Of a stretch of 64,000 bases of DNA, positions 1 to 64,000 are shown in pieces. The DNA is taken from the NCBI RefSeq assembly GCF_004795855.1, contig NZ_CP039252.1, forward strand, positions 2,914,001 to 2,978,000, in the 5' to 3' direction. This DNA comes from Hydrogenophaga sp. PAMC20947 (GTDB taxonomy: Bacteria > Pseudomonadota > Gammaproteobacteria > Burkholderiales > Burkholderiaceae_C). Position 1 is the first letter of the stretch. Every line of letters starts with the position of its first letter. The notes under the pieces were generated by a model. The model was not told the DNA's origin. It saw only the letters and a list, made by a program, of their open reading frames with translations, and ran no database searches. A program made the translations under genes and the position numbers.

Positions 1-2
1 CG

Positions 3-1070
3 GCCCACGGCACGGAGTACGTGCGCTGGGTGCAAAGTGCGCTGAACCAGGTGGCGTCGACCAACCTGACGGTCACCGGTGTGATGACCGCGACCACGCG
101 CAACGCCTTGCGCCGCTTCCAAAGCAGCAAGGGCTTGCCGGTTGATGGCATCGCCGGGCCAGACGTTGAACAGGCGCTGCGCGATGCGCGCCAGCCGGCC
201 GACAGCGGGCCGCCAACCGAGGCGCTGGCGTCAGACCAGGGCGAGGTCTACGAATTTGAAACACTGGCGCTTGAAACGCCCACCAGCAGGCCAACACTGC
301 GCCTTGGCTCGCGCGGTTCGGCGGTGGCCGATCTGCAGCGCAGGTTGGGGGCCGCCGGGTTCAGCGCGGGCGCAGCCGATGGCATCTTCGGCGCCAACAC
401 CGGTGCGGCCGTGCATGCCTTTCAACGCGCGCGGGGGCTGGGGGCGGATGGCGTTGCCGGGTCCATGACCTGGGGCGCCTTGCTCGGCGGAATGCCGAGC
501 GGTCCAGCCGTTCCAAGCGGCGCCGGGGCACGCTTTGGCCCCGTCCCCGAGGTGAACACGTTGCTCCCAAAAACCGGTGCCGGATTTGTCGGCGTGAAGA
601 GTGAGAGCCGACGATTCGGTTTGTCCGAAACCATCGAGGCACTGAAACAGGTCGGGCAACGTTGGCAATCTCGCTATCCATCCGGGCCGCTGGTTCAGAT
701 ATCAGATATCGGCAAGCAAGGCGGTGGAGCGCTCAAGCCGCACAGCTCTCACAGAATGGGAATTGATGTCGACATTCGATTCATCCGGAACGATGGAAAT
801 CTCGGTTCTGTCAACCCGTTGATACGTTCAGAAGCGCCATTTTTCGACCGTGCGCGCACACAAGATCTTGTCAATATCATCCGGGCCAATGGCGTACTGA
901 AAGTCCACAAACTCTGGGTGAACCAGCGCATAGGCCTGAGCGGAATCGATGGCGACAACATTCACAACAACCACATGCACGTGCGGTTTTGCGTTCCGTC
1001 CCGTCTCAACCTCAGCCAGACGAAGAAGGCTGCAAAAATTTCAGCCAAAGGCACCTATTCAAGTTGTTGA
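3..1070 (+). CDS. Peptidoglycan-binding protein with MepA-like (M74) endopeptidase domain, 5' truncated
   Basis: The frame is open to the window edge, so the true start lies upstream; the first ATG-like codon (GTG at 21) is inside the first domain. Two PG_binding_1 repeats are seen, at about nt 15-190 and 297-485 (second one LRLGSRGSAVADLQRRLG), joined by an acidic linker with EFETL. The C-terminal third (nt about 590-1040) has the murein-endopeptidase pattern HSSHRMGIDVDI and HNNHMHVRF, giving the His/Asp/His zinc ligands expected of the MepA/M74 fold. Likely role: binding and cleaving peptidoglycan cross-links. No signal peptide can be judged because the N-terminus is missing. The N-terminal half is nearly repeated in the next gene. 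Confidence 0.85.
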   Translation, partial: AHGTEYVRWVQSALNQVASTNLTVTGVMTATTRNALRRFQSSKGLPVDGIAGPDVEQALRDARQPADSGPPTEALASDQGEVYEFETLALETPTSRPTLRLGSRGSAVADLQRRLGAAGFSAGAADGIFGANTGAAVHAFQRARGLGADGVAGSMTWGALLGGMPSGPAVPSGAGARFGPVPEVNTLLPKTGAGFVGVKSESRRFGLSETIEALKQVGQRWQSRYPSGPLVQISDIGKQGGGALKPHSSHRMGIDVDIRFIRNDGNLGSVNPLIRSEAPFFDRARTQDLVNIIRANGVLKVHKLWVNQRIGLSGIDGDNIHNNHMHVRFCVPSRLNLSQTKKAAKISAKGTYSSC

Positions 1071-1188
1071 TGAAGTGGCCGTCGTCACCAACTTGCGGGC
1101 CTGACACCCCTCGCGCCATCCGGGGCACCAACGCCGTCGGAGGCCAGTGATCTACCCAACGCTATCAACAGCACACCGGAGAGACATC

Positions 1189-2496
1189 ATGAACCACGCT
1201 GAATTCGAACTTGTGCCCTTCGCGCCTGACATCGGGTACGAATACGAAGAGGAAGGCGACACCTGGGAAACGGAGCGGCAGCGTGGCCGCGCCGCACCAC
1301 GGGGGCGTTCGACGCCTTCGCGTGGCACCTCGCGCAATGCGCCAAAGGCCGGTTCGCGATCGGCGGCACGGTCGAAGCCGAGGCCGCCGAGCCGGAACGC
1401 GCGGCGACCTCGGTCACGCTTGGGCGCGCCCGCAGCGCCCTGCGTGTGTCCGGCCCACGGCACTGAATACGTGCGCTGGGTGCAAAGCGCGCTGAACCAG
1501 GTGGCGCAGGCGAGCCTGCCAGTCACCGGTGTGATGACCGCGACCACGCGCAATGCCTTGCGCCGGTTCCAACGCAGCAAGGGGTTGCCGGTTGATGGCA
1601 TCGCAGGGCCAGACGTTGAACAAGCGCTGCGCGATGCGCGCCAGCCGGCCGACAACGGGGCGCCAACCGATGAGCCGGCGCCGGATCAAGGCGAGGTTTT
1701 TGAATTTGAAACGCTGGAGCTTGAGGCGCCCACCAGCATGGCCACCGCCAGGCCAACGCTGCGCCGAGGGTCGCGCGGATCGGCCGTGGCCGATCTGCAG
1801 CGCCGCTTGGGGGTGACCGGGTTCAGCGCAGGCCCGGCCGACGGCATCTTTGGTTCCAACACCGATGCCGCAGTCCGTGCCTTCCAGCGCGCGCGGGGTC
1901 TTGGCGTGGACGGCATCGTTGGTTCAAACACCTGGGGCGCCTTGTTGGGCAGAGCGCCCAGCAGGCCGCCAAGCCCGGGCGGTGGTGGTTCATCGACGGC
2001 CAATGCATGGGGACTACCCTCCAGCGTGCGTGCTGCGGGAGACGCCCAGACTGTTCGCTACGATTCGCCGCCAGCCTGGGCCGGCTCACCTGGCAACTGC
2101 ACCGGCAACTTCACCGCAGGCGCAGCGGCCTTGAAGAGCCACATTCAGGCCACCTTTGCAGGCGTGTCGAGCATCGGCGGCTATTCGTGCCGTGCCAACA
2201 GCGCCAACCGCTCCGAGACATCGGTGCACGGCACCGGCCGAGCGCTCGACATCATGATTCGCACCGTCGGCGGCAAGGCGAACAGTGCCGTGGGCGACCC
2301 GATCGCCAACTGGCTGGTGCGCAACGCCTCGTCCATCGGCGTGCAGTACATCATCTGGAACCGCATCCGTTGGAGCGGCAACCGCACGCCGCGTGTGGCG
2401 CGCTACACCGGACCGAGTCCACACATCGACCATGTGCACGTCGAGTTGAACAACGATGGCGCGGCTCGGCGCACGCCGTGGTTTCAGGGTCGGTAG
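1189..2496 (+). CDS. Peptidoglycan-binding protein with D,D-carboxypeptidase/ARB-07466-like C-terminal domain
   Basis: 435 residues. ATG 1189 is chosen over the in-frame GTG 1147 because GGAGAG lies just upstream and the protein then begins MNHAEFELVPFAPD, matching the N-terminus of the next small gene. Order: acidic tag, Arg/Pro-rich linker (about residues 25-85), two PG_binding_1 domains (nt about 1450-1640 and 1755-1945), and a C-terminal domain from nt about 2010. That domain has HGTGRALDIM and HIDHVHVEL, the zinc-ligand pattern of LAS/M15-like peptidases. No classical signal peptide is visible. Relative to the first gene it carries a 12-bp in-frame insertion near 1738. The catalytic domain is unrelated in sequence to that of the first gene. 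Confidence 0.85.
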   Translation: MNHAEFELVPFAPDIGYEYEEEGDTWETERQRGRAAPRGRSTPSRGTSRNAPKAGSRSAARSKPRPPSRNARRPRSRLGAPAAPCVCPAHGTEYVRWVQSALNQVAQASLPVTGVMTATTRNALRRFQRSKGLPVDGIAGPDVEQALRDARQPADNGAPTDEPAPDQGEVFEFETLELEAPTSMATARPTLRRGSRGSAVADLQRRLGVTGFSAGPADGIFGSNTDAAVRAFQRARGLGVDGIVGSNTWGALLGRAPSRPPSPGGGGSSTANAWGLPSSVRAAGDAQTVRYDSPPAWAGSPGNCTGNFTAGAAALKSHIQATFAGVSSIGGYSCRANSANRSETSVHGTGRALDIMIRTVGGKANSAVGDPIANWLVRNASSIGVQYIIWNRIRWSGNRTPRVARYTGPSPHIDHVHVELNNDGAARRTPWFQGR

Positions 2497-2536
2497 ACGA
2501 CACCGCTATCGCTGCGCGCCTTTGAAAGGAAAGCTC

Positions 2537-2848
2537 ATGAAGGAACTTGAATTTGAGTTCGTGCCATTCACTTCAGCGCAGCCCGTCGCCGCCGCGCTGA
2601 AAAAAAGCTGGGAGCGCGCTCCTGAGGTTCAAGTACCTGCGCGCATTGGCCGAACCCCAACGGGCCATGGCCCGGCAAACCCGGAACGGTTCGACGTCGA
2701 TCGACGTTCACCGAGTGCTCTAACCATCGGGTCCCACAGGGCGACTGGCGGGGCGCAACGCACGAGGGGCTCGAAAGAACGCACAAAGTTATGCACACCA
2801 TTTCCTCGCACCCACAAGGGGTCACCCTGTTTGGTGACCCGGCCTTGA
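2537..2848 (+). CDS. Small protein sharing the EFE-VPF N-terminal tag
   Basis: 103 residues starting MKELEFEFVPFTSAQP, after AAGGAAAGCTC, a usable ribosome-binding site. The first dozen residues match the start of the preceding peptidoglycan hydrolase (EFELVPF versus EFEFVPF). The rest is basic, low in complexity and has no recognisable domain. It sits 40 bp after the hydrolase and ends 14 bp before the preferred amidohydrolase start. It may be a degraded third member of the tandem family (tag kept, domains lost) or a small tagged protein. Function unknown. Confidence 0.5.
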   Translation: MKELEFEFVPFTSAQPVAAALKKSWERAPEVQVPARIGRTPTGHGPANPERFDVDRRSPSALTIGSHRATGGAQRTRGSKERTKLCTPFPRTHKGSPCLVTRP

Positions 2849-2862
2849 AACAGCGTTCGGCC

Positions 2863-3639
2863 GTGATCATCGACACCCACTGCCACGCTGGCAAAGGCGA
2901 CGGCCTCACTGGCCCCTGGAACACCGACGCACCCCTGCACGGCTACTTGCGCCGCTGCGCTGCCGCCGGCATACGGCGCAGCGTGGTCTTCCCCGCCTTC
3001 CATAGCAACTACACCCTGGCCAACCGTGAGGTCGCGCGCCTCGTCGCTGCGCGGCCCGACCGGCTCTATGGTTTCGCCTTCGTCCATCCCGAACGAGACA
3101 AAGGCCGCGTGCGGTCCATGGTGCAAGAAGCGGTAGAGGCGCATGGCTTCGTCGGCATCAAGGTGCACCGGCACGACGCCCGCATCACGCGGGAAGTCTG
3201 CGAAACGGCGCGGGAGTTCAGCCTACCGGTTCTGTACGACATCGCCGGTGAGGTCTCGGCATGCGAACTGCTCGCGCAGGAATACCCCGGGGTCAACTTC
3301 ATCATCCCGCACCTGGGCAGCTTTGCCGACGACTGGACGGCCCAGCTCGCGTTGATCGACCACCTGGTGCGCCATCCCAACATGCACGCGGACACGGCTG
3401 GTGTGCGCCGCTTCGACTTGCTTGAGCAGGCGGTGCTGCGGGCAGGCGCGCACAAGTTGCTGTTTGGCTCCGACGGTCCGTGGCTTCACCCAGCGGTAGA
3501 GCTGGCCAAAGTGCAGCTGCTCAAGCTGCTGCCGGCAGACGAAGCGCTGGTGCTGGGTGGGAACTTCATGCGGCTGATCGGTCGCGTCAATGCGCGGCCC
3601 GCTGGTTGGCGCGCCGAATTTGCAAGGCGCGGTCGGTGA
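2863..3639 (+). CDS. Amidohydrolase-family (TIM-barrel) metal-dependent hydrolase
   Basis: Amidohydrolase-2 fold: N-terminal metal-binding DTHCH, a central FIIPHLG carrying the next His, and FGSDGPW near the C-terminus supplying the catalytic Asp. The frame is open back to ATG 2791. I prefer GTG 2863 because family members normally begin just before the DTHxH strand and this avoids overlap with the upstream small gene; ATG 2791 remains possible. Substrate cannot be told; the family includes decarboxylases and lactone or ester hydrolases. The 3' end overlaps the convergent sigma-54 activator gene by 53 bp. Confidence 0.8.
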   Translation: MIIDTHCHAGKGDGLTGPWNTDAPLHGYLRRCAAAGIRRSVVFPAFHSNYTLANREVARLVAARPDRLYGFAFVHPERDKGRVRSMVQEAVEAHGFVGIKVHRHDARITREVCETAREFSLPVLYDIAGEVSACELLAQEYPGVNFIIPHLGSFADDWTAQLALIDHLVRHPNMHADTAGVRRFDLLEQAVLRAGAHKLLFGSDGPWLHPAVELAKVQLLKLLPADEALVLGGNFMRLIGRVNARPAGWRAEFARRGR

Positions 3640-4948
3640 CGCCCAAGCGGGCCGCAGCGCGCTGCAGGTTGCCGCCTTCTTGATCCAGCGCCGCCTGGGT
3701 CGCCAGCTCGGCTGCGATCTGACCAATTTCCTTCAGCCCAATCCCCAGCTCAACGGCATGGCGAACGGCATCGTCGAAGTGGCGGTCCGGCCAGAGCGGG
3801 CGACAGGCCGCACTGCTGGGTCGCTCGTGCTCAGGCACATCGCCCACCGTGAGCGGGCCATCGCCACTGTGTCGCTGCCACAGCCGAGCCACAGTCTGGC
3901 GCAGATCGCGCACGTTGCCCGGGTACTCGCGCGTAAGCAGGTACTGCTTGACCGCCGGGTCCATCTCCAACTGCGCAGCCCGGGCATCGAGCTGTTCAAG
4001 CATGAAGTGCACCAGCGGAATGATGTCTTCAAGGCGCTCGCGCAGCGGCGGCGTGGTGCAACGCCAGGCAGCAATGCGGTAGTACAGGTCGGCGCGAAAC
4101 GTGCCCTCGGCCACAGCCGCTTCTAGATCGCGGTGCGTGGCGCAGATCAGGCGAAAGTCGCTGCGTTGCCAGGTGTTGCTGCCCAGTCGCTTGTACTGGC
4201 GCTCTTGCACCACGCGCAGCAGCTGCGCCTGCAGCGCAGCGCTCAGCTCCCCCACTTCGTCGAGAAAAAGCGTGCCCCGGTGGGCCATGGCAAACGCGCC
4301 ATCCCGTGCACCGGCTGCGCCCGTGAATGCGCCGCGCTCATGGCCGAAGAACTCGCTGCCTGAGAGTTCGGCCGACAGCGTTGTGCAGTCCACCACAACG
4401 AACTCGCCGACATCTTCGCGCCCATCAAGCTCGTGGATCAAGTTGGCCACCTGCTCCTTGCCCGTGCCGGTTTCGCCGGTGATCAACACAGCCGACTGCG
4501 TGAGCCGCGCCACTTCCACCACGTCGCGTATCAGCGATTGCCAGGCGCACGAGCTTCCAGCGACCCGTTGGCGAACGGTGTCCGATTCAACCAGCGCGCG
4601 GATCGTCTGCCAGCGCTGCAGCCGACACGCTCCCTCGTCGGCATTGGGCGGAAGCTCATGCCACAACAGCAGATCGGTAGCGCCCGCATCGAGCACGCGC
4701 CACATCGCGGCAGGATCGAACGGTCTATCGCCCACCGCAACGGCGAGCACGGAGCAGCCTTGGCAAAGCTCGCGCAGGGTGTTCAGGGCATGTTCATCGG
4801 GTTGGGCCAGTACGGCGATGCCCAGCATGCAGGTGGGCGGCGGCGTGGCCGAGGTGTCAATGCCGGCCTGATGGAACAGCGACATCAACGGCGCTTGCAG
4901 ATCGACCGGGACATCGCCCAAAAATCTCAGCCAAGCAGGGATGGCCAT
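3587..4948 (-). CDS. Sigma-54-dependent Fis-family transcriptional activator
   Basis: 453 residues. The N-terminal about 110 residues look like a degenerate receiver domain without an obvious phospho-acceptor pocket. The AAA+ domain follows with Walker A GETGTGKE (about 158-165), the sigma-54 contact loop GAFTGA (about 205) and Walker B GTLFLDEVG. The C-terminus ends in a Fis-type helix-turn-helix (GGNLQRAAARLGVTDRALQI). It would hydrolyse ATP to open promoters bound by RNA polymerase-sigma54. Its target is unknown; the amidohydrolase is convergent and overlaps its 3' end by 53 bp, so a shared promoter is impossible. Confidence 0.9.
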   Translation of the reverse strand: MAIPAWLRFLGDVPVDLQAPLMSLFHQAGIDTSATPPPTCMLGIAVLAQPDEHALNTLRELCQGCSVLAVAVGDRPFDPAAMWRVLDAGATDLLLWHELPPNADEGACRLQRWQTIRALVESDTVRQRVAGSSCAWQSLIRDVVEVARLTQSAVLITGETGTGKEQVANLIHELDGREDVGEFVVVDCTTLSAELSGSEFFGHERGAFTGAAGARDGAFAMAHRGTLFLDEVGELSAALQAQLLRVVQERQYKRLGSNTWQRSDFRLICATHRDLEAAVAEGTFRADLYYRIAAWRCTTPPLRERLEDIIPLVHFMLEQLDARAAQLEMDPAVKQYLLTREYPGNVRDLRQTVARLWQRHSGDGPLTVGDVPEHERPSSAACRPLWPDRHFDDAVRHAVELGIGLKEIGQIAAELATQAALDQEGGNLQRAAARLGVTDRALQIRRANQRAAH

Positions 4949-5621
4949 CGCTCATTCCGTCCGACGGTGCGGCGTTCTGTTGGGCCGGGTTTCGGAACCC
5001 GCACCGCACACAGCGTTGATGACCATGGTTTGCTCCCGCTTGAGAGCGATTCATTATAGGCGGATCGTCAGCGCATGCCTCCCCCTGTTGGGGGACTTTC
5101 GGCGATGTCGACCGCCCTTCCTGCCATGGTTTTCACCGGCTCGAATCTGAACAATGTTGTCGACAATCCGGTGAGCAATTGTGATCAGATTGATGAATTT
5201 TGTAACTCCCATTTCCAGGAGCCAACAAACTTCTGCACTTGTAATTCGATCCGCGTGTTCGAGCCGCCGGGGAGCCCTTTCACCCGACAAGTTGTCATTG
5301 TTGAACAGGGGGGCGCGGCGCGTGTCAAGGTGCAGGACTGAGGTCTGTCGTCTCGCATGGCAGGGAAGAATATCGCTTCGTGGAACAAAGGGCAATCAAA
5401 TCGCCTGGCTGTAAAACCGGGTTGCTGCAGCTATTGCTTGCCCCCCGGGGAAACCACTGGAAGTTGGTGTTTGCCTGCGAAGGCAAGTGAAGTCCACAGC
5501 GCGCAATGAAGGCCTGGACCCAGTCCGACCGCCGCAGAGGCGGTGTTCATCGTTCGCCCCACAGACTTGAGATCACCCACGTTGCGCATGGGCTGGCACA
5601 AGGCGATCGTGCTGTTTGTGA
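4949..5621. other. Intergenic region, no gene recognised
   Basis: Between the 5' end of the sigma-54 activator and the 3' end of the HPF-like gene. Frames here have no coding character. The only discrete signal is a perfect 10-bp palindrome at 5157. No convincing -24/-12 element was found. Confidence 0.5.
5157..5166. promoter_or_regulatory. Palindrome TTGTCGACAA, possible GntR-type operator
   Basis: Perfect 10-bp palindrome, similar to TTGTnnACAA half-site pairs used by FCD-subfamily GntR regulators. It is about 210 bp upstream of the sigma-54 activator start and no GntR gene is nearby, so the role is uncertain. Confidence 0.25.
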
Positions 5622-5987
5622 TCAGGGCTGCTCGAGATCCGCTCCGGGCATCGGTGCGTCTGACACTTTCTTGCGCGCCGCCTGCACACGCCCGTACGTG
5701 CTGTCCAGCAGGTGCGCCAGTTTCTGCGCCGCGCCTTGTACCGCCTGCGCCTGCGTTGCGGCGTGTTCGGTGACCGCAACAGGCTGCCGGCCCTGGAGCC
5801 GGGCCTCCATCATGCAGCGCTGGTCGTGCAACCCACCCTTGTCGCCGTTTTCGTCGCTCAGGTGTACCTCCACTCGAGTGACGTGGTCACTGAAATGACC
5901 CAGCGCCTCTTCTATTTGCGCGCTGACGTGCGCGGCCAACCGGTCATGGCCGTCGACATGGGCACCTGTGTTCACTTGAATCTTCAT
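5622..5987 (-). CDS. HPF/RaiA-family ribosome-associated protein
   Basis: 121 residues beginning MKIQVNTGAHVDG, preceded by AGGAGAACCC. The beta-alpha fold pattern (IEEALGHFSDHVTRVEVHLSDENG, then CMMEARLQGRQPVAV) fits the HPF/RaiA (S30AE) family, which binds the 30S subunit and silences ribosomes under stress. It is the short form, lacking the long C-terminal dimerisation domain. The acidic, Pro-rich tail is not conserved. It appears monocistronic. Confidence 0.75.
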   Translation of the reverse strand: MKIQVNTGAHVDGHDRLAAHVSAQIEEALGHFSDHVTRVEVHLSDENGDKGGLHDQRCMMEARLQGRQPVAVTEHAATQAQAVQGAAQKLAHLLDSTYGRVQAARKKVSDAPMPGADLEQP

Positions 5988-6596
5988 AGGGTTCTCCTGT
6001 GGGTTGGGGGTTGATGAGGGGGTTGCACGCTGCCAGGTACCTCAACCCACGTTTTTTCATCCGTGGCTTCGTGGCTACCTCCAAGCGTTCAACTCCATAC
6101 TAGGCCTTCATACCGTGGGTTGCTGTGCTGCTGCGGTTTGACCGGCCGGCGGATGCAGGAATGTTGTGGTCGATCAAAGAGTCAGCACATACTGTCGAAA
6201 GTTGGGCGACCGAATCAAAGAACCGGTGTGTCACGCAGGACCGGATCTTGTGTGCAGCTACGGTGGTCAACCGCGGGTCGGCACATGGCCCGATGTTTGC
6301 TCAAATCGGGGGCGGCGCGGTGCAGAGGCGGGCGGAATCCTGTTCAAGAAATCGCCTGCCCGGTGGTTGCCGCCATGGTGCAACCCCCATCAGCGTCAGG
6401 TCTCTGACTTTTTCCAGGGCGTCGAACACACCGCCATCCAGCACCTCCGAGCGGTCGGTGTAGCTGAACCGTTCGGCACAGGCGCTCTGGTTGGGTTTGC
6501 CTGGCTGAATGGGTTCGATGTCAACGTCAGGCTGGCTCAGCAATCCGCCCGTTTGACGCCGCCGTATGGTGGCGAAAAGCCGGCAACGGCTCTCAT
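5988..6596. other. Intergenic region, no supported gene
   Basis: Lies between the HPF promoter side and the end of the osmoprotectant operon. A complement frame at 6301-6609 (102 codons, overlapping the 3' end of the permease gene by 13 bp, GTG start) is the only candidate. It resembles nothing I recognise and has no good ribosome-binding site, so it is not called. Confidence 0.4.
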
Positions 6597-7340
6597 TCAG
6601 TGCGCCCACCTCACGCGCTGTGCCAGCCGCTCAAACCCCATGTCCACCACCACGGCCAGCATGCCCACCACGACCGCGCCTTGCAGCACATAAGCGGTGT
6701 TAAAGCCGCTCAAACCCACAATGATGGGTGAGCCCAGCGTCTTCGCCCCCACGGTGGAGGCAATGGCTGCCGTGCCAATGTTGATGATGACCGACGTGCG
6801 CACACCCGACAGCCAGACCGGCAAGGCCAGCGGCCCCTCCACTTGAGTCAGGCGCTGCCACGGTGTCAGGCCCATGCCATTGGCGGCTTGTAACACCGGG
6901 GCTGGCACGGCTTCCAGGCCCGTGATGGTGCCCTGCACCACCGGCAGCAAGCCATACAGCGCCAATGCCATCAAGGCGGGCAGCTCGCCAAAACCCACCG
7001 CGGGTACGGCGAGCGCCAGCACCGCCACCGGCGGCAGTGTCTGCCCCATGGACACCAGCGTCTCCACCACGGGCCGAAAGGCTTTGCCCCAGGGCCGGGT
7101 CACCCAGATCCCAGCCAGCGTGCCCACCAGCACCGAGGCCGCGCCGGACACGCCCACCAACAGCAGGTGCTGCCACAGCAGTTGCGTGAACGGCTCCTGG
7201 CGGTACACCGGGCGCTCCAGTTGGGGAAACAGGTGGGCAAACAGCGGCTCGCTGTGCGGCAGGCCCATCACCAACACCGCCAGCAGCAGCGCGGCCCACA
7301 GCAGCTTGTCACGCCACCAAGCGGGGCCCGGTTCAACCAT
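6597..7340 (-). CDS. yehW: Osmoprotectant ABC transporter permease, YehW/OpuCB-like
   Basis: 247 residues, starting [15 protein letters not shown]. The frame is open further upstream, but ATG 7340 overlaps the ATPase stop by 8 bp as at the other junction of the operon. About six hydrophobic helices, with the binding-protein-dependent transport inner-membrane signature in [22 protein letters not shown]. Length matches E. coli YehW (about 243). It is the last gene of a four-gene cluster in the order OsmF-YehY-YehX-YehW and would form a heteromeric channel with the 403-residue permease. Confidence 0.85.
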
Positions 7341-8295
7341 GAGGGGCGTCCACAGCCGACCGATTGAACAGGTCGGCCGCCAACAACAACCCGGCAGGGG
7401 CGCCCGAGTCGTCGGTGAGATTGAGCGTGGCGCAGCCGTGCAAGGCCATGATGGAGACGGCTTCGCGCAGCGAGGCGCTGGCCGCCAATGTGGGCACGGG
7501 CTGGGCCGCCCCGGCGCGCGCCAGGCTGCCCGCACGGTGCAGGGACAGCAGTTTGATGCCCACATCGCTGCGTCCCACAAAATCGGCCACGCGGTCGTTG
7601 GCGGGCTGGCTCAGCAGCGCCAGCGGCGTGCCCACCTGCGCAATGCGGCCCTGCTCCATCAACACAATTTTTGTGCCCAGGCGCAGCGCCTCGTCGATGT
7701 CGTGCGTCACCATGATGATGGTCTTGCCCGATGCCTGGTGAATGCGCTTCACCTCGTCTTGCAAAGCGGCGCGTATGAGCGGGTCCAGCGCGCCAAAGGG
7801 CTCGTCCATCAACAGCACCTCCGGGTCGCCCGCCAGCGCGCGCGCCACGCCCACGCGCTGCTGCTGGCCGCCCGACAACTGGTGCGGATAGCGCGGACCG
7901 TAGGTGGCGGGGTCCAGGTCAAACAGGGTCTGCAACTCGTTCACGCGGGCGGCAATGCGCTCGGGTGGCCAGCCCAGCATGGTCGGCACCACACCAATAT
8001 TGCGCGCGACCGTCCAGTGCGGGAACAGCCCCACCGACTGAATCACGTAGCCCATGCGAAGGCGCAAGTCGCGCACCGGCTGCTGCGCGATGTCCTGGCC
8101 GTCCAGCGACACGGTGCCGGTGCTGGGCTGCTCCATGCGGTTGATCATCTTGAGCAGCGTCGATTTGCCCGAACCCGAGGCGCCAATCAGCACCACCAGC
8201 TCACCGCGTGCTATGTGCAGGCTCACGCCGTCCAGCGCCTTGGGAGCATCGGCCGCATGAGCGTAGATTTTGGACACGTTGCGAATGTCAATCAC
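7333..8295 (-). CDS. yehX: Osmoprotectant ABC transporter ATP-binding protein, YehX/OpuCA-like
   Basis: 320 residues. Walker [10 protein letters not shown] (about 38-46), Q-loop, signature [15 protein letters not shown], Walker [13 protein letters not shown] and H-loop [11 protein letters not shown]-terminal stretch of about 70 residues resembles a single CBS-type regulatory domain as in OpuCA/YehX. It energises uptake of glycine betaine-like solutes. The start overlaps the upstream permease stop by 8 bp and its stop overlaps the next permease start by 8 bp, indicating translational coupling. Confidence 0.92.
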
Positions 8296-9499
8296 GGCGC
8301 AAAAACTCCATAGAAGGGGTGGCCGGCCGGGTCAACCGGATCAGTCCTTTGAACACGCCATCCACCAGCGCGCCCATCACAACGATGGGCACAACGCCCA
8401 GCAAAACCAGGTCCTGGGCGCTGCTGAACAAGCCTTCAAACATCAGGCTGCCCAGGCCCCCCGCGCCGATCAGTGCCGTCACGGCGGCCAGGCCCACGGC
8501 CTGAATGCTGGCGGTGCGAACGCCGCCCAGCACCACCGGCAGCGCCAGCGGCACCTGCGCCTGCCAAAACAGCTGGCCTTGTGAAAACCCCAGGCCCTGC
8601 GCCGCCTGCGTCACCGCCGAAGGCACCTGCGCCAGTCCGGCCAGCGTGCCGCGCACCACGGGCAGCAGGCTGTACAGCATGAGGGCCAGCACGCCGGGTG
8701 CCAAGCCCACGCCACTGATGCCCGCGCGGCCCAGTGCCGGCCAGCTCGCGGCCAGCCAGGCCAGCGGCGCCATCAGCAGGCCAAACAAGGCAATGGAGGG
8801 AATGGTTTGAATGATGTTGAGCACCGGGAACATCGCCCGCGCCGCGGCTGCATAGCGGTGCGTGGCCCAGCCCAGCGGCAGGCCAACGGCCAGGGTGAAG
8901 AAAAGCGCCAGCCCCACGATCTGCCCGTGGCGCGTGATGGCCGCCCAGAAAGCTTCGTCGCGGTTGGCGTATTCCTTCATGATGGACAGCTCATCGGCAG
9001 CGCCACTGGCCAGCAAAAACGCCAGCGGCAACAAGGCCATGGCCGCCACGCCGAGTCGGGTCAGCGTGCCCGCGCGCAGGGTTTGCATGGCGTCGGCCAG
9101 CACCAGGCCCAACAGCAGCCAGGCCAGCCACAAGCCACTGCCCAGCGAGGTGCGGCCAAACGGGTTTTCGGCCGTCACCCCCTGGGTGGCCTGGCTGGCG
9201 GCAAAAGCACCCAGGCCCACCACCAAACCGATGGCCGCCGCCACGGTGAGCCACAGGGTGACCCGCCTGGCAGGCAACAGTGAGAGCCCCAGCAGGGCCA
9301 TCAACAAGGCGGCCAAGCCCCAGACGGGGCCATGTAAAAGGGCAAAAAAAGACACCGCTTCGCCCGACACCAGCCGGTTCGGGGCCACCCGCACCAGCGG
9401 CAGGCTCCACAAAGCGCCCACAGCCATCAGCGAAAGGGCCGCTTGCGCCGCGCGCCAACGGGGTGGCGCGGCGGGGTGCAGGGCACTAGCCAACGTCAT
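8288..9499 (-). CDS. yehY: Osmoprotectant ABC transporter permease, long form, YehY-like
   Basis: 403 residues, close to the 385 of E. coli YehY and much longer than ordinary OpuCB proteins. The N-terminal half holds extra hydrophobic helices (about residues 15-170). The C-terminal half has the permease domain with the EAA-type loop in AAQGLGFSQGQLFWQAQVPLALP. The gene starts 30 bp downstream of the binding-protein stop and overlaps the ATPase gene. The size asymmetry of the two permeases is the clearest argument that this is an OsmF-YehYXW rather than an OpuC-type system. Confidence 0.85.
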   Translation of the reverse strand: MTLASALHPAAPPRWRAAQAALSLMAVGALWSLPLVRVAPNRLVSGEAVSFFALLHGPVWGLAALLMALLGLSLLPARRVTLWLTVAAAIGLVVGLGAFAASQATQGVTAENPFGRTSLGSGLWLAWLLLGLVLADAMQTLRAGTLTRLGVAAMALLPLAFLLASGAADELSIMKEYANRDEAFWAAITRHGQIVGLALFFTLAVGLPLGWATHRYAAAARAMFPVLNIIQTIPSIALFGLLMAPLAWLAASWPALGRAGISGVGLAPGVLALMLYSLLPVVRGTLAGLAQVPSAVTQAAQGLGFSQGQLFWQAQVPLALPVVLGGVRTASIQAVGLAAVTALIGAGGLGSLMFEGLFSSAQDLVLLGVVPIVVMGALVDGVFKGLIRLTRPATPSMEFLRRD

Positions 9500-9529
9500 G
9501 GCGGCCCCGGTGCGGCGTCACCGCCGGGC

Positions 9530-10453
9530 TTATTTCAACAGCCCTTTGGACTTCAGGAAGTCCGAGGCCACTTTTCTGGCGTCTTGGCCTTCCAGCTGAA
9601 TCTTGGCGTTCAGGCTCTGCAGCGTGGGACCGTCCAGCAGCTTGAACACCGGCGCCAAAGCGTCAGCAATCTTGGGGTTTTGCTTGAGGACCGCTTCGCG
9701 AACGATGGGCGCCGGGGCGTAAATGGGCTGCACGCCTTTGGGGTCGTCCAGAATCACCAAGCCGAGCGCGGCCACCGCGCCATCGGTGCCGTAAGCCATG
9801 GCAGCGTTCACGCCTGAGGTTTTTTCACCCGCTGCGCGAATCGTCACCGCCGTGTCGCCACCAGCGAGCGTCAGCAATTGCTCGGGCTTGAGTTTGAAGT
9901 TGTAAGCGGCCTGGAAAGCCGGCAGCGCGTCCGAGCGCTCCACAAACTCGGCTGAGGCTGCCAGCTTGAACTGCCCGCCCTTGCCCAACCACTGGCCCAA
10001 GTCGTCCAGCGTGGCCAGCTTGTTGGGCGTGGCGACGTCTTTGCGGATGGCAATCGCCCAGGTGTTGTTGGCGGGCGATGGCGCCAACCACACGATTTTG
10101 TTTTTCTCAAAGTCCAGCACCTTCACGCGCTCGTAGCCCGCCTTGGCGTCTTTCCAGACCGGGTTGGACTCTTCGCCAAAAATGAAGGCGCCGTTGCCGG
10201 TGTACTCGGGGTACAGGTCAATCTCACCGGCGGTCAGGGCGCCGCGCATCACCTTGGTGTTGCCCAGGCCAGACTTGTTCTCAGTCTTGATGCCATTCGC
10301 CTCCAGCGCCAGCACGATCATGTTGCCCAGCAACTTGCCTTCGGTGTCGATCTTGGAACCCACGCGCACCGGCGCGCCCGCCTGCGCAAAAGCGCCGCCA
10401 ACGGCCAATGAGCCCACCAGCAGCAGCGCGGTTCTACGTTGAATGAATGTCAT
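9530..10453 (-). CDS. osmF: Periplasmic osmoprotectant-binding protein, OsmF/YehZ-like
   Basis: 307 residues. ATG 10453 gives a clean Sec signal peptide (MTFIQRRTALLLVGSLAVGG, cleavage after AFAQA). The frame is open about 58 codons upstream but that part has no signal-peptide character. The mature protein has the OpuAC/glycine-betaine receptor pattern: VRVGSKIDTEGKLLGNM at the start, DLYPEYTGNG, and the closing motif near IYAPAPIVREAVLKQNP. Length agrees with OsmF (about 305). First gene of the transporter operon, divergent from the hydrogenase gene. Confidence 0.87.
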   Translation of the reverse strand: MTFIQRRTALLLVGSLAVGGAFAQAGAPVRVGSKIDTEGKLLGNMIVLALEANGIKTENKSGLGNTKVMRGALTAGEIDLYPEYTGNGAFIFGEESNPVWKDAKAGYERVKVLDFEKNKIVWLAPSPANNTWAIAIRKDVATPNKLATLDDLGQWLGKGGQFKLAASAEFVERSDALPAFQAAYNFKLKPEQLLTLAGGDTAVTIRAAGEKTSGVNAAMAYGTDGAVAALGLVILDDPKGVQPIYAPAPIVREAVLKQNPKIADALAPVFKLLDGPTLQSLNAKIQLEGQDARKVASDFLKSKGLLK

Positions 10454-10812
10454 GGTGAGGAATGTGTAGACAAAAAAATAGGAGGCTTGGGCGCCCGGCC
10501 GTTGACGGCAACAGCCACCGCCGCCAGCATTGAAGCCCATTGCGGCGCCAATAGCCTTGGAGCTTATCAAAGTTAGCCGTTTTCCGGATGCCCCGCCACA
10601 AGAGGCCAGGCAAGACCCCAAGGCCATTGCTTGCGGCGTTCTGGGTCAGCTACAGATGCCTGGGGACTGGTCTTGCCTGTGGTTGGGTTTGATGGCAGGG
10701 CTGTCTTCGCGCTGGATCAATGGCCCGTTTCGGCCTATGCTTTCTGAAGCGAGGCAGGGATCTCCAATGCCAGACCACGCTCCCGACAGGAGCCATTCAC
10801 GACAAGGACGCC
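10454..10812. other. Divergent promoter region between osmF-like operon and hydrogenase
   Basis: 359 bp between two diverging start codons; it must hold both promoters. No clear -35/-10 pair, palindrome or FNR-type site (TTGAT-N4-ATCAA) was seen. Confidence 0.5.
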
Positions 10813-12885
10813 ATGATCCATCTGACAGTGAACGGGCGGTCTATCGAGGTTGACGAAGGGTCAACCTTGCTCGATGCCGCCCACCAGGCCGGTGTGCATG
10901 TGCCAACGCTTTGCCACTATCCCCGCCTGCCCTCGCGCGCCGTGTGCCGCATGTGTCTCGTGGAAGTCGAAGGCGAGGCACAACCCCAACCGGCGTGCGC
11001 CACGCGGGCAAAAGAGGCCAGCCGTGTCACGACCGACTCCGAAGCCCTGCGAAGCTTCCGCGAAACCAACATGCAGTGGCTGCTGGCGCGGCACCCGAAC
11101 GACTGCATGCGGTGCGAAGCCAACGGCTCCTGCCAGTTGCAAGGGCTGGCCAGCGACTACCCGGTGGTGAATGCATTTGAGTTTGTGCCTCTGGGCTCGC
11201 CCGAACATCCCGAGCGCCACCTGACGGACCACACCTCGCCGAGCATCTGGCGCGATCTGTCGAAGTGCGTTGAATGCGGCCTGTGTGCAGATGCCTGTGG
11301 CGATGCGGGACAACGCCAACACGTGATCGGGTTCGCAGGGCATGGGTCTGACCGCCTGCCCGTCACCGTTTTCAACCAATCGCTGGCCGACACCAACTGC
11401 ATCTCCTGCGGCCAGTGCACGCTGGTGTGCCCCGTCGGCGCGTTGATCGAAGCGCCCGACTGGCATGAGGTGCTCCATACCCTCGATGCCCGAAGGCGGG
11501 TCTCCGTGGTGCAGGTGGCGCCGGCAACGCGTGTGGCCATCAGCGAAGAATTCGGCATGGAACCCGGCACCGTGAGCACGGGCCGCATGATCAATGCGCT
11601 GCGGCAACTGGGCTTTGACCACGTCTTCGACACCAACTTTGCGGCCGATCTGACGATCATGGAAGAAGGCACCGAGTTGATGACACGGCTCAAAGACGGG
11701 CAAAGGCTGCCCCTCTTCACGTCGTGCTGCCCGGGCTGGGTCAACTGGGTCGAGATCAACCGGCCCGATCTGCTGCCCAACCTGAGCACCACCAAATCGC
11801 CGCAGCAAATGCACGGCGCCATGACCAAGCGCGGCGTCTTCGCGAGCACGCTGGGCCCTGCATTCGCGAGTGGCGAAGCCGAGCCTTATGTGGTCAGCGT
11901 GATGCCCTGCACGGCCAAGAAGGACGAAGCCCGGCGGCCCGATATGGCCGGCGATGTGGACCACGTACTGACCACGCGCGAACTGGCCAAAATGATCCGG
12001 GCGCGTGGCATCGCCTTTGGTGCATTGCCGGACGACGGCGCGTTCGACAACCCCCTCGGCGAAAGCACCGGAGCCGGCCAAATCTTCGGCGCATCGGGTG
12101 GCGTCATGGAGGCGATGGTGCGCACCGCAGCGCACTTCCTCGGCCAAGCCAGCACCCTGCCGCTGGAGTGGCACCAACTGCGAGGCGTGGACAAGGTGGT
12201 GAAAACCGCCGAAGTGCCCGGGCTGGGCCGGGTCGCCATCTGCAATGGCATCGCCGCTGCACAGGAATTGCTCGAAGACGACGCCTGGCGGCAGGCCTTC
12301 GTGGCCATCGAGGTCATGGCTTGTGTGGGGGGTTGCCTGGGCGGGGGCGGCGAGCCCAAGTCCATGGATCCCCTGATTCTTGAAAAACGCATGAAAGCCA
12401 TTTACGCGATCGACAAACAGGCGCCGAAGCGGCGGTCGCACGAAAACCAGGACGTTCAGAAACTGTATTCAACGCAGTTGAAACACCCGAACTCCGCTGA
12501 GGCACACACCTTGCTGCACACCAGCTTTGCCGCCCGCCACTCCAAGCGATCGCTCTTGATGCGGTTTCTCGATGGCGTGGACAGGCGAGACGGCAGCGCC
12601 GCCGCCGCGCTGTTGCATCCGCAAGCAACCTGGTCCACGGCATCGCCCTTCGGCGAGATCCACGGCGCCGCAAGCATCGAAGCGTTCATCACCACCCGCC
12701 TGCCCCCGCGCCAACAGGGCCCGGCCTATGCAAGACACCGCATGGCCTCCGCCGCCGATGTCAACGACCTGTCGATCATCACGCCCGCCGGCGAGCGGTG
12801 CCGCTTCAGCGTCGAAACCACCATGCTCCACAGAGAGGGCCAAGACCGAATGGTGATCCAAAAACTCGTGCGCCACGTCCCGTGA
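10813..12885 (+). CDS. hydA: [FeFe]-hydrogenase (CpI-like) with C-terminal NTF2/SnoaL-like extension
   Basis: 690 residues; ATG 10813 begins MIHLTVNGRSIEVDEGS after AAGGAC. Domains: plant-type [2Fe-2S] (CHYPRLPSRAVCRMC), His/Cys [4Fe-4S] (HPNDCMRCEANGSC), two [4Fe-4S] clusters (CVECGLCADAC, CISCGQCTLVC), then the H-cluster domain with TSCCPGW (about 302-308), MPCTAKKDEA (about 364) and MACVGGCLGGGG (about 502). The proton-path residues in TIMEEGTEL and the CCP cysteine pair are kept, so it should bind a full H-cluster. After the usual RRSHEN end there are about 115 further residues (from about 576) with an NTF2/SnoaL-like pattern, not normal for the family. No HydE, HydF or HydG maturase lies in the window. 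Confidence 0.9.
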   Translation: MIHLTVNGRSIEVDEGSTLLDAAHQAGVHVPTLCHYPRLPSRAVCRMCLVEVEGEAQPQPACATRAKEASRVTTDSEALRSFRETNMQWLLARHPNDCMRCEANGSCQLQGLASDYPVVNAFEFVPLGSPEHPERHLTDHTSPSIWRDLSKCVECGLCADACGDAGQRQHVIGFAGHGSDRLPVTVFNQSLADTNCISCGQCTLVCPVGALIEAPDWHEVLHTLDARRRVSVVQVAPATRVAISEEFGMEPGTVSTGRMINALRQLGFDHVFDTNFAADLTIMEEGTELMTRLKDGQRLPLFTSCCPGWVNWVEINRPDLLPNLSTTKSPQQMHGAMTKRGVFASTLGPAFASGEAEPYVVSVMPCTAKKDEARRPDMAGDVDHVLTTRELAKMIRARGIAFGALPDDGAFDNPLGESTGAGQIFGASGGVMEAMVRTAAHFLGQASTLPLEWHQLRGVDKVVKTAEVPGLGRVAICNGIAAAQELLEDDAWRQAFVAIEVMACVGGCLGGGGEPKSMDPLILEKRMKAIYAIDKQAPKRRSHENQDVQKLYSTQLKHPNSAEAHTLLHTSFAARHSKRSLLMRFLDGVDRRDGSAAAALLHPQATWSTASPFGEIHGAASIEAFITTRLPPRQQGPAYARHRMASAADVNDLSIITPAGERCRFSVETTMLHREGQDRMVIQKLVRHVP

Positions 12886-13138
12886 TCGGCGCCAGGCGCC
12901 CATGCGGTTTGGGGGTATCTGCCCCGAGTGCGGGCAAGCCGCCGCGGCAGGACCGGGTATCGGCGATCGACCGGGGCGCGCTGAAGGGGATCGCAACTTC
13001 ACCGGCGTTGCCCGGGTTGAAATAGGTGCAGCGGCCTGTTTTCCCTGGCGACGAAGCTGGTAGGCTTGTCATTGAACGGGTGCCCCGCGCTTGCACGCAG
13101 CGCATCGTCCCCCCCAACCCATTCAAAAGAGGACTCCA

Positions 13139-13498
13139 ATGAGCCAACCCCTGACTTCCGCCCAGCGCGATGAACTCAAAGCCTTGCTGCTCAAACGCCG
13201 CGAAGAACTGCAGCTGGAGATGCAGCAGAACCGAGAAAACCTCACGCCGCCCACCAGCGACGAAGGCGGCATGGTGCAGCGCAACGTGACCCGCGAAGTG
13301 GACCAGACCCTGACCGACCTCGATGCAACCGACATCACCCGCATCGATCGCGCGCTCAAGGCGATGGCCGACGGCAGCTACGGGCAATGCAGTGAATGCG
13401 GCTGTGACATCCCCTTCGAGCGACTGCAGATCGAGCCGCAGACCGAGCACTGCGTGGCTTGCAAAGGACGCAGGGAGGAAGCCTCAGGCCAGGTCTAA
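13139..13498 (+). CDS. DksA/TraR-family zinc-finger protein
   Basis: 119 residues. The N-terminal half is helical and charged (ALLLKRREELQLEMQQNREN). The C-terminal half has a four-Cys zinc finger, CSECGCDIPFERLQ ... HCVACKGRRE. The preceding DGSYGQC is typical of DksA-like proteins. Such proteins enter the RNA polymerase secondary channel and adjust transcription. It is shorter than housekeeping DksA and lacks an obvious DxxDxA coiled-coil tip, so it is more likely an accessory paralogue. ATG 13139 follows AAAGAGGACTCCA. Confidence 0.85.
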   Translation: MSQPLTSAQRDELKALLLKRREELQLEMQQNRENLTPPTSDEGGMVQRNVTREVDQTLTDLDATDITRIDRALKAMADGSYGQCSECGCDIPFERLQIEPQTEHCVACKGRREEASGQV

Positions 13499-13669
13499 AC
13501 ACCCGCCCGATCCCACCGGAGTCCTGTTGCGTCATGTCGCGCAAACATCCAGCTCCCAGAGTGAAGCCCCAACCCATGGGGCACCACTCAAGCACATGAA
13601 ATGCGGTGAACACCGTCAGGCTGCTCTCTTCAAGCGCCGGTGCCCGCAAAGCAAGTTCGGTGTCAGGCC

Positions 13670-13717
13670 TCGTCTTGTCTTTCGTCATTTCCGGACGCGG
13701 GTAGGCAAAAGGGAAGG
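13670..13717. repeat. Dispersed palindromic repeat, degenerate copy
   Basis: Shares GTCTTGTCTTT, CATTTCCGG and GGCAAAAGG in the same order and spacing with the copy at 21978-22033. Confidence 0.5.
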
Positions 13718-14034
13718 CGGTCTTTACCTCTGAAGTCCACGTTCAAACAGGCCGTGGGATCAAGAAAGCGCCCAGGCTCACAACGAACGGGTGGCCCATG
13801 CAGCGGCGCCAAAAAAGCGCCGTCGGCCAGACCCAGGCCACTCAAGCGCCGAAGTCCAAAAAGCTTTAGGGTTCATCCCGCTGAACTGGCATTTTTACGC
13901 CCGTATGCCACCGGCAAGCTCAGGCCATGCTCAGATGCAAAACCCCTCATGAAGTTCTATCAAGAGACTTCAGGGGAATCAAACCATGGCTGCGCGCGCC
14001 GATTGAATACACGGTGTCGGTGCTACGATATTGC

Positions 14035-14048
14035 TGAAACTGGTTTCA
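14035..14048. promoter_or_regulatory. LacI-type operator upstream of the regulator gene
   Basis: TGAAACTGGTTTCA: inverted half-sites TGAAAC/GTTTCA with a 2-bp centre, 24 bp before the LacI-family start codon. The same half-sites recur in front of tctC, which supports autoregulation by the adjacent gene product. Confidence 0.7.
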
Positions 14049-14071
14049 TAAAATCACAAAAAAAGAGACAA

Positions 14072-15151
14072 ATGCGAGATCCAGCGATGAAAAATGCAGC
14101 ACCGTCGCCCCCCCTTGCCAAAGCCACAATCGCCGATGTTGCGCGGACTGCCGGGGTATCCAAAGCCACGGTGTCCCGCTTCCTCAACCACCGGGACAGG
14201 CTGCTCTCCAAAGACATTGCCACGCGCGTCGAGGTGGCCATTGCCGCACTCGGCTACAGCCCAAGCCCCATGGCACAAGCCCTCAAGCGGGGGCGCACAA
14301 AACTGATCGGACTGGTGGTGGCCGATGCCAGCAACCCCTTCTCCATCGCGTTGCTGCGCGGCGCCGAAAAGGTGTGCCAGCAAGCAGGCTATCTGATCAT
14401 GCTGTTCAACCTGGCTGACGATGACACCCGCGAGCAAGAGGCCATTGAAGCCCTCTCGACCTACCAAGTGGAAGGCTTCATTCTCAACACACTGGGCCAT
14501 GACGGCGGTGCAGCCGCCAACGCGATGAGCCAAGGCAAACCTGTGGTGCTGATTGACCGGCGCCACCAGGATCTGCAGGTGGATTTTGTGTCACTCGACA
14601 ACGCTGGCGCCATGCGGTTGGCCATTGAGCATTTGGTGGCTCAAGGCTACCGCCACATGCTCTATGTCACAGAGTCAGTGAAAGGCGTGAGCACACGGGA
14701 GGAACGGGCTTCATCGTTTCACCGTTGGATCAAGGAACAACGAGAAGTTGACCCGCTGCTGACCGGTCGAACCCTTGAAAACTCAGCCCGGCAGGGCGAA
14801 GGGCTGGACGAGGGCTTGCGAACCCTTTACGCCAGCGCGCCCTGCTGCCAAGCGGCCGTGATCACCAGCAACGCCGTCACATCGCTGCGCGTTGTCGCGT
14901 CCATGGCGCGTCTGAATCTTCGCCTGGGAATGGACATCGGTTTGGTCGGCATCGACGAGACCGAATGGGCACCCTACATCGGGCCAGGCATCAGCACCAT
15001 CGCCCAGCCGACGGGTGAACTGGGCCATATCGCAGCCAGCTGTTTGATCGAGCGCCTGAAAGGGCAACAGCCCCCTCCGCGACAAATCTTGCTGTCAGGC
15101 GAGCTGATCCGCCGGGGCAGTTCGCTGACCCACCCACCCACCGAACCCTAG
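14072..15151 (+). CDS. LacI-family transcriptional regulator
   Basis: 359 residues from ATG 14072 (AAAGAGACA upstream; ATG 14087 is an alternative). The N-terminal helix-turn-helix reads ATIADVARTAGVSKATVSRFLN, with the hinge helix PSPMAQALKRGRT after it. The remainder is a periplasmic-binding-protein-like sensor: LIGLVVADASNPF, VEGFILNT, GLVGIDETEWAPY. It most likely represses the downstream tctCBA-dehydrogenase genes in response to the imported acid or its metabolite, since near-identical operators lie before itself and before tctC. The effector cannot be read from sequence. Confidence 0.9.
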   Translation: MRDPAMKNAAPSPPLAKATIADVARTAGVSKATVSRFLNHRDRLLSKDIATRVEVAIAALGYSPSPMAQALKRGRTKLIGLVVADASNPFSIALLRGAEKVCQQAGYLIMLFNLADDDTREQEAIEALSTYQVEGFILNTLGHDGGAAANAMSQGKPVVLIDRRHQDLQVDFVSLDNAGAMRLAIEHLVAQGYRHMLYVTESVKGVSTREERASSFHRWIKEQREVDPLLTGRTLENSARQGEGLDEGLRTLYASAPCCQAAVITSNAVTSLRVVASMARLNLRLGMDIGLVGIDETEWAPYIGPGISTIAQPTGELGHIAASCLIERLKGQQPPPRQILLSGELIRRGSSLTHPPTEP

Positions 15152-15195
15152 GGTTTTCCATGATTGCAGAGCGCCGGTTGATTTTTACAATCAAC

Positions 15196-15209
15196 TGAAA
15201 CCGGTTTCA
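15196..15209. promoter_or_regulatory. LacI-type operator upstream of tctC
   Basis: TGAAACCGGTTTCA is a perfect 14-bp palindrome with the central CG typical of LacI-family operators. It lies 45 bp after the LacI gene and about 310 bp before tctC, in a 367-bp gap without other genes. Confidence 0.75.
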
Positions 15210-15518
15210 CGAAATGGCGGAAATCGGCTGAAATCCAGCTCAAAAGATTCGTGTCTGCAAACCTTTGTAGGGGCACAGCGCAAGGCCACCGCATTGCCGC
15301 ATGGGGGTTTCGCGACCTTTGAAATCCGTCAGGCCCTGGCCGACCAGATGGCCAGCCCGACCCCGCCACCAACGATGACCAACAAGCAATTTCGTTTTCT
15401 TCTTAACAAGGAGCCCCACCGACAAACCCTTGAAGCATTCCCCTAGGCGACCCTTTCAGATCGCCGATTGCCACCGCGACCGTTTTCTCAAGAATTCATA
15501 CAACCCCAGGAGACATCC

Positions 15519-16499
15519 ATGAAAAGCATTCAATCTTTACCGCGCCTCGTCAAAAGCATTCTCTGCGTCACCACGGTGCTGTCGGCCACGCTGGTCGGTG
15601 TCTCGGCCCACGCTGAATACCCCACCAAGCCAATCGAACTCGTCGTGCCCTACTCGCCAGGCGGCGGAACCGACTTGCTCGCGCGCACGTTTGCAGACAT
15701 CGCCAAAAAGTACTTGCCGCAATCCATGGGTGTCATCAACAAACCAGGGGCTGGAGGCGCACTGGGCTTCTCGGAAATGATCATCGGCCGCCCCGATGGC
15801 TACAAAATCGGCATGGGCACGGTCGAGCTGACCATGTTGCCGCACATGGGTCTGGCTTCGTTCAAAGCCGAAGACTTTGCGCCCATTGCCCGCCTGAGCG
15901 CCGAGCCCAGCGCCATCTCCGTGAGTGCCGATGCACCCTGGAAAACCGTTGAAGAATTCATGGCTTATGCCAAAGCCAATCCGGGAAAAATTCGCGTCGG
16001 CAACTCCGGCACCGGCGCCATCTGGCATCTTGCCGCGGAAGCGCTGAGCGACAAAACCGGCGTCAAGTTCAACCACATCCCTTATGACGGCGCCAACCCC
16101 GCCATTGCGGCCTTGTTGGGCGGCCACATTGAAGCAGTAACCGTGAGCGCAGCCGAGGTGTCGAACCATGTCGCGTCTGGCAAAGTCAAGATCCTCGCGG
16201 TCATGTCCGACCAACGCTTGCCCTCGTTTGACAAGGTTCCTACCTTGAAAGAAAAAGGCATTGATCTGAGCGTCGGCACCTGGCGCGGCATTGTCGTCAA
16301 CAAGAAAGCGCCCAAAGAAGCACAAGACGCTCTTCGCGCTGCTACAGCCAAGATCGCCGAAGACGCTGACTACAAAGCTGCCTTGATCAAGATGAACATG
16401 ACCTACGCCTACCAGGACGCAGCCGCGTTCCAGAAGACCATTGACGCCGACAACGTCAGCTTCAAGACGCTGATGACCAAGCTGGGCATGGCCAAGTAA
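15519..16499 (+). CDS. tctC: Tripartite tricarboxylate transporter receptor (Bug family)
   Basis: 326 residues. ATG 15519 follows AGGAGACATCC and gives a signal peptide ending VSAHAEYPTKPI. The mature protein starts with the Bug hallmark YPTKPIELVVPYSPGGGTD, followed by VINKPGAGGALG. Bug receptors capture carboxylates in the periplasm and deliver them to TctBA. The linked tctB and tctA genes make this a true transporter receptor rather than one of the many orphan Bug proteins. The ligand is unknown; the dehydrogenase downstream suggests a hydroxyacid. Confidence 0.92.
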   Translation: MKSIQSLPRLVKSILCVTTVLSATLVGVSAHAEYPTKPIELVVPYSPGGGTDLLARTFADIAKKYLPQSMGVINKPGAGGALGFSEMIIGRPDGYKIGMGTVELTMLPHMGLASFKAEDFAPIARLSAEPSAISVSADAPWKTVEEFMAYAKANPGKIRVGNSGTGAIWHLAAEALSDKTGVKFNHIPYDGANPAIAALLGGHIEAVTVSAAEVSNHVASGKVKILAVMSDQRLPSFDKVPTLKEKGIDLSVGTWRGIVVNKKAPKEAQDALRAATAKIAEDADYKAALIKMNMTYAYQDAAAFQKTIDADNVSFKTLMTKLGMAK

Positions 16500-16591
16500 A
16501 GGCCGGCCATTGACGCGCACCCAGGGTGCTGGGAACAGGTGCGCGTTCTCTCTCAAAAAAAATACAAAAACAAAAACAGAACAGGCCAGTC

Positions 16592-17086
16592 ATGCAACCG
16601 ACTCACACCCCATCGTCCGCCAGCATTTCACCCGCAGATCGACGCGCCGATCTCGTGATCACAGTCCTGCTCACGGGCGTGGCGACAGCCGCCATCGCCG
16701 TGTCCTACAGCTTCCCCAGTACCTCGCTGGAGACCGACATCGGTTCCGCCCGCTTCCCCCTCATTTACGCCAGCATTTTGATGCTGCTGTGCGCTCTGCT
16801 GTTTTGGCAAAAGCTTCGCGCCCCCGTTGTGAACACCCCTGCAGCAGACACCCGCCCGCTTCGCACGCTCTTAGGCGTGCTGCTGAGCATCGGCTGCACC
16901 TGGCTGATTCCCATTGCGGGCTATGGCTTGTCAGTGACCCTCTTTTTGACCCTCATGATGCGTTTGCTGGGTCGCCTCAATTGGTGGCTCAACGGGGTTT
17001 TGGCCATCGCCATCGCAGGCGTTCTCTACGCTGTTTTTTCCCTCGGCCTGGGTGTTCCCCTGCCCAAGGGCGCTTGGTTTGAATAA
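16592..17086 (+). CDS. tctB: Tripartite tricarboxylate transporter small membrane subunit
   Basis: 164 residues from ATG 16592 (the frame is open to 16526, but that leader is Lys/Gln-rich and unlike the family). Four hydrophobic helices are visible at about residues 20-40, 55-72, 90-110 and 125-155, the usual TctB topology. It partners with TctA in the cytoplasmic membrane. It lies 92 bp after tctC and 34 bp before tctA. Confidence 0.85.
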   Translation: MQPTHTPSSASISPADRRADLVITVLLTGVATAAIAVSYSFPSTSLETDIGSARFPLIYASILMLLCALLFWQKLRAPVVNTPAADTRPLRTLLGVLLSIGCTWLIPIAGYGLSVTLFLTLMMRLLGRLNWWLNGVLAIAIAGVLYAVFSLGLGVPLPKGAWFE

Positions 17087-17120
17087 GCGCCCAACGCGCA
17101 CCCTTTCCGGAAATTGATCC

Positions 17121-18599
17121 ATGCAAGAACTGAATATGCTGTTTTCAGGGTTTGGTGCCCTGCTGAACCAACCGTTGGCGCTGTTGCTGTCTGTGCTGGG
17201 CGTCGCCCTGGGCATCGTGATCGGTGCCCTGCCCGGCCTCACCGCCACCATGGGGGTGGCGATCTTGCTGCCTTTCACCTTTGGCATGGACCCCGTTCCC
17301 GGCTTGTTGATGATCTCGGGCGTGTTCTTCGGCGGCATCTACGGCGGCTCGATCACCGCCATCATGCTCAACATTCCCGGCACCCCGGCGGCCGCGGCCA
17401 CCGCCATGGACGGCTATGCGCTAACGCTCCAAGGCAAAGCCGGCCTCGCCTTGGGAACAGCCACCATCTCTTCATTCATTGGCGGCTTCCTCAGCATCAT
17501 CTTGCTGGTGTTCATGGCACCAGTACTGGCCGGGTTTGCGCTGGAATTCAGCGCGCCTGAAACCTTTGCCCTGGCTGTTTTTGGTCTCAGCATCATTGCC
17601 AGCATCGCTGGCGAGTCCTTGCTCAAAGGCTTGATCGCCGGCTTTATTGGCCTGCTGATTTCCACCGTGGGCCTGGACCCGATGGGCGGGTTCCCCCGCT
17701 TCACAGGTGGCTTCAATGAGCTGATGACCGTGCCCTTCATTCCCGTGATGATTGGCTTGTTTGCCGCGTCCGAGGCCTTCAAATCCATGGCCGAAAGCAA
17801 CCTGTTGAGCACGCAGAAAACCATCATCACCGAGATGATTCCCTCACTGAAAGACTGCAGACGACTTTTTGGAACGGTCATGCGTTCTGCCGGACTGGGC
17901 GCCACCATCGGCGCCATTCCCGGCGCCGGAGCGGACATTGCGGCTTTTGTGGCCTACAGCGAAGGCAAGCGCTTCAGCAAAACGCCCGAAAACTATGGCA
18001 AAGGCGAACTCGAAGCGGTGGCGGCCTGCGAATCCGGCGCCAGCGCCTGCACCGGCGGGGCCTTGCTGCCCATGCTGACCCTGGGCATTCCGGGCGACGC
18101 CGTCACCGCCGTCATGCTGGGCGCGTTGACGCTGCAGGGCCTGCAACCCGGCCCCATGCTGTTCAAGGAACATGGCGACATGGTCTACACCCTGTTTGCC
18201 GGCATGCTGTTTTGCTACGTGGTGATGCTGATCCTGGGCTTCTCCAGCTTCCGCTTCATTGGCCGCATTCTGCAAACCCCCAAGTCGATCCTGACGCCCA
18301 CCATCATGGTGCTGTGCATTGTGGGCACCTATGCCTTGAACAACAGCATGTTCGATGTCGGCATCATGTTGGTCGCCGGTGTGATCGGCTATTTCATGCA
18401 GCGGTCCAACTTCCCGGCATCGCCTGTGGTGCTGGCCCTCATCATGGGCCCCATGGCCGAGAGCAGTTTCCGCCGCTCCCTGGCACTGTCCAGCGGCAGC
18501 TACGACTTTTTGTACACCCGCCCCATCACGGCCGGTCTGTTGTCGGTCGCCTTCATCACACTCCTGGTGCCGCTGATAAGGGGAATCCGCAAAAGATGA
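17121..18599 (+). CDS. tctA: Tripartite tricarboxylate transporter large membrane subunit
   Basis: 492 residues, the normal TctA length, with about a dozen hydrophobic helices. Typical stretches are GALPGLTATMGVAILLP, GGIYGGSITAIMLNIPGTP, GAIPGAGADIAAFVAY and LTLGIPGDAVTAVMLGAL, the repeated Gly/Pro loops of the family. It forms the ion-driven permease for the substrate bound by TctC. Third gene of the LacI-controlled unit. Confidence 0.93.
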   Translation: MQELNMLFSGFGALLNQPLALLLSVLGVALGIVIGALPGLTATMGVAILLPFTFGMDPVPGLLMISGVFFGGIYGGSITAIMLNIPGTPAAAATAMDGYALTLQGKAGLALGTATISSFIGGFLSIILLVFMAPVLAGFALEFSAPETFALAVFGLSIIASIAGESLLKGLIAGFIGLLISTVGLDPMGGFPRFTGGFNELMTVPFIPVMIGLFAASEAFKSMAESNLLSTQKTIITEMIPSLKDCRRLFGTVMRSAGLGATIGAIPGAGADIAAFVAYSEGKRFSKTPENYGKGELEAVAACESGASACTGGALLPMLTLGIPGDAVTAVMLGALTLQGLQPGPMLFKEHGDMVYTLFAGMLFCYVVMLILGFSSFRFIGRILQTPKSILTPTIMVLCIVGTYALNNSMFDVGIMLVAGVIGYFMQRSNFPASPVVLALIMGPMAESSFRRSLALSSGSYDFLYTRPITAGLLSVAFITLLVPLIRGIRKR

Positions 18600-18700
18600 G
18601 CCCCGACGTCTCAGGCATGGGCCCAAGGCAAGTCACTCAAATCGACTGGTGTGTTTCTGAACTGTCGCGAGGCGCTGCGCCACATGCAGCCCCGTTCTCC

Positions 18701-18745
18701 ACAGGCGAAGCCCTTCAAGTCGATGGTGGTACCGCACGGCATTAA
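18701..18745 (+). pseudogene. Possible remnant of a short-chain dehydrogenase C-terminus
   Basis: Between tctA and the dehydrogenase a short frame ends TGEALQVDGGTARH and stop, the usual last residues of an SDR enzyme (TGxxLxVDGG). Nothing upstream in any frame extends it, so at most the tail of a deleted gene survives. It could be chance. Confidence 0.35.
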
Positions 18746-18861
18746 CCCGTGAGGGACGGCCAAATGCTGTCGTCACACCCTCGTCCTTCACTCTTCATTC
18801 AAAAACAAAGTGTGTTTCACCGCACATGGCGTTCCACCCACCCCCTCTTTAGGAATTGCAT

Positions 18862-19740
18862 ATGAAAAAACCAGTCATCGGCTTCATCGGCCTCGGTCTC
18901 ATGGGCGGCAACATGGTTGAGTGCCTGCAAAAGAACGGCTTTGAGCCGGTCGTGATGGACCTCAACAAGGAAGCCGTCGCGGCCGTTGTCGCCCGTGGCG
19001 CTACCGTGGCCAACTCGCCCGCCGAACTGGCCGCAGCCTGCGACATCGTGATGCTCTGCCTGACCACCTCGGCCGTGGTCGAAAAGCTGGTCTACGGTGA
19101 AGACGGCATCCTGGCCGGCATCAAAGAAGGCGCCGTGCTGATCGATTTCGGCACCTCGATCCCGGCCTCTACCCGCAAAATCGGCGCCGATCTGGCCAAA
19201 AAAGGCGCGGGCATGGTCGACGCACCCCTCGGCCGCACACCCGCCCATGCCAAAGACGGCAAGCTCAACATCATGGCCGCAGGCGAACAGGCCACCTTCG
19301 ACAAGGTGAAGCCCGTGCTCGACGTGCTGGGCGAAAATGTTTTCTACCTGGGCGCACTCGGCGCCGGTCACACCACCAAGCTGATCAACAACTTCATGGG
19401 CATGACCACCGTCTGCGCCATGTCACAAGCGTTCGCCGTGGCCGACCGCGCCGGCGTCGACCGCCAGCAGCTGTTTGACATCATGTCGACCGGCCCGTCG
19501 AACTCACCGTTCATGAAATTCTGCAAGAACTACGCCGTGGACGGTGTGAGCGACCTGGGCTTCTCCATCGCCAACGCCAACAAGGACCTCGGCTACTTTC
19601 TGGAGATGGTCAAAGACCTGGGCACGCGGGCACAGATTGCCGAGGGCACTTCGGCCAACCTCCAGGCCGCTTTTGATGCCGGCATGGGCAACGGCAACGT
19701 GCCGGACATCTTCGATTACTTCCTCAAGCTCGAGAAGTAA
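18862..19740 (+). CDS. Beta-hydroxyacid dehydrogenase (HIBADH / sulfolactaldehyde-reductase-like)
   Basis: 292 residues; ATG 18862 follows AGGAATTGCAT. Rossmann start IGFIGLGLMGGNM, the family signature in VDAPLGRTPAHAKDGKL, and the catalytic-Lys helix GHTTKLINNFMG. The family oxidises or reduces beta-hydroxyacids with NAD(P): 3-hydroxyisobutyrate, tartronate semialdehyde, sulfolactaldehyde. The LGRTPAHA form of the substrate loop is closer to sulfolactaldehyde or aldonate-type reductases than to classical MmsB. Placed behind tctCBA it probably metabolises the imported acid. Substrate remains open. Confidence 0.85.
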   Translation: MKKPVIGFIGLGLMGGNMVECLQKNGFEPVVMDLNKEAVAAVVARGATVANSPAELAAACDIVMLCLTTSAVVEKLVYGEDGILAGIKEGAVLIDFGTSIPASTRKIGADLAKKGAGMVDAPLGRTPAHAKDGKLNIMAAGEQATFDKVKPVLDVLGENVFYLGALGAGHTTKLINNFMGMTTVCAMSQAFAVADRAGVDRQQLFDIMSTGPSNSPFMKFCKNYAVDGVSDLGFSIANANKDLGYFLEMVKDLGTRAQIAEGTSANLQAAFDAGMGNGNVPDIFDYFLKLEK

Positions 19741-19786
19741 TTCGGGCATTGCGCGCCCACGGGGCACCCTTGAGGCACGCACGCAA

Positions 19787-19823
19787 GAATGGCTGACAGA
19801 CCCCAGGGGCCTGTCAGCCATTC
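19787..19823. terminator. Bidirectional hairpin terminator between convergent genes
   Basis: Perfect 13-bp stem (GAATGGCTGACAG paired with CTGTCAGCCATTC) around an 11-nt loop, located between the dehydrogenase stop and the convergent csbD-like gene. The stem is long but a T-run is weak. Confidence 0.7.
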
Positions 19824-19850
19824 AACTTGCAGGGCTGTTTGAACAGCCGA

Positions 19851-20036
19851 TCAGAGCTTGTCGATGGTGTCCTTGAGGTCTTCTTTGGCATCGCCATAGT
19901 TCTTTTGAACCTTGCCTTTGACCTGATCAACTTCGCCTTCAACCTCGAGGCTTTTGTTGCCGGTCAGGTCGCCCGCAGCTTCTTTGAGTTTGCCCTTGCC
20001 TTGCTCGGTGGCGCCTTCAACTTGATCCTTGTTCAT
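19851..20036 (-). CDS. CsbD-family stress protein
   Basis: 61 residues, MNKDQVEGATEQGKGKLKEA followed by GDLTGNKSLEVEGEVDQVKG: the CsbD pattern of a short, very hydrophilic helical protein. Members are induced by general stress; their mechanism is not established. AAAGGAAT precedes the start. Its ATG overlaps the stop of a possible upstream frame (ATGA), so it may be coupled to that frame. Confidence 0.9.
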   Translation of the reverse strand: MNKDQVEGATEQGKGKLKEAAGDLTGNKSLEVEGEVDQVKGKVQKNYGDAKEDLKDTIDKL

Positions 20037-20365
20037 GTCATTCCTTTGGTGGGTTCGAAAGAGGTATCGGGGTGTCTTTTTTCATCCGATGACCCAGTGT
20101 CTGCGGTAGACCCTTCGGCGGCAGTCGGAGCAAGTTGTGCCTGGCCGTAGGACAACACCTCACGACGGGGATCGGGCTTGCGGCTGAGCGGGTTGCGAGA
20201 TGGGCGCGAGGCGCGGGTCAGTGGATCAAACCGACGGGAGGCCCGATACCCGATACCCAACAGCCGCTGCGTTGGGCCAAGGAAAGAGGCGCGGAGCGCG
20301 GCTTCGACGGCAAAAAGCAAGGCCTTGGCTCTGAACCCAAAGCTTTGCAATGCCAGGTCCCGCAT
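20033..20365 (-). CDS. Possible small hypothetical protein upstream of csbD
   Basis: 110 residues from ATG 20365. The stop overlaps the csbD start (ATGA). The sequence is basic in the middle and acidic, Ser/Thr-rich at the end, with no domain I recognise and no clear ribosome-binding site. The overlap is the only argument for it; otherwise the 390 bp here hold nothing. Confidence 0.25.
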   Translation of the reverse strand: MRDLALQSFGFRAKALLFAVEAALRASFLGPTQRLLGIGYRASRRFDPLTRASRPSRNPLSRKPDPRREVLSYGQAQLAPTAAEGSTADTGSSDEKRHPDTSFEPTKGMT

Positions 20366-20429
20366 GCGGAGAAAGCCCAAGATCCTGGGTGGGCCACAGA
20401 CGCCTGAGATGAACAACCGGTGCAGCGAC

Positions 20430-21557
20430 TCAGGACCGCGCCAGGCCCTTTGCCTGCGACAGCAATCGCAAGCGCGAAGCGAACTCGCCGCGGTCCACAT
20501 AACAACCCTGCAGATGCCGAAGCCCCGAGGCGGGATCAAAGGCATCGCGCCCGTGCAGAACGCGCCTGTTGTCAAACACAACCATTTCACCGGCCTTCAG
20601 CTTGAGCACCAAGCGGTATTTTTCATCCCGGGTCTTCGCCATGTACGCGCGGTAAGCCTGGTAAAAAACCGACATGATTTCGGCTGGCATGTCAAAGATG
20701 CCCGCCAGGTGGGCGTTGTAGCGGATCTCGATCACCTCACCGGCTCCATCCAGCGTGATCACGGGCTTGTACACCTGAATGTCGGCCTCTGCATCGTGGA
20801 ACCGAAACGGTATGGGCACCTCACACAGCAGGCGAAAGGCGTCCGGATCTTCAACCCGCAGGTCTTCTGCCATGGCAAAACCGTCCGCAAACACCGAGCC
20901 GCCACCCGTTGACTCGTTGGCCAGACAATGCAGGAACTGGTACCCCGGCGGAACCTCCTGGTTGGGCAAATCCGTGTGCAAAGGCAAGGCGATGGCGGTG
21001 TAGGCCAGGTTGTTCGGTTCAGGCTTGTTGATCACCTCAAACGTGGTGCCGAAGTTGGTTTTCCTCAGGAACCCCACCCGTTCGGCCACATCAATGCCCG
21101 CGCCAACCCGGTTCTCGAGGCCTTCGACAATGCTCAGTCCGAAGGCAGCGGTCGCCTGCATCCACGCATTGAGTGCCGGGTCATCCACCATCAGGGGCGC
21201 GGCTGGGCAGCGCGGGAGGCCAGACGCCCCCAGGTCGGATCGCCAAAGCTGCGCTGCAATGGCGGCGGGGTCTGCTGCCTGTTGGCCAGGCCGGTTGGCG
21301 CTCAGCAAGGGCAGCGGCATGCGGCTGACATGGCCATCGGCATAGCTTAAAACCGCACAGCCTGCCTCAAGCTGCGCCGCGCACAGCACGGGTGCATCGT
21401 CGAGCGCGAGCAAATCCAGTACGCGCTCGCGCGTCTGCGGGTGCAGCCCGGAGGGGCAGTTGTCACGAAGCCAAATGGTAGGGAATGGTGTCGAGGTCTT
21501 GTCTGCCCAGGTCACGAGCAAGGTGTCTGCACGAACGGATAGATCGTGTTCTGTCAT
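20430..21557 (-). CDS. Gamma-butyrobetaine hydroxylase-like Fe(II)/2-oxoglutarate dioxygenase
   Basis: 375 residues from ATG 21557 (a TTG 36 bp upstream is possible). The N-terminal about 100 residues carry the BBOX-type DUF971-like domain (TIWLRDNCPSGLHPQTRERV). The catalytic domain has the HxD pair in LPLHTDLPNQE and the distal His/Arg region DNRRVLHGRDAF ... RHLQGCYVDR. Such enzymes hydroxylate gamma-butyrobetaine to carnitine or act on related trimethylamines. With the nearby betaine importer this would fit quaternary-amine metabolism, but the two are not in one operon. Confidence 0.85.
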   Translation of the reverse strand: MTEHDLSVRADTLLVTWADKTSTPFPTIWLRDNCPSGLHPQTRERVLDLLALDDAPVLCAAQLEAGCAVLSYADGHVSRMPLPLLSANRPGQQAADPAAIAAQLWRSDLGASGLPRCPAAPLMVDDPALNAWMQATAAFGLSIVEGLENRVGAGIDVAERVGFLRKTNFGTTFEVINKPEPNNLAYTAIALPLHTDLPNQEVPPGYQFLHCLANESTGGGSVFADGFAMAEDLRVEDPDAFRLLCEVPIPFRFHDAEADIQVYKPVITLDGAGEVIEIRYNAHLAGIFDMPAEIMSVFYQAYRAYMAKTRDEKYRLVLKLKAGEMVVFDNRRVLHGRDAFDPASGLRHLQGCYVDRGEFASRLRLLSQAKGLARS

Positions 21558-22163
21558 GGGAAATCCAGTCTGTTGTGTTGGGTGGAAAAGCAATCAAAGG
21601 CGATCCACCGCCAGGCGGCGGCCACCATTCCTGCGCTTTTCCATAGGGCGCGCCGTTGGCATGGCGGCCCAGCACCAAACTGGATATCTCTGACTTCTCT
21701 GTCTTCAAAAAAGGGAACTCTCTTTCAGCGGTGGCCAGACGGCAAGCGTCAGCGTCTGGCCACGCACCGGAAATCGATGGCCAAGGTCTATGAGCCCGCC
21801 CCGGCGGCAAAGACCGCAGGGGCCAGGGGGTACGTGGGTGGGGGTATTGGGTCTGCAAACGGGTCGTTTGCCGCGCCGCTTCGGGCGCTCATGCGGGCGC
21901 GAAGCAGAAGCTCGGCCCAGCGCCCATGGTAAACGGTTCGTTCTCAGCAGCCCCAAGAGGCAGATTTTGTCTTGTCGTCTTGTCTTGTCTTTTGCCATTT
22001 CCGGCTGCGGTCAGGCAAAAGGCAAAACAAGATCTCGAAGGCTCAGCCAAAGAAGAGCAAGCCACTGCGCTCCACACCACACCACGCTGCTCGCACTGGC
22101 CACTGAACCGCATGCACCGGGCACCCCGTACAACGGGGTCAGTGCTCGACAACCAGCGGGCCT
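21558..22163. other. Intergenic region with a dispersed palindromic repeat
   Basis: About 600 bp with no convincing gene on either strand. It must hold the promoter of the dioxygenase gene. Its only structure is the palindromic repeat at 21978-22033. Confidence 0.5.
21978..22033. repeat. Dispersed palindromic repeat
   Basis: Arms GTCTTGTCTTTTGCC and GGCAAAAGGCAAAAC around ATTTCCGGCTGCGGTCA can form a long hairpin. Other copies lie at 13.7, 26-30 and 34.6 kb. Confidence 0.75.
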
Positions 22164-22727
22164 TCAACGGGCCAGCAAACCGCTTTGATGAGCGGCTTCA
22201 ATTTCAGCCGGTGTCGCTGAGCCGTCGTGATCCGTATCGACATCCTCAAAGAACTTGGCAAGTCCCATCTTGCGGTAGCTGCGGCCAGGTTGATCGGCGT
22301 ACGCTGCCACTTCGGCCCGGGTGACCACGCAGTCGGCATTGGCATCCACACCATTGAACGACCATGGTGGGTCGACCTTGGCGAATTCGCGGTCGCTGAG
22401 CGTGCCGTTCTTGTCGGCATCGAACCGGTCAAAATAGGCCAGTATGGTGACCCGTCGGTATTCCCCATCGCACATAAAGCGCGTCAACTCGGCCTGAGTA
22501 ACCGTGCCATCGCGGTTGAAGTCGGCATTGCTCAACGGTCCATTGGGCGTGTGGCCCGGCCCCTGCGCCAAGGCCTGGCATTTGTCTTTACCTTGCGGCG
22601 CCCCACCCGGGCCACCAGGACCGCCGCGTCCCCCTGGGCCACCCGGGCCACCAGGACCACCTGGGCCAGCGCAACCAGCCAAAACCCCAACCAGACCCAA
22701 CGCCACGCCGTATGCAGCAACTCTCAT
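22164..22727 (-). CDS. EF-hand lipoprotein with collagen-like Gly-Pro-Gly repeat
   Basis: 187 residues from ATG 22727, preceded by AAGGAAAATCA. The signal peptide ends in a lipobox, VLAGC. Right after the acylated Cys comes a GPGGPGG repeat of about 25 residues. Four EF-hand loops follow: DFNRDGTVTQAE, DADKNGTLSDREF, DANADCVVTRAEV and DTDHDGSATPAEI, the third with an unusual Cys. It should be anchored to a periplasmic or outer-membrane face and bind Ca2+. No operon partner. Confidence 0.85.
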   Translation of the reverse strand: MRVAAYGVALGLVGVLAGCAGPGGPGGPGGPGGRGGPGGPGGAPQGKDKCQALAQGPGHTPNGPLSNADFNRDGTVTQAELTRFMCDGEYRRVTILAYFDRFDADKNGTLSDREFAKVDPPWSFNGVDANADCVVTRAEVAAYADQPGRSYRKMGLAKFFEDVDTDHDGSATPAEIEAAHQSGLLAR

Positions 22728-23010
22728 TGATTTTCCTTCTTCGAACAAAGCAGGCCAACGCTGCCAGAGCTTTCAGGTGCGGCGGTTACAGCACAAGAAT
22801 GGACCCAGCCCAGTTGCAATGATCGAGGCGAAATATGGTCCAAATATGTGCGAGCCCGGTGCAAACGCAAACCATCACCCTCACCCTCACCCTCAGCCTG
22901 CGCCAGCCATGACCGCCATGCACCCAGGCATCACCCGATGGATTGCCTGGCCGTCATGCGGGAGTCGCTCCCGCACCAAGTGAAAACGGTAAAACGGTAA
23001 AATCGATCTT

Positions 23011-23045
23011 ATATGAAACATATACAATACATATACGTTTCATAT
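23011..23045. promoter_or_regulatory. Inverted repeat over the parD-like/map promoter and Shine-Dalgarno
   Basis: ATATGAAAC and GTTTCATAT, 9-bp arms separated by 17 nt of A/T-rich sequence holding two CATATAC units. It ends one base before the GGAGG ribosome-binding site (23046). The position is typical of an antitoxin-type autorepressor site. Confidence 0.55.
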
Positions 23046-23056
23046 GGAGGCATTGC

Positions 23057-23311
23057 ATGGGTATCGTTAAAATTTCAGATCTGATGCACGAAAATTTGAG
23101 GGTCGCAGGCAGCGCGCTCAGCAGGTCCATCAATGCACAGGCAGAGCACTGGATGCGGGTCGGCATGCTGACCGAAATGCACCCCGAGCTGAACCACCGG
23201 GAAATCAGCCAGATGCTGATTCGCGCCGAACTCGCAGGGGGCCTGGACATCGCCATGGCCGCCAAGGGCGAGCTCAACAAACCCGGCGCAACGGCAACCG
23301 GGAAACACTGA
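23057..23311 (+). CDS. ParD-like antitoxin-family protein
   Basis: 84 residues; GGAGG is 7 bp before ATG 23057. Ribbon-helix-helix-like start MGIVKISDLMHENLRVAG, then SRSINAQAEHWMRVGMLTE, the pattern of the ParD_like family. The expected toxin partner is absent: the overlapping next gene (shared base 23311) is methionine aminopeptidase. It probably binds the inverted repeat in its own promoter and thereby sets expression of the aminopeptidase. Confidence 0.75.
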   Translation: MGIVKISDLMHENLRVAGSALSRSINAQAEHWMRVGMLTEMHPELNHREISQMLIRAELAGGLDIAMAAKGELNKPGATATGKH

Positions 23312-24105
23312 TGGCGCGCGGCGGCGTTTCCATCAAGTCCCCCGAAGACATCGAAAAGTCTCGGGTGGCGGCCCAACTGGCCGCCGAAGTGCTCAGCATG
23401 ATCGAGCCCTTCGTGGTGCCCGGCGTGAGCACCGACCGGCTCGATCAGATCTGCCACAACCACATCGTGAACGTGCAGGGCGTGATTCCCGCCAACGTGG
23501 GCTACCAAGGGTTTCCCAAGACCATTCTCACCTCGGTCAACCAGGTGGTTTGCCACGGCATCCCCTCGTCCGAGAGGATTCTGAAAAAAGGCGACATCGT
23601 CAACATCGATGTGGCCGTGATCAAAGACGGCTGGTTCGGCGACACCAGCCGCATGTTCTTTGTGGGCGCGCCCAGCGTATTGGCCCGGCGCCTGGTGGAA
23701 ACCACTTACGAAGCCATGCTCGCCGGCATCAAAGCAGTGAAACCTGGCGCCACGCTGGGCGATGTGGGCCACGCCATTCAAACCGTGGCCCACCGCGAGC
23801 ATTTCAGCGTGGTGCGCGAGTTCTGCGGGCACGGCATTGGGCAGGTCTACCACGACGACCCCAACGTATTGCATTACGGCCAGCGCGGCGAAGGGCTCAA
23901 GCTGCAAGCCGGCATGGTGTTCACCATCGAACCCATGCTCAACGCCGGCAAACGCGACATCCGCCACCTGCCCGACGGGTGGACGGTGGTGACCAAAGAC
24001 CGCTCGCTTTCGGCTCAGTGGGAACACATGGTGGCGGTCACGCCCGAGGGCTACGATGTGTTAACCGCCTGGCCGGGTGGAACCGGCAGCTACGCGCCGA
24101 TCTGA
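23311..24105 (+). CDS. map: Type I methionine aminopeptidase
   Basis: 264 residues, full length for type I MAP. Metal ligands are all present: the two Asp in VNIDVAVIKDGWFGDTS, His in EFCGHGIGQ, Glu in FTIEPML and Glu in SAQWEHMVAV. It removes the initiator Met from nascent proteins. The start codon overlaps the ParD-like stop by one base, so it is translationally coupled. Because core map usually lies next to rpsB, this is probably a second copy; the window alone cannot show that. Confidence 0.95.
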   Translation: MARGGVSIKSPEDIEKSRVAAQLAAEVLSMIEPFVVPGVSTDRLDQICHNHIVNVQGVIPANVGYQGFPKTILTSVNQVVCHGIPSSERILKKGDIVNIDVAVIKDGWFGDTSRMFFVGAPSVLARRLVETTYEAMLAGIKAVKPGATLGDVGHAIQTVAHREHFSVVREFCGHGIGQVYHDDPNVLHYGQRGEGLKLQAGMVFTIEPMLNAGKRDIRHLPDGWTVVTKDRSLSAQWEHMVAVTPEGYDVLTAWPGGTGSYAPI

Positions 24106-24375
24106 GATCCGGCAGCAACCGTGAATCGGACCTGAGTCGTGCAGTGGTCTCGGCTGGGGGCAAACGGCGAAACCGCATTCTGTGCCCTGGCCCTGCAGCG
24201 GCCCTCGACAAGTCGTTCACTGGTGCGGAGGCGCTGCTGCTGTCAGGCTTTGCTATGGTTGGCCTGGCGATGCTGAACGCCTACGTCGGTGGCCGCCTTG
24301 CTGCAAGTCGAGACAAAATCATCTTGAGACCGGCCACGCTGCGGCGTGCCGAGTCCCCATGGAGCCATGCAACAA

Positions 24376-25020
24376 ATGACCGAGTTTTGGGAAAAAGCCT
24401 TCTCCGAGAATCAACTCATGTGGGGCGAGGCACCGGCGGCGTCGGCCGTCTTCACCAGCGACTACTTTGCTCGAATGGGCATCAAGCGGGTTCTCATCCC
24501 GGGGGTGGGCTACGGCAGGAACGCACAGGTGTTCCTCGTTCACGGCATGTCGGTCACGGGCATTGAAATTTCCGACACCGCGATTGCGCTCGCACGTTCG
24601 CAGCTCGGCTTTCAGTTTCCCATTCACCATGGATCGGTCGCGAACATGCCTTACGACCATGAGCCGTTCGACGGCATCTTCTGCTACGCCCTCATCCACC
24701 TGTTGGATGCCCAAGGGCGCGCCAAACTCATCCGTGATTGCTACCGACAACTGGCGCCCGGCGGGCTAATGGTCTTCTCCGTCATCTCGAAGGCTTCCTC
24801 GATGTATGGCCAGGGGACAAAGCTGGGCGAGGATTGGTACGAAAGACTCCCAGGCCTGACCATGTACTTCTACGACGCTGCGTCGATCGAACGCGAGTTT
24901 GGTGCATACGGGCTTTTCGAGCTCTCTGAAATGGACGAACCGATGCCCAGTGGCGCCCCGCTGCCGTTCATCAATGTGTGCTGCGAAAAAGCCAGAAAAA
25001 CGCCGGAGCACGTTGGGTAA
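24376..25020 (+). CDS. Class I SAM-dependent methyltransferase
   Basis: 214 residues from ATG 24376 (GGAG 11 bp upstream; ATG 24367 also in frame). Motif I VLIPGVGYGRNAQVF, acidic end of beta-2 VTGIEISD, and motif IV in DHEPFDGIFCYALIHLL. The N-terminal MTEFWEKAFSENQLMWGE resembles TPMT/tellurite-resistance-type small methyltransferases. Substrate unknown. It stands alone between map and a convergent dioxygenase. Confidence 0.8.
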   Translation: MTEFWEKAFSENQLMWGEAPAASAVFTSDYFARMGIKRVLIPGVGYGRNAQVFLVHGMSVTGIEISDTAIALARSQLGFQFPIHHGSVANMPYDHEPFDGIFCYALIHLLDAQGRAKLIRDCYRQLAPGGLMVFSVISKASSMYGQGTKLGEDWYERLPGLTMYFYDAASIEREFGAYGLFELSEMDEPMPSGAPLPFINVCCEKARKTPEHVG

Positions 25021-25173
25021 TCCCCCCGACAAACCAAAGGCCCCAGCGCCTTTCATAAGCCGGTTTTGCGTTTTTCCTCTGCCAGTGGAGGCAAGCCAAG
25101 CGGCGTCTGACTCTGGAACCCAGGGCAACGCGCCAAGCCGACCTTGCCATGGGTAAAGCGCCACCCAACCGAC

Positions 25174-26079
25174 CTAAGCCTCCGCGAAAAAGTCGCCCAA
25201 CTCGTGTTCCGCTGCCGATGGCCGTATGGCGGGCGCATCGATCCACAACCTGAGCAGGTGGCGGCGCCGGTGCGCGTCGGGCCAGTCTTCGTAAGCGGCG
25301 CGGGCATGCATGACGGCGCGGTTGTGCAGCACCAGGCTCTCGCCGGCGGCAAGCGTCAGCCGAATCTGGAACTGGGGCGAATTGGCCAGCGCGTCGAAAT
25401 AGTCGAGTGCCTGTACGTCAAGCGCAGAAAGGGGTTCGCCTGCCGCCTGGGCTGCGGCTTCGATAAAGGGGCGGTAGTAGACACAACTGACGCAGCCGTT
25501 GTGCTGCATCAGGATAGGTCGGGTCCAGCTGGAGGCTTCGCCTGCGCCGGGCTCGGTTTCCGATGGCTCCCAATAGCGAAAGCCACGTTGCAGCACCGGC
25601 AGCAGATCGGGCCGCTGCACCGCGATGTGGTCGTGAATCGCCTCGATGTTGACCAGCTGGTTCTCGCCGCCCGAGCGCGCCGGCGCCAGGCAATGCAGCA
25701 CGAGCAGGGTGGGCGGATCGGTGTGCAGCGACAACTCGCCCGGCGAACGGTAGCCGCGGTTGTCGAAGGCATCGGTGTCGGAAAAGTCGCGAATGTCTTC
25801 CAGCAGCGAGCCCGCCTTGTTCTGCCGCGTGATGGTGCCCAGCTTGGCGCCGAAGCGGTTGAGGTAGGGGGCGATCACCTCGCGGTCGAGGGCGGTATCG
25901 CGGTCGGCATCGACCGGGCCCAGGCCCCGCACCAGCGCGAAGCCGTATTGCTGCAGCGACGCGATCGCCGCCTGCTCCAAGCCGCTCGCCTGGCTGCGCG
26001 CGTCGATCCAGAGGTCGGCCAGCGCGCCCTGCAGCTTGTGGTCCCAGTTCAGCTGGGTGGGTGGTGGTGTTGTCTTCAT
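25174..26079 (-). CDS. TauD/TfdA-family Fe(II)/2-oxoglutarate dioxygenase
   Basis: 301 residues from ATG 26079; the frame is open about 70 codons upstream but that stretch overlaps repeat DNA. HxD motif ELSLHTDPPTLL, distal His in LVLHNRAVMHARAAY and the 2-oxoglutarate-binding Arg in RRRHLLRLWIDAP. The family hydroxylates small sulfonates, chlorophenoxyacids and various amines or acids. Unlike the enzyme at 20.4 kb it has no N-terminal DUF971-like domain. Confidence 0.87.
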   Translation of the reverse strand: MKTTPPPTQLNWDHKLQGALADLWIDARSQASGLEQAAIASLQQYGFALVRGLGPVDADRDTALDREVIAPYLNRFGAKLGTITRQNKAGSLLEDIRDFSDTDAFDNRGYRSPGELSLHTDPPTLLVLHCLAPARSGGENQLVNIEAIHDHIAVQRPDLLPVLQRGFRYWEPSETEPGAGEASSWTRPILMQHNGCVSCVYYRPFIEAAAQAAGEPLSALDVQALDYFDALANSPQFQIRLTLAAGESLVLHNRAVMHARAAYEDWPDAHRRRHLLRLWIDAPAIRPSAAEHELGDFFAEA

Positions 26080-26159
26080 TAGGTCTTTCTTTGTGAAGGT
26101 TGGCGCTTTCGACCCCAAGAGCACCGAAAGAGCGCCGGAAGGGCCCAGGGTCAGTCGCG

Positions 26160-26219
26160 AGGTGTTGCGTTTGGCCCGTGATTCAGGAAGTGGGGAAGCA
26201 AAGGGCAAATGGCAAAACC
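26160..26219. repeat. Dispersed palindromic repeat, degenerate copy
   Basis: Arms GGTGTTGCGTTTGGCC and GGCAAATGGCAAAACC keep the inverted-repeat design of the family with substitutions. It lies in the 308-bp gap upstream of the TauD-like gene. Confidence 0.5.
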
Positions 26220-26387
26220 AGCCCCCCAATCTCTTGACCCCAAATCGCGCCTTGATGGTCGACTGAAACCAGGCAAGTGATGCGGACAAAGCCGAAAAAC
26301 TCTGCGGTTTAGAGTAGCTCTTTTGTCAACCAGGTTCAGCATGGTCCAGATGAACCGCTTTGATGGCGCTCGGCGATGCTAGATCGC

Positions 26388-26978
26388 ATGCCGCCGTTCG
26401 TGTCCGCCCCTGCCTCGTGCCAATTCGCGAAGAACGGATTGTGGGAGCGTGCCTGGTCGTTTCCCAGTGACCGCCTGCCGACACACGCCGAGTTGCTTGC
26501 CTACTTGGCCCAGAGCACCGAAGTTGCCTTTGAGGCTTTCTTCGGCCGCTCGTTCTTTGGCGCGCGCGTGGTCGGTGCCGTCGAAGAAGTTGAAACCTTC
26601 GGCATGAAGTGCCTTCAAGCGGCGCGCGCGCAAGCCGCGTTCTTCGATGTCTTTCGTGCAGAACTGAGTTGCCCTGTGGCAGATCAACCACCCGACTTTG
26701 CAGAGATCGGCTGCGTCGATGCCTGGCGCAGCGTGGGTGCCATCCGCATTTCCAGGTCGCAACTCGCGTTGATGGACTTCGACCCTTTGTGGCGCTCGCT
26801 TCAGGACACTGCGGTCAACCGCGATACGCGCCATGCCAAGGCCATCGAGTTCGCATTTACCGAACCCATTCCGCACTGGTTTGGCCTGCCTGTGTCAGCG
26901 CCAGATGAACACCATGCCCTTTCCGAGCGCTTGCTGCGCCAGGCGATTGGGCTGACTTCGCGATCCGGCACAGGGTGA
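26388..26978 (+). CDS. Hypothetical protein
   Basis: 196 residues from ATG 26388 (alternative 26376). Soluble, no signal peptide or membrane helix. It is rich in aromatic residues (FEAFFGRSFFGARVVGAVEE, AAFFDVFRAEL) and has an amphipathic-helix look. I do not recognise the family. Both strands are open here, but the + frame has the more protein-like composition. Confidence 0.55.
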   Translation: MPPFVSAPASCQFAKNGLWERAWSFPSDRLPTHAELLAYLAQSTEVAFEAFFGRSFFGARVVGAVEEVETFGMKCLQAARAQAAFFDVFRAELSCPVADQPPDFAEIGCVDAWRSVGAIRISRSQLALMDFDPLWRSLQDTAVNRDTRHAKAIEFAFTEPIPHWFGLPVSAPDEHHALSERLLRQAIGLTSRSGTG

Positions 26979-26996
26979 TCATGGAGCCCTGGACCA

Positions 26997-27054
26997 GGTC
27001 TTGCCTTTTGCTCACAGTCGAAGAGCGGGGAAGCCAAGGGGCAAAAGGCAAGAC
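26997..27054. repeat. Dispersed palindromic repeat
   Basis: Arms GGTCTTGCCTTTTGC (26997) and GCAAAAGGCAAGAC (27041) around about 29 nt; lies just after the hypothetical gene's stop. Confidence 0.8.
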
Positions 27055-27149
27055 ATGACCCCTACGCCCACACGATGGCATGGGCGCATGGAACAAAAAA
27101 AGGCCAGCGCGCTGTTCAATGGCTGGCTCCTTCACCCTGCATCTAAAAG

Positions 27150-27608
27150 TCAGCGGTTCAGGACGATGCTGGCGATGATGCCGGTGGCGACGGCCACCAA
27201 GACATAGTCGGCGCCGACCTGCACCCATTGCTGACCACGGGGTGGAGCTGCCAAGCGATGTTGACGGTGGTTGACAACGACATATTGGGGCGTGCGCAGG
27301 TCGCGCGGAAGCACCCGTCCACGAACGAATTCTGGGCCGCGGGCGTTGTAGTAATACTGCCGCTGATCTTTGGCGCGTTGGTCGCGAGAATTGTCACGGC
27401 GGTCGTTCCGTTGTTCGTCCTTCTTCTGAACGATGATCACTTTGCCGTGTTGGTCGCGAGAATTGTCGCGGCGGTCGTTCCGTTGGTCGTCCTTCTTCTG
27501 AACGATGATCACTTTGCCGCGCTTGTCGTACGCCTGCGCAAAGCTTGACAGAGAGCTCAAGGCAAGCGTGGCCGCCACTGCTGCGATCACGATGGATTTG
27601 AATTGCAT
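27150..27608 (-). CDS. RcnB-family periplasmic protein with internal 24-residue repeat
   Basis: 152 residues from ATG 27608 with AAGGAG before it. Signal peptide cleaved after LSSFAQA. Two consecutive 24-residue units rich in KVIIVQKKD and RNDRRDNSRDQ follow. The C-terminal part (RTPQYVVVNHRQHRLAAPPRGQQ, then GADYVLVAVATGIIASIVL) is the RcnB/DUF-type domain found in Ni/Co homeostasis proteins. Role in metal handling is inferred from family only; no RcnA or metal transporter is nearby. Confidence 0.75.
   Translation of the reverse strand: MQFKSIVIAAVAATLALSSLSSFAQAYDKRGKVIIVQKKDDQRNDRRDNSRDQHGKVIIVQKKDEQRNDRRDNSRDQRAKDQRQYYYNARGPEFVRGRVLPRDLRTPQYVVVNHRQHRLAAPPRGQQWVQVGADYVLVAVATGIIASIVLNR
27378..27521. 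repeat. 72-bp tandem duplication inside the RcnB-like gene
   Basis: Two copies, 27378-27449 and 27450-27521, differing at only a few positions; encodes the two KVIIVQKKD units. The length is a multiple of three, so the frame is kept. Confidence 0.85.
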
Positions 27609-27795
27609 GTTGGAACTCCTTGGCTTGTTGAAAAGCCAATCTTGCTCCGGGCTTGTGTCTGAAACGTAAACAACTGGGGCTTCAAAAGCAAAGTTGCGTT
27701 GGCGGTCTCGTGCGCGTGGTGGCAAAGCCCTTGTTGCACGGGGGTAGCGCCGGGGCGGCATCTTTGGCTCGCATCTTGGCCGCAAGGGTCGGCAG

Positions 27796-27816
27796 GGTCA
27801 TGTCCTGTCTTTTGCC
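27796..27816. repeat. Half-copy of dispersed palindrome (left arm)
   Basis: GGTCATGTCCTGTCTTTTGCC, left-arm type. Confidence 0.45.
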
Positions 27817-28094
27817 TGCTCAAGCTCACCAGACACAGGCAACAGCCCTATCTGACCAACCCATACCCCGTGCTCCGCCCCGCAACCTTGCAGTCTGCCC
27901 AGCACCCCGCGCGCCAACAAGTCGGTGATACCGCGCAACGCCATATTCGCAGAGCATTTGCCTATCGCTGCTCGCCCAGCGTTGCCAGAACTGGGCTTTG
28001 TCGAACAGGCATGCCAGCCTGCCGTCAACGCCCTGCCATCAGCCGCTTGATCTGCGGTGAATGGGGCGCCTGCTCCCCGCGTCAAGAGGGCGAT

Positions 28095-28115
28095 GGGGCA
28101 AAAGGCGAGACCACC
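28095..28115. repeat. Half-copy of dispersed palindrome (right arm)
   Basis: GGGGCAAAAGGCGAGACCACC, right-arm type, inverted with respect to the copy at 27796. Confidence 0.5.
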
Positions 28116-28294
28116 CCGAAGAGCGGAAGCATCAAGAAACCTGCGTTTGCTGGCGCTTTGCAGCGCTTTACCGTCTGGGCAAAGGCAGAAGATGAGGCCG
28201 TGCCTTGACTGAGCGACCCGAGGCATACGGGGCCCGCGGCATGGGGTACGGGCCCTGGTAACACCCGGTTGCCGCTCTGTACCAGGGAATGCAC

Positions 28295-28498
28295 ATGACA
28301 TCCCAAAACGACTCGGCACACCATCAGTTGTGCTTTGCGCCGTTGCTTCCGCAAGGCCAGGGCGTGTCGGTGCCTTGCGACACCCATGGTGAAGTCGATT
28401 TGAACAACCTATCCGAGCGGCTGAGAAATGCCTACCTGGGCGCCCGTGCGCTGATCGGGTGGGAGTACGCACGCCCGATCGTCGAAGAGGTGCATTGA
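28295..28498 (+). CDS. Small conserved-looking hypothetical protein
   Basis: 67 residues from ATG 28295 with CAGGGA upstream (ATG 28289 is an alternative). The C-terminal part VDLNNLSERLRNAYLGARAL and YARPIVEEVH has the character of a real small helical protein and resembles short hypothetical proteins common in Burkholderiales (from memory, unverified). No function assigned. Confidence 0.5.
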   Translation: MTSQNDSAHHQLCFAPLLPQGQGVSVPCDTHGEVDLNNLSERLRNAYLGARALIGWEYARPIVEEVH

Positions 28499-28605
28499 GT
28501 TCCACCCGAACACCTGAGTTCGGGCCTTGCGATCACCGTGTGGCGAAGCGGGCTCCAACTTGAGAACTGCTGAGCGCGGTCTGTTGAACGGATACGTGTC
28601 GGAGC

Positions 28606-28658
28606 CAAGTCTTGTCTTTTGCCTGCATCAGGTGAAAAAAGACGAAGGGCAAGACCCG
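28606..28658. repeat. Dispersed palindromic repeat
   Basis: Arms CAAGTCTTGTCTTTTGCC and GACGAAGGGCAAGACCCGG. It lies in the 389-bp gap between the small hypothetical gene and parD; the rest of the gap shows no gene. Confidence 0.65.
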
Positions 28659-28887
28659 GTAGATGTAAATGCGCGCCTGATCCCGTGGATGCACGCATGC
28701 CATCGGCGCTCAGCTATTCGCCGCCTTCTATGCGGTGAATGTTGGGTTTAATCGCTGCATTCGGGACGGCAGGGGGCAAGCCTCAGATCTGACCCTCAAG
28801 CTTTGAACGTCAAGCCCCGGAACTTGGCACAACACCCCCTGGCATTGAACCCATGCCTATTCTTGCCAAACTCGATATTCTTGCGCC

Positions 28888-29139
28888 ATGGCCACCATGA
28901 ATATCTCATTGCCGGATGCCCTCAAGTCCTTCGTTGACGCGCAGGTGACCGAGCGTGGCTACAGCACCAGCAGCGAATATGTGCGCGAGCTGATCCGCAC
29001 CGACCAAGATCGCCGCCAGCTACACAGCTTGTTGTTGCAAGGCGCAAGCTCTGCGCCGGGCGAACCGGCTGGCGCCACCTACTTTGACGCATTGCGCCAA
29101 CGCGTCGCTCAACACAACAAGCCCCGTCCCAAGGCTTGA
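28888..29139 (+). CDS. parD: ParD/CopG-family antitoxin
   Basis: 83 residues. The N-terminus MATMNISLPDALKSFVDAQV is the ribbon-helix-helix DNA-binding part, and GYSTSSEYVRELIR is typical of ParD. The C-terminal half should wrap the ParE toxin. Two TATTCTTGC direct repeats just upstream (about 28858 and 28876) may be its operator. The toxin gene overlaps by 4 bp but is frameshifted. Confidence 0.9.
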   Translation: MATMNISLPDALKSFVDAQVTERGYSTSSEYVRELIRTDQDRRQLHSLLLQGASSAPGEPAGATYFDALRQRVAQHNKPRPKA

Positions 29140-29467
29140 CGGCCAAGAAAGTGATTCCCCGCGCACAAGTCAGCGCGAATGTGGACTCGGCCATTGATCA
29201 CTGCCTGGCCGAAGACGCGAGCGACGCAGCCTCCTAGGTTTTATTGATGCGCTGGAGCAAGCCTATGCCTACCTCAGTCGCAACGCTGCCACAGGCTCAC
29301 CCCGCTATGGGCATGAACTGGGTTTGCCAGGCTTGCGTGCTTGGCCGCTGACCACGTACCCGTTTCTGGTGTTCTACCTGGAGCGAGAAGACCACATCGA
29401 CGTGTGGCGGGTGCTGCACACCCGACGCGACATTCCGCAGCGCATGGCAGAGCCAGATAGCCACTGA
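29136..29467 (+). pseudogene. parE: Frameshifted ParE-family toxin
   Basis: TTG 29136 overlaps the parD stop and opens a frame (MTAKKVIPRAQVSANVDSAI) that stops at 29235. The next frame continues the protein from about 29234: FIDALEQAYAYLSRNAATGS, GLPGLRAWPLTTYPFLVFY and VWRVLHTRRDIPQRM, the classical end of ParE/RelE-type toxins. A net -1 frameshift near 29226-29236 separates the halves. As written, no active toxin can be made, leaving an antitoxin without its toxin. A sequencing error cannot be excluded. Confidence 0.85.
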
Positions 29468-29513
29468 CGACAACGCTTGTTTTCAGCTCACTTACAGGCG
29501 ACGACACGCGGGA

Positions 29514-29558
29514 TCAGTTCTTCAGCTTCAGAAAGTACTCAAAAATATCTGGCACATT
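29514..29558 (-). pseudogene. C-terminal remnant of a beta-hydroxyacid dehydrogenase
   Basis: The complement strand encodes NVPDIFEYFLKLKN and a stop, almost the same as the C-terminus of the dehydrogenase at 19.7 kb (NVPDIFDYFLKLEK). The similarity begins abruptly and repeat DNA follows, so it is the surviving tail of a deleted paralogue. Confidence 0.65.
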
Positions 29559-29575
29559 GACAAACGGCAAAAGGC

Positions 29576-29592
29576 ATGACCTCGTCGTTCTC
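29576..29592. repeat. Half-copy of dispersed palindrome
   Basis: GGCAAAAGGCATGACCT, right-arm type, directly at the border of the dehydrogenase remnant. Confidence 0.6.
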
Positions 29593-29610
29593 CTGTAGGT
29601 CAGATATGAG

Positions 29611-29680
29611 GGCTTGTGTTTTGCCGTCAAGCTGTGAAAAGAAGCGCAAGGGGGCAAAAGGCAAGACCTGACCCTCAAGC
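29611..29680. repeat. Dispersed palindromic repeat
   Basis: Left arm GGCTTGTGTTTTGCC and right arm GGCAAAAGGCAAGACCTGAC, followed by CCCTCAAGC as at 34.6 kb in inverted form. Confidence 0.75.
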
Positions 29681-29699
29681 TCATGTGACCCTCAAAATC

Positions 29700-29746
29700 G
29701 GTCTTGCCTTTGCCTGCATCTACCGCCATGGGCAAAAGGCAAGACC
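29700..29746. repeat. Dispersed palindromic repeat, best conserved hairpin
   Basis: GGTCTTGCCTTTGCC pairs with GGCAAAAGGCAAGACC over a short loop, followed by tandem CCCTCAAG units. Confidence 0.85.
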
Positions 29747-29905
29747 CTCAAGACCCTCAAGCCCCTCAAGCCCAGACCCGCATGACACAAGCCGGATCTT
29801 CTGGGCAATATTCACCAAAAAAACCGCCAATGATTCATCAATAGCCGGCAGAATGTATCAAAAAGCTACAGTGAACCCAGCTCGAAGGTGATTGAGGATC
29901 TCGCT

Positions 29906-29933
29906 AGGCAAAAGGCAAGACCTGACCCTGAAG
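29906..29933. repeat. Half-copy of dispersed palindrome
   Basis: GGCAAAAGGCAAGACCTGAC and following CCTGAAG; about 40 bp before the IS30 left end. Confidence 0.7.
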
Positions 29934-29973
29934 TCCTGATGAAAATGCAAATCTCAATCAATATTTGAAAAAA

Positions 29974-31107
29974 CAGGGCGGAATCAATAATCAAGTGCAA
30001 CACCCAACCGGTAAGGTACCGCCATGGGAAAGCACTACGAACAACTCACCGCTGAAGAACGAGCGGCGATCATGATGATGAAGTTGAACAACTGCTCGGC
30101 GCGGCAGATCTCTTTGATGCTGCGCCGCGCGCCTTCGACCATCACCCGGGAGCTGGCACGCTTTGCGGCCTGGCCGGATCGGCATGCACAGACTGCCAAC
30201 GCCCCTTCTGTGTACGACGCCCGCCTCGCCGGTTTGCGCGCTCGACGCGAGCGTTTCAAATGCCGCAAACGCTCCAAACTGACCACCGATACCGTGCTCT
30301 TCGGCGTGATCCAGCACTTTCTGACTCAGGGATGGTCGCCCTCGCAGATCGCGGGCACACTCAAACTCATGTGGCCCGATGAACCTCAACGCACCGTCTC
30401 GCACGAGACCATCTACAACTGCATCTACGCCATGCCCAAGGGTGAGCTGCGCAAAGACCTCATCGCCTGCCTTCGCCGGGCCAAAGCCAAGCGCATGCCG
30501 CGCAGCCGGGGCGAGGACCGCAGAGGCCAGATGCCCGATCTGCTGAGCATTCACGTGCGTCCGCCCCAGGCCAACGACCGCGCCTTCCCCGGCCACTGGG
30601 AGGGTGACCTCATCAAAGGCGCCGCCAATCGCTCTGCCGTGGGTGTGCTGGTCGAGCGCAGCTCTCGTCTGGTCATGCTGATCAAGCTGGCCGATGCAAC
30701 AGCGGCCTCTGCCCTGGAAGGTTTCACGGCCAAGCTGCGCGGCGTCGCAGAACCGATGCGCCAGACCCTGACCTATGACCAGGGAAAAGAGATGGCCCGC
30801 CACGCCGAGCTGACAGCCAACACGGGCGTGATGGTGTACTTCTGTGACCCACACAGCCCCTGGCAGCGTGGTTCCTGCGAGAACACCAACGGGCTGATCC
30901 GCCAGTACTTGCCCAAGGGCACGGACTTGTCTGCTCACAGTCAGGAGCAGCTCGATGCGATCGCCGACCTTCTCAACAACCGCCCGCGCGCCGTCCACGG
31001 TTTCTACCCGCCGATCAGCGTCTACCAGGCCATGTTGGACAAGCTCAATCAACCCAATTCCTCAATTCAATAAATCAGTGTTGCACTTGGGACTTGACTC
31101 CGCCCAG
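29974..31107 (+). mobile_element. IS30-family insertion sequence
   Basis: Terminal inverted repeats of about 30 bp: the left end at 29974-30003 and the complement of 31078-31107 agree at 24 of 30 positions, sharing the inner CAAGTGCAACAC. One transposase gene fills the interior. No target-site duplication of more than 2-3 bp is visible, as expected for IS30. The right end lies 10 bp before the start codon of the OLD-family gene. Confidence 0.85.
30024..31073 (+). CDS. IS30-family transposase
   Basis: 349 residues. N-terminal helix-turn-helix HYEQLTAEERAAIMMMKL with CSARQISLMLRRAPSTITRE. The DDE catalytic core shows FPGHWEGDLIKG (first Asp), LTYDQGKEMARH (second Asp) and CENTNGLIRQYLPKGTDLS (Glu), followed by LNNRPRAVHGFYPP. 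All three acidic residues are present and the frame is intact, so the element may be active. AAGG precedes ATG 30024. Confidence 0.95.
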   Translation: MGKHYEQLTAEERAAIMMMKLNNCSARQISLMLRRAPSTITRELARFAAWPDRHAQTANAPSVYDARLAGLRARRERFKCRKRSKLTTDTVLFGVIQHFLTQGWSPSQIAGTLKLMWPDEPQRTVSHETIYNCIYAMPKGELRKDLIACLRRAKAKRMPRSRGEDRRGQMPDLLSIHVRPPQANDRAFPGHWEGDLIKGAANRSAVGVLVERSSRLVMLIKLADATAASALEGFTAKLRGVAEPMRQTLTYDQGKEMARHAELTANTGVMVYFCDPHSPWQRGSCENTNGLIRQYLPKGTDLSAHSQEQLDAIADLLNNRPRAVHGFYPPISVYQAMLDKLNQPNSSIQ

Positions 31108-31117
31108 GGAGAAAAGT

Positions 31118-32947
31118 ATGAAACTCGAATCGGTGTCAATAAAAAATTTCCGTTGCTACGCAGACGAAATTAACGTTAGCTTTCAAGAATTGACCACATT
31201 CGTTGGGAAGAACGATATCGGGAAGTCTTCGGTCCTTGAGGCTCTAGAAATCTTCTTCAATAACGATACCGTTGCCATGGAGCAGGGCGACGCAAACATT
31301 CATAGCGAACAGAAGAGAGTAGAAATAACCTGCGAATTTTCAAACCTACCGAAGGAACTTAGCTTGGACGCTGGCGCAGAAACCACGCTCGAAGCTGAGT
31401 ATTTACTGAGTGCAAGTAAAACCTTGAAAATTCGCAAAGTATTTGACTGCAGCCTTAAGAAACCTTCTGTGGAAGTTTTCGTGATTGCATACCATCCCAC
31501 CGCTCAAGGCGTAAGTAATCTTCTAGAACTAAAGGAGAAAGAGCTCCAAGCCATTGTTAAAGAAAAAAAACTTGACGTTCCGCTAAAAGGAAATCCAGGT
31601 ATGCGCCGCGCGATTTGGGCAGCCACTGAAGAACTAGGCCGAGCAGACGTAGCGATTACGGCGAGCAAAGCAAAAGAAGACGGTAAGCGAATTTGGGAAC
31701 AGATAGAAACACATCTACCAATATTTGCACTATTTCAAAGTGATCGCAGTAGTCGCGATTCTGACGATGAAGTTCAAAATCCAATGAAAGCCGCAGTCGC
31801 GGCAGCAATTGCCGAGGTACAGGACGATATCGCTCGAATTCAAACGCGTGTACAAGAAAAGGCCGAAGAAATTGCCAGAAGTACCCATGCCGCTCTGATG
31901 ACAATTGATGCAAGCCTCGCAAGCGAGTTGACACCTGAATTCACGCCACCAACCCCTTCAAAGTGGATCTCACTCTTTTCGGTGGGACTCAATACCGACT
32001 CAGGCATCCCACTAAACAAACGCGGCAGCGGCGTACGGCGCTTAGTGCTGGTTAGCTTTTTCAAAGCTGAAGCTGAACGTCGATTGAAGACAAGCAATAA
32101 GCGCAGCATCATTTATGCGATAGAAGAACCCGAGACAGCTCAACATCCGAATAACCAACGCATTCTTATTGATTCATTCAAATCTCTATCCAGCGAAACG
32201 GGCTGTCAAGTTTTGTTGACAACGCACAGTCCCGGCTTTGCCTCTGAACTCCCCGTTAGCAGTATTAGATATGTGAGCCGAGATCCAGATACACGAAAAC
32301 CACAAATTAGTGCTGGAGATGATGTGTTCGGTGCTGTGGCCGACGCCCTTGGCGTGACACCAGATAGCCGAGTAAAAGTTTTGCTTTGTGTCGAAGGGCC
32401 AACCGACGTTATAGCCTTCAAGTGTCTCAGCAAGGCACTGCACGCCGCTGACCCAACACTGCCGAACTTGGCTACCGATGAGCGAATTGCCTTCATTGTT
32501 CTTGGTGGTTCTACCTTAAAGCATTGGGTAGATGAGAACTATCTTCAGTCCTTACGTCGACCCGAGATTCATATTTACGACCGGGATGTGCCCGCTTACG
32601 AAGCAGCGGTAGATAAAGTGAATTTGAGGACTGACGGATCGTGGGCAGCGCAAACTACTAAGCATGAAATTGAAAGCTACCTGCACCCTGAAGCGATTCG
32701 TGAAGCCTTTGGCGTCACCATCTTGGTTGACGACCACCCGGTGGACGGCAAGGCTGTACCAAAAATTTTTGCGGAAGCTTACTCAGCGGCGCAAAAGTAT
32801 GACGGTGTAATGAAAGATTCAAACGCCAAAACTCGTCTGGCCGATAAAGCCTTTCCACTAATGACCGCGGAGCGCATAAAAGAGCGCGACCCACTTGGGG
32901 AAGTTTCGGATTGGCTACGCCGCATTGGCCATCTAGCCGCAGCTTAG
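31118..32947 (+). CDS. OLD-family ATP-dependent nuclease (AAA ATPase + TOPRIM)
   Basis: 609 residues. N-terminal ABC-type ATPase: MKLESVSIKNFRCYADEI, Walker A VGKNDIGKSSVLEAL (about 28-42), a long helical insertion, signature-like GSGVRRLVLVSF, Walker B YAIEEPETAQHP and HSPGFASELP. The C-terminal TOPRIM domain (from about 420) has LLCVEGPTDVIAF and HIYDRDVPAY. Such proteins are DNA nucleases with anti-phage roles; GajA of Gabija is a relative but needs GajB, and no UvrD-like helicase is seen. The ribosome-binding site GGGAG partly lies in the IS30 end. Base composition is clearly more A/T-rich than neighbours, a sign of transfer. Confidence 0.85.
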   Translation: MKLESVSIKNFRCYADEINVSFQELTTFVGKNDIGKSSVLEALEIFFNNDTVAMEQGDANIHSEQKRVEITCEFSNLPKELSLDAGAETTLEAEYLLSASKTLKIRKVFDCSLKKPSVEVFVIAYHPTAQGVSNLLELKEKELQAIVKEKKLDVPLKGNPGMRRAIWAATEELGRADVAITASKAKEDGKRIWEQIETHLPIFALFQSDRSSRDSDDEVQNPMKAAVAAAIAEVQDDIARIQTRVQEKAEEIARSTHAALMTIDASLASELTPEFTPPTPSKWISLFSVGLNTDSGIPLNKRGSGVRRLVLVSFFKAEAERRLKTSNKRSIIYAIEEPETAQHPNNQRILIDSFKSLSSETGCQVLLTTHSPGFASELPVSSIRYVSRDPDTRKPQISAGDDVFGAVADALGVTPDSRVKVLLCVEGPTDVIAFKCLSKALHAADPTLPNLATDERIAFIVLGGSTLKHWVDENYLQSLRRPEIHIYDRDVPAYEAAVDKVNLRTDGSWAAQTTKHEIESYLHPEAIREAFGVTILVDDHPVDGKAVPKIFAEAYSAAQKYDGVMKDSNAKTRLADKAFPLMTAERIKERDPLGEVSDWLRRIGHLAAA

Positions 32948-33019
32948 TAAACTTTACTGCATAGCTCTACTTGCCGCAGCACGGTACCAGTCCAACCAAA
33001 AAGAAGAGGCCCCGTCGCC

Positions 33020-34552
33020 ATGCATGAAATCATCTGTCCACACTGCAGCAAAGCCTTCAAGATCGACGAAGCGGGGTACGCCGACATCCTCAAGCAGGTG
33101 CGTGATGGCGACTTTGACAAACAGTTGCACGAGCGGCTGGAGCTGGCCGAGCGGGAAAAGCGCGACGCGATTGCCTTGGCCGAGGCCAAGGTCGCCAGTG
33201 AGCTGCAAAAAGCTGCAGCCGTCAAAGACACGGAGATTCAGGCTCTGAAAGCCCAGCTCGACGCGGGCGAGGTGGCGAGCAAGCTGGCGTTGGCCGAGGC
33301 CTTGGGCACGGTAGAAAAGCAACGCGATGTCATCGCCAACGAGTTGGCGCAGGCAAAGCTGGACCAGCAGGCGGCGCTTAAGCTGGCTGAGGCCCAGCTG
33401 GCCCATGAGCTGCAAGGGGCTGCGGCGCGCAAAGATGCGGAGATTCAGGCCTTGCAGGCCCAGCTTGCTGCCGGTGAAATAGCCCGCAAGCTGGCGGTGA
33501 CGGAGGCTTTGGGCGCGGTCAGCAAAGAGCGCGATGGGCTGGCGAACGAGCTGGAGCAAGCGCGCAACGCGCAGCAAGCTGCCGCGCATTTGGCCGAGAC
33601 CAAGCTCCAGTTGGCCGTGAATGAAGCCGTGGATGTCGTCGCCCGGGAGCGCGATGGCTTGAAAAATGATCTCAACCTCATCACCGTGAAAAATCAGCTG
33701 GAAGAGAAAGCCATCAAGGAGCAATACGCCTTGCAGCTGCGCGACCGTGATGGGGAGATTGAGCGTCTGCGCGATATGAAGGCGCGGCTATCGACCAAGA
33801 TGGTCGGTGAAACCCTGGAGCAGCACTGCGAAATCGAGTTCAACCGCATCCGTGCTGCCGCCTTTCAGCGGGCGCATTTTGAGAAAGATAACGACGCCCG
33901 CACCGGCAGCAAGGGCGACTATATTTTTCGCGACTCGGACGAGTCGGGCGCCGAGATCGTCTCCATCATGTTTGAGATGAAGAACGAGAGCGATGAAACG
34001 GCGACCAAGAAGAGGAACGAAGATTTTCTGAAAGAGCTGGACAAGGACCGCACGGAAAAGGCGTGCGAGTACGCGGTGCTCGTGTCCCTGCTGGAGCCGG
34101 AGAGCGAGTTGTACAACAGCGGCATCGTCGATGTCTCGCACCGCTATCCGAAGATGTACGTGGTGCGGCCGCAGTTCTTTGTGCCCCTGATCACCCTCTT
34201 ACGCAATGCAGCTTTGAACGCGATGAAGTACAAGTCCGAGCTGGCGCTGGTGCGCTCGCAGAACGTGGACATCACAAAGTTCGAAACCCAGCTCGACGAA
34301 TTCAAGACGGCGTTTGGGCGCAATTGGCGCCTGGCCTCCGAAGGCTTTGAAGAAGCCATCAAGCGCATCGACGATGCGATCAAGGACCTGGAAAAAACAA
34401 AGGAGGCGCTGCACAAGTCAGCCAACAATTTGCGACTCGCCAACGACAAGGCCGATGATCTGACGATCAAGAAGCTCACACGTGGCAACCCCACGATGGC
34501 GGCCAAGTTTGCGGAGCTGCCGGGCACCATCACCCCTGCTGAGGCAGAGTAG
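33020..34552 (+). CDS. DUF2130-family coiled-coil protein
   Basis: 510 residues. N-terminal zinc-ribbon-like CPHCSKAF, then a long coiled coil (about 45-260) with two near-identical 69-residue units (from residue 55). The C-terminal DUF2130 domain shows [40 protein letters not shown] and [17 protein letters not shown]; the D/E/K arrangement recalls PD-(D/E)XK-type folds, an inference. Function unknown. It lies 72 bp after the OLD gene but has the higher GC of the host, so common ancestry of the pair is doubtful. Confidence 0.85.
33182..33595. repeat. 207-bp tandem repeat in the DUF2130 coiled coil
   Basis: Units 33182-33388 and 33389-33595 encode 69-residue segments that align without gaps (for example [15 protein letters not shown] and [15 protein letters not shown]); a partial third unit follows. 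Confidence 0.8.
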
Positions 34553-34620
34553 GACCGCCAATTTGATACTTGGCTCCACCCCGTGCTGCGTCCCCTCCCT
34601 CCACGCGGCTCAGCATTTCA

Positions 34621-34649
34621 GGGTCAGGTCTTGCCTTTTGCCCTCAAGC
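34621..34649. repeat. Dispersed palindromic repeat, half-copy
   Basis: GGGTCAGGTCTTGCCTTTTG continuing CCCTCAAGC; inverse of the 29653 copy. It lies between the convergent DUF2130 and pyc genes with a GACCCCAG/CTGGGGTC stem at 34672-34702. Confidence 0.75.
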
Positions 34650-34710
34650 TGCACTTCTCCGTCGTAAATCTGACCCCAGAAGCTAGAAGAACTCCTGGGG
34701 TCTGATCACT

Positions 34711-37700
34711 TCACGCTGTAGCGTCTTTCGCCCCACCCCCCACAGCCCGCAACACCACCAACAATTCCTTCGCCTGCACCCGGTCCCCAGCCACCACATA
34801 AACAGCCTCCACCTCGGCATCGCGGTCCGCGGCCACGTGGGTTTCCATCTTCATGGCTTCCAGTGACAGCAGCGTGCTGCCGGCGTTCACGCGCTGGCCC
34901 ACCGTTACGGCCACGTTGACAATCGCGCCGGGCATGGGCGCGGCCACATGCCAGGGGTTGCCGGGCTCGGCCAGCGGGCGGGCGCCTTCGGCGGCAGCCG
35001 CGTTGGCGGCGGCCACGCGCACGGTGCGCGACTGGCCGTTGAGCTCAAACTGCACCTTGTGGGCGGTTTCGCCGTCGTCGGCGATGCTTTGCAGGGCCAC
35101 CAGCAGGGTTTTGCCGGGGTCGATCTCCAGCGCCAATTCTTGCTGCAGCTGCGGGCCGTAGAAAAACACGGGCGTGGGCAGCACCGAGGTGTCGCCGTTT
35201 TCCAGCACGTGGGCGCAGTACTCGCGCATGACCTTGGGGTACATCAGGTACGAGGCGAGCTGTTGCTCGTTGAGCGGCATGCCGCATTCGGCTTCGGCCT
35301 CGGTGCGCGCGGCGGCCAGGTCGACATCGGGCATGTTGTCGCCGGGGCGGTAGGGCTTTGGTGGTGAATCGCCTTCGGCGAGTTTCAGCACCTTGCGGCT
35401 CACGGCTTCCGGGAAGCCGTCGGGCGGGAAACCCAGCTCGCCTTTGAACAGCGACACCACCGAGGCGGGGAAAGCCACCTCGCGCGCGGGGTCGAGCACG
35501 TCGGCCGTGGTCATGTCGCTGGAGACGAGCATGAGCGCCATGTCGCCCACCACCTTGGAAGAAGGTGTGACCTTGACGATGTCGCCGAACAACTGGTTGA
35601 CGTCGGCATAGGCTTGGGAGACTTCGGTCCAGCGGTGGGCCAGGCCCAGCGAGCGGGCTTGCTCGCGCAGGTTGGTGTACTGGCCGCCCGGCATTTCGTG
35701 GCGGTACACATCGGCGGTGCCGCTGCGGATGTCGGCCTCGAAGGGCGAGTAAAAGCGGCGCACGCCTTCCCAGTACATGGCGGTGGCGTGCAGGGCGTCT
35801 TGCGAAAGGCCGGGGTCGCGCTCGGTGCCGGCCAGCGCGGCGGCAATGGCCGAGAGGTTGGGCTGCGAGGTCAGGCCGCTCATGGAATCGATAGCGCCGT
35901 CCACCGCGTCGCAACCGGCTTCAACGGCTGCCAACACCGAGGCGGCGGATGCACCGCTGGTGTCGTGGGTGTGGAAGTGCACCGGCAGGCCGGTTTCTTC
36001 TTTGATGGCTTTCACCAGCGCGGCCGCCGCGCGGGGGCGGCAGATGCCGGCCATGTCTTTGATGCCGATGATGTGCACGCCGGCTTCTTTCAGCTCTTTG
36101 GCGATGCCGACGTAATAGGCCAGGTTGTACTTGGGGCGGGAGGTGTCAAACAGGTCGCCGGTGTAGCAGATGGCGCCTTCGCAGAGCTTGCCAGTTTCCA
36201 GCACGGCGTCGATCGCCACGCGCATATTTTTCACCCAGTTGAGCGAATCGAACACGCGGAACAAATCGATGCCGCCGTCTGCGGCCTGCTGCACAAAATG
36301 GCGCACCACGTTGTCGGCGTAGTTGGTGTAGCCCACGGCGTTGGAGCCGCGCAGCAGCATTTGCAGCAGGATGTTGGGCGCGCGCTCGCGGATCTGCGCC
36401 AGCCTGTCCCACGGGTCTTCTTTCAAGAAGCGCAAGGCCACATCAAAGGTGGCGCCGCCCCAGCATTCGAGCGAGAACAGCTGCGGCAGCTCGCGCGCCA
36501 CATAGGGGACGATGGGCAGCATGTCGGCGGTGCGCATGCGCGTGGCCAGCAACGACTGGTGGGCGTCGCGCAGCGTGGTGTCGGTCACCAAGACCTGCTT
36601 TTGGTCCAGCATCCATTGCGCAAAGCCTTTGGCGCCCAGCTTTTCCAGGCGCTGCCGGGTGCCGTCGGGCACCGGGCTGCTGCGGTCGACCTTGGGCAAC
36701 ACGGGCTTGGGCAGCGGCAGGGCCGGCAGGGTGCGGCCGGCCACTTCGGGGTTGCCGTGCACGGCGGTTTCGGCCAGGAAGCGCAGCAGCTTGGTGGCGC
36801 GGTCGCGGCGCACGGTGAATTCCAGCAGCTCGGGCGTTTCTTCAATGAAGCGCGTGGTGACTTCGCCGGCGGCGAAATCGGGGTGGTTGATGACGTTTTC
36901 CAGGAACTGCAGGTTGGTGGCCACGCCGCGGATGCGGAATTCGCGCAGCGCGCGGTCCATGCGCTGGCTGGTCTCGATGGCCGTGGGCGCCCAGGCCGTT
37001 ACCTTCACCAGCAGCGAGTCGTAATACGGGGTGATCACGGCGCCGGTGTAGGCGGTGCCGCCGTCAAGCCGAATGCCGAAGCCGGCCGCGCTGCGGTAGG
37101 CGGTGAGGCGGCCGTAGTCGGGCAAGAAGCCGTTTTCCGGGTCTTCGGTGGTCACGCGGCATTGCAGCGCGTGGCCGCGCAGCGGAATGTCGGCCTGCAG
37201 CGGCACGCCGGTGGGGTGGCGGCCGTCTTTGGTTTCCTGGTTGACGCCAATGAAGCCGCCTTCGCTGATGCGGATCTGGGCGCGCACGATGTCGACCCCG
37301 GTGACCAGCTCGGTCACGGTGTGCTCCACCTGGATGCGCGGGTTGACCTCGATGAAATAACACTGGTTGTCGTCGGCGTCCATCAGGAACTCCACCGTGC
37401 CGGCGTGGGTGTAGTTCACCGAGCGCATCAGGGCCAGCGCGCTTTCGCACAGCGTGGCGCGGGCGGCGGCATCGAGGTAAGGCGCGGGGGCGCGCTCAAC
37501 CACTTTCTGGTTGCGCCGCTGCACCGTGCAATCGCGCTCATGCAAGTGCACGATGTTGCCGTGCAGGTCGCCCAGAATTTGCACTTCCACATGGCGCGCG
37601 CGGCGGATGAGCTTTTCGAAATACACCTCGTCGTTGCCAAAGGCGGCCAGCGCTTCGCGGCGCGAGGCTTCCAGCGAACCTTCCAGCTCAGCCGCCGATT

Positions 37701-38229
37701 CGATGACGCGCATGCCGCGCCCACCGCCACCCCAGCTGGCCTTCAACATCACCGGGAAACCAATGCCTTCGGCCAGGCGCTGGCACTCGGCCAGATCAAG
37801 CGGCAGCGGCGGCGTGGCCGGCATCACCGGCACACCCGCGGCCACCGCCGCGTGGCGCGCGGCCACCTTGTTGCCCAGGGTGCGCATGACATCGCCGCTG
37901 GGGCCGATCCAGCGCAGGCCGGCGGCCACCACGGCATCGGCAAAGTCGGGGTTTTCTGAGAGGAAGCCGTAGCCGGGGTGGATGGCGTCAACGCCGGCTT
38001 CGCGCGCGATGCGCAAAATGTCTTCACCATCGAGGTAAGCCGCCAGCGGCTTCTTGCCTTCGCCCACGAGGTAGCTCTCGTCGGCCTTGAAGCGGTGCAG
38101 CGCCTGCCGGTCTTGCTGCGAGTAAATGGCCACGGTGCGGATGCGCATCTCGTTGGCGGCGCGCATCACACGGATCGCAATTTCGGAACGGTTGGCGATC
38201 AGGATCGAGCGGATCGGGTTCGGCTGCAT
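34711..38229 (-). CDS. pyc: Pyruvate carboxylase
   Basis: 1172 residues, normal for the single-chain enzyme; GAGGACC precedes ATG 38229. Biotin carboxylase domain at 1-450 (IRSILIANRSEIAIRVMRAA, the Gly-rich KASWGGGGRGMRV, EVNPRIQVEHTVTE). Carboxyltransferase domain at about 535-850 (VTDTTLRDAHQSLLATRMRT, FHTHDTSG). The biotinyl domain at the C-terminus has LEAMKMETHV with the biotin-accepting Lys. It makes oxaloacetate from pyruvate and bicarbonate with ATP, replenishing the TCA cycle. Monocistronic. Confidence 0.97.
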   Translation of the reverse strand: MQPNPIRSILIANRSEIAIRVMRAANEMRIRTVAIYSQQDRQALHRFKADESYLVGEGKKPLAAYLDGEDILRIAREAGVDAIHPGYGFLSENPDFADAVVAAGLRWIGPSGDVMRTLGNKVAARHAAVAAGVPVMPATPPLPLDLAECQRLAEGIGFPVMLKASWGGGGRGMRVIESAAELEGSLEASRREALAAFGNDEVYFEKLIRRARHVEVQILGDLHGNIVHLHERDCTVQRRNQKVVERAPAPYLDAAARATLCESALALMRSVNYTHAGTVEFLMDADDNQCYFIEVNPRIQVEHTVTELVTGVDIVRAQIRISEGGFIGVNQETKDGRHPTGVPLQADIPLRGHALQCRVTTEDPENGFLPDYGRLTAYRSAAGFGIRLDGGTAYTGAVITPYYDSLLVKVTAWAPTAIETSQRMDRALREFRIRGVATNLQFLENVINHPDFAAGEVTTRFIEETPELLEFTVRRDRATKLLRFLAETAVHGNPEVAGRTLPALPLPKPVLPKVDRSSPVPDGTRQRLEKLGAKGFAQWMLDQKQVLVTDTTLRDAHQSLLATRMRTADMLPIVPYVARELPQLFSLECWGGATFDVALRFLKEDPWDRLAQIRERAPNILLQMLLRGSNAVGYTNYADNVVRHFVQQAADGGIDLFRVFDSLNWVKNMRVAIDAVLETGKLCEGAICYTGDLFDTSRPKYNLAYYVGIAKELKEAGVHIIGIKDMAGICRPRAAAALVKAIKEETGLPVHFHTHDTSGASAASVLAAVEAGCDAVDGAIDSMSGLTSQPNLSAIAAALAGTERDPGLSQDALHATAMYWEGVRRFYSPFEADIRSGTADVYRHEMPGGQYTNLREQARSLGLAHRWTEVSQAYADVNQLFGDIVKVTPSSKVVGDMALMLVSSDMTTADVLDPAREVAFPASVVSLFKGELGFPPDGFPEAVSRKVLKLAEGDSPPKPYRPGDNMPDVDLAAARTEAEAECGMPLNEQQLASYLMYPKVMREYCAHVLENGDTSVLPTPVFFYGPQLQQELALEIDPGKTLLVALQSIADDGETAHKVQFELNGQSRTVRVAAANAAAAEGARPLAEPGNPWHVAAPMPGAIVNVAVTVGQRVNAGSTLLSLEAMKMETHVAADRDAEVEAVYVVAGDRVQAKELLVVLRAVGGGAKDATA

Positions 38230-38399
38230 GTGGGGTCCTCTGGGTTGGCGTCAGCCTACATCATGCAGGATTCGAGCCAGGCAAACGGAGGGCGACCCCA
38301 GAGCAACGCTGAATTAATTTTGAATGACTTTTGACGAGGATTGCCGCGTGCGCGCAGCCGCCTCGGCTGCCCCGCTTGACCGGGCTGGGGGAAGGCCGC

Positions 38400-39410
38400 T
38401 CAGTCCTTCCACTCGAGTTGATACGAGAGGTCGTGACCGGCCAAACCGGAGTATTTCCGGATGGCTTTGCGGGCCAGCGTGAGCTTGACCGCCGGGGGGA
38501 GCCCGTCGCTGATCCGGCCAAACAGGCTGCGGTTTTCGCCCACCGGGGCGGTCTTGGTTCCAGGAAACACAATCTCGACATGGGCCTGCCGTTGGCCGGC
38601 GCGGTTCAGCAAGGCCGACAGCCTTTCAAACATCTGGAGCAGCGGATCGGCCCGGTGCGTCGACCAGTTGGCGGCCGGCATGAAGTCGACGAAGTGCATC
38701 AGGTGGTAGTTCAGGTTGATCCAGAGGTTGTCTGCATCGATCGTGAGCGGTTCGTTGTCGATCACCCGGTGCAAGCGCAGCGCCTTGAGTTCGCCGAGGC
38801 GGTGCAGGTTCTGTTCGAGCTCGTTGAGCAGGCCGTCGTTGTAGAGCAGCCGCAGGATCGACGGGAAGGTTTCAACGTGAATCGCTTCGAAATCGGTGAG
38901 CAGCGCCTTGAGCTGGGGCAGCTTGCTCGCGTCCATGGCGAAGGTGTTGGTTGCGGTACCCAGTATGGAGTGGAGCAAGGCCACGTTCGGCGAGTGCCCG
39001 GGGTAATGGCGGGCGGCGTAGTGGTGGCAGAACACGAGGTGTTCGAGGAATGTGCCATCGGCGTGTTCCATACTGAAGTCGCACTCGCTGACCATGAAGT
39101 CGATCAGCCGTTGATCGATCGCCGGCGCAGGTTGAGCCAAATCGGCTTCGGCGTAAGCGGCCTCGATATCGGCTGCGGCAGCGCGGTCCCACACCGATTC
39201 TTTTGCCAGCTTCTCATCCATGATCTTGCGGGCAATCCCCTCAAGCCCCCCGAAGATGGTGCGGCCCATGTCGAAGTCGGCCATGCGATTCACTTGCACC
39301 CGACCTGCATGATCAAACGCGCCGCCGCGTGTGATGGCTGCCTTGCGTTGCAGATTCAGCGGTGCGCTCAGCTCGGCGCATCCGGTGTTGATGTTGGTGT
39401 TCTTGTTCAT
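38400..39410 (-). CDS. Hypothetical protein with His-rich HHxxxxHxxGH motif
   Basis: 336 residues from ATG 39410. Mostly helical and soluble. A His cluster LVFCHHYAARHYPGHSPN at about 130-147 could bind a metal. Also notable are SECDFSMEHADGTFLEH, with further acidic and His residues, and IHVETFPSILRLLYNDGLL. I cannot place the family. Coding character and length leave little doubt that it is a gene. It points away from a fragment of an acyl-CoA-synthetase-like gene. Confidence 0.75.
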   Translation of the reverse strand: MNKNTNINTGCAELSAPLNLQRKAAITRGGAFDHAGRVQVNRMADFDMGRTIFGGLEGIARKIMDEKLAKESVWDRAAAADIEAAYAEADLAQPAPAIDQRLIDFMVSECDFSMEHADGTFLEHLVFCHHYAARHYPGHSPNVALLHSILGTATNTFAMDASKLPQLKALLTDFEAIHVETFPSILRLLYNDGLLNELEQNLHRLGELKALRLHRVIDNEPLTIDADNLWINLNYHLMHFVDFMPAANWSTHRADPLLQMFERLSALLNRAGQRQAHVEIVFPGTKTAPVGENRSLFGRISDGLPPAVKLTLARKAIRKYSGLAGHDLSYQLEWKD

Positions 39411-39533
39411 ACGGACCAGATGGTGTCGTGTGAATTCAATTGAGTCAACGCGCTTCGTACAAGGATTTCCCTATTGGCCGCCGCGATCAGGCGTCGCACC
39501 ATGGAAGACCCACGATCAGGAACACACCCCTGG

Positions 39534-39690
39534 CCATCTTCAGTGAACATCCGCTCCGCACGCTCGACGACTTGAAGCGGTTCGAATCCGAACCGACACT
39601 GGCGCACCGTTTGCCGGAGCGCAGCGTGCTCGATGCGTTCATCGACGCCGCCGCGCGCCAGCCCGAAGGCCGACTGCTGGCCAGACCGGG
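39534..39690 (+). pseudogene. Possible N-terminal fragment of an acyl-CoA synthetase
   Basis: The frame here reads LRTLDDLKRFESEPTLAHRL, then DAFIDAAARQPEGRLL, which resembles the first about 45 residues of AMP-forming acyl-CoA synthetases (LRT-DL--E--PL---R--S---). No adenylation motif follows; the frame soon loses similarity. Identification is from pattern memory and tentative. Confidence 0.35.
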
Positions 39691-39848
39691 CTACAGGCTT
39701 TCTAAACAGCGCGCATTGAGCAAGGCCCATGGACGCCGCTATTGGCCGCAGCGGTGTTTGAGCAACTTCTTGTCAGCAGCAGCTCAACAGACGAATTGAA
39801 CAAGCCTGCGTCTCAGCCTGGGTGTCAGCCTGGGTGTCAGCCATCAAC

Positions 39849-40064
39849 TCAGCCATTAAAAGAGATCTTGAATGCTTCACCATTGAACTCAATCACATCA
39901 CCCGAAACGATTTTTTTCCCCTTTTGGGTTTCGACGGTGCCATTGACCTTCACCAATCCATTCCCGATGACCATTTTGGCTTCCCCTCCACTGCTGGCCA
40001 GACCTTCAAATTTGAGAATTTTGAACAGTTCGACGGGTACCTTTGTGATCTCAATTTCTTTCAT
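39849..40064 (-). CDS. S4-domain RNA-binding protein, YbcJ-like
   Basis: 71 residues. S4 fold pattern: VELFKILKFEGLASSGGEAK followed by GLVKVNGTVETQKGKKIVSG, like E. coli YbcJ. It probably binds structured RNA. AGAAGAAGTGAAAT precedes the ATG. Codon use and base composition are noticeably more A/T-rich than in surrounding genes, suggesting acquisition. Confidence 0.9.
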   Translation of the reverse strand: MKEIEITKVPVELFKILKFEGLASSGGEAKMVIGNGLVKVNGTVETQKGKKIVSGDVIEFNGEAFKISFNG

Positions 40065-41708
<1,644 letters not shown>

Positions 41709-42059
41709 CCCGCAGAGCACGCACCACCGCGCCCCCATAGCGCGCAAGTGGTCCTGCTCCACGCCGTCAACTCCGGCCCTTTCTGGGCACTGGAGCTGAC
41801 GGCTTTTTTCTTCGCCGTTTTGATCTTTGTCGGCACCCGCGGTGGCGTGGGCGTGGGCCTGGGTATGGCGGGGTGGTCATGGGCAAACGGGTGGTCGCCC
41901 TCAGACAACGCGCGCTGTCGGCCCAAACAGGCAGTACACGGCCCAAGCTCAGGCTCCCTTCAAGGCACACGCCGTGTCGAATAGACTGCCTCGAAGCCAG
42001 TCACGCGCCGGCAGTTCAACCACCGCCGTCCAGTGCGAGAAATGGCTTCAATCTTTCGA
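41709..42059. other. Intergenic region, nothing recognised
   Basis: 351 bp between dctP and the LysR-type gene; no repeat, hairpin or gene seen. Confidence 0.45.
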
Positions 42060-42971
42060 ATGTGCAACGTGAATATCCACCGTCTCGACCTCTTTTCACT
42101 GTCGCTCTTCAGCCTGATCGCACGCGCCGGCAGCATCAGCAAAGGCGCCGAGCTGGCGAATCTGGCCATTGGCGCGGCCAGCAAACGGATCACCGATCTC
42201 GAAGCCGCCGTCGGGACACCCCTGCTCGAACGGCATTCGCGGGGTGTGACGCTCACAGCGGCGGGGCAGGCATTGCAACGCCATGCGCAAAAGATTCTGG
42301 GTGATATCGATCAGCTGACCGCTGATCTCTCGGACTATGCGTCCGGTCTCATTGGTGTCGTGCGCCTCTGGGCCAACACGTCTGCGGTCACCCAGTTTCT
42401 GCCGACCGACATCGCTGCGTTTGTGCACGGAAATCCGGGCATTCGCATCGAACTTGAGGAGGAGGACAGTACCGAGGTCGTGATGGCGATTCAGGACGGG
42501 CGGGCGGACTTCGGGATCTTTGCCGACCGCACACCCACTTACGGCCTTCAGGTCTTCAATTATCGGAAGGATTGCCTGGTGCTGGTGGTCCCGCCCGGCC
42601 ATCCTCTGGCACGCCGTCGAAGCGTCCGGTTTCTGGACACCGTCGACTTCGACATGGTGAGCCTGTCCAAGGGAACCTCGCTGGCCAAGCGGCTTCAGAT
42701 TGAAGCAGAGGCCATCGGCCGCCGTTTGAAGCAGCGTATCCACGTTCGAAGCTTTGACGCGATGTGCCAGATGGTCGCCGCTGGCATGGGCGTCGCGGTC
42801 CTGCCCCGAGACGCGGCCCAGCCCCTGTTGCGCGCCATGAACCTTCGCCAGATCGAACTCCAGGACGACTGGGCCCAGCGCCAATTGCTGATTGGCCTGC
42901 GCGATGTGAATGCGGTGCCACGGCCAGTGCGCTTGCTGCTTGACCATCTCTGCGAGGCGCCCGCCCGTTGA
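42060..42971 (+). CDS. LysR-family transcriptional regulator
   Basis: 303 residues from ATG 42060 (ATG 42042 and GTG 42033 are alternatives). N-terminal winged helix: LFSLSLFSLIARAGSISKGA with AASKRITDLEAAVGTPLLER. The effector domain starts about residue 90 (LIGVVRLWANTSAVTQFLP). It probably controls the following CoA-transferase/lyase pair or dctP; all point the same way. Clear LysR boxes (T-N11-A) were not identified. Confidence 0.9.
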   Translation: MCNVNIHRLDLFSLSLFSLIARAGSISKGAELANLAIGAASKRITDLEAAVGTPLLERHSRGVTLTAAGQALQRHAQKILGDIDQLTADLSDYASGLIGVVRLWANTSAVTQFLPTDIAAFVHGNPGIRIELEEEDSTEVVMAIQDGRADFGIFADRTPTYGLQVFNYRKDCLVLVVPPGHPLARRRSVRFLDTVDFDMVSLSKGTSLAKRLQIEAEAIGRRLKQRIHVRSFDAMCQMVAAGMGVAVLPRDAAQPLLRAMNLRQIELQDDWAQRQLLIGLRDVNAVPRPVRLLLDHLCEAPAR

Positions 42972-43414
42972 GGAGCGTAAGCGCTTCGGGAATGAAGCCC
43001 ACGGGACAACCCCTACGAGGTTTCGAATTCTACGAAAGCTGGTCGTTCACTTTTGTCATTCCCTTGCAAAGGAATGCCGTTCAGAATTGCGTCTTGCGGT
43101 GGTGACCGAGCCAGGCCGGCGACAAGCCCACAAGATGACATTGTTCAACCGGGCCTAACGAGACCATGGCCACTGCACCCAGCCTATCGCGGGGCAGCCC
43201 ATGATTCACCTGTTCACCTGTTCACCTGTTCACATTCCAGCCCGGCTCAAGGCTCACGCATTGAGAAGACCTCATCCGGATCAAAGGGTCTCGATTTGAA
43301 CCTTCCGGCAACAGACCGCAGCCCCTTGACCACCCCTCACCTCAAGTTGAGCGAAACGCCGCCCTGCGCGACGAATGCGCCAGCCGACCGATCCGATCCA
43401 ACAAGGGAAACCCC
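42972..43414. other. Intergenic region with a short tandem repeat
   Basis: 443 bp before the CoA-transferase gene. Contains about 3.6 copies of the 8-bp unit TTCACCTG at 43205-43233. No gene supported. Confidence 0.5.
43205..43233. repeat. Tandem TTCACCTG repeat
   Basis: 3.6 perfect copies of an 8-bp unit, 182 bp before the CoA-transferase start; could vary by slippage. Confidence 0.8.
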
Positions 43415-44632
43415 ATGACCAACACAACCAATGGGCCGCTCGCGCCCGGTGCCCTGCAAGGGCTGCGCATCATCGAGATGGGTCAGCTGATTGCCGGTCC
43501 GTTCGCCGGGAAAATGCTCGGCGAGTTTGGCGCCGACGTCATCAAGATCGAGGCGCCCGGCACCGGAGACCCGCTGCGCAACTGGCGACTGATCAAGGAC
43601 GGCACTTCCGTCTGGTGGCAGGTGCAATCGCGCAACAAGCGGTCGATTGCGTTGGACCTGCGCAGTGCCGAAGGTCAGAGCATTGCCCGCAAGCTGATTG
43701 CCGAGGCGGATGTGCTGATCGAGAACTTCCGGCCCGGCACCCTGGAAGACTGGGGCATGGGCTACGAAGAACTCGCCAAGCTCAACCCGGGGTTGGTGAT
43801 GCTTCGCATTTCCGGCTACGGCCAGACCGGCCCGTACCGCGACTTGCCGGGCTTCGGCGCCATCGGAGAAGCGATGGGCGGGCTACGCCACCTGACCGGG
43901 GAGCCGGGCAAGGTGCCGGTTCGCTGCGGCGTCTCCATCGGCGACACCCTGGCGGCCTTGCACGGCACGATCGGCATCCTCACCGCGCTGTACCACCGCA
44001 AGGTCAACGGCGGCCAGGGCCAGGTGATCGACGTGGCGCTGAACGAAGCGGTGTTCAACGTGATGGAAAGCCTGATCCCTGAATACAGCGCCTTCGGCGC
44101 GGTGCGCGAAGCCGCCGGTAGCGCCCTGCCCGGCATCGCGCCATCAAACGCCTACCGCTGTAGCGATGGATTCGTGCTGATTGCCGGCAACGGCGACAGC
44201 ATCTTCAAGCGCCTGATGCAGGCGATTGGCCGCGACGATCTGGGGGCCGATCCGGCGCTGGCGGACAACGCTGGCCGCGTGGAGCGCGTGGCGGAGCTGG
44301 ATCAGGCCATTGAGGCCTGGACGCAGTCGCGAACCGTGGAACAAATACTCCAGACCCTCGGCGAAGTGCGCGTGCCTGCGGGCAAGGTCTACACAGCGAA
44401 GGACATCTCGGAAGATCCCCACTACCGGGCCCGCGACATGATCCTTAGCCAGACCACGCGCGACGGCCATGCGCTCGAGGTACCCGGCGTGGTGCCCAAG
44501 TTGCTCGGCACGCCAGGCAGCGTGCGCTCATCCGCGCCGGGACTTGGCGACGACACCGATGCGGTGCTGAGCGAACTCGGCTTTTCAGCTCAGGACATCG
44601 CCGCGCTGCGCGGCAGGAAGGTGGTGGCATGA
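43415..44632 (+). CDS. CaiB/BaiF-type (family III) CoA-transferase
   Basis: 405 residues. Start motif GLRIIEMGQLIAGPFAGKML, GADVIKIEAPGTGDPLR and SRNKRSIALDLRSAEG. The catalytic Asp lies in CGVSIGDTLAALHG, and IAPSNAYRCSDGFVLIAGNG is typical. It moves CoA between carboxylates, for instance from succinyl-CoA to a substituted dicarboxylate. The stop overlaps the next start by 4 bp, so it acts with an HMG-CoA-lyase-like enzyme; together they would activate and then cleave a 3-hydroxy-3-methyl dicarboxylate. Confidence 0.92.
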   Translation: MTNTTNGPLAPGALQGLRIIEMGQLIAGPFAGKMLGEFGADVIKIEAPGTGDPLRNWRLIKDGTSVWWQVQSRNKRSIALDLRSAEGQSIARKLIAEADVLIENFRPGTLEDWGMGYEELAKLNPGLVMLRISGYGQTGPYRDLPGFGAIGEAMGGLRHLTGEPGKVPVRCGVSIGDTLAALHGTIGILTALYHRKVNGGQGQVIDVALNEAVFNVMESLIPEYSAFGAVREAAGSALPGIAPSNAYRCSDGFVLIAGNGDSIFKRLMQAIGRDDLGADPALADNAGRVERVAELDQAIEAWTQSRTVEQILQTLGEVRVPAGKVYTAKDISEDPHYRARDMILSQTTRDGHALEVPGVVPKLLGTPGSVRSSAPGLGDDTDAVLSELGFSAQDIAALRGRKVVA

Positions 44633-45618
44633 GCACGGTCTGGAACGGCGCTGGACGGCGCATCTACATGCAGGAAGTGGGCACGCGAGACGGGCTGCAG
44701 GTTGAGAAGGTCTTCGTACCGACGCAGGACAAGATCGCTCTCGTCAACGCGCTGTCACTGGCCGGTATGGCAAAGATCGAGGTCACCGCGTTCGTGTCGC
44801 CAAAGGCCATCCCGGCGTTGCGCGATGCCGAAACCGTGCTGCGCGAGATCGATAGGGTCGCAGGCGTGGTGTACAGCGCGCTGGTTCCCAACGTGCGCGG
44901 TGCCGAACGCGCCATCGATGCCCGCGCCGATGAGTTGAATCTCGTGATGTCGGCCAGCGAAAGCCACAACCTCTCCAACCTGCGCATGACACGCGCCCAG
45001 TCTTTCGCAGCACTGAGCGAAGTCAACGCGATAGCGCGCGGCGCCAAGGCCGCGGTGAATATTTCGCTATCGTGTTCGTTCGGCTGTCCCATGGAGGGCG
45101 ACGTGCCTGAATCCACCGTGCTCGACTGGTGTGAACGGTACATCGGCGAACTCGGGGCGCGCGGCGTTACGTTGTGCGACACGACAGGCATGGCCTACCC
45201 GGGTCAGGTCGCGGCACTGACGCGAGCGTTCCGCGAGCGCTGGCCCGAGACGGAGTTGACGCTGCACTTCCACAACACCCGCGGCATGGGCCTGGCCAAC
45301 GTGCTGGCCGGCATAGACGCCGGAGCCGACCGCTTCGACGCCTCGCTGGGCGGTATCGGCGGTTGTCCTTACGCACCTGGCGCCTCTGGCAATGTGTGCA
45401 GCGAAGAGATTGTGCACGCGCTCGAACTGATGGGCTACGACACCGGGGTCAACCTGATCAGCCTGATCGACGCCTCGATGCGCCTGCCCGCTTTGATCCG
45501 CCACGACATCCCAAGCCAGATCGTCAAGGCAGGCCGCCGCCTGGACCTTCATCCGCTGCCAGACGATTTCAACGCCACACGGGAGCGTGCGCTCGGCCGA
45601 TCGACCGGTCGCGATTGA
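44629..45618 (+). CDS. Hydroxymethylglutaryl-CoA lyase-family enzyme
   Basis: 329 residues. Family motifs: MQEVGTRDGLQVE (usually DVxPRDGLQ), metal ligands in LTLHFHNTRGMGLANV, and the signature GGIGGCPYAPGASGNVCSE with the catalytic Cys. It should split a 3-hydroxy-3-methylacyl-CoA, HMG-CoA or a related citramalyl-type CoA ester, into acetyl-CoA plus a keto acid. The start overlaps the CoA-transferase stop (ATGA), a sign of one pathway. The exact substrate is not readable. Confidence 0.9.
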   Translation: MSTVWNGAGRRIYMQEVGTRDGLQVEKVFVPTQDKIALVNALSLAGMAKIEVTAFVSPKAIPALRDAETVLREIDRVAGVVYSALVPNVRGAERAIDARADELNLVMSASESHNLSNLRMTRAQSFAALSEVNAIARGAKAAVNISLSCSFGCPMEGDVPESTVLDWCERYIGELGARGVTLCDTTGMAYPGQVAALTRAFRERWPETELTLHFHNTRGMGLANVLAGIDAGADRFDASLGGIGGCPYAPGASGNVCSEEIVHALELMGYDTGVNLISLIDASMRLPALIRHDIPSQIVKAGRRLDLHPLPDDFNATRERALGRSTGRD

Positions 45619-45959
45619 AGACGCCACTCCCACTTCAGAAGTGAAGCTGAAACGGCCCCCAAAATGCACGTCCATGGCTCAATGAAACGCCCCTGATTCG
45701 AGCCGGCGTCTCTAGTTGTCAGTGCCGCAGGGGTTTGGGCGCTGCTTGCCAAACGCCCAGCGCTATGACGCCGACTCAAACGCTGAACACCGCTCCCTCA
45801 GGTTACCGCCGGCGCAAGACGATCCCAAGCAAGCCGTCAGACCACTTTTCAATAGGGGGCCGTTTTTGGTCATTCAAACAAGCCATGCAAACCGGTTGAG
45901 TGGATGGCGGTTGAATGGATGGCGGTGGAGCGGCGAAGCGGTCAAAAATTGACCCTGAT
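45619..45959. other. Intergenic region between convergent genes
   Basis: 341 bp. A short tandem repeat (GGTTGARTGGATGGCG, two copies near 45895-45930) is the only structure seen. Confidence 0.45.
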
Positions 45960-47186
45960 TCAGGCTTGTCCCAGGCCACCATAGGCGAAGTGGCGCAACC
46001 AAACCTCCGTTCGGGCTTTGTCGCGGGCTTCATAGTCGCGAATGGCCAGCCCGAGTTCGCCCACATTTGGCGTCTCTTGGTCGGCTCCGATCTCGGTCAA
46101 CCGCATCGTGTACCACGCGGTGATTCCGCCCTCTGGGGCATCGGCGAATCTGGGGAAGTCCGGTTCAAGTTTCTGATTGGCTTTCCAGAGATCGGGAAGT
46201 GAAGGCTCAAGGACAAGCGCGCGGGCAAGGCCGACGATGTCGACCGCGCCGCTGGCCACAGCGTCTTCCGCCTGAGCGCGCGTCTTGAACCCTCCGGTCA
46301 GCATCAGTGGCTTGGTTGTCACCGCTCTTGCACGCTTCGCAAAGTCAAGAAAATACGGGCCTTGTCGCGTGCCATCGGACGCCGCTTTTGCACCGGGGAA
46401 ATAGGTTCCACCGCTGATGTCGATCAGGTCAACCGTGGACTGGTCCAGTGCGGCCACCACTTCAAGCGCATCGTGCTCATCGAAGCCGCCCTCAAGTTGG
46501 TCAGAAGAATTGAGCTTCACCGCGATGGGGAACTGGGGCCCTACAGCGGCGCGGGTGGCTTCAATTGACGCCAGCAAAAGGCGCATTCGATTGGCAAGGG
46601 CACCCCCGTATTCGTCGCTCCGTTTGTTGAACAGTGGCGAGAGAAACTGACTGAGCAGGAATCCGTGCGCGGCGTGAATTTGAACGCCGCCGAAACCCGC
46701 TTGCTGCGCCACCCGGGCTGTCTTCGCAAACTCAGCCGGCAACTGTCGAATCTCAGCCGTGGTCATTTCAATGCAGCTCAGCCCGGGAAGATCAAGAGCG
46801 CTCGGCCCTTTGGGGGTGCTGGTCGGCGTGTAGGCCAGTGCTCCAGCGTGCCCGAGTTGCAGCCAGAGCAAAGCGCCATGTTCGCTGCCGTTTTTGGCAA
46901 GCACCCGAAACCGGTCAAGGTCAGACGTTTCGTTGAGCACCAGATTGCCGGGCTTCTCCGCGCAACCTGAGTTGCCTTGCACCTCGCCGACAATGGCGAC
47001 GGCCAATCCACCCTCGGCCCAACGCTGATACAGCCTGCACTGTTCAGGGGTGGGATGGCCGGTGCCGTCCCCCAAGGAATCCGACATCGCTGATTTTGCG
47101 ATCCGATTTTTGAGGGTGACGCCACAGGGCAGTTTGAACGACGCGAACAAAATTCCAGGCTGGTGCTTTTGAGCTTCCACGTTCAA
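45960..47186 (-). CDS. NADH:flavin oxidoreductase (Old Yellow Enzyme family)
   Basis: 408 residues. FMN-binding TIM barrel: LKNRIAKSAMSDSLGD, GEVQGNSGC, GFGGVQIHAAHGFLLSQFLS, LFNKRSDEYGG, then VDIVGLARALVLEP. It lacks the C-terminal FAD/NAD domain of 2,4-dienoyl-CoA reductases, so it is a single-domain OYE. It would reduce activated alkenes with NAD(P)H. Physiological substrate unknown. Confidence 0.92.
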   Translation of the reverse strand: MNVEAQKHQPGILFASFKLPCGVTLKNRIAKSAMSDSLGDGTGHPTPEQCRLYQRWAEGGLAVAIVGEVQGNSGCAEKPGNLVLNETSDLDRFRVLAKNGSEHGALLWLQLGHAGALAYTPTSTPKGPSALDLPGLSCIEMTTAEIRQLPAEFAKTARVAQQAGFGGVQIHAAHGFLLSQFLSPLFNKRSDEYGGALANRMRLLLASIEATRAAVGPQFPIAVKLNSSDQLEGGFDEHDALEVVAALDQSTVDLIDISGGTYFPGAKAASDGTRQGPYFLDFAKRARAVTTKPLMLTGGFKTRAQAEDAVASGAVDIVGLARALVLEPSLPDLWKANQKLEPDFPRFADAPEGGITAWYTMRLTEIGADQETPNVGELGLAIRDYEARDKARTEVWLRHFAYGGLGQA

Positions 47187-47373
47187 TTTCTCCGGGTTTC
47201 ATCTACATCCACAAAATTTGCAGCATGCCAACACTGCCCCACGCGAGGGCGCGCTGCGCTTCAGTGGTTGCGCGCCCGCCGTTCCAGGGGGCCAACAGGG
47301 GCGTCAACAGATTGCTCAGAGGCTGTTTGGGCTTCCCCCAGTTTCCCGGACGGTTTGCTTAGCCCATTAAGCC

Positions 47374-47583
47374 TTACTCAAATTCGACTGGGCTGAGGAA
47401 GTCTAGCTTTGAGTGTTTGCGCACCGGGTGGTAGACGAGCTCGATGTAATCGAACACATCGGACCGGGCTTCTTCCCTTGGCCGATAGACCTTGCGGTTA
47501 AGCCGCTCGGTCTTCATCGATGAGAAGAAGCTCTCCATCGCTGCGCTGTTCCAGCATTCACCCAGACGACTCATGCGAGAGCA
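47374..47583 (-). pseudogene. IS3-family transposase C-terminal remnant
   Basis: The complement strand reads MSRLGECWNSAAMESFFSSM, KTERLNRKVYRPREEARSDV and FDYIELVYHPVRKHSKLDFL, then SPVEFE and stop: the end of an IS3-type OrfB including the last catalytic Glu. The rest of the transposase and both ends are missing. It marks the left border of the accessory region. Confidence 0.85.
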
Positions 47584-47991
47584 GGCACTGCGCGCCGGGC
47601 CCAGATGACGTGGACTGGCTTGCGAGCGAGTCCCGTCCCACAATCGCCAGCCTAGGTCACAGTCAGCAACTTTGTTATCTCTACAAAGAAGCCAGTTGCC
47701 GACTTTGTTTCGCAGTAAGCGCCATTGTTTTCAGTCAACGACTTTGTTTCCCGCGCACACAAACTGTTCTTTGCCATTAAAGTCCGGGACAACCTCCCCA
47801 GGGAAAAAAGCACGAAGCGGAAAATTTCAGCGGCTAAAGTCTGGGACATTCGCGGACTCCAGAGAAGAAACTGAGCGAGGCGCGCATTAATGTCTGGGAC
47901 AACGCAGTCAACAGGACGAGCTGTCGCATCCCGTGGGTGCCGCGATCTTCAACCTCTCGCCATTTAGGCGGCAGGATCACCCTCTTTTGTC
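47584..47991. other. Degenerate repeat-rich border of the island
   Basis: No gene. Three related short motifs follow each other: AAAGTCCGGGACAAC (about 47781), AAAGTCTGGGACATT (about 47835) and AATGTCTGGGACAAC (about 47889); the last belongs to the 53-bp direct repeat. They look like piled-up ends of a mobile element. Confidence 0.55.
47869..47921. repeat. Left copy of 53-bp imperfect direct repeat flanking the TIR island
   Basis: Core CGAGGCGCGCA and TCTGGGACAACGC are shared with 60371-60423 in the same orientation; about 46 of 53 positions agree by eye. Confidence 0.75.
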
Positions 47992-48324
47992 ATGTCATGG
48001 TTTGAAATCATCAGCGTAGGCATTCTGGGAGTTCTTTTCTGGCTATGGTTCGAAAGTACCCGTGTCTACGAGATCGCTGTGAAGCGCGCCCGCAGCCCAT
48101 GTCATGTGAGTGATGTGCAATTCCTTGACAGTACATTCTCCCTTGAAAATATCAAACCCGCACGTGTCGAAGACGGACGCCTCGCGCTCAAACGCACCTA
48201 CACTTTTGTGTACAGCGACACTGGCAATACGCGACAGCCAGGCAGCAGCATCATGCTTGGCCAGGAAGTTCAGTTCCTGAATGTCAGCCCGCGACTGGCT
48301 GGCACGGACATCACCCTGCATTGA
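47992..48324 (+). CDS. DUF3301-type membrane-anchored protein
   Basis: 110 residues. N-terminal membrane helix WFEIISVGILGVLFWLWFES followed by a soluble part with CHVSDVQFLDSTFSLE, RLALKRTYTFVYSDTG and GSSIMLGQEVQFLN, the pattern I associate with DUF3301 proteins. Function unknown. It looks like a host-type gene stranded inside the repeat-flanked region. No strong ribosome-binding site. Confidence 0.65.
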   Translation: MSWFEIISVGILGVLFWLWFESTRVYEIAVKRARSPCHVSDVQFLDSTFSLENIKPARVEDGRLALKRTYTFVYSDTGNTRQPGSSIMLGQEVQFLNVSPRLAGTDITLH

Positions 48325-48535
48325 ATACATAGGCTGATGATGAAATTGTCCGGCTGCTCCACTTTCCTGGCTTTCAGGGCGCACAGAGCGGTGAGACAAA
48401 AGTGAAGAGGGCCCTGTGGAAGGCGATTTTCGGCAGTCGACAAACAATGCCTGACCTAATTGGACCTCCCTATCGCTACCTTTGGAGGGCGACAGCTAGC
48501 GTTGCAAAGCCCAAACAGGTACTCTGAAAGTCGCT

Positions 48536-48778
48536 TCAAGGCTGACTGCAGTCGGTCAGGTTTTGCAGACCAATGACATCCGCCGCCGAAACCTGCCATT
48601 CGTTATCCTGCGATGCGACCGACCGCTGCACCTTCAGCAGCGACCATTCAACAGCGATGGGCCGCACGAGGTACCGATCGACTCCTTCCCGCCAAGGCGA
48701 CCGGCTCTTCTCCGGCCCAAAGCGGAAGTAAATCATGCCGGAATTGCTTCCCAAGAGCGGACATTCAAGCGCCGACAT
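48536..48778 (-). CDS. Small hypothetical protein downstream of the TIR gene
   Basis: 80 residues beginning 5 bp after the TIR stop codon and in the same direction. Contains RFGPEKSRSPWREGVDRYLV and QVSAADVIGLQNL; no known domain. The spacing suggests it is part of the TIR-patatin unit; no good ribosome-binding site is seen. Treat as tentative. Confidence 0.4.
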   Translation of the reverse strand: MSALECPLLGSNSGMIYFRFGPEKSRSPWREGVDRYLVRPIAVEWSLLKVQRSVASQDNEWQVSAADVIGLQNLTDCSQP

Positions 48779-48783
48779 TTGTT

Positions 48784-49338
48784 CTATCCGTTTCTTGATT
48801 TCATTGGCATGGAGTTATCAATCATCGTGCTTGATGCACTTGCCGCTGTATGCAATGCCAATGCCAGAGTTTGGGCATTCAGGTTTTCCCAGAAGACGTA
48901 GGACGCATATCCTGTAACAACGTTGTGCTGAAACCGATCCGGTACGACAATTTTGCCCTCGGTGCCTCGGGAGTGGGACGGCAAAACGATGCCAAGAAGC
49001 CCATGCTGCTTATCCAGAGTCGCCCTAATTTCCCAATCCACATACTTGCGCTGATGGGTTTGTCCGCCGATTAGGACCACCGTGCAGGATGTTCCCGTAA
49101 TGTAGTTGTCGCGAATCCGTTGCATAACATAGGCAGTGTTGTCACTGTCTATCTGTCTTTCCAGCGAGTTGTCATAAACAGCCTCGTAACTGTCGTGGAA
49201 CACGCGTGAAAACTCGTTGTAATACCACTGATCACCACCATGGTGATAGCTGACAAAAATCCGCCGCCGAGGCGGAGCCGACATAGCCGAGCCAATTATT
49301 CCAAGTGAAGCCATGCTGAGTGGTCCGTAGCCAGCCAT
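48784..49338 (-). CDS. ThsB-like TIR protein (MTH538/DUF1863 type)
   Basis: 184 residues. After about 22 residues comes RRIFVSYHHGGDQWYYNEFS (beta-A and first loop), then a long alpha-A region, NYITGTSCTVVLIGGQTHQR and KYVDWEIRATLDKQHGLLGI. The Glu in DWEI is at the place of the catalytic Glu of NAD-processing TIRs. This is the TIR-like subtype of ThsB in Thoeris. Its ATG directly follows the TAA of a small membrane protein, and a membrane patatin gene lies just upstream. Likely a signal-making or NAD+-consuming immune protein; no ThsA homologue is near. Confidence 0.8.
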   Translation of the reverse strand: MAGYGPLSMASLGIIGSAMSAPPRRRIFVSYHHGGDQWYYNEFSRVFHDSYEAVYDNSLERQIDSDNTAYVMQRIRDNYITGTSCTVVLIGGQTHQRKYVDWEIRATLDKQHGLLGIVLPSHSRGTEGKIVVPDRFQHNVVTGYASYVFWENLNAQTLALALHTAASASSTMIDNSMPMKSRNG

Positions 49339-49491
49339 TTATTTCCCCTCGAAGAGCGCCAAGCCAACACCCAGCAAGCCCAGCATCACTAAGCCCTCCT
49401 GTTTGTCAGCCTTGATTTGATCGGCGAATCGTCCAATAGCCGCATGCGCAGGCCTATCACTAGAAGGACAGAATAACGCTGCCAGCACCAT
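49339..49491 (-). CDS. Small membrane protein between patatin and TIR genes
   Basis: 50 residues from ATG 49491, with AAGGAAG upstream. The C-terminal part KQEGLVMLGLLGVGLALFEG is a single hydrophobic segment. The stop TAA abuts the TIR ATG and the gene starts 43 bp after the patatin stop, so it belongs to that unit. It could tether or regulate either partner. Too short for family assignment. Confidence 0.6.
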   Translation of the reverse strand: MVLAALFCPSSDRPAHAAIGRFADQIKADKQEGLVMLGLLGVGLALFEGK

Positions 49492-49534
49492 AGAAATATC
49501 TTCCTTCTCGGTTAGGGTTGAAGTAGCGCCATGA

Positions 49535-52102
49535 TTACAGCAGCAGCCGCTGCTCCAACTGTAGCAACCAATCTGCCGCTCCTTTGGGGTCCGACCCTGC
49601 AAGCAATGGATCGAATGCAGCCTCGGCAGCATGTTCGCCTAGTGCGCGATAGGCTTCAAACTGTTCCTCGCTAAACAGTTGCTGTGCGGTGCTCTGATGC
49701 GGGAAAGTGGGATTGAGTTGCTGGAATTGCATCAGCAGTTCCGACTCATTGCCTGTCAATGCCAGCTTGATCACCAGAAGCAGGCCATGAATCGGTTGGC
49801 CGTTTTCCTCGTCACCATAGTCGATCCGCGCCATTGCGAAGTGAGCACGCTTGAACGGCTCAATGCCGTGGCGAAGATCCGACAGGTCAGGCTCGATGCG
49901 CACGCCCAGATCGATCTTAGCCATCCGGATCGAATTCAAAAGGCCACCAAACGAGTGTTGAGGGTCTGCTTCACCATCGATGAGCACGATGTACCGGCAC
50001 CGTCGGCGAAGCAGTTCGTACATGCCCATGTTCTCGACGTGCCCTCCGTCGGAAACATTGACGAACGACTGATTCTCATGCATGCGCCCCGTAAGTTCGC
50101 GCGTGAAGTAGAGACCACCGGGGACTGCATCCCAGCCGTTCGATTCGGTGGGTTTGCGAACCCAGTAGCCGAGCCGCACGTTCAGCATTGCGAGCAGTGT
50201 TGTATATCTACTCGAGGTGAGCGTCCCCATCCTCGGAGCCGCTGCCGCACCGGAAATTGCCATGGCGGTCCCGAGGTCCAGATGTTTGTCTTTGGCCTCC
50301 CAATCCTTCGTCGGCCAATAACCCACTGTTGGGCCGCCGCAGTAATGCTGGGCAAAGATGAAAAAATCTGTGTCGCGGCCGCGTAGCTCTGGATTTCGAC
50401 TCGCTGGTAGGTTGACCGCCGCATTTATCAGGTGCAATGGTGCCTTGTGGAAAGGATTGAGCGCCGATAAAGGCTGTGGGTCCACGGCTTCGGGCTGGTG
50501 CACGCGTCGCAAGTAGGTACGTGCGAGGCGGCTACGGTAATACAAGTGCAGCGAGGCAAAATTAATGTTTACACCGACCCAGCCGTAGATCCAAAGTAAG
50601 GCCGTTAAGATCCAAGGCCACCAGCGGTTTTGTTCTTTCAGTTCAACCACAACGTCAACTGCCACCAGCCACAAGGTCAGAAAAAAAAGCGGCCCAAAGA
50701 ACACCATCAATGACCACACAACCCGACCTAGCCTAGTCTCCAGGCCCAACCACAAACCAGACGCTCCGAGGGCGAACGGCAGCAACACCACGGCCACCAG
50801 CAATCCAACAGAGTTACCGCGACTTAATTGCACCAGGTCTGGCAGTTGTTTTGCAGTAAGTAGCATTAGCCCCAACGCACCCAATGCGATAGCCACTTTC
50901 TCCATGACCTCTCGCGATTCCCGAGATGGATTGCGCAAAGCCGATAGTACGAAGATCGCCACCCCAAAAGCGGCCCATGTCACGGTGTTTAGAGTCGCAT
51001 AAGTAGACGAATGGCTGATAGACCTCTCACCGACGCCAAAGAAGTCAACTGCCACGGCAGCCATAAACATCAGTAGCGGTGCGATGAGCAGCAAGGACAT
51101 CACCACGCCATAAGCTGCTGAGAAGACCATCAGCGCTAGCGTCGCTACACCGCCTTCTGAAAGGTATTTGCTGTGATTGCGTAAATGCCGGATGGCCTCC
51201 GACTCGATCTGTCCTTTCGTCGTGAACGGCAACTTGTCGGGGTTCAACCCCACCCGCGCGTCGTTGTCGTTCATAACCGAGGTGATGAAGCTACCAAGAT
51301 AACCGCCTCCAGACACCGTCGACATGACGTCAACATCCTTCAGTACCCCGTGGCGGGCCAGAACGTTCGTTACACCCAACGCGAAGGTCGCAGAACGGAT
51401 TCCTCCGCCTGAGATTGCCAAACCAATCGCGTCGTGTATCTCAGTCGCATCGGCATCAGGCCCGCCGGCCCGCCGTGCGGCAAGAAGACGCACTTCCTCA
51501 GCATTTAACGCATCGACCTTTTTTGAATTCTGGCCTTTGTCCGATATGCCAAATTTGACCTGGCCGCGCGAAGTTGCCTCATTCTTTCTCGTCTGCGATA
51601 AGGGCGCGAGTAGCGCTAGCGCATCGCGATCACCTGCGATCTGACCAAGCAACGCAGCGAAGCCTCGCAGGACAGTTTGCAGTTCGGTCAACTCGAACCG
51701 GAAGCGGAACCGCTCGTCCAGATTCGCGAGATCACCCGCCTCCATCTTCGAGTGCCACCGCGCGGTGAGTGGTCTTATCCGGCTGTTTAGACAGTGAACG
51801 AGCAACGACGACACGAGCACCGCCTGCGGCTGTCCCATCATCGCTTCGCGCGAAAGGCTGAATAGGTCCACAAGGCTCTTCAATGCGGACGCTTCCACCC
51901 CATCTCGAAGCGGCAACTCCTGCGTCGCGATTCGGGTACGCAATTGCGTGTACATGTGCCAGGCCAGTAGCGCATCCTGTTCATTAGGATGCCACGGATC
52001 AGTGGCTCGACCAGGCGGGATCAGAGCGGCAACAAGGTCGGAGGCTGAACCACACATTTCGGTTACACGCTGTTCCCAGCTTGCCTCTGATTCGTTCGTC
52101 AT
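49535..52102 (-). CDS. Membrane-embedded patatin-like phospholipase
   Basis: 855 residues from ATG 52102, with GAGGG 7 bp before it. The helical N-terminal about 220 residues are unassigned. The patatin domain starts AIGLAISGGGIRSATFALGV (oxyanion loop, about 230) with the nucleophile-elbow region MSTVSGGGYLGSF (about 260). A block of about six membrane helices (roughly 310-540) is inserted, and the catalytic Asp motif VNVSDGGHVENMGMYELL returns at about 690. Ser/Asp dyad residues are present. Patatins are frequent effectors in nucleotide-signalled defence (CBASS), where they break membranes. Here the partner is a TIR protein, not a cyclase. Confidence 0.85.
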   Translation of the reverse strand: MTNESEASWEQRVTEMCGSASDLVAALIPPGRATDPWHPNEQDALLAWHMYTQLRTRIATQELPLRDGVEASALKSLVDLFSLSREAMMGQPQAVLVSSLLVHCLNSRIRPLTARWHSKMEAGDLANLDERFRFRFELTELQTVLRGFAALLGQIAGDRDALALLAPLSQTRKNEATSRGQVKFGISDKGQNSKKVDALNAEEVRLLAARRAGGPDADATEIHDAIGLAISGGGIRSATFALGVTNVLARHGVLKDVDVMSTVSGGGYLGSFITSVMNDNDARVGLNPDKLPFTTKGQIESEAIRHLRNHSKYLSEGGVATLALMVFSAAYGVVMSLLLIAPLLMFMAAVAVDFFGVGERSISHSSTYATLNTVTWAAFGVAIFVLSALRNPSRESREVMEKVAIALGALGLMLLTAKQLPDLVQLSRGNSVGLLVAVVLLPFALGASGLWLGLETRLGRVVWSLMVFFGPLFFLTLWLVAVDVVVELKEQNRWWPWILTALLWIYGWVGVNINFASLHLYYRSRLARTYLRRVHQPEAVDPQPLSALNPFHKAPLHLINAAVNLPASRNPELRGRDTDFFIFAQHYCGGPTVGYWPTKDWEAKDKHLDLGTAMAISGAAAAPRMGTLTSSRYTTLLAMLNVRLGYWVRKPTESNGWDAVPGGLYFTRELTGRMHENQSFVNVSDGGHVENMGMYELLRRRCRYIVLIDGEADPQHSFGGLLNSIRMAKIDLGVRIEPDLSDLRHGIEPFKRAHFAMARIDYGDEENGQPIHGLLLVIKLALTGNESELLMQFQQLNPTFPHQSTAQQLFSEEQFEAYRALGEHAAEAAFDPLLAGSDPKGAADWLLQLEQRLLL

Positions 52103-52299
52103 GTTGGTGCCCTCATTTTCGAATACTCGGTTCGAATGCAACTCGCATCCAAGGTGTCACTGGTGGCAACGGATGTCTCCAACTTAAGCAACGCGTTGTC
52201 GCTGCTCCATTTTGTGTCGCCCCCAGCAACGCGAGAAAGAGCTGCGGATTCGCCGTCTTGAGGCAAGACCATCAGTTCACCGACGACTGCAACAATCAT
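52099..52299 (-). CDS. Possible short leader frame coupled to the patatin gene
   Basis: 66 residues from ATG 52299; the stop overlaps the patatin ATG (ATGA). No known domain or convincing ribosome-binding site. It could be a real coupled peptide or chance. Confidence 0.3.
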   Translation of the reverse strand: MIVAVVGELMVLPQDGESAALSRVAGGDTKWSSDNALLKLETSVATSDTLDASCIRTEYSKMRAPT

Positions 52300-52312
52300 G
52301 TACGCAAATGAA

Positions 52313-52333
52313 GGAACTGCCCGCAGCAGTTCC
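52313..52333. terminator. Hairpin between Nmad2-type gene and patatin unit
   Basis: GGAACTGC and GCAGTTCC with a 5-nt loop. It lies 68 bp after the Nmad2 stop and upstream of the patatin gene. Stem is good but no T-run, so it is a weak terminator or an RNA regulatory hairpin. Confidence 0.4.
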
Positions 52334-52400
52334 CGTTCCAGCTTCTGACGCTAGCACCAGGGTCACTCTTATTGTGTGATTGGATATCCATAATTCCCCG

Positions 52401-53045
52401 CTAGCTGTGAGCCGTAACTTTATTGTCCTTAGCGGAATATCTCGAACTAGCAGCGTCAAAATCGAAGGGATCTGCTATCAACCGATTTGGAATGGAATTT
52501 GCTTCAATAAAGGAGGTGAGTGGCTGCGCCACAACGCTGTCGAACGTTCGATGATTGCGCCGATTTGCGTATCCCAAATTCTCAAGGATCGATATTGGAA
52601 TCTCCAGTGCAGCAGATCCGAAGTAAAAAAAATGATCTGATACAAGAACTGCATCAGTTTGTGTGTCGTTCTTGACGTTATGAATATTGGGTGAACCATC
52701 CGGATAGCTATGGTGCGAGTCAAGTTGTCGCCATTCACCGTTGAACTTGTGATAGATATTATCGCCAACAATCATTTTCAAGCTGCCATTGCGGATTGGG
52801 CGTTTGTCTCGATAGCTCGGATTTGTCCAATATTCGTTGAAAGTGATTGAACGAGATACTTTCATGGCAAATATGCACCGCCCGGTTGCCTTTAACCGCG
52901 TACCACCCATTCCAATAACCCAGTCAGCTTCTTTTGCTACCCGTCGGATGATTGGCTTGCATGTTGCCAAGGTGCAAACGCCATGGAATGGATTCGGTGC
53001 AAATCCGAAGTCTCGATCTACAACATACATGTATGTGTTAGACAT
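52401..53045 (-). CDS. Nmad2-type protein (nucleotide modification associated domain 2)
   Basis: 214 residues from ATG 53045, 2 bp after the TIR stop. The conserved start YMYVVDRDFGFAPNPFHGVC is followed by TLATCKPIIRRVAKEADWVI, DSHHSYPDGSPNIHN and DAVLVSDHFFYFGSAALEI. This is the pattern I know for the Nmad2 family, predicted to act on or recognise modified nucleotides. Biochemistry is undetermined. Last gene of a compact four-gene operon with a TIR protein, a UDG-fold protein and a MazG-like protein. Confidence 0.7.
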   Translation of the reverse strand: MSNTYMYVVDRDFGFAPNPFHGVCTLATCKPIIRRVAKEADWVIGMGGTRLKATGRCIFAMKVSRSITFNEYWTNPSYRDKRPIRNGSLKMIVGDNIYHKFNGEWRQLDSHHSYPDGSPNIHNVKNDTQTDAVLVSDHFFYFGSAALEIPISILENLGYANRRNHRTFDSVVAQPLTSFIEANSIPNRLIADPFDFDAASSRYSAKDNKVTAHS

Positions 53046-53047
53046 AC

Positions 53048-53545
53048 TTAGCAACTTGTCCTCACGGAACCGTTCACTGATTGGCGTAACTTGCCGTCTG
53101 AACCTTCAAAGAAATTCTCTGAACTGTCTATAGCCCTTTGAATGCTACTGGCATTCCAACCAACAATTGCCGATGCATATTTTTCAAGGCTATTGGGAAT
53201 ATCTGCGTCTTTGCCACCCTGTTCAAAAACACCTACTATTCTTTTTCCTTGCGCATGTGCTTGATCAATTTCCCAATTAACCCAAGGTCTAGAGTGAGTC
53301 TGCTCACCAATCAGAACTACGACCGTAGATGCCCAAGAAACCTTCATCCGGAGCAAGCGTTTTAATACGGCATCTTTCACTAGCCCGTTTTTTAAGCGCT
53401 CATCGTTGGCTGGTTTCGCTCGGATCGAACTATTGCGAACGTCCCAACCCTTACCCCCTAACAAATTGGTAAATTTGTCGACGAGCGAATCATCTTGATG
53501 ATGGTGGCTAATGAAAAGGTGACGTCGCTCATCGGGTGTTGCCAT
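53048..53545 (-). CDS. ThsB-like TIR protein, second copy
   Basis: 165 residues from ATG 53545. RRHLFISHHHQDDSLVDKFT is the TIR start; WDVRNSSIRAKPANDERL the BB-loop region; MKVSWASTVVVLIGEQTHSR and PWVNWEIDQAHAQGKRIVGV follow, with the likely catalytic Glu in NWEI. It is the MTH538/ThsB subtype but only distantly similar to the TIR at 48.8 kb. It lies 10 bp after the UDG-like gene and 2 bp before the Nmad2-type gene, so it is a central part of that operon. Confidence 0.85.
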   Translation of the reverse strand: MATPDERRHLFISHHHQDDSLVDKFTNLLGGKGWDVRNSSIRAKPANDERLKNGLVKDAVLKRLLRMKVSWASTVVVLIGEQTHSRPWVNWEIDQAHAQGKRIVGVFEQGGKDADIPNSLEKYASAIVGWNASSIQRAIDSSENFFEGSDGKLRQSVNGSVRTSC

Positions 53546-53555
53546 AATGATCTGC

Positions 53556-54230
53556 CTAAAACAACAAAGTCTGGGTTGAGGAATTCGCCCGTTTGCTGAC
53601 GTCAATGCCGTGCAACTGGCCAATTCCGCGGCGAAAATCCGTCACACCGCCGTAGCTGGGATGCCTGACACAGGCCACTTCGACGCCAAATTTCTCAGCA
53701 TATGACGCCGCGTCCTGTCCGATGGAAACGATCCTCCGTACTCCAAGCCAAGAAATCAAGGCGGCATTTAATTCGTCCACGCAGCGCAACTCTCGAGCAG
53801 TAAACCTCCGATTTGTAAAAGGCTCGCCGGGCTCATGAGGATGGAATGGAAACACATTCCACAGCAAAGGTGGTTTGTCCAACAGGCAGAGTACCGCCCA
53901 TATCTCTGCTGCTGTCCGTTCTGCGACCTCCGGGCCACGGGTGGTTTTAACCGACTCACTCCCAGGGTATACCTGCTGCATCATTGGTAAATGCCGCTCG
54001 TCGGTCAAAGCAAGGCCAGTTCGCCGCCCTCCACGATATCCAAGATCTCGTCCCATCCATATGGTGTCCACTCCCAATTGCTTGGCAGAGGTTAGCAGGA
54101 GTCTGAGATTTCGACGACGTGTTGATGGAGCGTCGGCTTTGTCATGGACATCGCACACATGGGCATAGGGATTAAAGACATCCGGCAACTCAATGCCAGC
54201 CATCTGTTGGACGAAACTTTGTGGGGTCAT
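53556..54230 (-). CDS. Uracil-DNA-glycosylase-fold protein
   Basis: 224 residues; its start overlaps the MazG-like stop by 4 bp. UDG-superfamily marks: TIWMGRDLGYRGGRRTGLAL in place of the GxDPY loop, LLWNVFPFHPHEPGEPF as the Asn motif, and VRHPSYGG as the HPS leucine-loop motif. The catalytic Asp/His may differ from housekeeping Ung. In this operon it may excise or sense an unusual base, or bind a base-modified nucleotide. Substrate unknown. Confidence 0.75.
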   Translation of the reverse strand: MTPQSFVQQMAGIELPDVFNPYAHVCDVHDKADAPSTRRRNLRLLLTSAKQLGVDTIWMGRDLGYRGGRRTGLALTDERHLPMMQQVYPGSESVKTTRGPEVAERTAAEIWAVLCLLDKPPLLWNVFPFHPHEPGEPFTNRRFTARELRCVDELNAALISWLGVRRIVSIGQDAASYAEKFGVEVACVRHPSYGGVTDFRRGIGQLHGIDVSKRANSSTQTLLF

Positions 54231-55447
54231 ATAATTTCAGTGCTCGGCACTGGAGGATTGAATATCAATTTGTGCCTTTTAAGGTCAACAATTACGATGC
54301 CACCTTTGTGGTGGTACAGCTCCCGGAACACTCGGAATCCATCAAGAATTGCATTTTCCCATTGCCAAAGTGGGCAATTCGCCACCATCAAACCATCAAC
54401 CATGCTACGGATCTGCTTTAAGAGCGAGTAATCCAGTCGCCCGGGGGGTACATCGGCATACAGCTTGCGATCATTTCCCTTTGCATGATTGAATATCCAC
54501 GTGGCAATTCCTTCTTCGAGAATAATGGCTCTAGCCCCGTCCTCGTTCTCATCGAGTTGAGGCTCAGATTTACGCTTCAGCTTCAACAATGCGCGTATTA
54601 CTGGTGACCATCCAAGATGCGCTGCGTAGGAAAGATGGAAAACGTCATGAAAACGATAACCATCTGCGCGGCGACTGTTGTCTGTCAGCGGATCACCGAT
54701 ATTCAGCCCCTTGATTTGCTGAACCACCATCAACCGATTGCCGATCTTCCGTTGAATGAATTCAACTTCCATTCGAGCTGGGAACTGCTCAAAATCTTTC
54801 CCACCAGGTTCAATTAAATAGTAGCGCTTTTGGGGTGGCCAACGATCGTAGATTTTCAAAAGGTTTTGGTTAGCGATTTCCCCCAACTCCAACGCAAAGC
54901 AAGCGCTGACCAATGCGAGGTCGCCAAGCAATTGACCGAACATGCTTGCCCGATTCTCAACAGGCTCGTTCAAGATGCGGTCAAATTTAAATGAAGTCGC
55001 TAAACCACTATCGTATGCCAATTCTCGCAGGAGTTCCTCACTGCTCCTGCTAAGGGTTGTATGATGCAGTGATGCAATGCCATCCAACTGGCGAAATGTA
55101 ATTGCTGTAATTTCACTTCGAGACGTTTCGTTGAATCGTCGGCGCAGAAAAAAGAGTCCCGCCTGGCCAAGTTCATTGGGACCTATGCCCGACAAGCCAG
55201 CTGCATTGACTAGATACCAGAGTGCATCCCCGATCTCGTCTCGGACAACTTCTGAGTCAGTTTGATAGAGCTGATCTCGGCGTCTCTTTTTCAGCGCTGA
55301 AAGCAGCCCACCAATTTCTCCAAAAAATCCGAAAGTCAGCTTCTTGTAGTGATCATGCGCGGCTTCATTCGTGAACCTATCAGTCTTGGCAGCCTGTTTG
55401 CAATAGCTCAGCAGAGTCAGCGGTGCCCCAATAATTTGTGCTTTCAT
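54227..55447 (-). CDS. MazG-like nucleotide pyrophosphohydrolase-related protein
   Basis: 406 residues, GAGGG before ATG 55447. The N-terminal about 100 residues show the MazG-type helices FGFFGEIGGLLSALKKRRRD and EVVRDEIGDALWYLVNAAGL, with the acidic metal ligands. A middle helical region is unassigned. A C-terminal block RFHDVFHLSYAAHLGWSPVI and ENEDGARAIILEEGIATWIF could be a second MazG-like or HD-like helical site. The family hydrolyses (d)NTPs to monophosphates. First gene of the operon; it could remove a modified nucleotide or provide one to its partners. Confidence 0.7.
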   Translation of the reverse strand: MKAQIIGAPLTLLSYCKQAAKTDRFTNEAAHDHYKKLTFGFFGEIGGLLSALKKRRRDQLYQTDSEVVRDEIGDALWYLVNAAGLSGIGPNELGQAGLFFLRRRFNETSRSEITAITFRQLDGIASLHHTTLSRSSEELLRELAYDSGLATSFKFDRILNEPVENRASMFGQLLGDLALVSACFALELGEIANQNLLKIYDRWPPQKRYYLIEPGGKDFEQFPARMEVEFIQRKIGNRLMVVQQIKGLNIGDPLTDNSRRADGYRFHDVFHLSYAAHLGWSPVIRALLKLKRKSEPQLDENEDGARAIILEEGIATWIFNHAKGNDRKLYADVPPGRLDYSLLKQIRSMVDGLMVANCPLWQWENAILDGFRVFRELYHHKGGIVIVDLKRHKLIFNPPVPSTEII

Positions 55448-56080
55448 TTTTGCCCTCTATGTTCATCATAAAGGATATGCAACCCGAATTGCTCGTAAGC
55501 AGTCAGTCGTATTTGACCGCTCCTGGTCGTCATGAACCGGTCACGACACGAAACTCTATGACTGGATACGCTGGAGGCCGTGTGATAACTCCCTGGCAGC
55601 CCGAGCGAGTCACGCGTCGATTGCAGATTTGTCTGTTTATGCGAGTTGATACCGTCTGACAGAAGCCAAGGCGATGCTGAAGACCAGTTTGGCCCTTATT
55701 TCGGGCCTGCAACGACCGCAAAGGGCGCCTATGCACCCAACAACCGCATCGCTTTTTTGGTCCCCTCAAAGCCCAAGATGCTGAGGACGCGTTTGAAGTT
55801 GTAAGCCAACACGGCCAGGCTCATCTCAGTTGCCACGTTCTGGATGCCACGGCGTACTACAACCTTCACCGCCCTCACTCAGCAACCGGACATCGCCCTC
55901 CAGCTTCTCGCCTTGGCCTTGCAGTGAACAACGTCGTGAGAAACTACAGCTAGAGACGAACCTGCGTAGCTATGATCTTAAGTGAAAGCAGAATTGCGTT
56001 AGCCCAGAAAAATCAGGGCTACACCTTTCCGGCCAAATGCATTACCAGCACGCTTGTCAAAGAGGACGAGGAAAAACCAA
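55448..56080. other. Intergenic region with IS remnant
   Basis: About 630 bp between the divergent MazG-like and HEAT-TIR genes. Apart from the transposase remnant at 55729-55880 no gene is supported. It must carry both promoters. Confidence 0.5.
55729..55880 (-). pseudogene. IS1182-type transposase C-terminal remnant
   Basis: The complement strand reads RRGIQNVATEMSLAVLAYNF, then KRVLSILGFEGTKKAMRLLG and stop. The MSLxVLAYNxKRVxxILG block is the usual C-terminus of IS1182-family transposases. Everything upstream is lost. Confidence 0.7.
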
Positions 56081-58015
56081 ATGAGTGACAGCCAGCTGAT
56101 CTCTGATTTTTTCAGCCGAGATGTGCTACTGGGCGATCGCGCTTTAAAAGCTGCAGTCGCGGACCGTGGGGAGGAAGCGCTGAGACTGTTCATTCCCGAA
56201 CAAGAAGGTTATGGAGCCAGCGGGCTTCAGATTGAGCAACGACTGGCAAAGCTTGCCGCGTCGATCGGCGCCAACGCCGTCGACTACCTTATCCGAGTGA
56301 TTCGCAATGGATCATGGCAGAGTATGCTTTCGGCCGCTCCAGCTTTTGCAGGGTTACGAGAACACAAACAACGAGCCACCGAGGGGCTGGTAGACGTTTT
56401 AAAGCAGGGTGAAATTGATTCTCAGCGCCTCGCAATCGAAGCGCTGGGATACTTGGGAGCAGACGATCTAGCATTCTGCATATCAGAGTTTGCCGAGAAT
56501 GGCGAGTGGATACCTCAGAGGGACCATAGGCGACAGCCTAGTAGGTATCACCTAGACAAATTCTATTTCTACGTCGCACAGGCACTCATACGTATGACCG
56601 CGTCGTTAACCAGTGTCAACGCCATCAGTCGTTGCCTTCGCCAGTTCAGAGATTTCCTCCCAATTTGTGACGAAGTACTTGGCCAAAATCGGATCAGTGG
56701 CTGGGATGTGCGCTTCGTTCAGCACAATTTTCCGTCGCGGGCAGCGGATCCTCTGGTGAGAGACTGGATCGCCAGTGACTCGCATTTTCTTCAGGATTGT
56801 GGCGTCGAAGCACTGGGCCATTTGCGACTCAGTCGAACGAGCGCATTCCTGTTGAGTGTGCTCGAGGACCCACGATTCAACGACTCAGTACGCAAAACCG
56901 CGGGCATCAGTCTCTCTGAGTTTGCAGACGCTGGAGCGGCGGCGAAACTTGCGGAACGCTTGAACAGTGCTTCAGATTCCCCGGGATTCTCCTGGGCGTT
57001 TGCATCGCTCTATGCGCATGATGTGGCGTGGCCCGCGTGCGATGAATTCGTTGAGGAGCTTTTAGGCCAGGAGAACAACGACTCTGAGATCTCGGCACAC
57101 ATGATTTATTCGCTAGCATGCCGAGGCGACACCCGAGCGGAACGAAGTTTCTCAGCATTGAACTCACAGCATCTCCACATGCGCGGAACAGGCGCAATCG
57201 CCTGCGCTCGATTCAATCCAGAAAGTGCTCGCGAAGCGCTGTTTGGGCGCGATGAGGAAGCTAATAATCCGATGGAACTCGCGTGCATACTCGCTGCCCA
57301 AGTGCACGCTGGTCACGTAGAGAAGGTCGACTCGCTGCACCAAGCACTCACCACGTTTGGTGAATTGCCGTTTCTCAGACCCATCTGGAAGCGTGAGGTG
57401 CTGTATGCGTTCTTTGTTGCGGAGGGAAGCGACTCGGAGCGAGGGAGGCTCTGGTGCGAGGCAGCTTTGGAGACACCTAGGCGAGTCGTCACGGAGATGC
57501 AGGCACTGCTCAAGCGCAGAGCCAGGGAAGTCAGTGCGAACCGGTTGCCGAGGTCGCAAGCGGAACTGGCCTCGGCAGCATCGCGTGAGTCGCAAGAAGT
57601 TAAAGACAAATTCGACGTGTTTATATCGCACGCCTCAGAGGACAAAATAAACCTCGCGGAACCTCTCTATCATGCTCTCGTGGCTGCCGGTGTAACCGTG
57701 TGGTTCGACAAGACCGAGCTTAAGCTCGGAGACGGGCTACGCCGCAAGATCGACGAAGGCTTAGCGCGTTGTCGCTATGGTATCGTGATATTGAGCCCAA
57801 GTTTTCTAGCCAAACAGTGGCCACAAAATGAACTTGGTGCATTAATGGCGCGGGAGACAGTGTCAGGGGTTAAAGCGATCCTGCCTATCTGGCACGATCT
57901 GAGCGTTGAGGAATTGCTCCGCCAAGCACCGATGCTGGCCGATCGACTCGCGTGCCGCAGTTCAGAAGAGATGAGCTCAATTGTGGCGAAGATCCTGGAT
58001 GTACTAAAAGACTGA
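56081..58015 (+). CDS. HEAT-repeat protein with C-terminal TIR domain
   Basis: 644 residues from ATG 56081 (GAGGAAAAACCAA upstream). Residues about 1-480 are all-helical with HEAT-like units (AIEALGYLGADDLAFCISEF, DCGVEALGHLRLSRTSAFLL). The TIR domain begins about 508: KFDVFISHASEDKINLAEPL, BB loop VWFDKTELKLGDGLRR, RYGIVILSPSFLAKQW, and PQNELGALMARE with the catalytic Glu near 583. A helical sensor plus NADase TIR is a common single-gene abortive-infection design. It points away from the MazG-like operon. Confidence 0.87.
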   Translation: MSDSQLISDFFSRDVLLGDRALKAAVADRGEEALRLFIPEQEGYGASGLQIEQRLAKLAASIGANAVDYLIRVIRNGSWQSMLSAAPAFAGLREHKQRATEGLVDVLKQGEIDSQRLAIEALGYLGADDLAFCISEFAENGEWIPQRDHRRQPSRYHLDKFYFYVAQALIRMTASLTSVNAISRCLRQFRDFLPICDEVLGQNRISGWDVRFVQHNFPSRAADPLVRDWIASDSHFLQDCGVEALGHLRLSRTSAFLLSVLEDPRFNDSVRKTAGISLSEFADAGAAAKLAERLNSASDSPGFSWAFASLYAHDVAWPACDEFVEELLGQENNDSEISAHMIYSLACRGDTRAERSFSALNSQHLHMRGTGAIACARFNPESAREALFGRDEEANNPMELACILAAQVHAGHVEKVDSLHQALTTFGELPFLRPIWKREVLYAFFVAEGSDSERGRLWCEAALETPRRVVTEMQALLKRRAREVSANRLPRSQAELASAASRESQEVKDKFDVFISHASEDKINLAEPLYHALVAAGVTVWFDKTELKLGDGLRRKIDEGLARCRYGIVILSPSFLAKQWPQNELGALMARETVSGVKAILPIWHDLSVEELLRQAPMLADRLACRSSEEMSSIVAKILDVLKD

Positions 58016-58458
58016 AGCTCGACCAAAGAAAGCAATTGTAGAGTTAGCGTCAACGTCATATCACTCACCGAGCGTTGAGCGTCGTCAGCTAATAGGTGTT
58101 CCAGGAGTCGACTGTGCCACCGAACAAAGCGCTGCACCTGACTGCTTACAGCGTCCGCTCCTACGTCGGTCCCGCTTTCAGCAGCAGGTGAGCGCCAGCG
58201 TTGAACGACCGCATCCCCATTTGACGGCCGACCGCTCCTGGCCGACAGTGTGAGTTCGCAGAAGTGCCCGAGAGCTGCCGCTCGCGGGAATGCGCATGCG
58301 ACTGACCGAGCGCTGTCCATAGGCGAAACGAGTTGATCCGTGATGCCCCCATGCTCGGCCTCAAGTGAGTCTCAGATATGCTCTGGTCAGCCGTTAGACA
58401 GGGTGGAGCAGAATCGACTTCGAAGCTCAAGTCCCGGCGGATTATTGAGTCACGTCCG
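58016..58458. other. Intergenic region with a dispersed repeat
   Basis: About 440 bp, no supported gene. It contains the repeat at 58230-58259, one of three related copies in the 58-60 kb interval. Confidence 0.5.
58230..58259. repeat. Dispersed intergenic repeat, core GGCCGACAGTGTGAGT
   Basis: 30-bp block, 28 of 30 identical to the complement of 59420-59449. Confidence 0.75.
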
Positions 58459-58761
58459 ATGTACATCACCGACCTCACACATTTTCTCGACAAGTCTGGC
58501 GCAATCGGCCCCGTCAAGGGTCCGGCTCGCGCTATGGCGCAATTTCTTGTCAATGTGGTCACCCATGCGTCTGACGCCACGGAAGACGCCGTGGCTGCTC
58601 CGTTCTGCTTTAAATGCAAGAAGATTGCGGTCGAAGCAACTCACGCCCAGGACGACGCTATCGTATGGACCTGCCCCGCCTGCCGAACGGAGGGGCGGAT
58701 TTCGAACTGGAAGGGCAGCCTCTGGGATTTACGCGACCGCCCACAGGCCCGCAGCAGCTAA
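58459..58761 (+). CDS. Small zinc-ribbon-like conserved hypothetical protein
   Basis: 100 residues from ATG 58459: MYITDLTHFLDKSGAIGP, then CFKCKK and CPACRTEGRISNWKGSLWDL. The two CxxC pairs indicate a zinc ribbon. I recall similar short proteins as widespread in Proteobacteria, without known function. Thirteen bp separate it from the next gene, so they are probably co-transcribed. GC is higher than in the TIR genes. Confidence 0.75.
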   Translation: MYITDLTHFLDKSGAIGPVKGPARAMAQFLVNVVTHASDATEDAVAAPFCFKCKKIAVEATHAQDDAIVWTCPACRTEGRISNWKGSLWDLRDRPQARSS

Positions 58762-58774
58762 CCAGAGAAATCCC

Positions 58775-59221
58775 ATGGGGTTGTCGTCAAAGTTGTTCCT
58801 GCTCTCTGCCGACGACACTGTGCACGCTCTGTCCAACGCGGCCTTCATGCGAATGTTGCGCCAGGAATCCGTCGCCCGCATTCCCGAATTCGCAGGCCAA
58901 CGCGTTCGCCAAGTCAGCATGGTTGTCGCCGTGGTGAATGGCGCGCCAACGCAGATAGTCCGCTGCACATTCGCCATTCTCGACATCGATGGGGATGGTG
59001 TGCTCGATGTTGAACGCTGGAACGCCCAGCAATCCGCCCGTGTGGGTGACCCGTTTGCACCCGAGCGACCAGATCGCGGAAGCATGCCTCAAATCATCGA
59101 TGCCGCCAGTCGCTTCATCGCTCGCGGCGGATCCTGGGAGCCGGATCAAACATTGTTGCATCGCATAGAAGAAGCGGCGCTTCTGAAAATGGTCTGCCCC
59201 CGGGTGAAAGTTATGCGTTGA
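58775..59221 (+). CDS. Hypothetical protein downstream of the zinc-ribbon gene
   Basis: 148 residues from ATG 58775. The central part VSMVVAVVNGAPTQIVRCTF, AILDIDGDGVLDVERW suggests a small beta-rich fold; no motif is recognised. Not membrane bound. The preceding gene ends 13 bp upstream. Confidence 0.65.
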   Translation: MGLSSKLFLLSADDTVHALSNAAFMRMLRQESVARIPEFAGQRVRQVSMVVAVVNGAPTQIVRCTFAILDIDGDGVLDVERWNAQQSARVGDPFAPERPDRGSMPQIIDAASRFIARGGSWEPDQTLLHRIEEAALLKMVCPRVKVMR

Positions 59222-59419
59222 ACGACCCGTCCACCCACCCGTTCGCACCCGAGTCGAGTTCCGCTCGCCCACGAACTGCTGGTCGGCCATGCCCCTGACT
59301 TCGCCGCCACCTTACGTACACGGCCGCACCAGGAAGTCTTCAGACCGGGTGGCGACCTGACCCTCGGCGGTTCGAGATGGCCAACAGCTTTTGCTGAAAG
59401 TCAGCTTCCTGGCCCGACG

Positions 59420-59449
59420 GCGTACTCACACTGTCGGCCATGAGCGGTC
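59420..59449. repeat. Dispersed intergenic repeat, inverted copy
   Basis: Complement of the 58230 block, located in the 266-bp gap before the SUKH-like gene. Confidence 0.75.
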
Positions 59450-59487
59450 GGTGGTGGAGGGCGGCTGTCGGGTAGGCTAGGCACACC

Positions 59488-60033
59488 ATGAACGCCGAGA
59501 TATTTGACCAATTCACTCTCTATCCCGAATCGAGCCTACTCACCTTTGCTCTTCCAGATGAGCACGTGAGGTTCCTCGCTCACGTAGGGCTTCCTACGTG
59601 GTGTGCTCCAAATATGCACTTCGGCGAGGTCGGCGAAAAATGGGTTCTGTTGCCGGCCATAGAGGCTGGCAGTAAGCGTTGCCTTGCCCTTGGCGAAGAT
59701 AGAAATGAAGCCCCTATCGGCATAGATCTAGTTGACCATTCAGTTTGGGTTCTCCCACATCAGACTGAGCCACTCTTTATGGCCAGAAACGTTTTGGAAC
59801 TAGCCAAGGTACTCTCGCGCTTTCAAGCTTCAATAGACGCTGCGGTTGACCACGATTCTTCTGCCTATGTTGAGAGGCGAGTTCGAGCCAGCTACCTTCA
59901 CTCGTTCATTTCGTGGGCCAATGAAGAAAGTCCTTCATTGCTTCGAGCAGGCTCATACTGGCACGGCGTATTGCTCTGGTTGGGTGTGCCTCACGATTCG
60001 CTGCAGGCGACGGGTCTGTCGGATCGCACTTGA
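59488..60033 (+). CDS. SUKH-4-like immunity-type protein
   Basis: 181 residues. LPDEHVRFLAHVGLPTWCAP, then GEKWVLLPAIEAGSKRCLAL, APIGIDLVDHSVWVLPHQTE and LFMARNVLELAKVLSRF give the SMI1/KNR4 (SUKH-4) outline. Such proteins usually neutralise a polymorphic toxin encoded next door; none is visible here. It may be an orphan immunity gene or may have another role in the island. Confidence 0.6.
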   Translation: MNAEIFDQFTLYPESSLLTFALPDEHVRFLAHVGLPTWCAPNMHFGEVGEKWVLLPAIEAGSKRCLALGEDRNEAPIGIDLVDHSVWVLPHQTEPLFMARNVLELAKVLSRFQASIDAAVDHDSSAYVERRVRASYLHSFISWANEESPSLLRAGSYWHGVLLWLGVPHDSLQATGLSDRT

Positions 60034-60087
60034 GCTCAAACGTTGAGTGACTACTCTTCGGCGATCTGTTGGCGTACTCGATCGACA

Positions 60088-60114
60088 GCCCTGGGTCGAC
60101 AGTGTGAGTTCACC
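60088..60114. repeat. Dispersed intergenic repeat, partial copy
   Basis: Shares the TCGACAGTGTGAGTTC core with the 58230 block; its surroundings differ. Confidence 0.55.
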
Positions 60115-60370
60115 CTTCGAGCAGCTGACATCCAACCGCGATTTGAAGAGGTACCTGCGGCATGCAAAGCTGGGTGACTGCAGTCAACTCGATACCGGTC
60201 ATCAAGGCTGCCGCACTGCCGGCCAAGCCAATGACAGCTTCGTGCCAGGCACCGTGAACTCAGCTCCCGGCCGCGACAGACGGCAATCGCTTCAACACTG
60301 ACACTCGAGCCACAGCGGGAAGATCGACAGTACACACCGAGTGCCCAGGACGGCAGAACGTCAGATGGAA

Positions 60371-60423
60371 AACTGAACGAGGCGCGCACTAATTTCTGGG
60401 ACAACGCTGTCAAGAGGGCTAGC
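60371..60423. repeat. Right copy of 53-bp imperfect direct repeat flanking the TIR island
   Basis: Counterpart of 47869-47921, same orientation. It lies 31 bp beyond the stop of the TOPRIM-like gene, in a 420-bp gap (60034-60453) that holds no other gene. Confidence 0.75.
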
Positions 60424-60453
60424 CAAATCAAGCCATGCAGCAGTCAAGTCAAC

Positions 60454-61275
60454 TTAAGATTCAAGCGCATCCATGTACTCCTGAGCCAAACCCAGCCGCA
60501 GGCGTTGCATGTGGCGCCATGGCGTTCTGATGATCTCTCGGCTATCCGCGTCAAGTGTCGGCGACCACTGCATTGTTTGGTCGGCAAACAGTCGAACCTG
60601 GTTGGCTTGCCGGGCAGATGTTTCGAGAGAACCTTCGCAAGGAAGGAGCAAACGCTCAAGTCGAGGAAGTCGTGATGCCATACCGAGGCCAGCCGGATCG
60701 AAGTCGAAGTAGGCCCAAACTGGCTCCTTCCTTGCCTCAATCACTTTCAAGGCTGCATCGGCTCGCAAACCATTGTCTCCCCGAAAGATCGCCAAAACGT
60801 CTTTTCCCAGATAGTCGAGCCAGCGATTGCGCTCGAGGAAACGAAAGCTCTCTAGGTTTTCCACCACCATCAGCGCGTCGGCGCGCACCGAAACTGACTG
60901 CTCGTGTGTCAGCACCTGATAGCCAATCTGAGGTACCGAATTGGCATCCAGGAGGCATCTTCCATGAGCCGTTTTGATAGCAACCGAGTCGTAATGCGGG
61001 GAGAGCGTGCCACTCTTCTCGCTACCAGCAATATTCAGAACAGCGTCAATGCGGCGTAGCGTTTTCTCTGGCGATACCGCTGCGATACGACGGTTGACCA
61101 GCATCTGCGCAGCTCGTTCAGCGTCTTCTTTCGAATAGACGAACCTTGATCCCGCTCGGAGACCTAGCCCGTGCTGCGTGAGGAAGAACTCCGCTGAAGC
61201 ACTTGCGCCCTTCTCTATGGCACCCCGTGCGGCCAAGTTCCGCAGGAAGGCAATCTGGGAATAACTGAAGCTCAT
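60454..61275 (-). CDS. TOPRIM-type nuclease subunit of an SMC/Wadjet-like system (JetD/MksG-like)
   Basis: 273 residues; its start overlaps the kleisin-like stop by 4 bp. The C-terminal half has VRADALMVVENLESFRFLER (conserved Glu) and PVWAYFDFDPAGLGMASRLP (DxD), the arrangement of TOPRIM domains in JetD/Spo11-like nucleases. The N-terminal half could be a winged helix. In Wadjet the corresponding subunit cleaves closed circular DNA held by the SMC motor. Similarity to classic JetD is only by motif; calling it a relative is inference from motif and context. Confidence 0.6.
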   Translation of the reverse strand: MSFSYSQIAFLRNLAARGAIEKGASASAEFFLTQHGLGLRAGSRFVYSKEDAERAAQMLVNRRIAAVSPEKTLRRIDAVLNIAGSEKSGTLSPHYDSVAIKTAHGRCLLDANSVPQIGYQVLTHEQSVSVRADALMVVENLESFRFLERNRWLDYLGKDVLAIFRGDNGLRADAALKVIEARKEPVWAYFDFDPAGLGMASRLPRLERLLLPCEGSLETSARQANQVRLFADQTMQWSPTLDADSREIIRTPWRHMQRLRLGLAQEYMDALES

Positions 61276-62531
61276 GGTCGAGAGGCCTCTGCCAGTCGAG
61301 CGGATGCATCCGTGAACAGGTCATTGAATTCGCCGGGGGCACGCGTCCCAATCTCCAAATCTACTGCGTAACCGGCTGAAGAAATCTGCGAGTAGGCGTA
61401 GAGAAGCCATTCCTCATCGGTGGTGTCGTTGTCTAGTCCGTATGCAGAACCCAAGCGCCGACGCCATCGCAGCAACGACAAATCTGCTTGTACGCTCAAC
61501 ACTTCGTCGCCGGTCAAGAAGTCAAGGTAAGCGTCGACGAGCTCATCGATCGGTGCAGGCTGCGGCTGCTCGATCTCCTGACGAGTGGACACCACCACCG
61601 GTGGCGTCATTGGTGCCTGCTTTGCAACAGGCGTGGCCGAGGGCAAGCGTTTTGCTGCAGTGAGCATGCCTTGAGCGACAACCGGATCTGTATCGGTCAC
61701 ATCGATATTCCAGGTGCTGATCAGTGCAACAGGTGCCGTCAGGCGATCGGCAATCTCCGTCGTGATTTCCACCTCAAAACCATCGCTCAAGCGGTTCTTA
61801 GAAAGCCAAAGAGCCACGCGGGCCAAATTTCGCTGCTGCGCCTCAAGCTGCCGAAACGAAAACAGGTTCTTGGAAACCACTCGCTGGATGTCAGTGATGC
61901 GCGCAGCCCAGTCGCGCAATCGAGAAAGGATGCGTACGTTGAGCAGGCGGTGCACTTCTGCGAAGCCCTCTCCGATGGACTGAGAATCCATTTCCTGCGC
62001 CTTGGCGTCCAGACTGCTAATCTGCTGACCGAAACGCTTGACCTCGCCGTAGTAGAACTGGTTCTCCCGGATCTTGCCTCCCACCGAGTCGACATCACCG
62101 AAATTGGTCGAGACTTTGGCGCTAAGCAATTGCAGGTTCTGATCCATGTAGAAGCCGATCCTGACGATCGACTCCTCAAGCCTGCTCATTGCACGGTCCG
62201 AATCGCGAAACGATCCCTCCCGACGAAAGTCGCGCAAGCTGTCAAACTCCAAGCGCAGTTGGCGGATAGGGCCATCCAACCGTGTGAGCTGGCGAAATGC
62301 CCCGTAGCTCACCACGTAGTCGCCGATGAATTCGCGCAAGAGCGGGTTGAGGTAATACGTATCCTCATCGACGGGCATCAGCGCGCGCATGCGGATCAAC
62401 GTCTCCACACCCTTGTCGCGCTTGCCGCCGGTGGACACAGGTCCGCGCATGGCAATGCCCACCAGAGCGCTGTGCTCCGACAGTGCCTTCAGCAGTTGCT
62501 GGATGTGATTTGGCGTCTCACTCACGCTCAT
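61272..62531 (-). CDS. Kleisin-like subunit of SMC/Wadjet-like system (JetA/MksF-like)
   Basis: 419 residues from ATG 62531, overlapping the upstream gene by 14 bp. N-terminal winged-helix-like part (GVETLIRMRALMPVDEDTYY, LNPLLREFIGDYVVS), a long helical middle (about 110-290), then a Pro/Gln-rich linker and a small C-terminal domain (DELVDAYLDFLTGDEVLSVQ). This layout fits a kleisin bridging the SMC heads. No enzymatic motif. Confidence 0.55.
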   Translation of the reverse strand: MSVSETPNHIQQLLKALSEHSALVGIAMRGPVSTGGKRDKGVETLIRMRALMPVDEDTYYLNPLLREFIGDYVVSYGAFRQLTRLDGPIRQLRLEFDSLRDFRREGSFRDSDRAMSRLEESIVRIGFYMDQNLQLLSAKVSTNFGDVDSVGGKIRENQFYYGEVKRFGQQISSLDAKAQEMDSQSIGEGFAEVHRLLNVRILSRLRDWAARITDIQRVVSKNLFSFRQLEAQQRNLARVALWLSKNRLSDGFEVEITTEIADRLTAPVALISTWNIDVTDTDPVVAQGMLTAAKRLPSATPVAKQAPMTPPVVVSTRQEIEQPQPAPIDELVDAYLDFLTGDEVLSVQADLSLLRWRRRLGSAYGLDNDTTDEEWLLYAYSQISSAGYAVDLEIGTRAPGEFNDLFTDASARLAEASRP

Positions 62532-63198
62532 CATCCTGGCCCAAGTTTCGCAACAGGTCCGACTGCTCGATCGCTTTGTTCTGCCCTTCTTCGCCCACGC
62601 CCAGCTCCTCCAATGGTGCTTCGGAGAGTTCGGGCACATTCTCAACCAGGTACTGCAACACCGCATGCAGATGGTCTATTTTTCCAGCGATTTGGTAAAT
62701 CTCACTGGCCTCATTAGAGAGGACTAGGTACCCATCGGCTTTTAGCTTTTCTAGCATCCGACGCATGAGGTCGTGGTTGGACCAGCGCGAGTCGGCACCC
62801 GGGATCCGAAGTTCACGCAACTGCGCCACCAAAGTCGAGTCCTCGTTGACTCTGAGCACAATCTCAGCAAGTTGGACATATTCTCCAGGCACGCCGCGAA
62901 ACCCCTCCTTAGCCAGGCGCACCAGATTGAGCATCTGGGTGAGCAACCCATAGCTGTCTCGAAAGCGAATCAAGTCTGCACGCACTTTGGAGACGTCTTC
63001 ATTGCGGTGCACCTGCAGTGGCGCCACGTAGAAGGCCCCATCCTCGCCCAGCCGAGCCAGTCGCCGGTCAATTCCAGCAAGCCACGCGTCAACGCGCTCG
63101 GAGTCGCCTGCTGCGGTAAGGTCTTCGTATGCCTCAGGGAAGGCGAACTGGCAGATGAAATTGCCTGCCAGCAGTTCTTTGAGGGTGTCAGGTTTCAT
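62518..63198 (-). CDS. KITE-like subunit of SMC/Wadjet-like system (JetB/MksE-like)
   Basis: 226 residues from ATG 63198; overlaps the ATPase stop by 11 bp. Begins MKPDTLKELLAGNFICQFAF; the middle GAFYVAPLQVHRNEDVSKVR and the C-terminal winged-helix-like MRRMLEKLKADGYLVLSNEA with an acidic tail fit MksE/KITE proteins that bind the kleisin. The frame is open upstream, but that stretch overlaps the ATPase gene. Confidence 0.6.
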   Translation of the reverse strand: MKPDTLKELLAGNFICQFAFPEAYEDLTAAGDSERVDAWLAGIDRRLARLGEDGAFYVAPLQVHRNEDVSKVRADLIRFRDSYGLLTQMLNLVRLAKEGFRGVPGEYVQLAEIVLRVNEDSTLVAQLRELRIPGADSRWSNHDLMRRMLEKLKADGYLVLSNEASEIYQIAGKIDHLHAVLQYLVENVPELSEAPLEELGVGEEGQNKAIEQSDLLRNLGQDDERE

Positions 63199-64000
63199 GG
63201 TCTGCTCCTTCAAAACCCACCGTGGCACCAACACGACCATCGACTGAACCAGATTTACCACGGCGCGCCGCCGGGGCAAAAAGACCGATCGCGCCTCGGT
63301 CTCTAAAAAGGTAGCGGCGTTCGAAATGGCGAAACTCAGCTGGCGTGAGTTTTGGCGATGCCGTAACTGGATCGATTCGGTTCTCGCGCAGCGTGTCCAT
63401 AAGTCCCTTGAAGTTGCCAGCATCAAATTTGCCAACCTCATCTGAGATCCACGGAATGTAGAGATCGGCCTTGCCGCGCACCATATTGAGCATTCCCACG
63501 AGCAAACTGATCAAGATGATTGCATTGATACCGGTCGAGGAGATGTGCTCCAGATCGGCCTCGCGGCTGAAGTGTCGAGTTTCGCCGTTGACCGTGACGC
63601 TGCCCCGGAGTGCTACATGCGACGCTAGGTCTAGCTCCACGGTGGAGTCCGAGCGAAGGAGCGCCAAGAACTTGGTCAACGCGCCAGCCGTGTTGGCGTC
63701 GGGTAGCTGAGGAACATCACTCACTCGGATATTGGCCTCGTGATCGCGCGCCACCCGCTCAATCTCGTCAACCTCTTTGATGAGATCCAGGTCAGAAAAG
63801 TTTGAGACTATGGCAACCTTGAAGTCATCGATACGCTTGAAGTGGGCAACACTCAGTCCCTTTTGCAACTCCGCATTGAAGCGTTTGACCTCGGCTTCGA
63901 AGCGCGTGATGACGCCGCGGAACTGGCGAACCTGTTGCAATATGACCGACGCCTCGTTAATCACGTTGGGAAGTACCTGCCTTCCAAGCTCTTTGTGCAG
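63188..64000 (-). CDS. SMC-like ATPase (JetC/MksB-like), C-terminal part, runs off the window
   Basis: The frame is open from the window edge, so only the last about 270 residues are seen. A coiled-coil exit (FEAEVKRFNAELQKGLSVAH) leads to an ABC head: EHISSTGINAIILISLLVGM in the place of the signature motif, Walker B ADLYIPWISDEVGKFD with its Glu, and PVTASPKLTPAEFRHFERRY near the end. The N-terminal Walker A must lie beyond 64000. First gene of a four-gene operon with 11, 14 and 4 bp overlaps. Confidence 0.7.
   Translation of the reverse strand: MHKELGRQVLPNVINEASVILQQVRQFRGVITRFEAEVKRFNAELQKGLSVAHFKRIDDFKVAIVSNFSDLDLIKEVDEIERVARDHEANIRVSDVPQLPDANTAGALTKFLALLRSDSTVELDLASHVALRGSVTVNGETRHFSREADLEHISSTGINAIILISLLVGMLNMVRGKADLYIPWISDEVGKFDAGNFKGLMDTLRENRIDPVTASPKLTPAEFRHFERRYLFRDRGAIGLFAPAARRGKSGSVDGRVGATVGFEGADHET

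Follow-up and report, generated by a model that had tools for sequence, protein, structure and literature searches.

In the window, a stretch of 64,000 nucleotides from Hydrogenophaga sp. PAMC20947, four genes follow one another on the minus strand. They encode a MazG/MazG_C protein of 406 aa (54227..55447), a UDG-superfamily protein of 224 aa (53556..54230), a ThsB-like TIR protein of 165 aa (53048..53545; PF08937 4e-19) that bears the catalytic Glu, and a 214 aa protein with nucleotide modification associated domain 2, Nmad2 (52401..53045). The last 26 codons of the TIR gene (53051..53128) form a C-terminal tail with Cys as its last residue. The MazG and UDG genes overlap by 4 bp, and gaps of 10 bp and 2 bp separate UDG from TIR and TIR from Nmad2. 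The TIR and Nmad2 lengths are counted from ATG, which we used in place of the upstream TTG starts (53623 and 53054) of the ORF list. Coordinates, spacing and domains all agree with the four-gene operon proposed in the first-pass annotation. The minus-strand run goes on into a patatin-like phospholipase gene (49535..52141; PF01734 4e-7), which begins about 260 bp after Nmad2, and then into a second ThsB-like TIR gene lacking the Cys tail (48784..49338; PF08937 6e-26); Wadjet-like genes also lie near the module. Nmad2 is present in 6 of 398 genomes of the phylum and MazG_C in 4 of 369 genomes of the class, the window's own genome being counted in both. Because both domains are rare and the set recurs elsewhere, the four genes are unlikely to be chance neighbours, and their linkage is real.

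We examined this linkage at related UDG loci, taking the best 80 of 349 confirmed loci, those nearest the query. MazG was present in 76 of these 80, and in 59 of the 60 having at least 5 kb on each side. Nmad2 was found at 25 of the 80 and a different cassette, B, composed of an HTH protein, ImmA/IrrE, a C1 peptidase and a weakly TS-like protein, at 52; one locus had both and four had neither, three of the latter being cut by contig ends. Exactly one of only two arms was thus found at 75 of the 80 loci. Eight Methylobacterium/Methylorubrum loci are close copies, and at a cut of 95% UDG identity the tally (n = 65) was 44 with cassette B, 12 with a TIR-like protein and Nmad2, 5 with other Nmad2 arrangements and 4 with neither; as the arm models were built from the same loci, these counts describe those loci and are not an independent test. 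The TS-like label stays weak, because the cassette-B gene matched no solved TS and reached only 0.018 in Pfam. The two gene pairs occur as TIR-Nmad2-MazG-UDG, as MazG-UDG-TIR-Nmad2, convergently and divergently, so that the co-conservation of the four genes, on which the proposal had been staked beforehand, holds across several gene orders.

On a MazG+UDG tree of 81 rows, a quick tree with several long branches, we counted 11 arm changes, at least six of them forced by well-supported branches, and a one-clade arrangement was rejected (AU p 1e-59). The sister row of the window on this tree, L031, carries cassette B. The cassettes have therefore been swapped repeatedly beside the same MazG-UDG core. 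The module is found on plasmids and virus-labelled contigs: 37 plasmid records have a UDG match, and four IMG/VR contigs were recovered with this UDG, each of which carries Nmad2 as well. The window's own MazG, UDG and Nmad2 had no match at 1e-5 among INPHARED phage records.

The 224 aa protein had no Pfam match, even at E 10, and its placement by sequence profile against solved structures was too weak to keep (0.17); for this reason a profile-profile comparison was used. It matched PF03167 members with 92% and E 5e-7 over 90 columns, as against at most 1.1% for ten column shuffles. Motif A is unusual, GRDLG in the window and [GA]RDLG across the family, which to our knowledge is not a standard UDG form. 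The Asn of LWN, which we take to be uracil-binding, and the His of RHPS, presumably that of motif B, are invariant in all 86 sequences tabulated (of 87). On these sequence comparisons the protein belongs to the UDG superfamily as a putative glycosylase, and its key residues are intact. The outcome for MazG was different. Its N-terminal domain reached only 0.13 against PF03819, the MazG_C part matched PF18722 at 7.5e-72, and the family profile matched solved MazG-like and dCTPase chains at 1e-5 to 4e-4. The canonical MazG metal ligands form an EXXE...EXXD motif. Of the 77 rows that have letters at these positions, every one keeps EXXD; the second EXXE Glu is replaced by G, S or T in 75 and by D in one, and a single row retains E. 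The loss of one of four canonical ligands in 75 of 77 rows makes plain pyrophosphatase action by MazG doubtful.

The window TIR matched the PADLOC ThsB model PDLC00418 at 5.6e-52 and solved ThsB chains at 9e-7. The conserved Glu, which we take to be catalytic, was found in all 19 aligned TIRs of its type, the window's own included, and in 34 of 34 TIR matches longer than 400 nt, a count that includes duplicates and leaves degenerate TIRs outside by its length limit. The window protein is thus a ThsB-like TIR with an intact Glu. The slot before Nmad2 at the 25 Nmad2-bearing UDG loci (among the best 80 of 349) is filled by a Glu-bearing TIR in 10 cases and by a degenerate TIR in 15, of which nine were aligned and six are close copies from Methylobacterium. 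An 'NDT-like' identity of this slot protein (PF05014, 0.006) was discarded, as its match to PADLOC ThsB (1e-6) and the alignment identify it as a TIR without Glu. With Glu-less TIRs at 15 of 25 loci, execution through NAD+-based TIR activity, as proposed in the first-pass annotation, cannot be general.

What the slot proteins share is their C-terminus, a feature that the earlier annotation does not mention. The Cys tail is present on the protein before Nmad2 at all 25 Nmad2-bearing UDG loci (among the best 80 of 349), and Cys lies within the last five residues of 32 of 32 distinct slot proteins. It is exactly the last residue in 119 of 120 close TIR homologues, compared to 1 of 120 Nmad2 proteins. 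Away from Nmad2, one of 20 distinct TIR-family ORFs has Cys in its last five residues, or one of 17 when one contig-cut row and two frameshift pieces are removed. Since the degenerate TIRs without Glu retain the tail, it is the tail, and not NADase activity, that is the shared element. A tail model made from the degenerate TIRs outscored the best of 500 shuffles in only 12 of 25 TIR-type tails.

Nmad2 itself is a firm domain match (PF18753; 2.4e-70, 236.6 bits against a cut-off of 26.1). The idea that it is an EVE/PUA-like base reader was abandoned after comparison with PF01878 (23 EVE proteins), in which the 0.1% obtained did not rise above six shuffles, and a search against solved structures returned meaningless matches only. 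Relatives are numerous (4,825 in one search). We also sampled 18 Nmad2 loci in other genomes: 12 lacked both the window-type TIR and MazG-UDG, and at several of the sampled loci the partner was Nmad3 or a similar protein. The literature searched reported no activity for Nmad2, the search on its name returning unrelated papers only.

Neighbouring genes vary. A patatin gene lies near TIR-Nmad2 also in L006 and L063, with a partial match in L181, and within 6 kb at only 1 of the 80 UDG loci (best 80 of 349). Close to the module, the second-TIR model has matches in L006, L078 and L107 and partial ones in L142, L163 and L164. Besides patatin, effector-like neighbours in some loci are SLATT proteins and SLOG proteins with TIR. 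Burroughs et al. are reported to have described in 2015 nucleotide-centric conflict systems with SLOG, SLATT and TIR families; families of that kind adjoin the module here.

The first-pass annotation knew of no described system with this set, which now stands in part. The 2026 DefensePredictor paper names MazG, MazG-C, UDG and NMAD domains in predicted defence systems, and a legend of its validated systems also names NMAD and 5-hmdU DNA kinase (PMC13092281). These MazG, MazG-C, UDG and NMAD names are common to our module; the word TIR is absent from the main text, and the passages and legends consulted contain neither a tail nor a cassette exchange, all of which are features of the module (PMC13092281). 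Brig1, which excises alpha-glucosyl-hmC, is likewise an anti-phage, UDG-superfamily-like glycosylase with a modified base as target, but was found as a protective clone, whereas the window UDG is part of a multi-gene module (PMC11078745). Literature searches found nothing that joined MazG, TIR, uracil DNA glycosylase and defense, nothing on ThsB with 'C-terminal cysteine', and no phage experiments with the module.

We lean, with slightly better than even confidence, towards a modular anti-phage system in which the MazG-UDG core is the sensor and an exchangeable arm responds. In its favour stand the MazG-UDG linkage, the exchange of arms, the conserved UDG and TIR residues, the tail, the effector-like and Wadjet-like neighbours, and carriage on plasmids and virus-labelled contigs. 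In such a system the core would recognise or process an unusual pyrimidine base or nucleotide appearing in infection: UDG would bind the base within DNA or cut it out, MazG would bind the nucleotide or hydrolyse it, and the signal would pass to one of the two arms, here TIR and Nmad2. The TIR tail may dock on Nmad2 or be chemically worked on by it, this contact setting the state of the arm; as the window TIR has the catalytic Glu, setting it free or activating it would lead to cleavage of NAD+ or to a signal derived from NAD. Downstream effectors could be the patatin nearby and the second TIR. The tail points to an undescribed coupling of virus sensing to response. A further idea, which we hold with somewhat less than even confidence, makes the Cys tail the unchanging centre of the arm, which Nmad2 would read or modify in a thiol or metal-ligand relay. 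Depending on what MazG-UDG encounters in phage DNA or nucleotides, Nmad2 would then restrain or activate the TIR, or a catalytically dead TIR that is only a carrier. The earlier proposal, surveillance of modified bases or nucleotides, is sustained by co-conservation and by the UDG and window TIR residues, and weakened at the MazG ligand and at general NADase action. Points against an anti-phage reading are the MazG ligand loss, a Glu-bearing TIR at only 10 of 25 loci, patatin at 1 of 80 (best 80 of 349), Nmad2 often without MazG-UDG, TIR-Nmad2 without the core, and the partial tail model.

The same genes could instead modify the DNA of the cell or element itself, with UDG, MazG and Nmad2 making, cleaning up or editing a modified pyrimidine, the TIR-like protein as carrier and its terminal Cys taking part in the chemistry. 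Among related loci, L012 has a thymidylate synthase, L006 a thymidylate kinase, L113/L183 and L140 a 5-hmdU DNA kinase helical domain, and L140 also a radical SAM enzyme; a TS-model match lies upstream of Nmad2 in the viral contig L141, and the tail persists on TIRs without Glu, all consistent with such a pathway. We nevertheless regard it as unlikely, given the sparse occurrence, the plasmid records with a UDG match and neighbours of a sort typically seen in conflict systems, namely Glu-bearing TIRs, SLATT, SLOG, patatin and C1 peptidase.

A relative of Thoeris, in which the two ThsB-like TIRs are the source of a signal derived from NAD, patatin (elsewhere SLOG, SLATT or SIR2) is the effector, and MazG-UDG and Nmad2 are sensors or accessories, would account for the ThsB matches, the Glu, the frequent presence of more than one TIR, the patatin, SLOG and SLATT neighbours, and the annotated SIR2-family gene directly after UDG in L008. 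A domain search of the operon proteins revealed none of ThsA type, and a STALD search of the genome gave no match, its controls likewise giving none. The module differs from Thoeris in its Nmad2 partner, Cys tail, MazG-UDG core and, at other loci, TIRs without the Glu thought necessary for TIR signal synthesis. Moreover, no TIR of the window's family occurs within 6 kb of UDG unless Nmad2 is present (0 of the best 80 of 349); L061 has one more than 6 kb away, where Nmad2 is missing and the TIR does not bear the tail. Such a relationship thus appears rather improbable. Very improbable, in our view, is that MazG-UDG and TIR-Nmad2 are two independent defence cassettes merely sharing islands: TIR-Nmad2 does occur without MazG-UDG in L140, L169 and L177, and order and strand vary, but one of only two arms at 75 of 80 loci (best 80 of 349) and their repeated exchange beside the same core argue against it.

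The modular anti-phage reading would turn a list of predicted-defence domains into a defined module with a conserved UDG/MazG core, two exchangeable arms and a tail Cys, a single residue through which coupling and catalysis should be separable, and would give Nmad2 a concrete partner. If true, the tail relay would be a new wiring of an immune effector to base surveillance.

The four genes at 52401-55447, all on the minus strand, encode a MazG/MazG_C protein (54227-55447), a UDG-superfamily protein (53556-54230), a ThsB-like TIR protein (53048-53545) and an Nmad2 protein (52401-53045). The layout described in the first-pass annotation, a 4-bp overlap followed by gaps of 10 bp and 2 bp, was confirmed with TIR and Nmad2 read from their ATGs. 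In Pfam, the first protein matched MazG_C (7.5e-72) and, weakly, MazG at its N-terminus; the TIR and Nmad2 proteins matched ThsB_TIR (4e-19) and Nmad2 (2e-70), and the UDG protein had no match. With a MazG family profile, matches to MazG-like and dCTPase chains of solved structure scored 1e-5 to 4e-4. Profile alignment of the UDG family with PF03167 members scored 92% (E 5e-7; ten column shuffles gave at most 1.1%), and both the LWN Asn and the RHPS motif lined up. Most of the 37 plasmid records matching UDG were annotated 'uracil-DNA glycosylase', and 11 of the 37 listed a MazG-type pyrophosphatase gene under the same match.

Conservation of the UDG and MazG active sites, raised as a check in the first-pass annotation, held for UDG but only in part for MazG, as judged from motifs that we take to be catalytic. 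Of 87 UDG sequences, 86 were tabulated, and none of these departed from the Asn of LWN, the His of RHPS or the Asp of GRDLG; the one left out comes from a locus with both arms (see below) outside the tabulated groups. Every MazG row with letters (77) kept Glu44 and EXXD. The second Glu of EXXE, by contrast, survived in a single row; 75 rows had Gly, Ser or Thr there and one had Asp. MazG_C kept H267, D268 and H271 in 80/80 tabulated rows, and E311 and E312 in 79/79 with letters. The TIR Glu was found in all 34 matches longer than 400 nt (duplicates included) and in 19/19 sequences of a second alignment.

A UDG scan, using one genome per species, yielded 349 relatives; the 80 best of these were carried forward, each with flanks of up to 10 kb. 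Neighbours were tallied within 6 kb, and separately for a subset of 60 loci whose two flanks both reached 5 kb or more. MazG accompanied UDG in 76/80 loci (59/60 in the subset). Beside this core lay one of two arms: Nmad2 in 25/80 loci (20/60) or, in 52/80 (40/60), at least three of the four genes of what we call cassette B, namely an HTH protein, an ImmA/IrrE peptidase, a C1 peptidase and a weakly TS-like protein. Both occurred together in 1/80 loci and neither in 4/80 (1/60), three of those four being truncated at a contig end. Within 6 kb of UDG, none of the 80 loci had a TIR of the window's family without Nmad2; in L061 one lay about 8 kb away. A 95% UDG identity cut left 65 loci: 44 with cassette B, 12 with TIR-like plus Nmad2, 5 with other Nmad2 arrangements and 4 with neither. 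The TIR-like/Nmad2 and MazG/UDG pairs were arranged as TIR-Nmad2-MazG-UDG, MazG-UDG-TIR-Nmad2, convergently or divergently. The four genes thus recur together in several orders, contrary to the lack of co-conservation that the first-pass annotation named as refuting its proposal.

Sampling was also reversed, starting from 18 Nmad2 loci in genomes other than the window's. A TIR of the window's family directly preceded Nmad2 in 6, of which 4 had MazG-UDG. The other 12 had neither TIR nor MazG-UDG (one, L176, with a sub-cut-off match only and another, L175, at a contig end), and several had Nmad3 or a similar protein as partner; Nmad2 is therefore not exclusive to the module. In IMG/VR, UDG was present in 4/7 Nmad2 contigs, these being all four UDG contigs found. 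Nmad2 was paired with Nmad3 in L018, L019 and L173 (Pfam-tested in L019, by similar sequence in the others), and neither a TIR nor a Cys tail was seen beside these pairs.

On the MazG+UDG tree (81 rows) the arm switched no fewer than 11 times, and well-supported branches force 6 of these switches; a single clade for the 31 Nmad2-bearing rows was rejected (AU p 1e-59, both-arm locus left out). The window's own sister, from Diaphorobacter, carries cassette B (SH-aLRT 99). That the two arms replace each other next to a common core is an argument for their serving the same kind of role for MazG-UDG. Cassette B has the look of a separate, protease-based system; in L002 it spans 8690-11871, and its ImmA/IrrE peptidase has a weak chagasin-like match. 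The UDG position may also be exchangeable, because 5-hmdU DNA kinase helical-domain proteins occur in two loci: in L140 one follows TIR-Nmad2 with a radical SAM protein, replacing MazG-UDG, and in L183 one (tested as L113) separates the TS-like gene from MazG. The L140 array (7502-10601) has a Cys-tailed TIR and lies on a virus-labelled contig; L183 (5476-9264) reads HTH, ImmA, TS-like, 5-hmdU kinase helical-domain and MazG, a cassette B without UDG.

Reading the C-termini of the proteins encoded just before Nmad2 revealed a shared ending, a Cys tail present in all 25 Nmad2-bearing UDG loci. Cys was among the last five residues in 32/32 distinct tails (53 ORFs), against 1/20 distinct TIR-family ORFs of these loci not preceding Nmad2 (1/17 without a contig-cut row and two frameshifted-gene pieces). 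Among the window TIR's 120 best homologues, which are close (62-94% identity), 119 had Cys as the very last residue and one, of 222 aa, ended differently; in a control, 1/120 Nmad2 proteins ended in Cys. Kinship alone does not explain this, since the preceding residues vary: the most common residue at -2, -3 and -4 reached 29%, 50% and 41%, whereas all 119 had Cys at -1. A tail model built on Pseudomonas-type proteins matched 24/25 TIR-type tails. Twelve of the tails outscored every one of 500 shuffles, whose maximum was 10.4 bits, and the two highest reached 47.8 and 30.9; for the remaining 13 the likeness is judged from the Cys and by inspection.

The TIR itself was less constant. Across 16 aligned proteins of the type preceding Nmad2, seven of them database relatives considered without genomic context, the Glu column held Ala in 14 and Gly in 2, and a Cys lay near the end in all 16. 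The inspected Methylobacterium and Aurantimonadaceae proteins (L081, L091, L103) lacked both the FISH box and the Glu and ended in KRNKC or KRNRC. An NAD+-executing TIR, as first proposed, is thus compatible with the 10/25 Nmad2-bearing UDG loci that retain the Glu but is not general, the TIR being degenerate in 15/25 (9 inspected directly, 6 judged via close copies). Given these 15 loci, the constant elements of the arm are the tail and Nmad2, rather than NAD+ cleavage. In Nmad2, Cys29 was kept in 70/70 rows, Cys24 in 49/50 tail-linked rows versus 10/20 others, and His112 in 50/50 versus 12/20 (duplicates included throughout). We infer that the tail Cys contacts the Nmad2 Cys24/Cys29/His112 site.

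In the window, the minus-strand run does not stop at Nmad2: next come genes for a patatin-like phospholipase (52141-49535) and for a further ThsB-like TIR (49338-48784). Patatin also lay near TIR-Nmad2 in L006 and L063 (partial match in L181), and second-TIR matches occurred close to the module in L006, L078 and L107 (partial in L142, L163 and L164); the patatin model fell within 6 kb of UDG in only 1/80 loci. Being found in some loci only, both are possible but not constant parts of the module. A ~395-aa TIR protein with a SLOG cluster-2 protein followed UDG or Nmad2 in L006, L041, L058, L064, L078 and L165 (partial SLOG match in L165), and in L163 and L008 the partner of a TIR was a SLOG cluster-3 protein. 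Adjacent to the operon is a plus-strand HEAT-repeat protein with a C-terminal TIR (56054-58015); farther out are a SUKH-4 immunity protein matched just under the cut-off (59488-60033, plus strand) and minus-strand Wadjet-like genes (60454-64000: DUF7281, a weak MksE match and the C-terminal part of DUF3584, the rest cut by the window end), of which PADLOC recognised none of the parts tested. A minus-strand transposase integrase-core fragment (47374-47643) points to mobile-element activity close by.

The first-pass annotation knew of no described system with this gene set, and we found no description of the four genes together or of the Cys tail in the open-licence literature. The individual domains have precedents: PMC13092281 places MazG, MazG-C and an NMAD among the domains of predicted, unvalidated defence systems, names UDG in the accompanying figure legend and credits Burroughs et al. 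2015 with earlier predictions; the word TIR is absent from its main text. PMC11078745 demonstrates that a UDG-resembling glycosylase can defend against a modified phage base. With its domains already predicted to be defensive and its TIR resembling Thoeris ThsB, the module is only partly new, and the Cys tail tied to Nmad2 is its candidate new feature.

In our model, MazG-UDG would encounter an unusual base or nucleotide produced in infection, and this encounter would alter a TIR-Nmad2 complex held via the tail. An intact TIR could then cleave NAD+ or signal, and membrane-acting partners (patatin, SLATT) or SLOG-TIR pairs may be the effectors in some loci; with a degenerate TIR, the action would have to fall to Nmad2 or another gene. 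The recurrent module is real and probably defensive.
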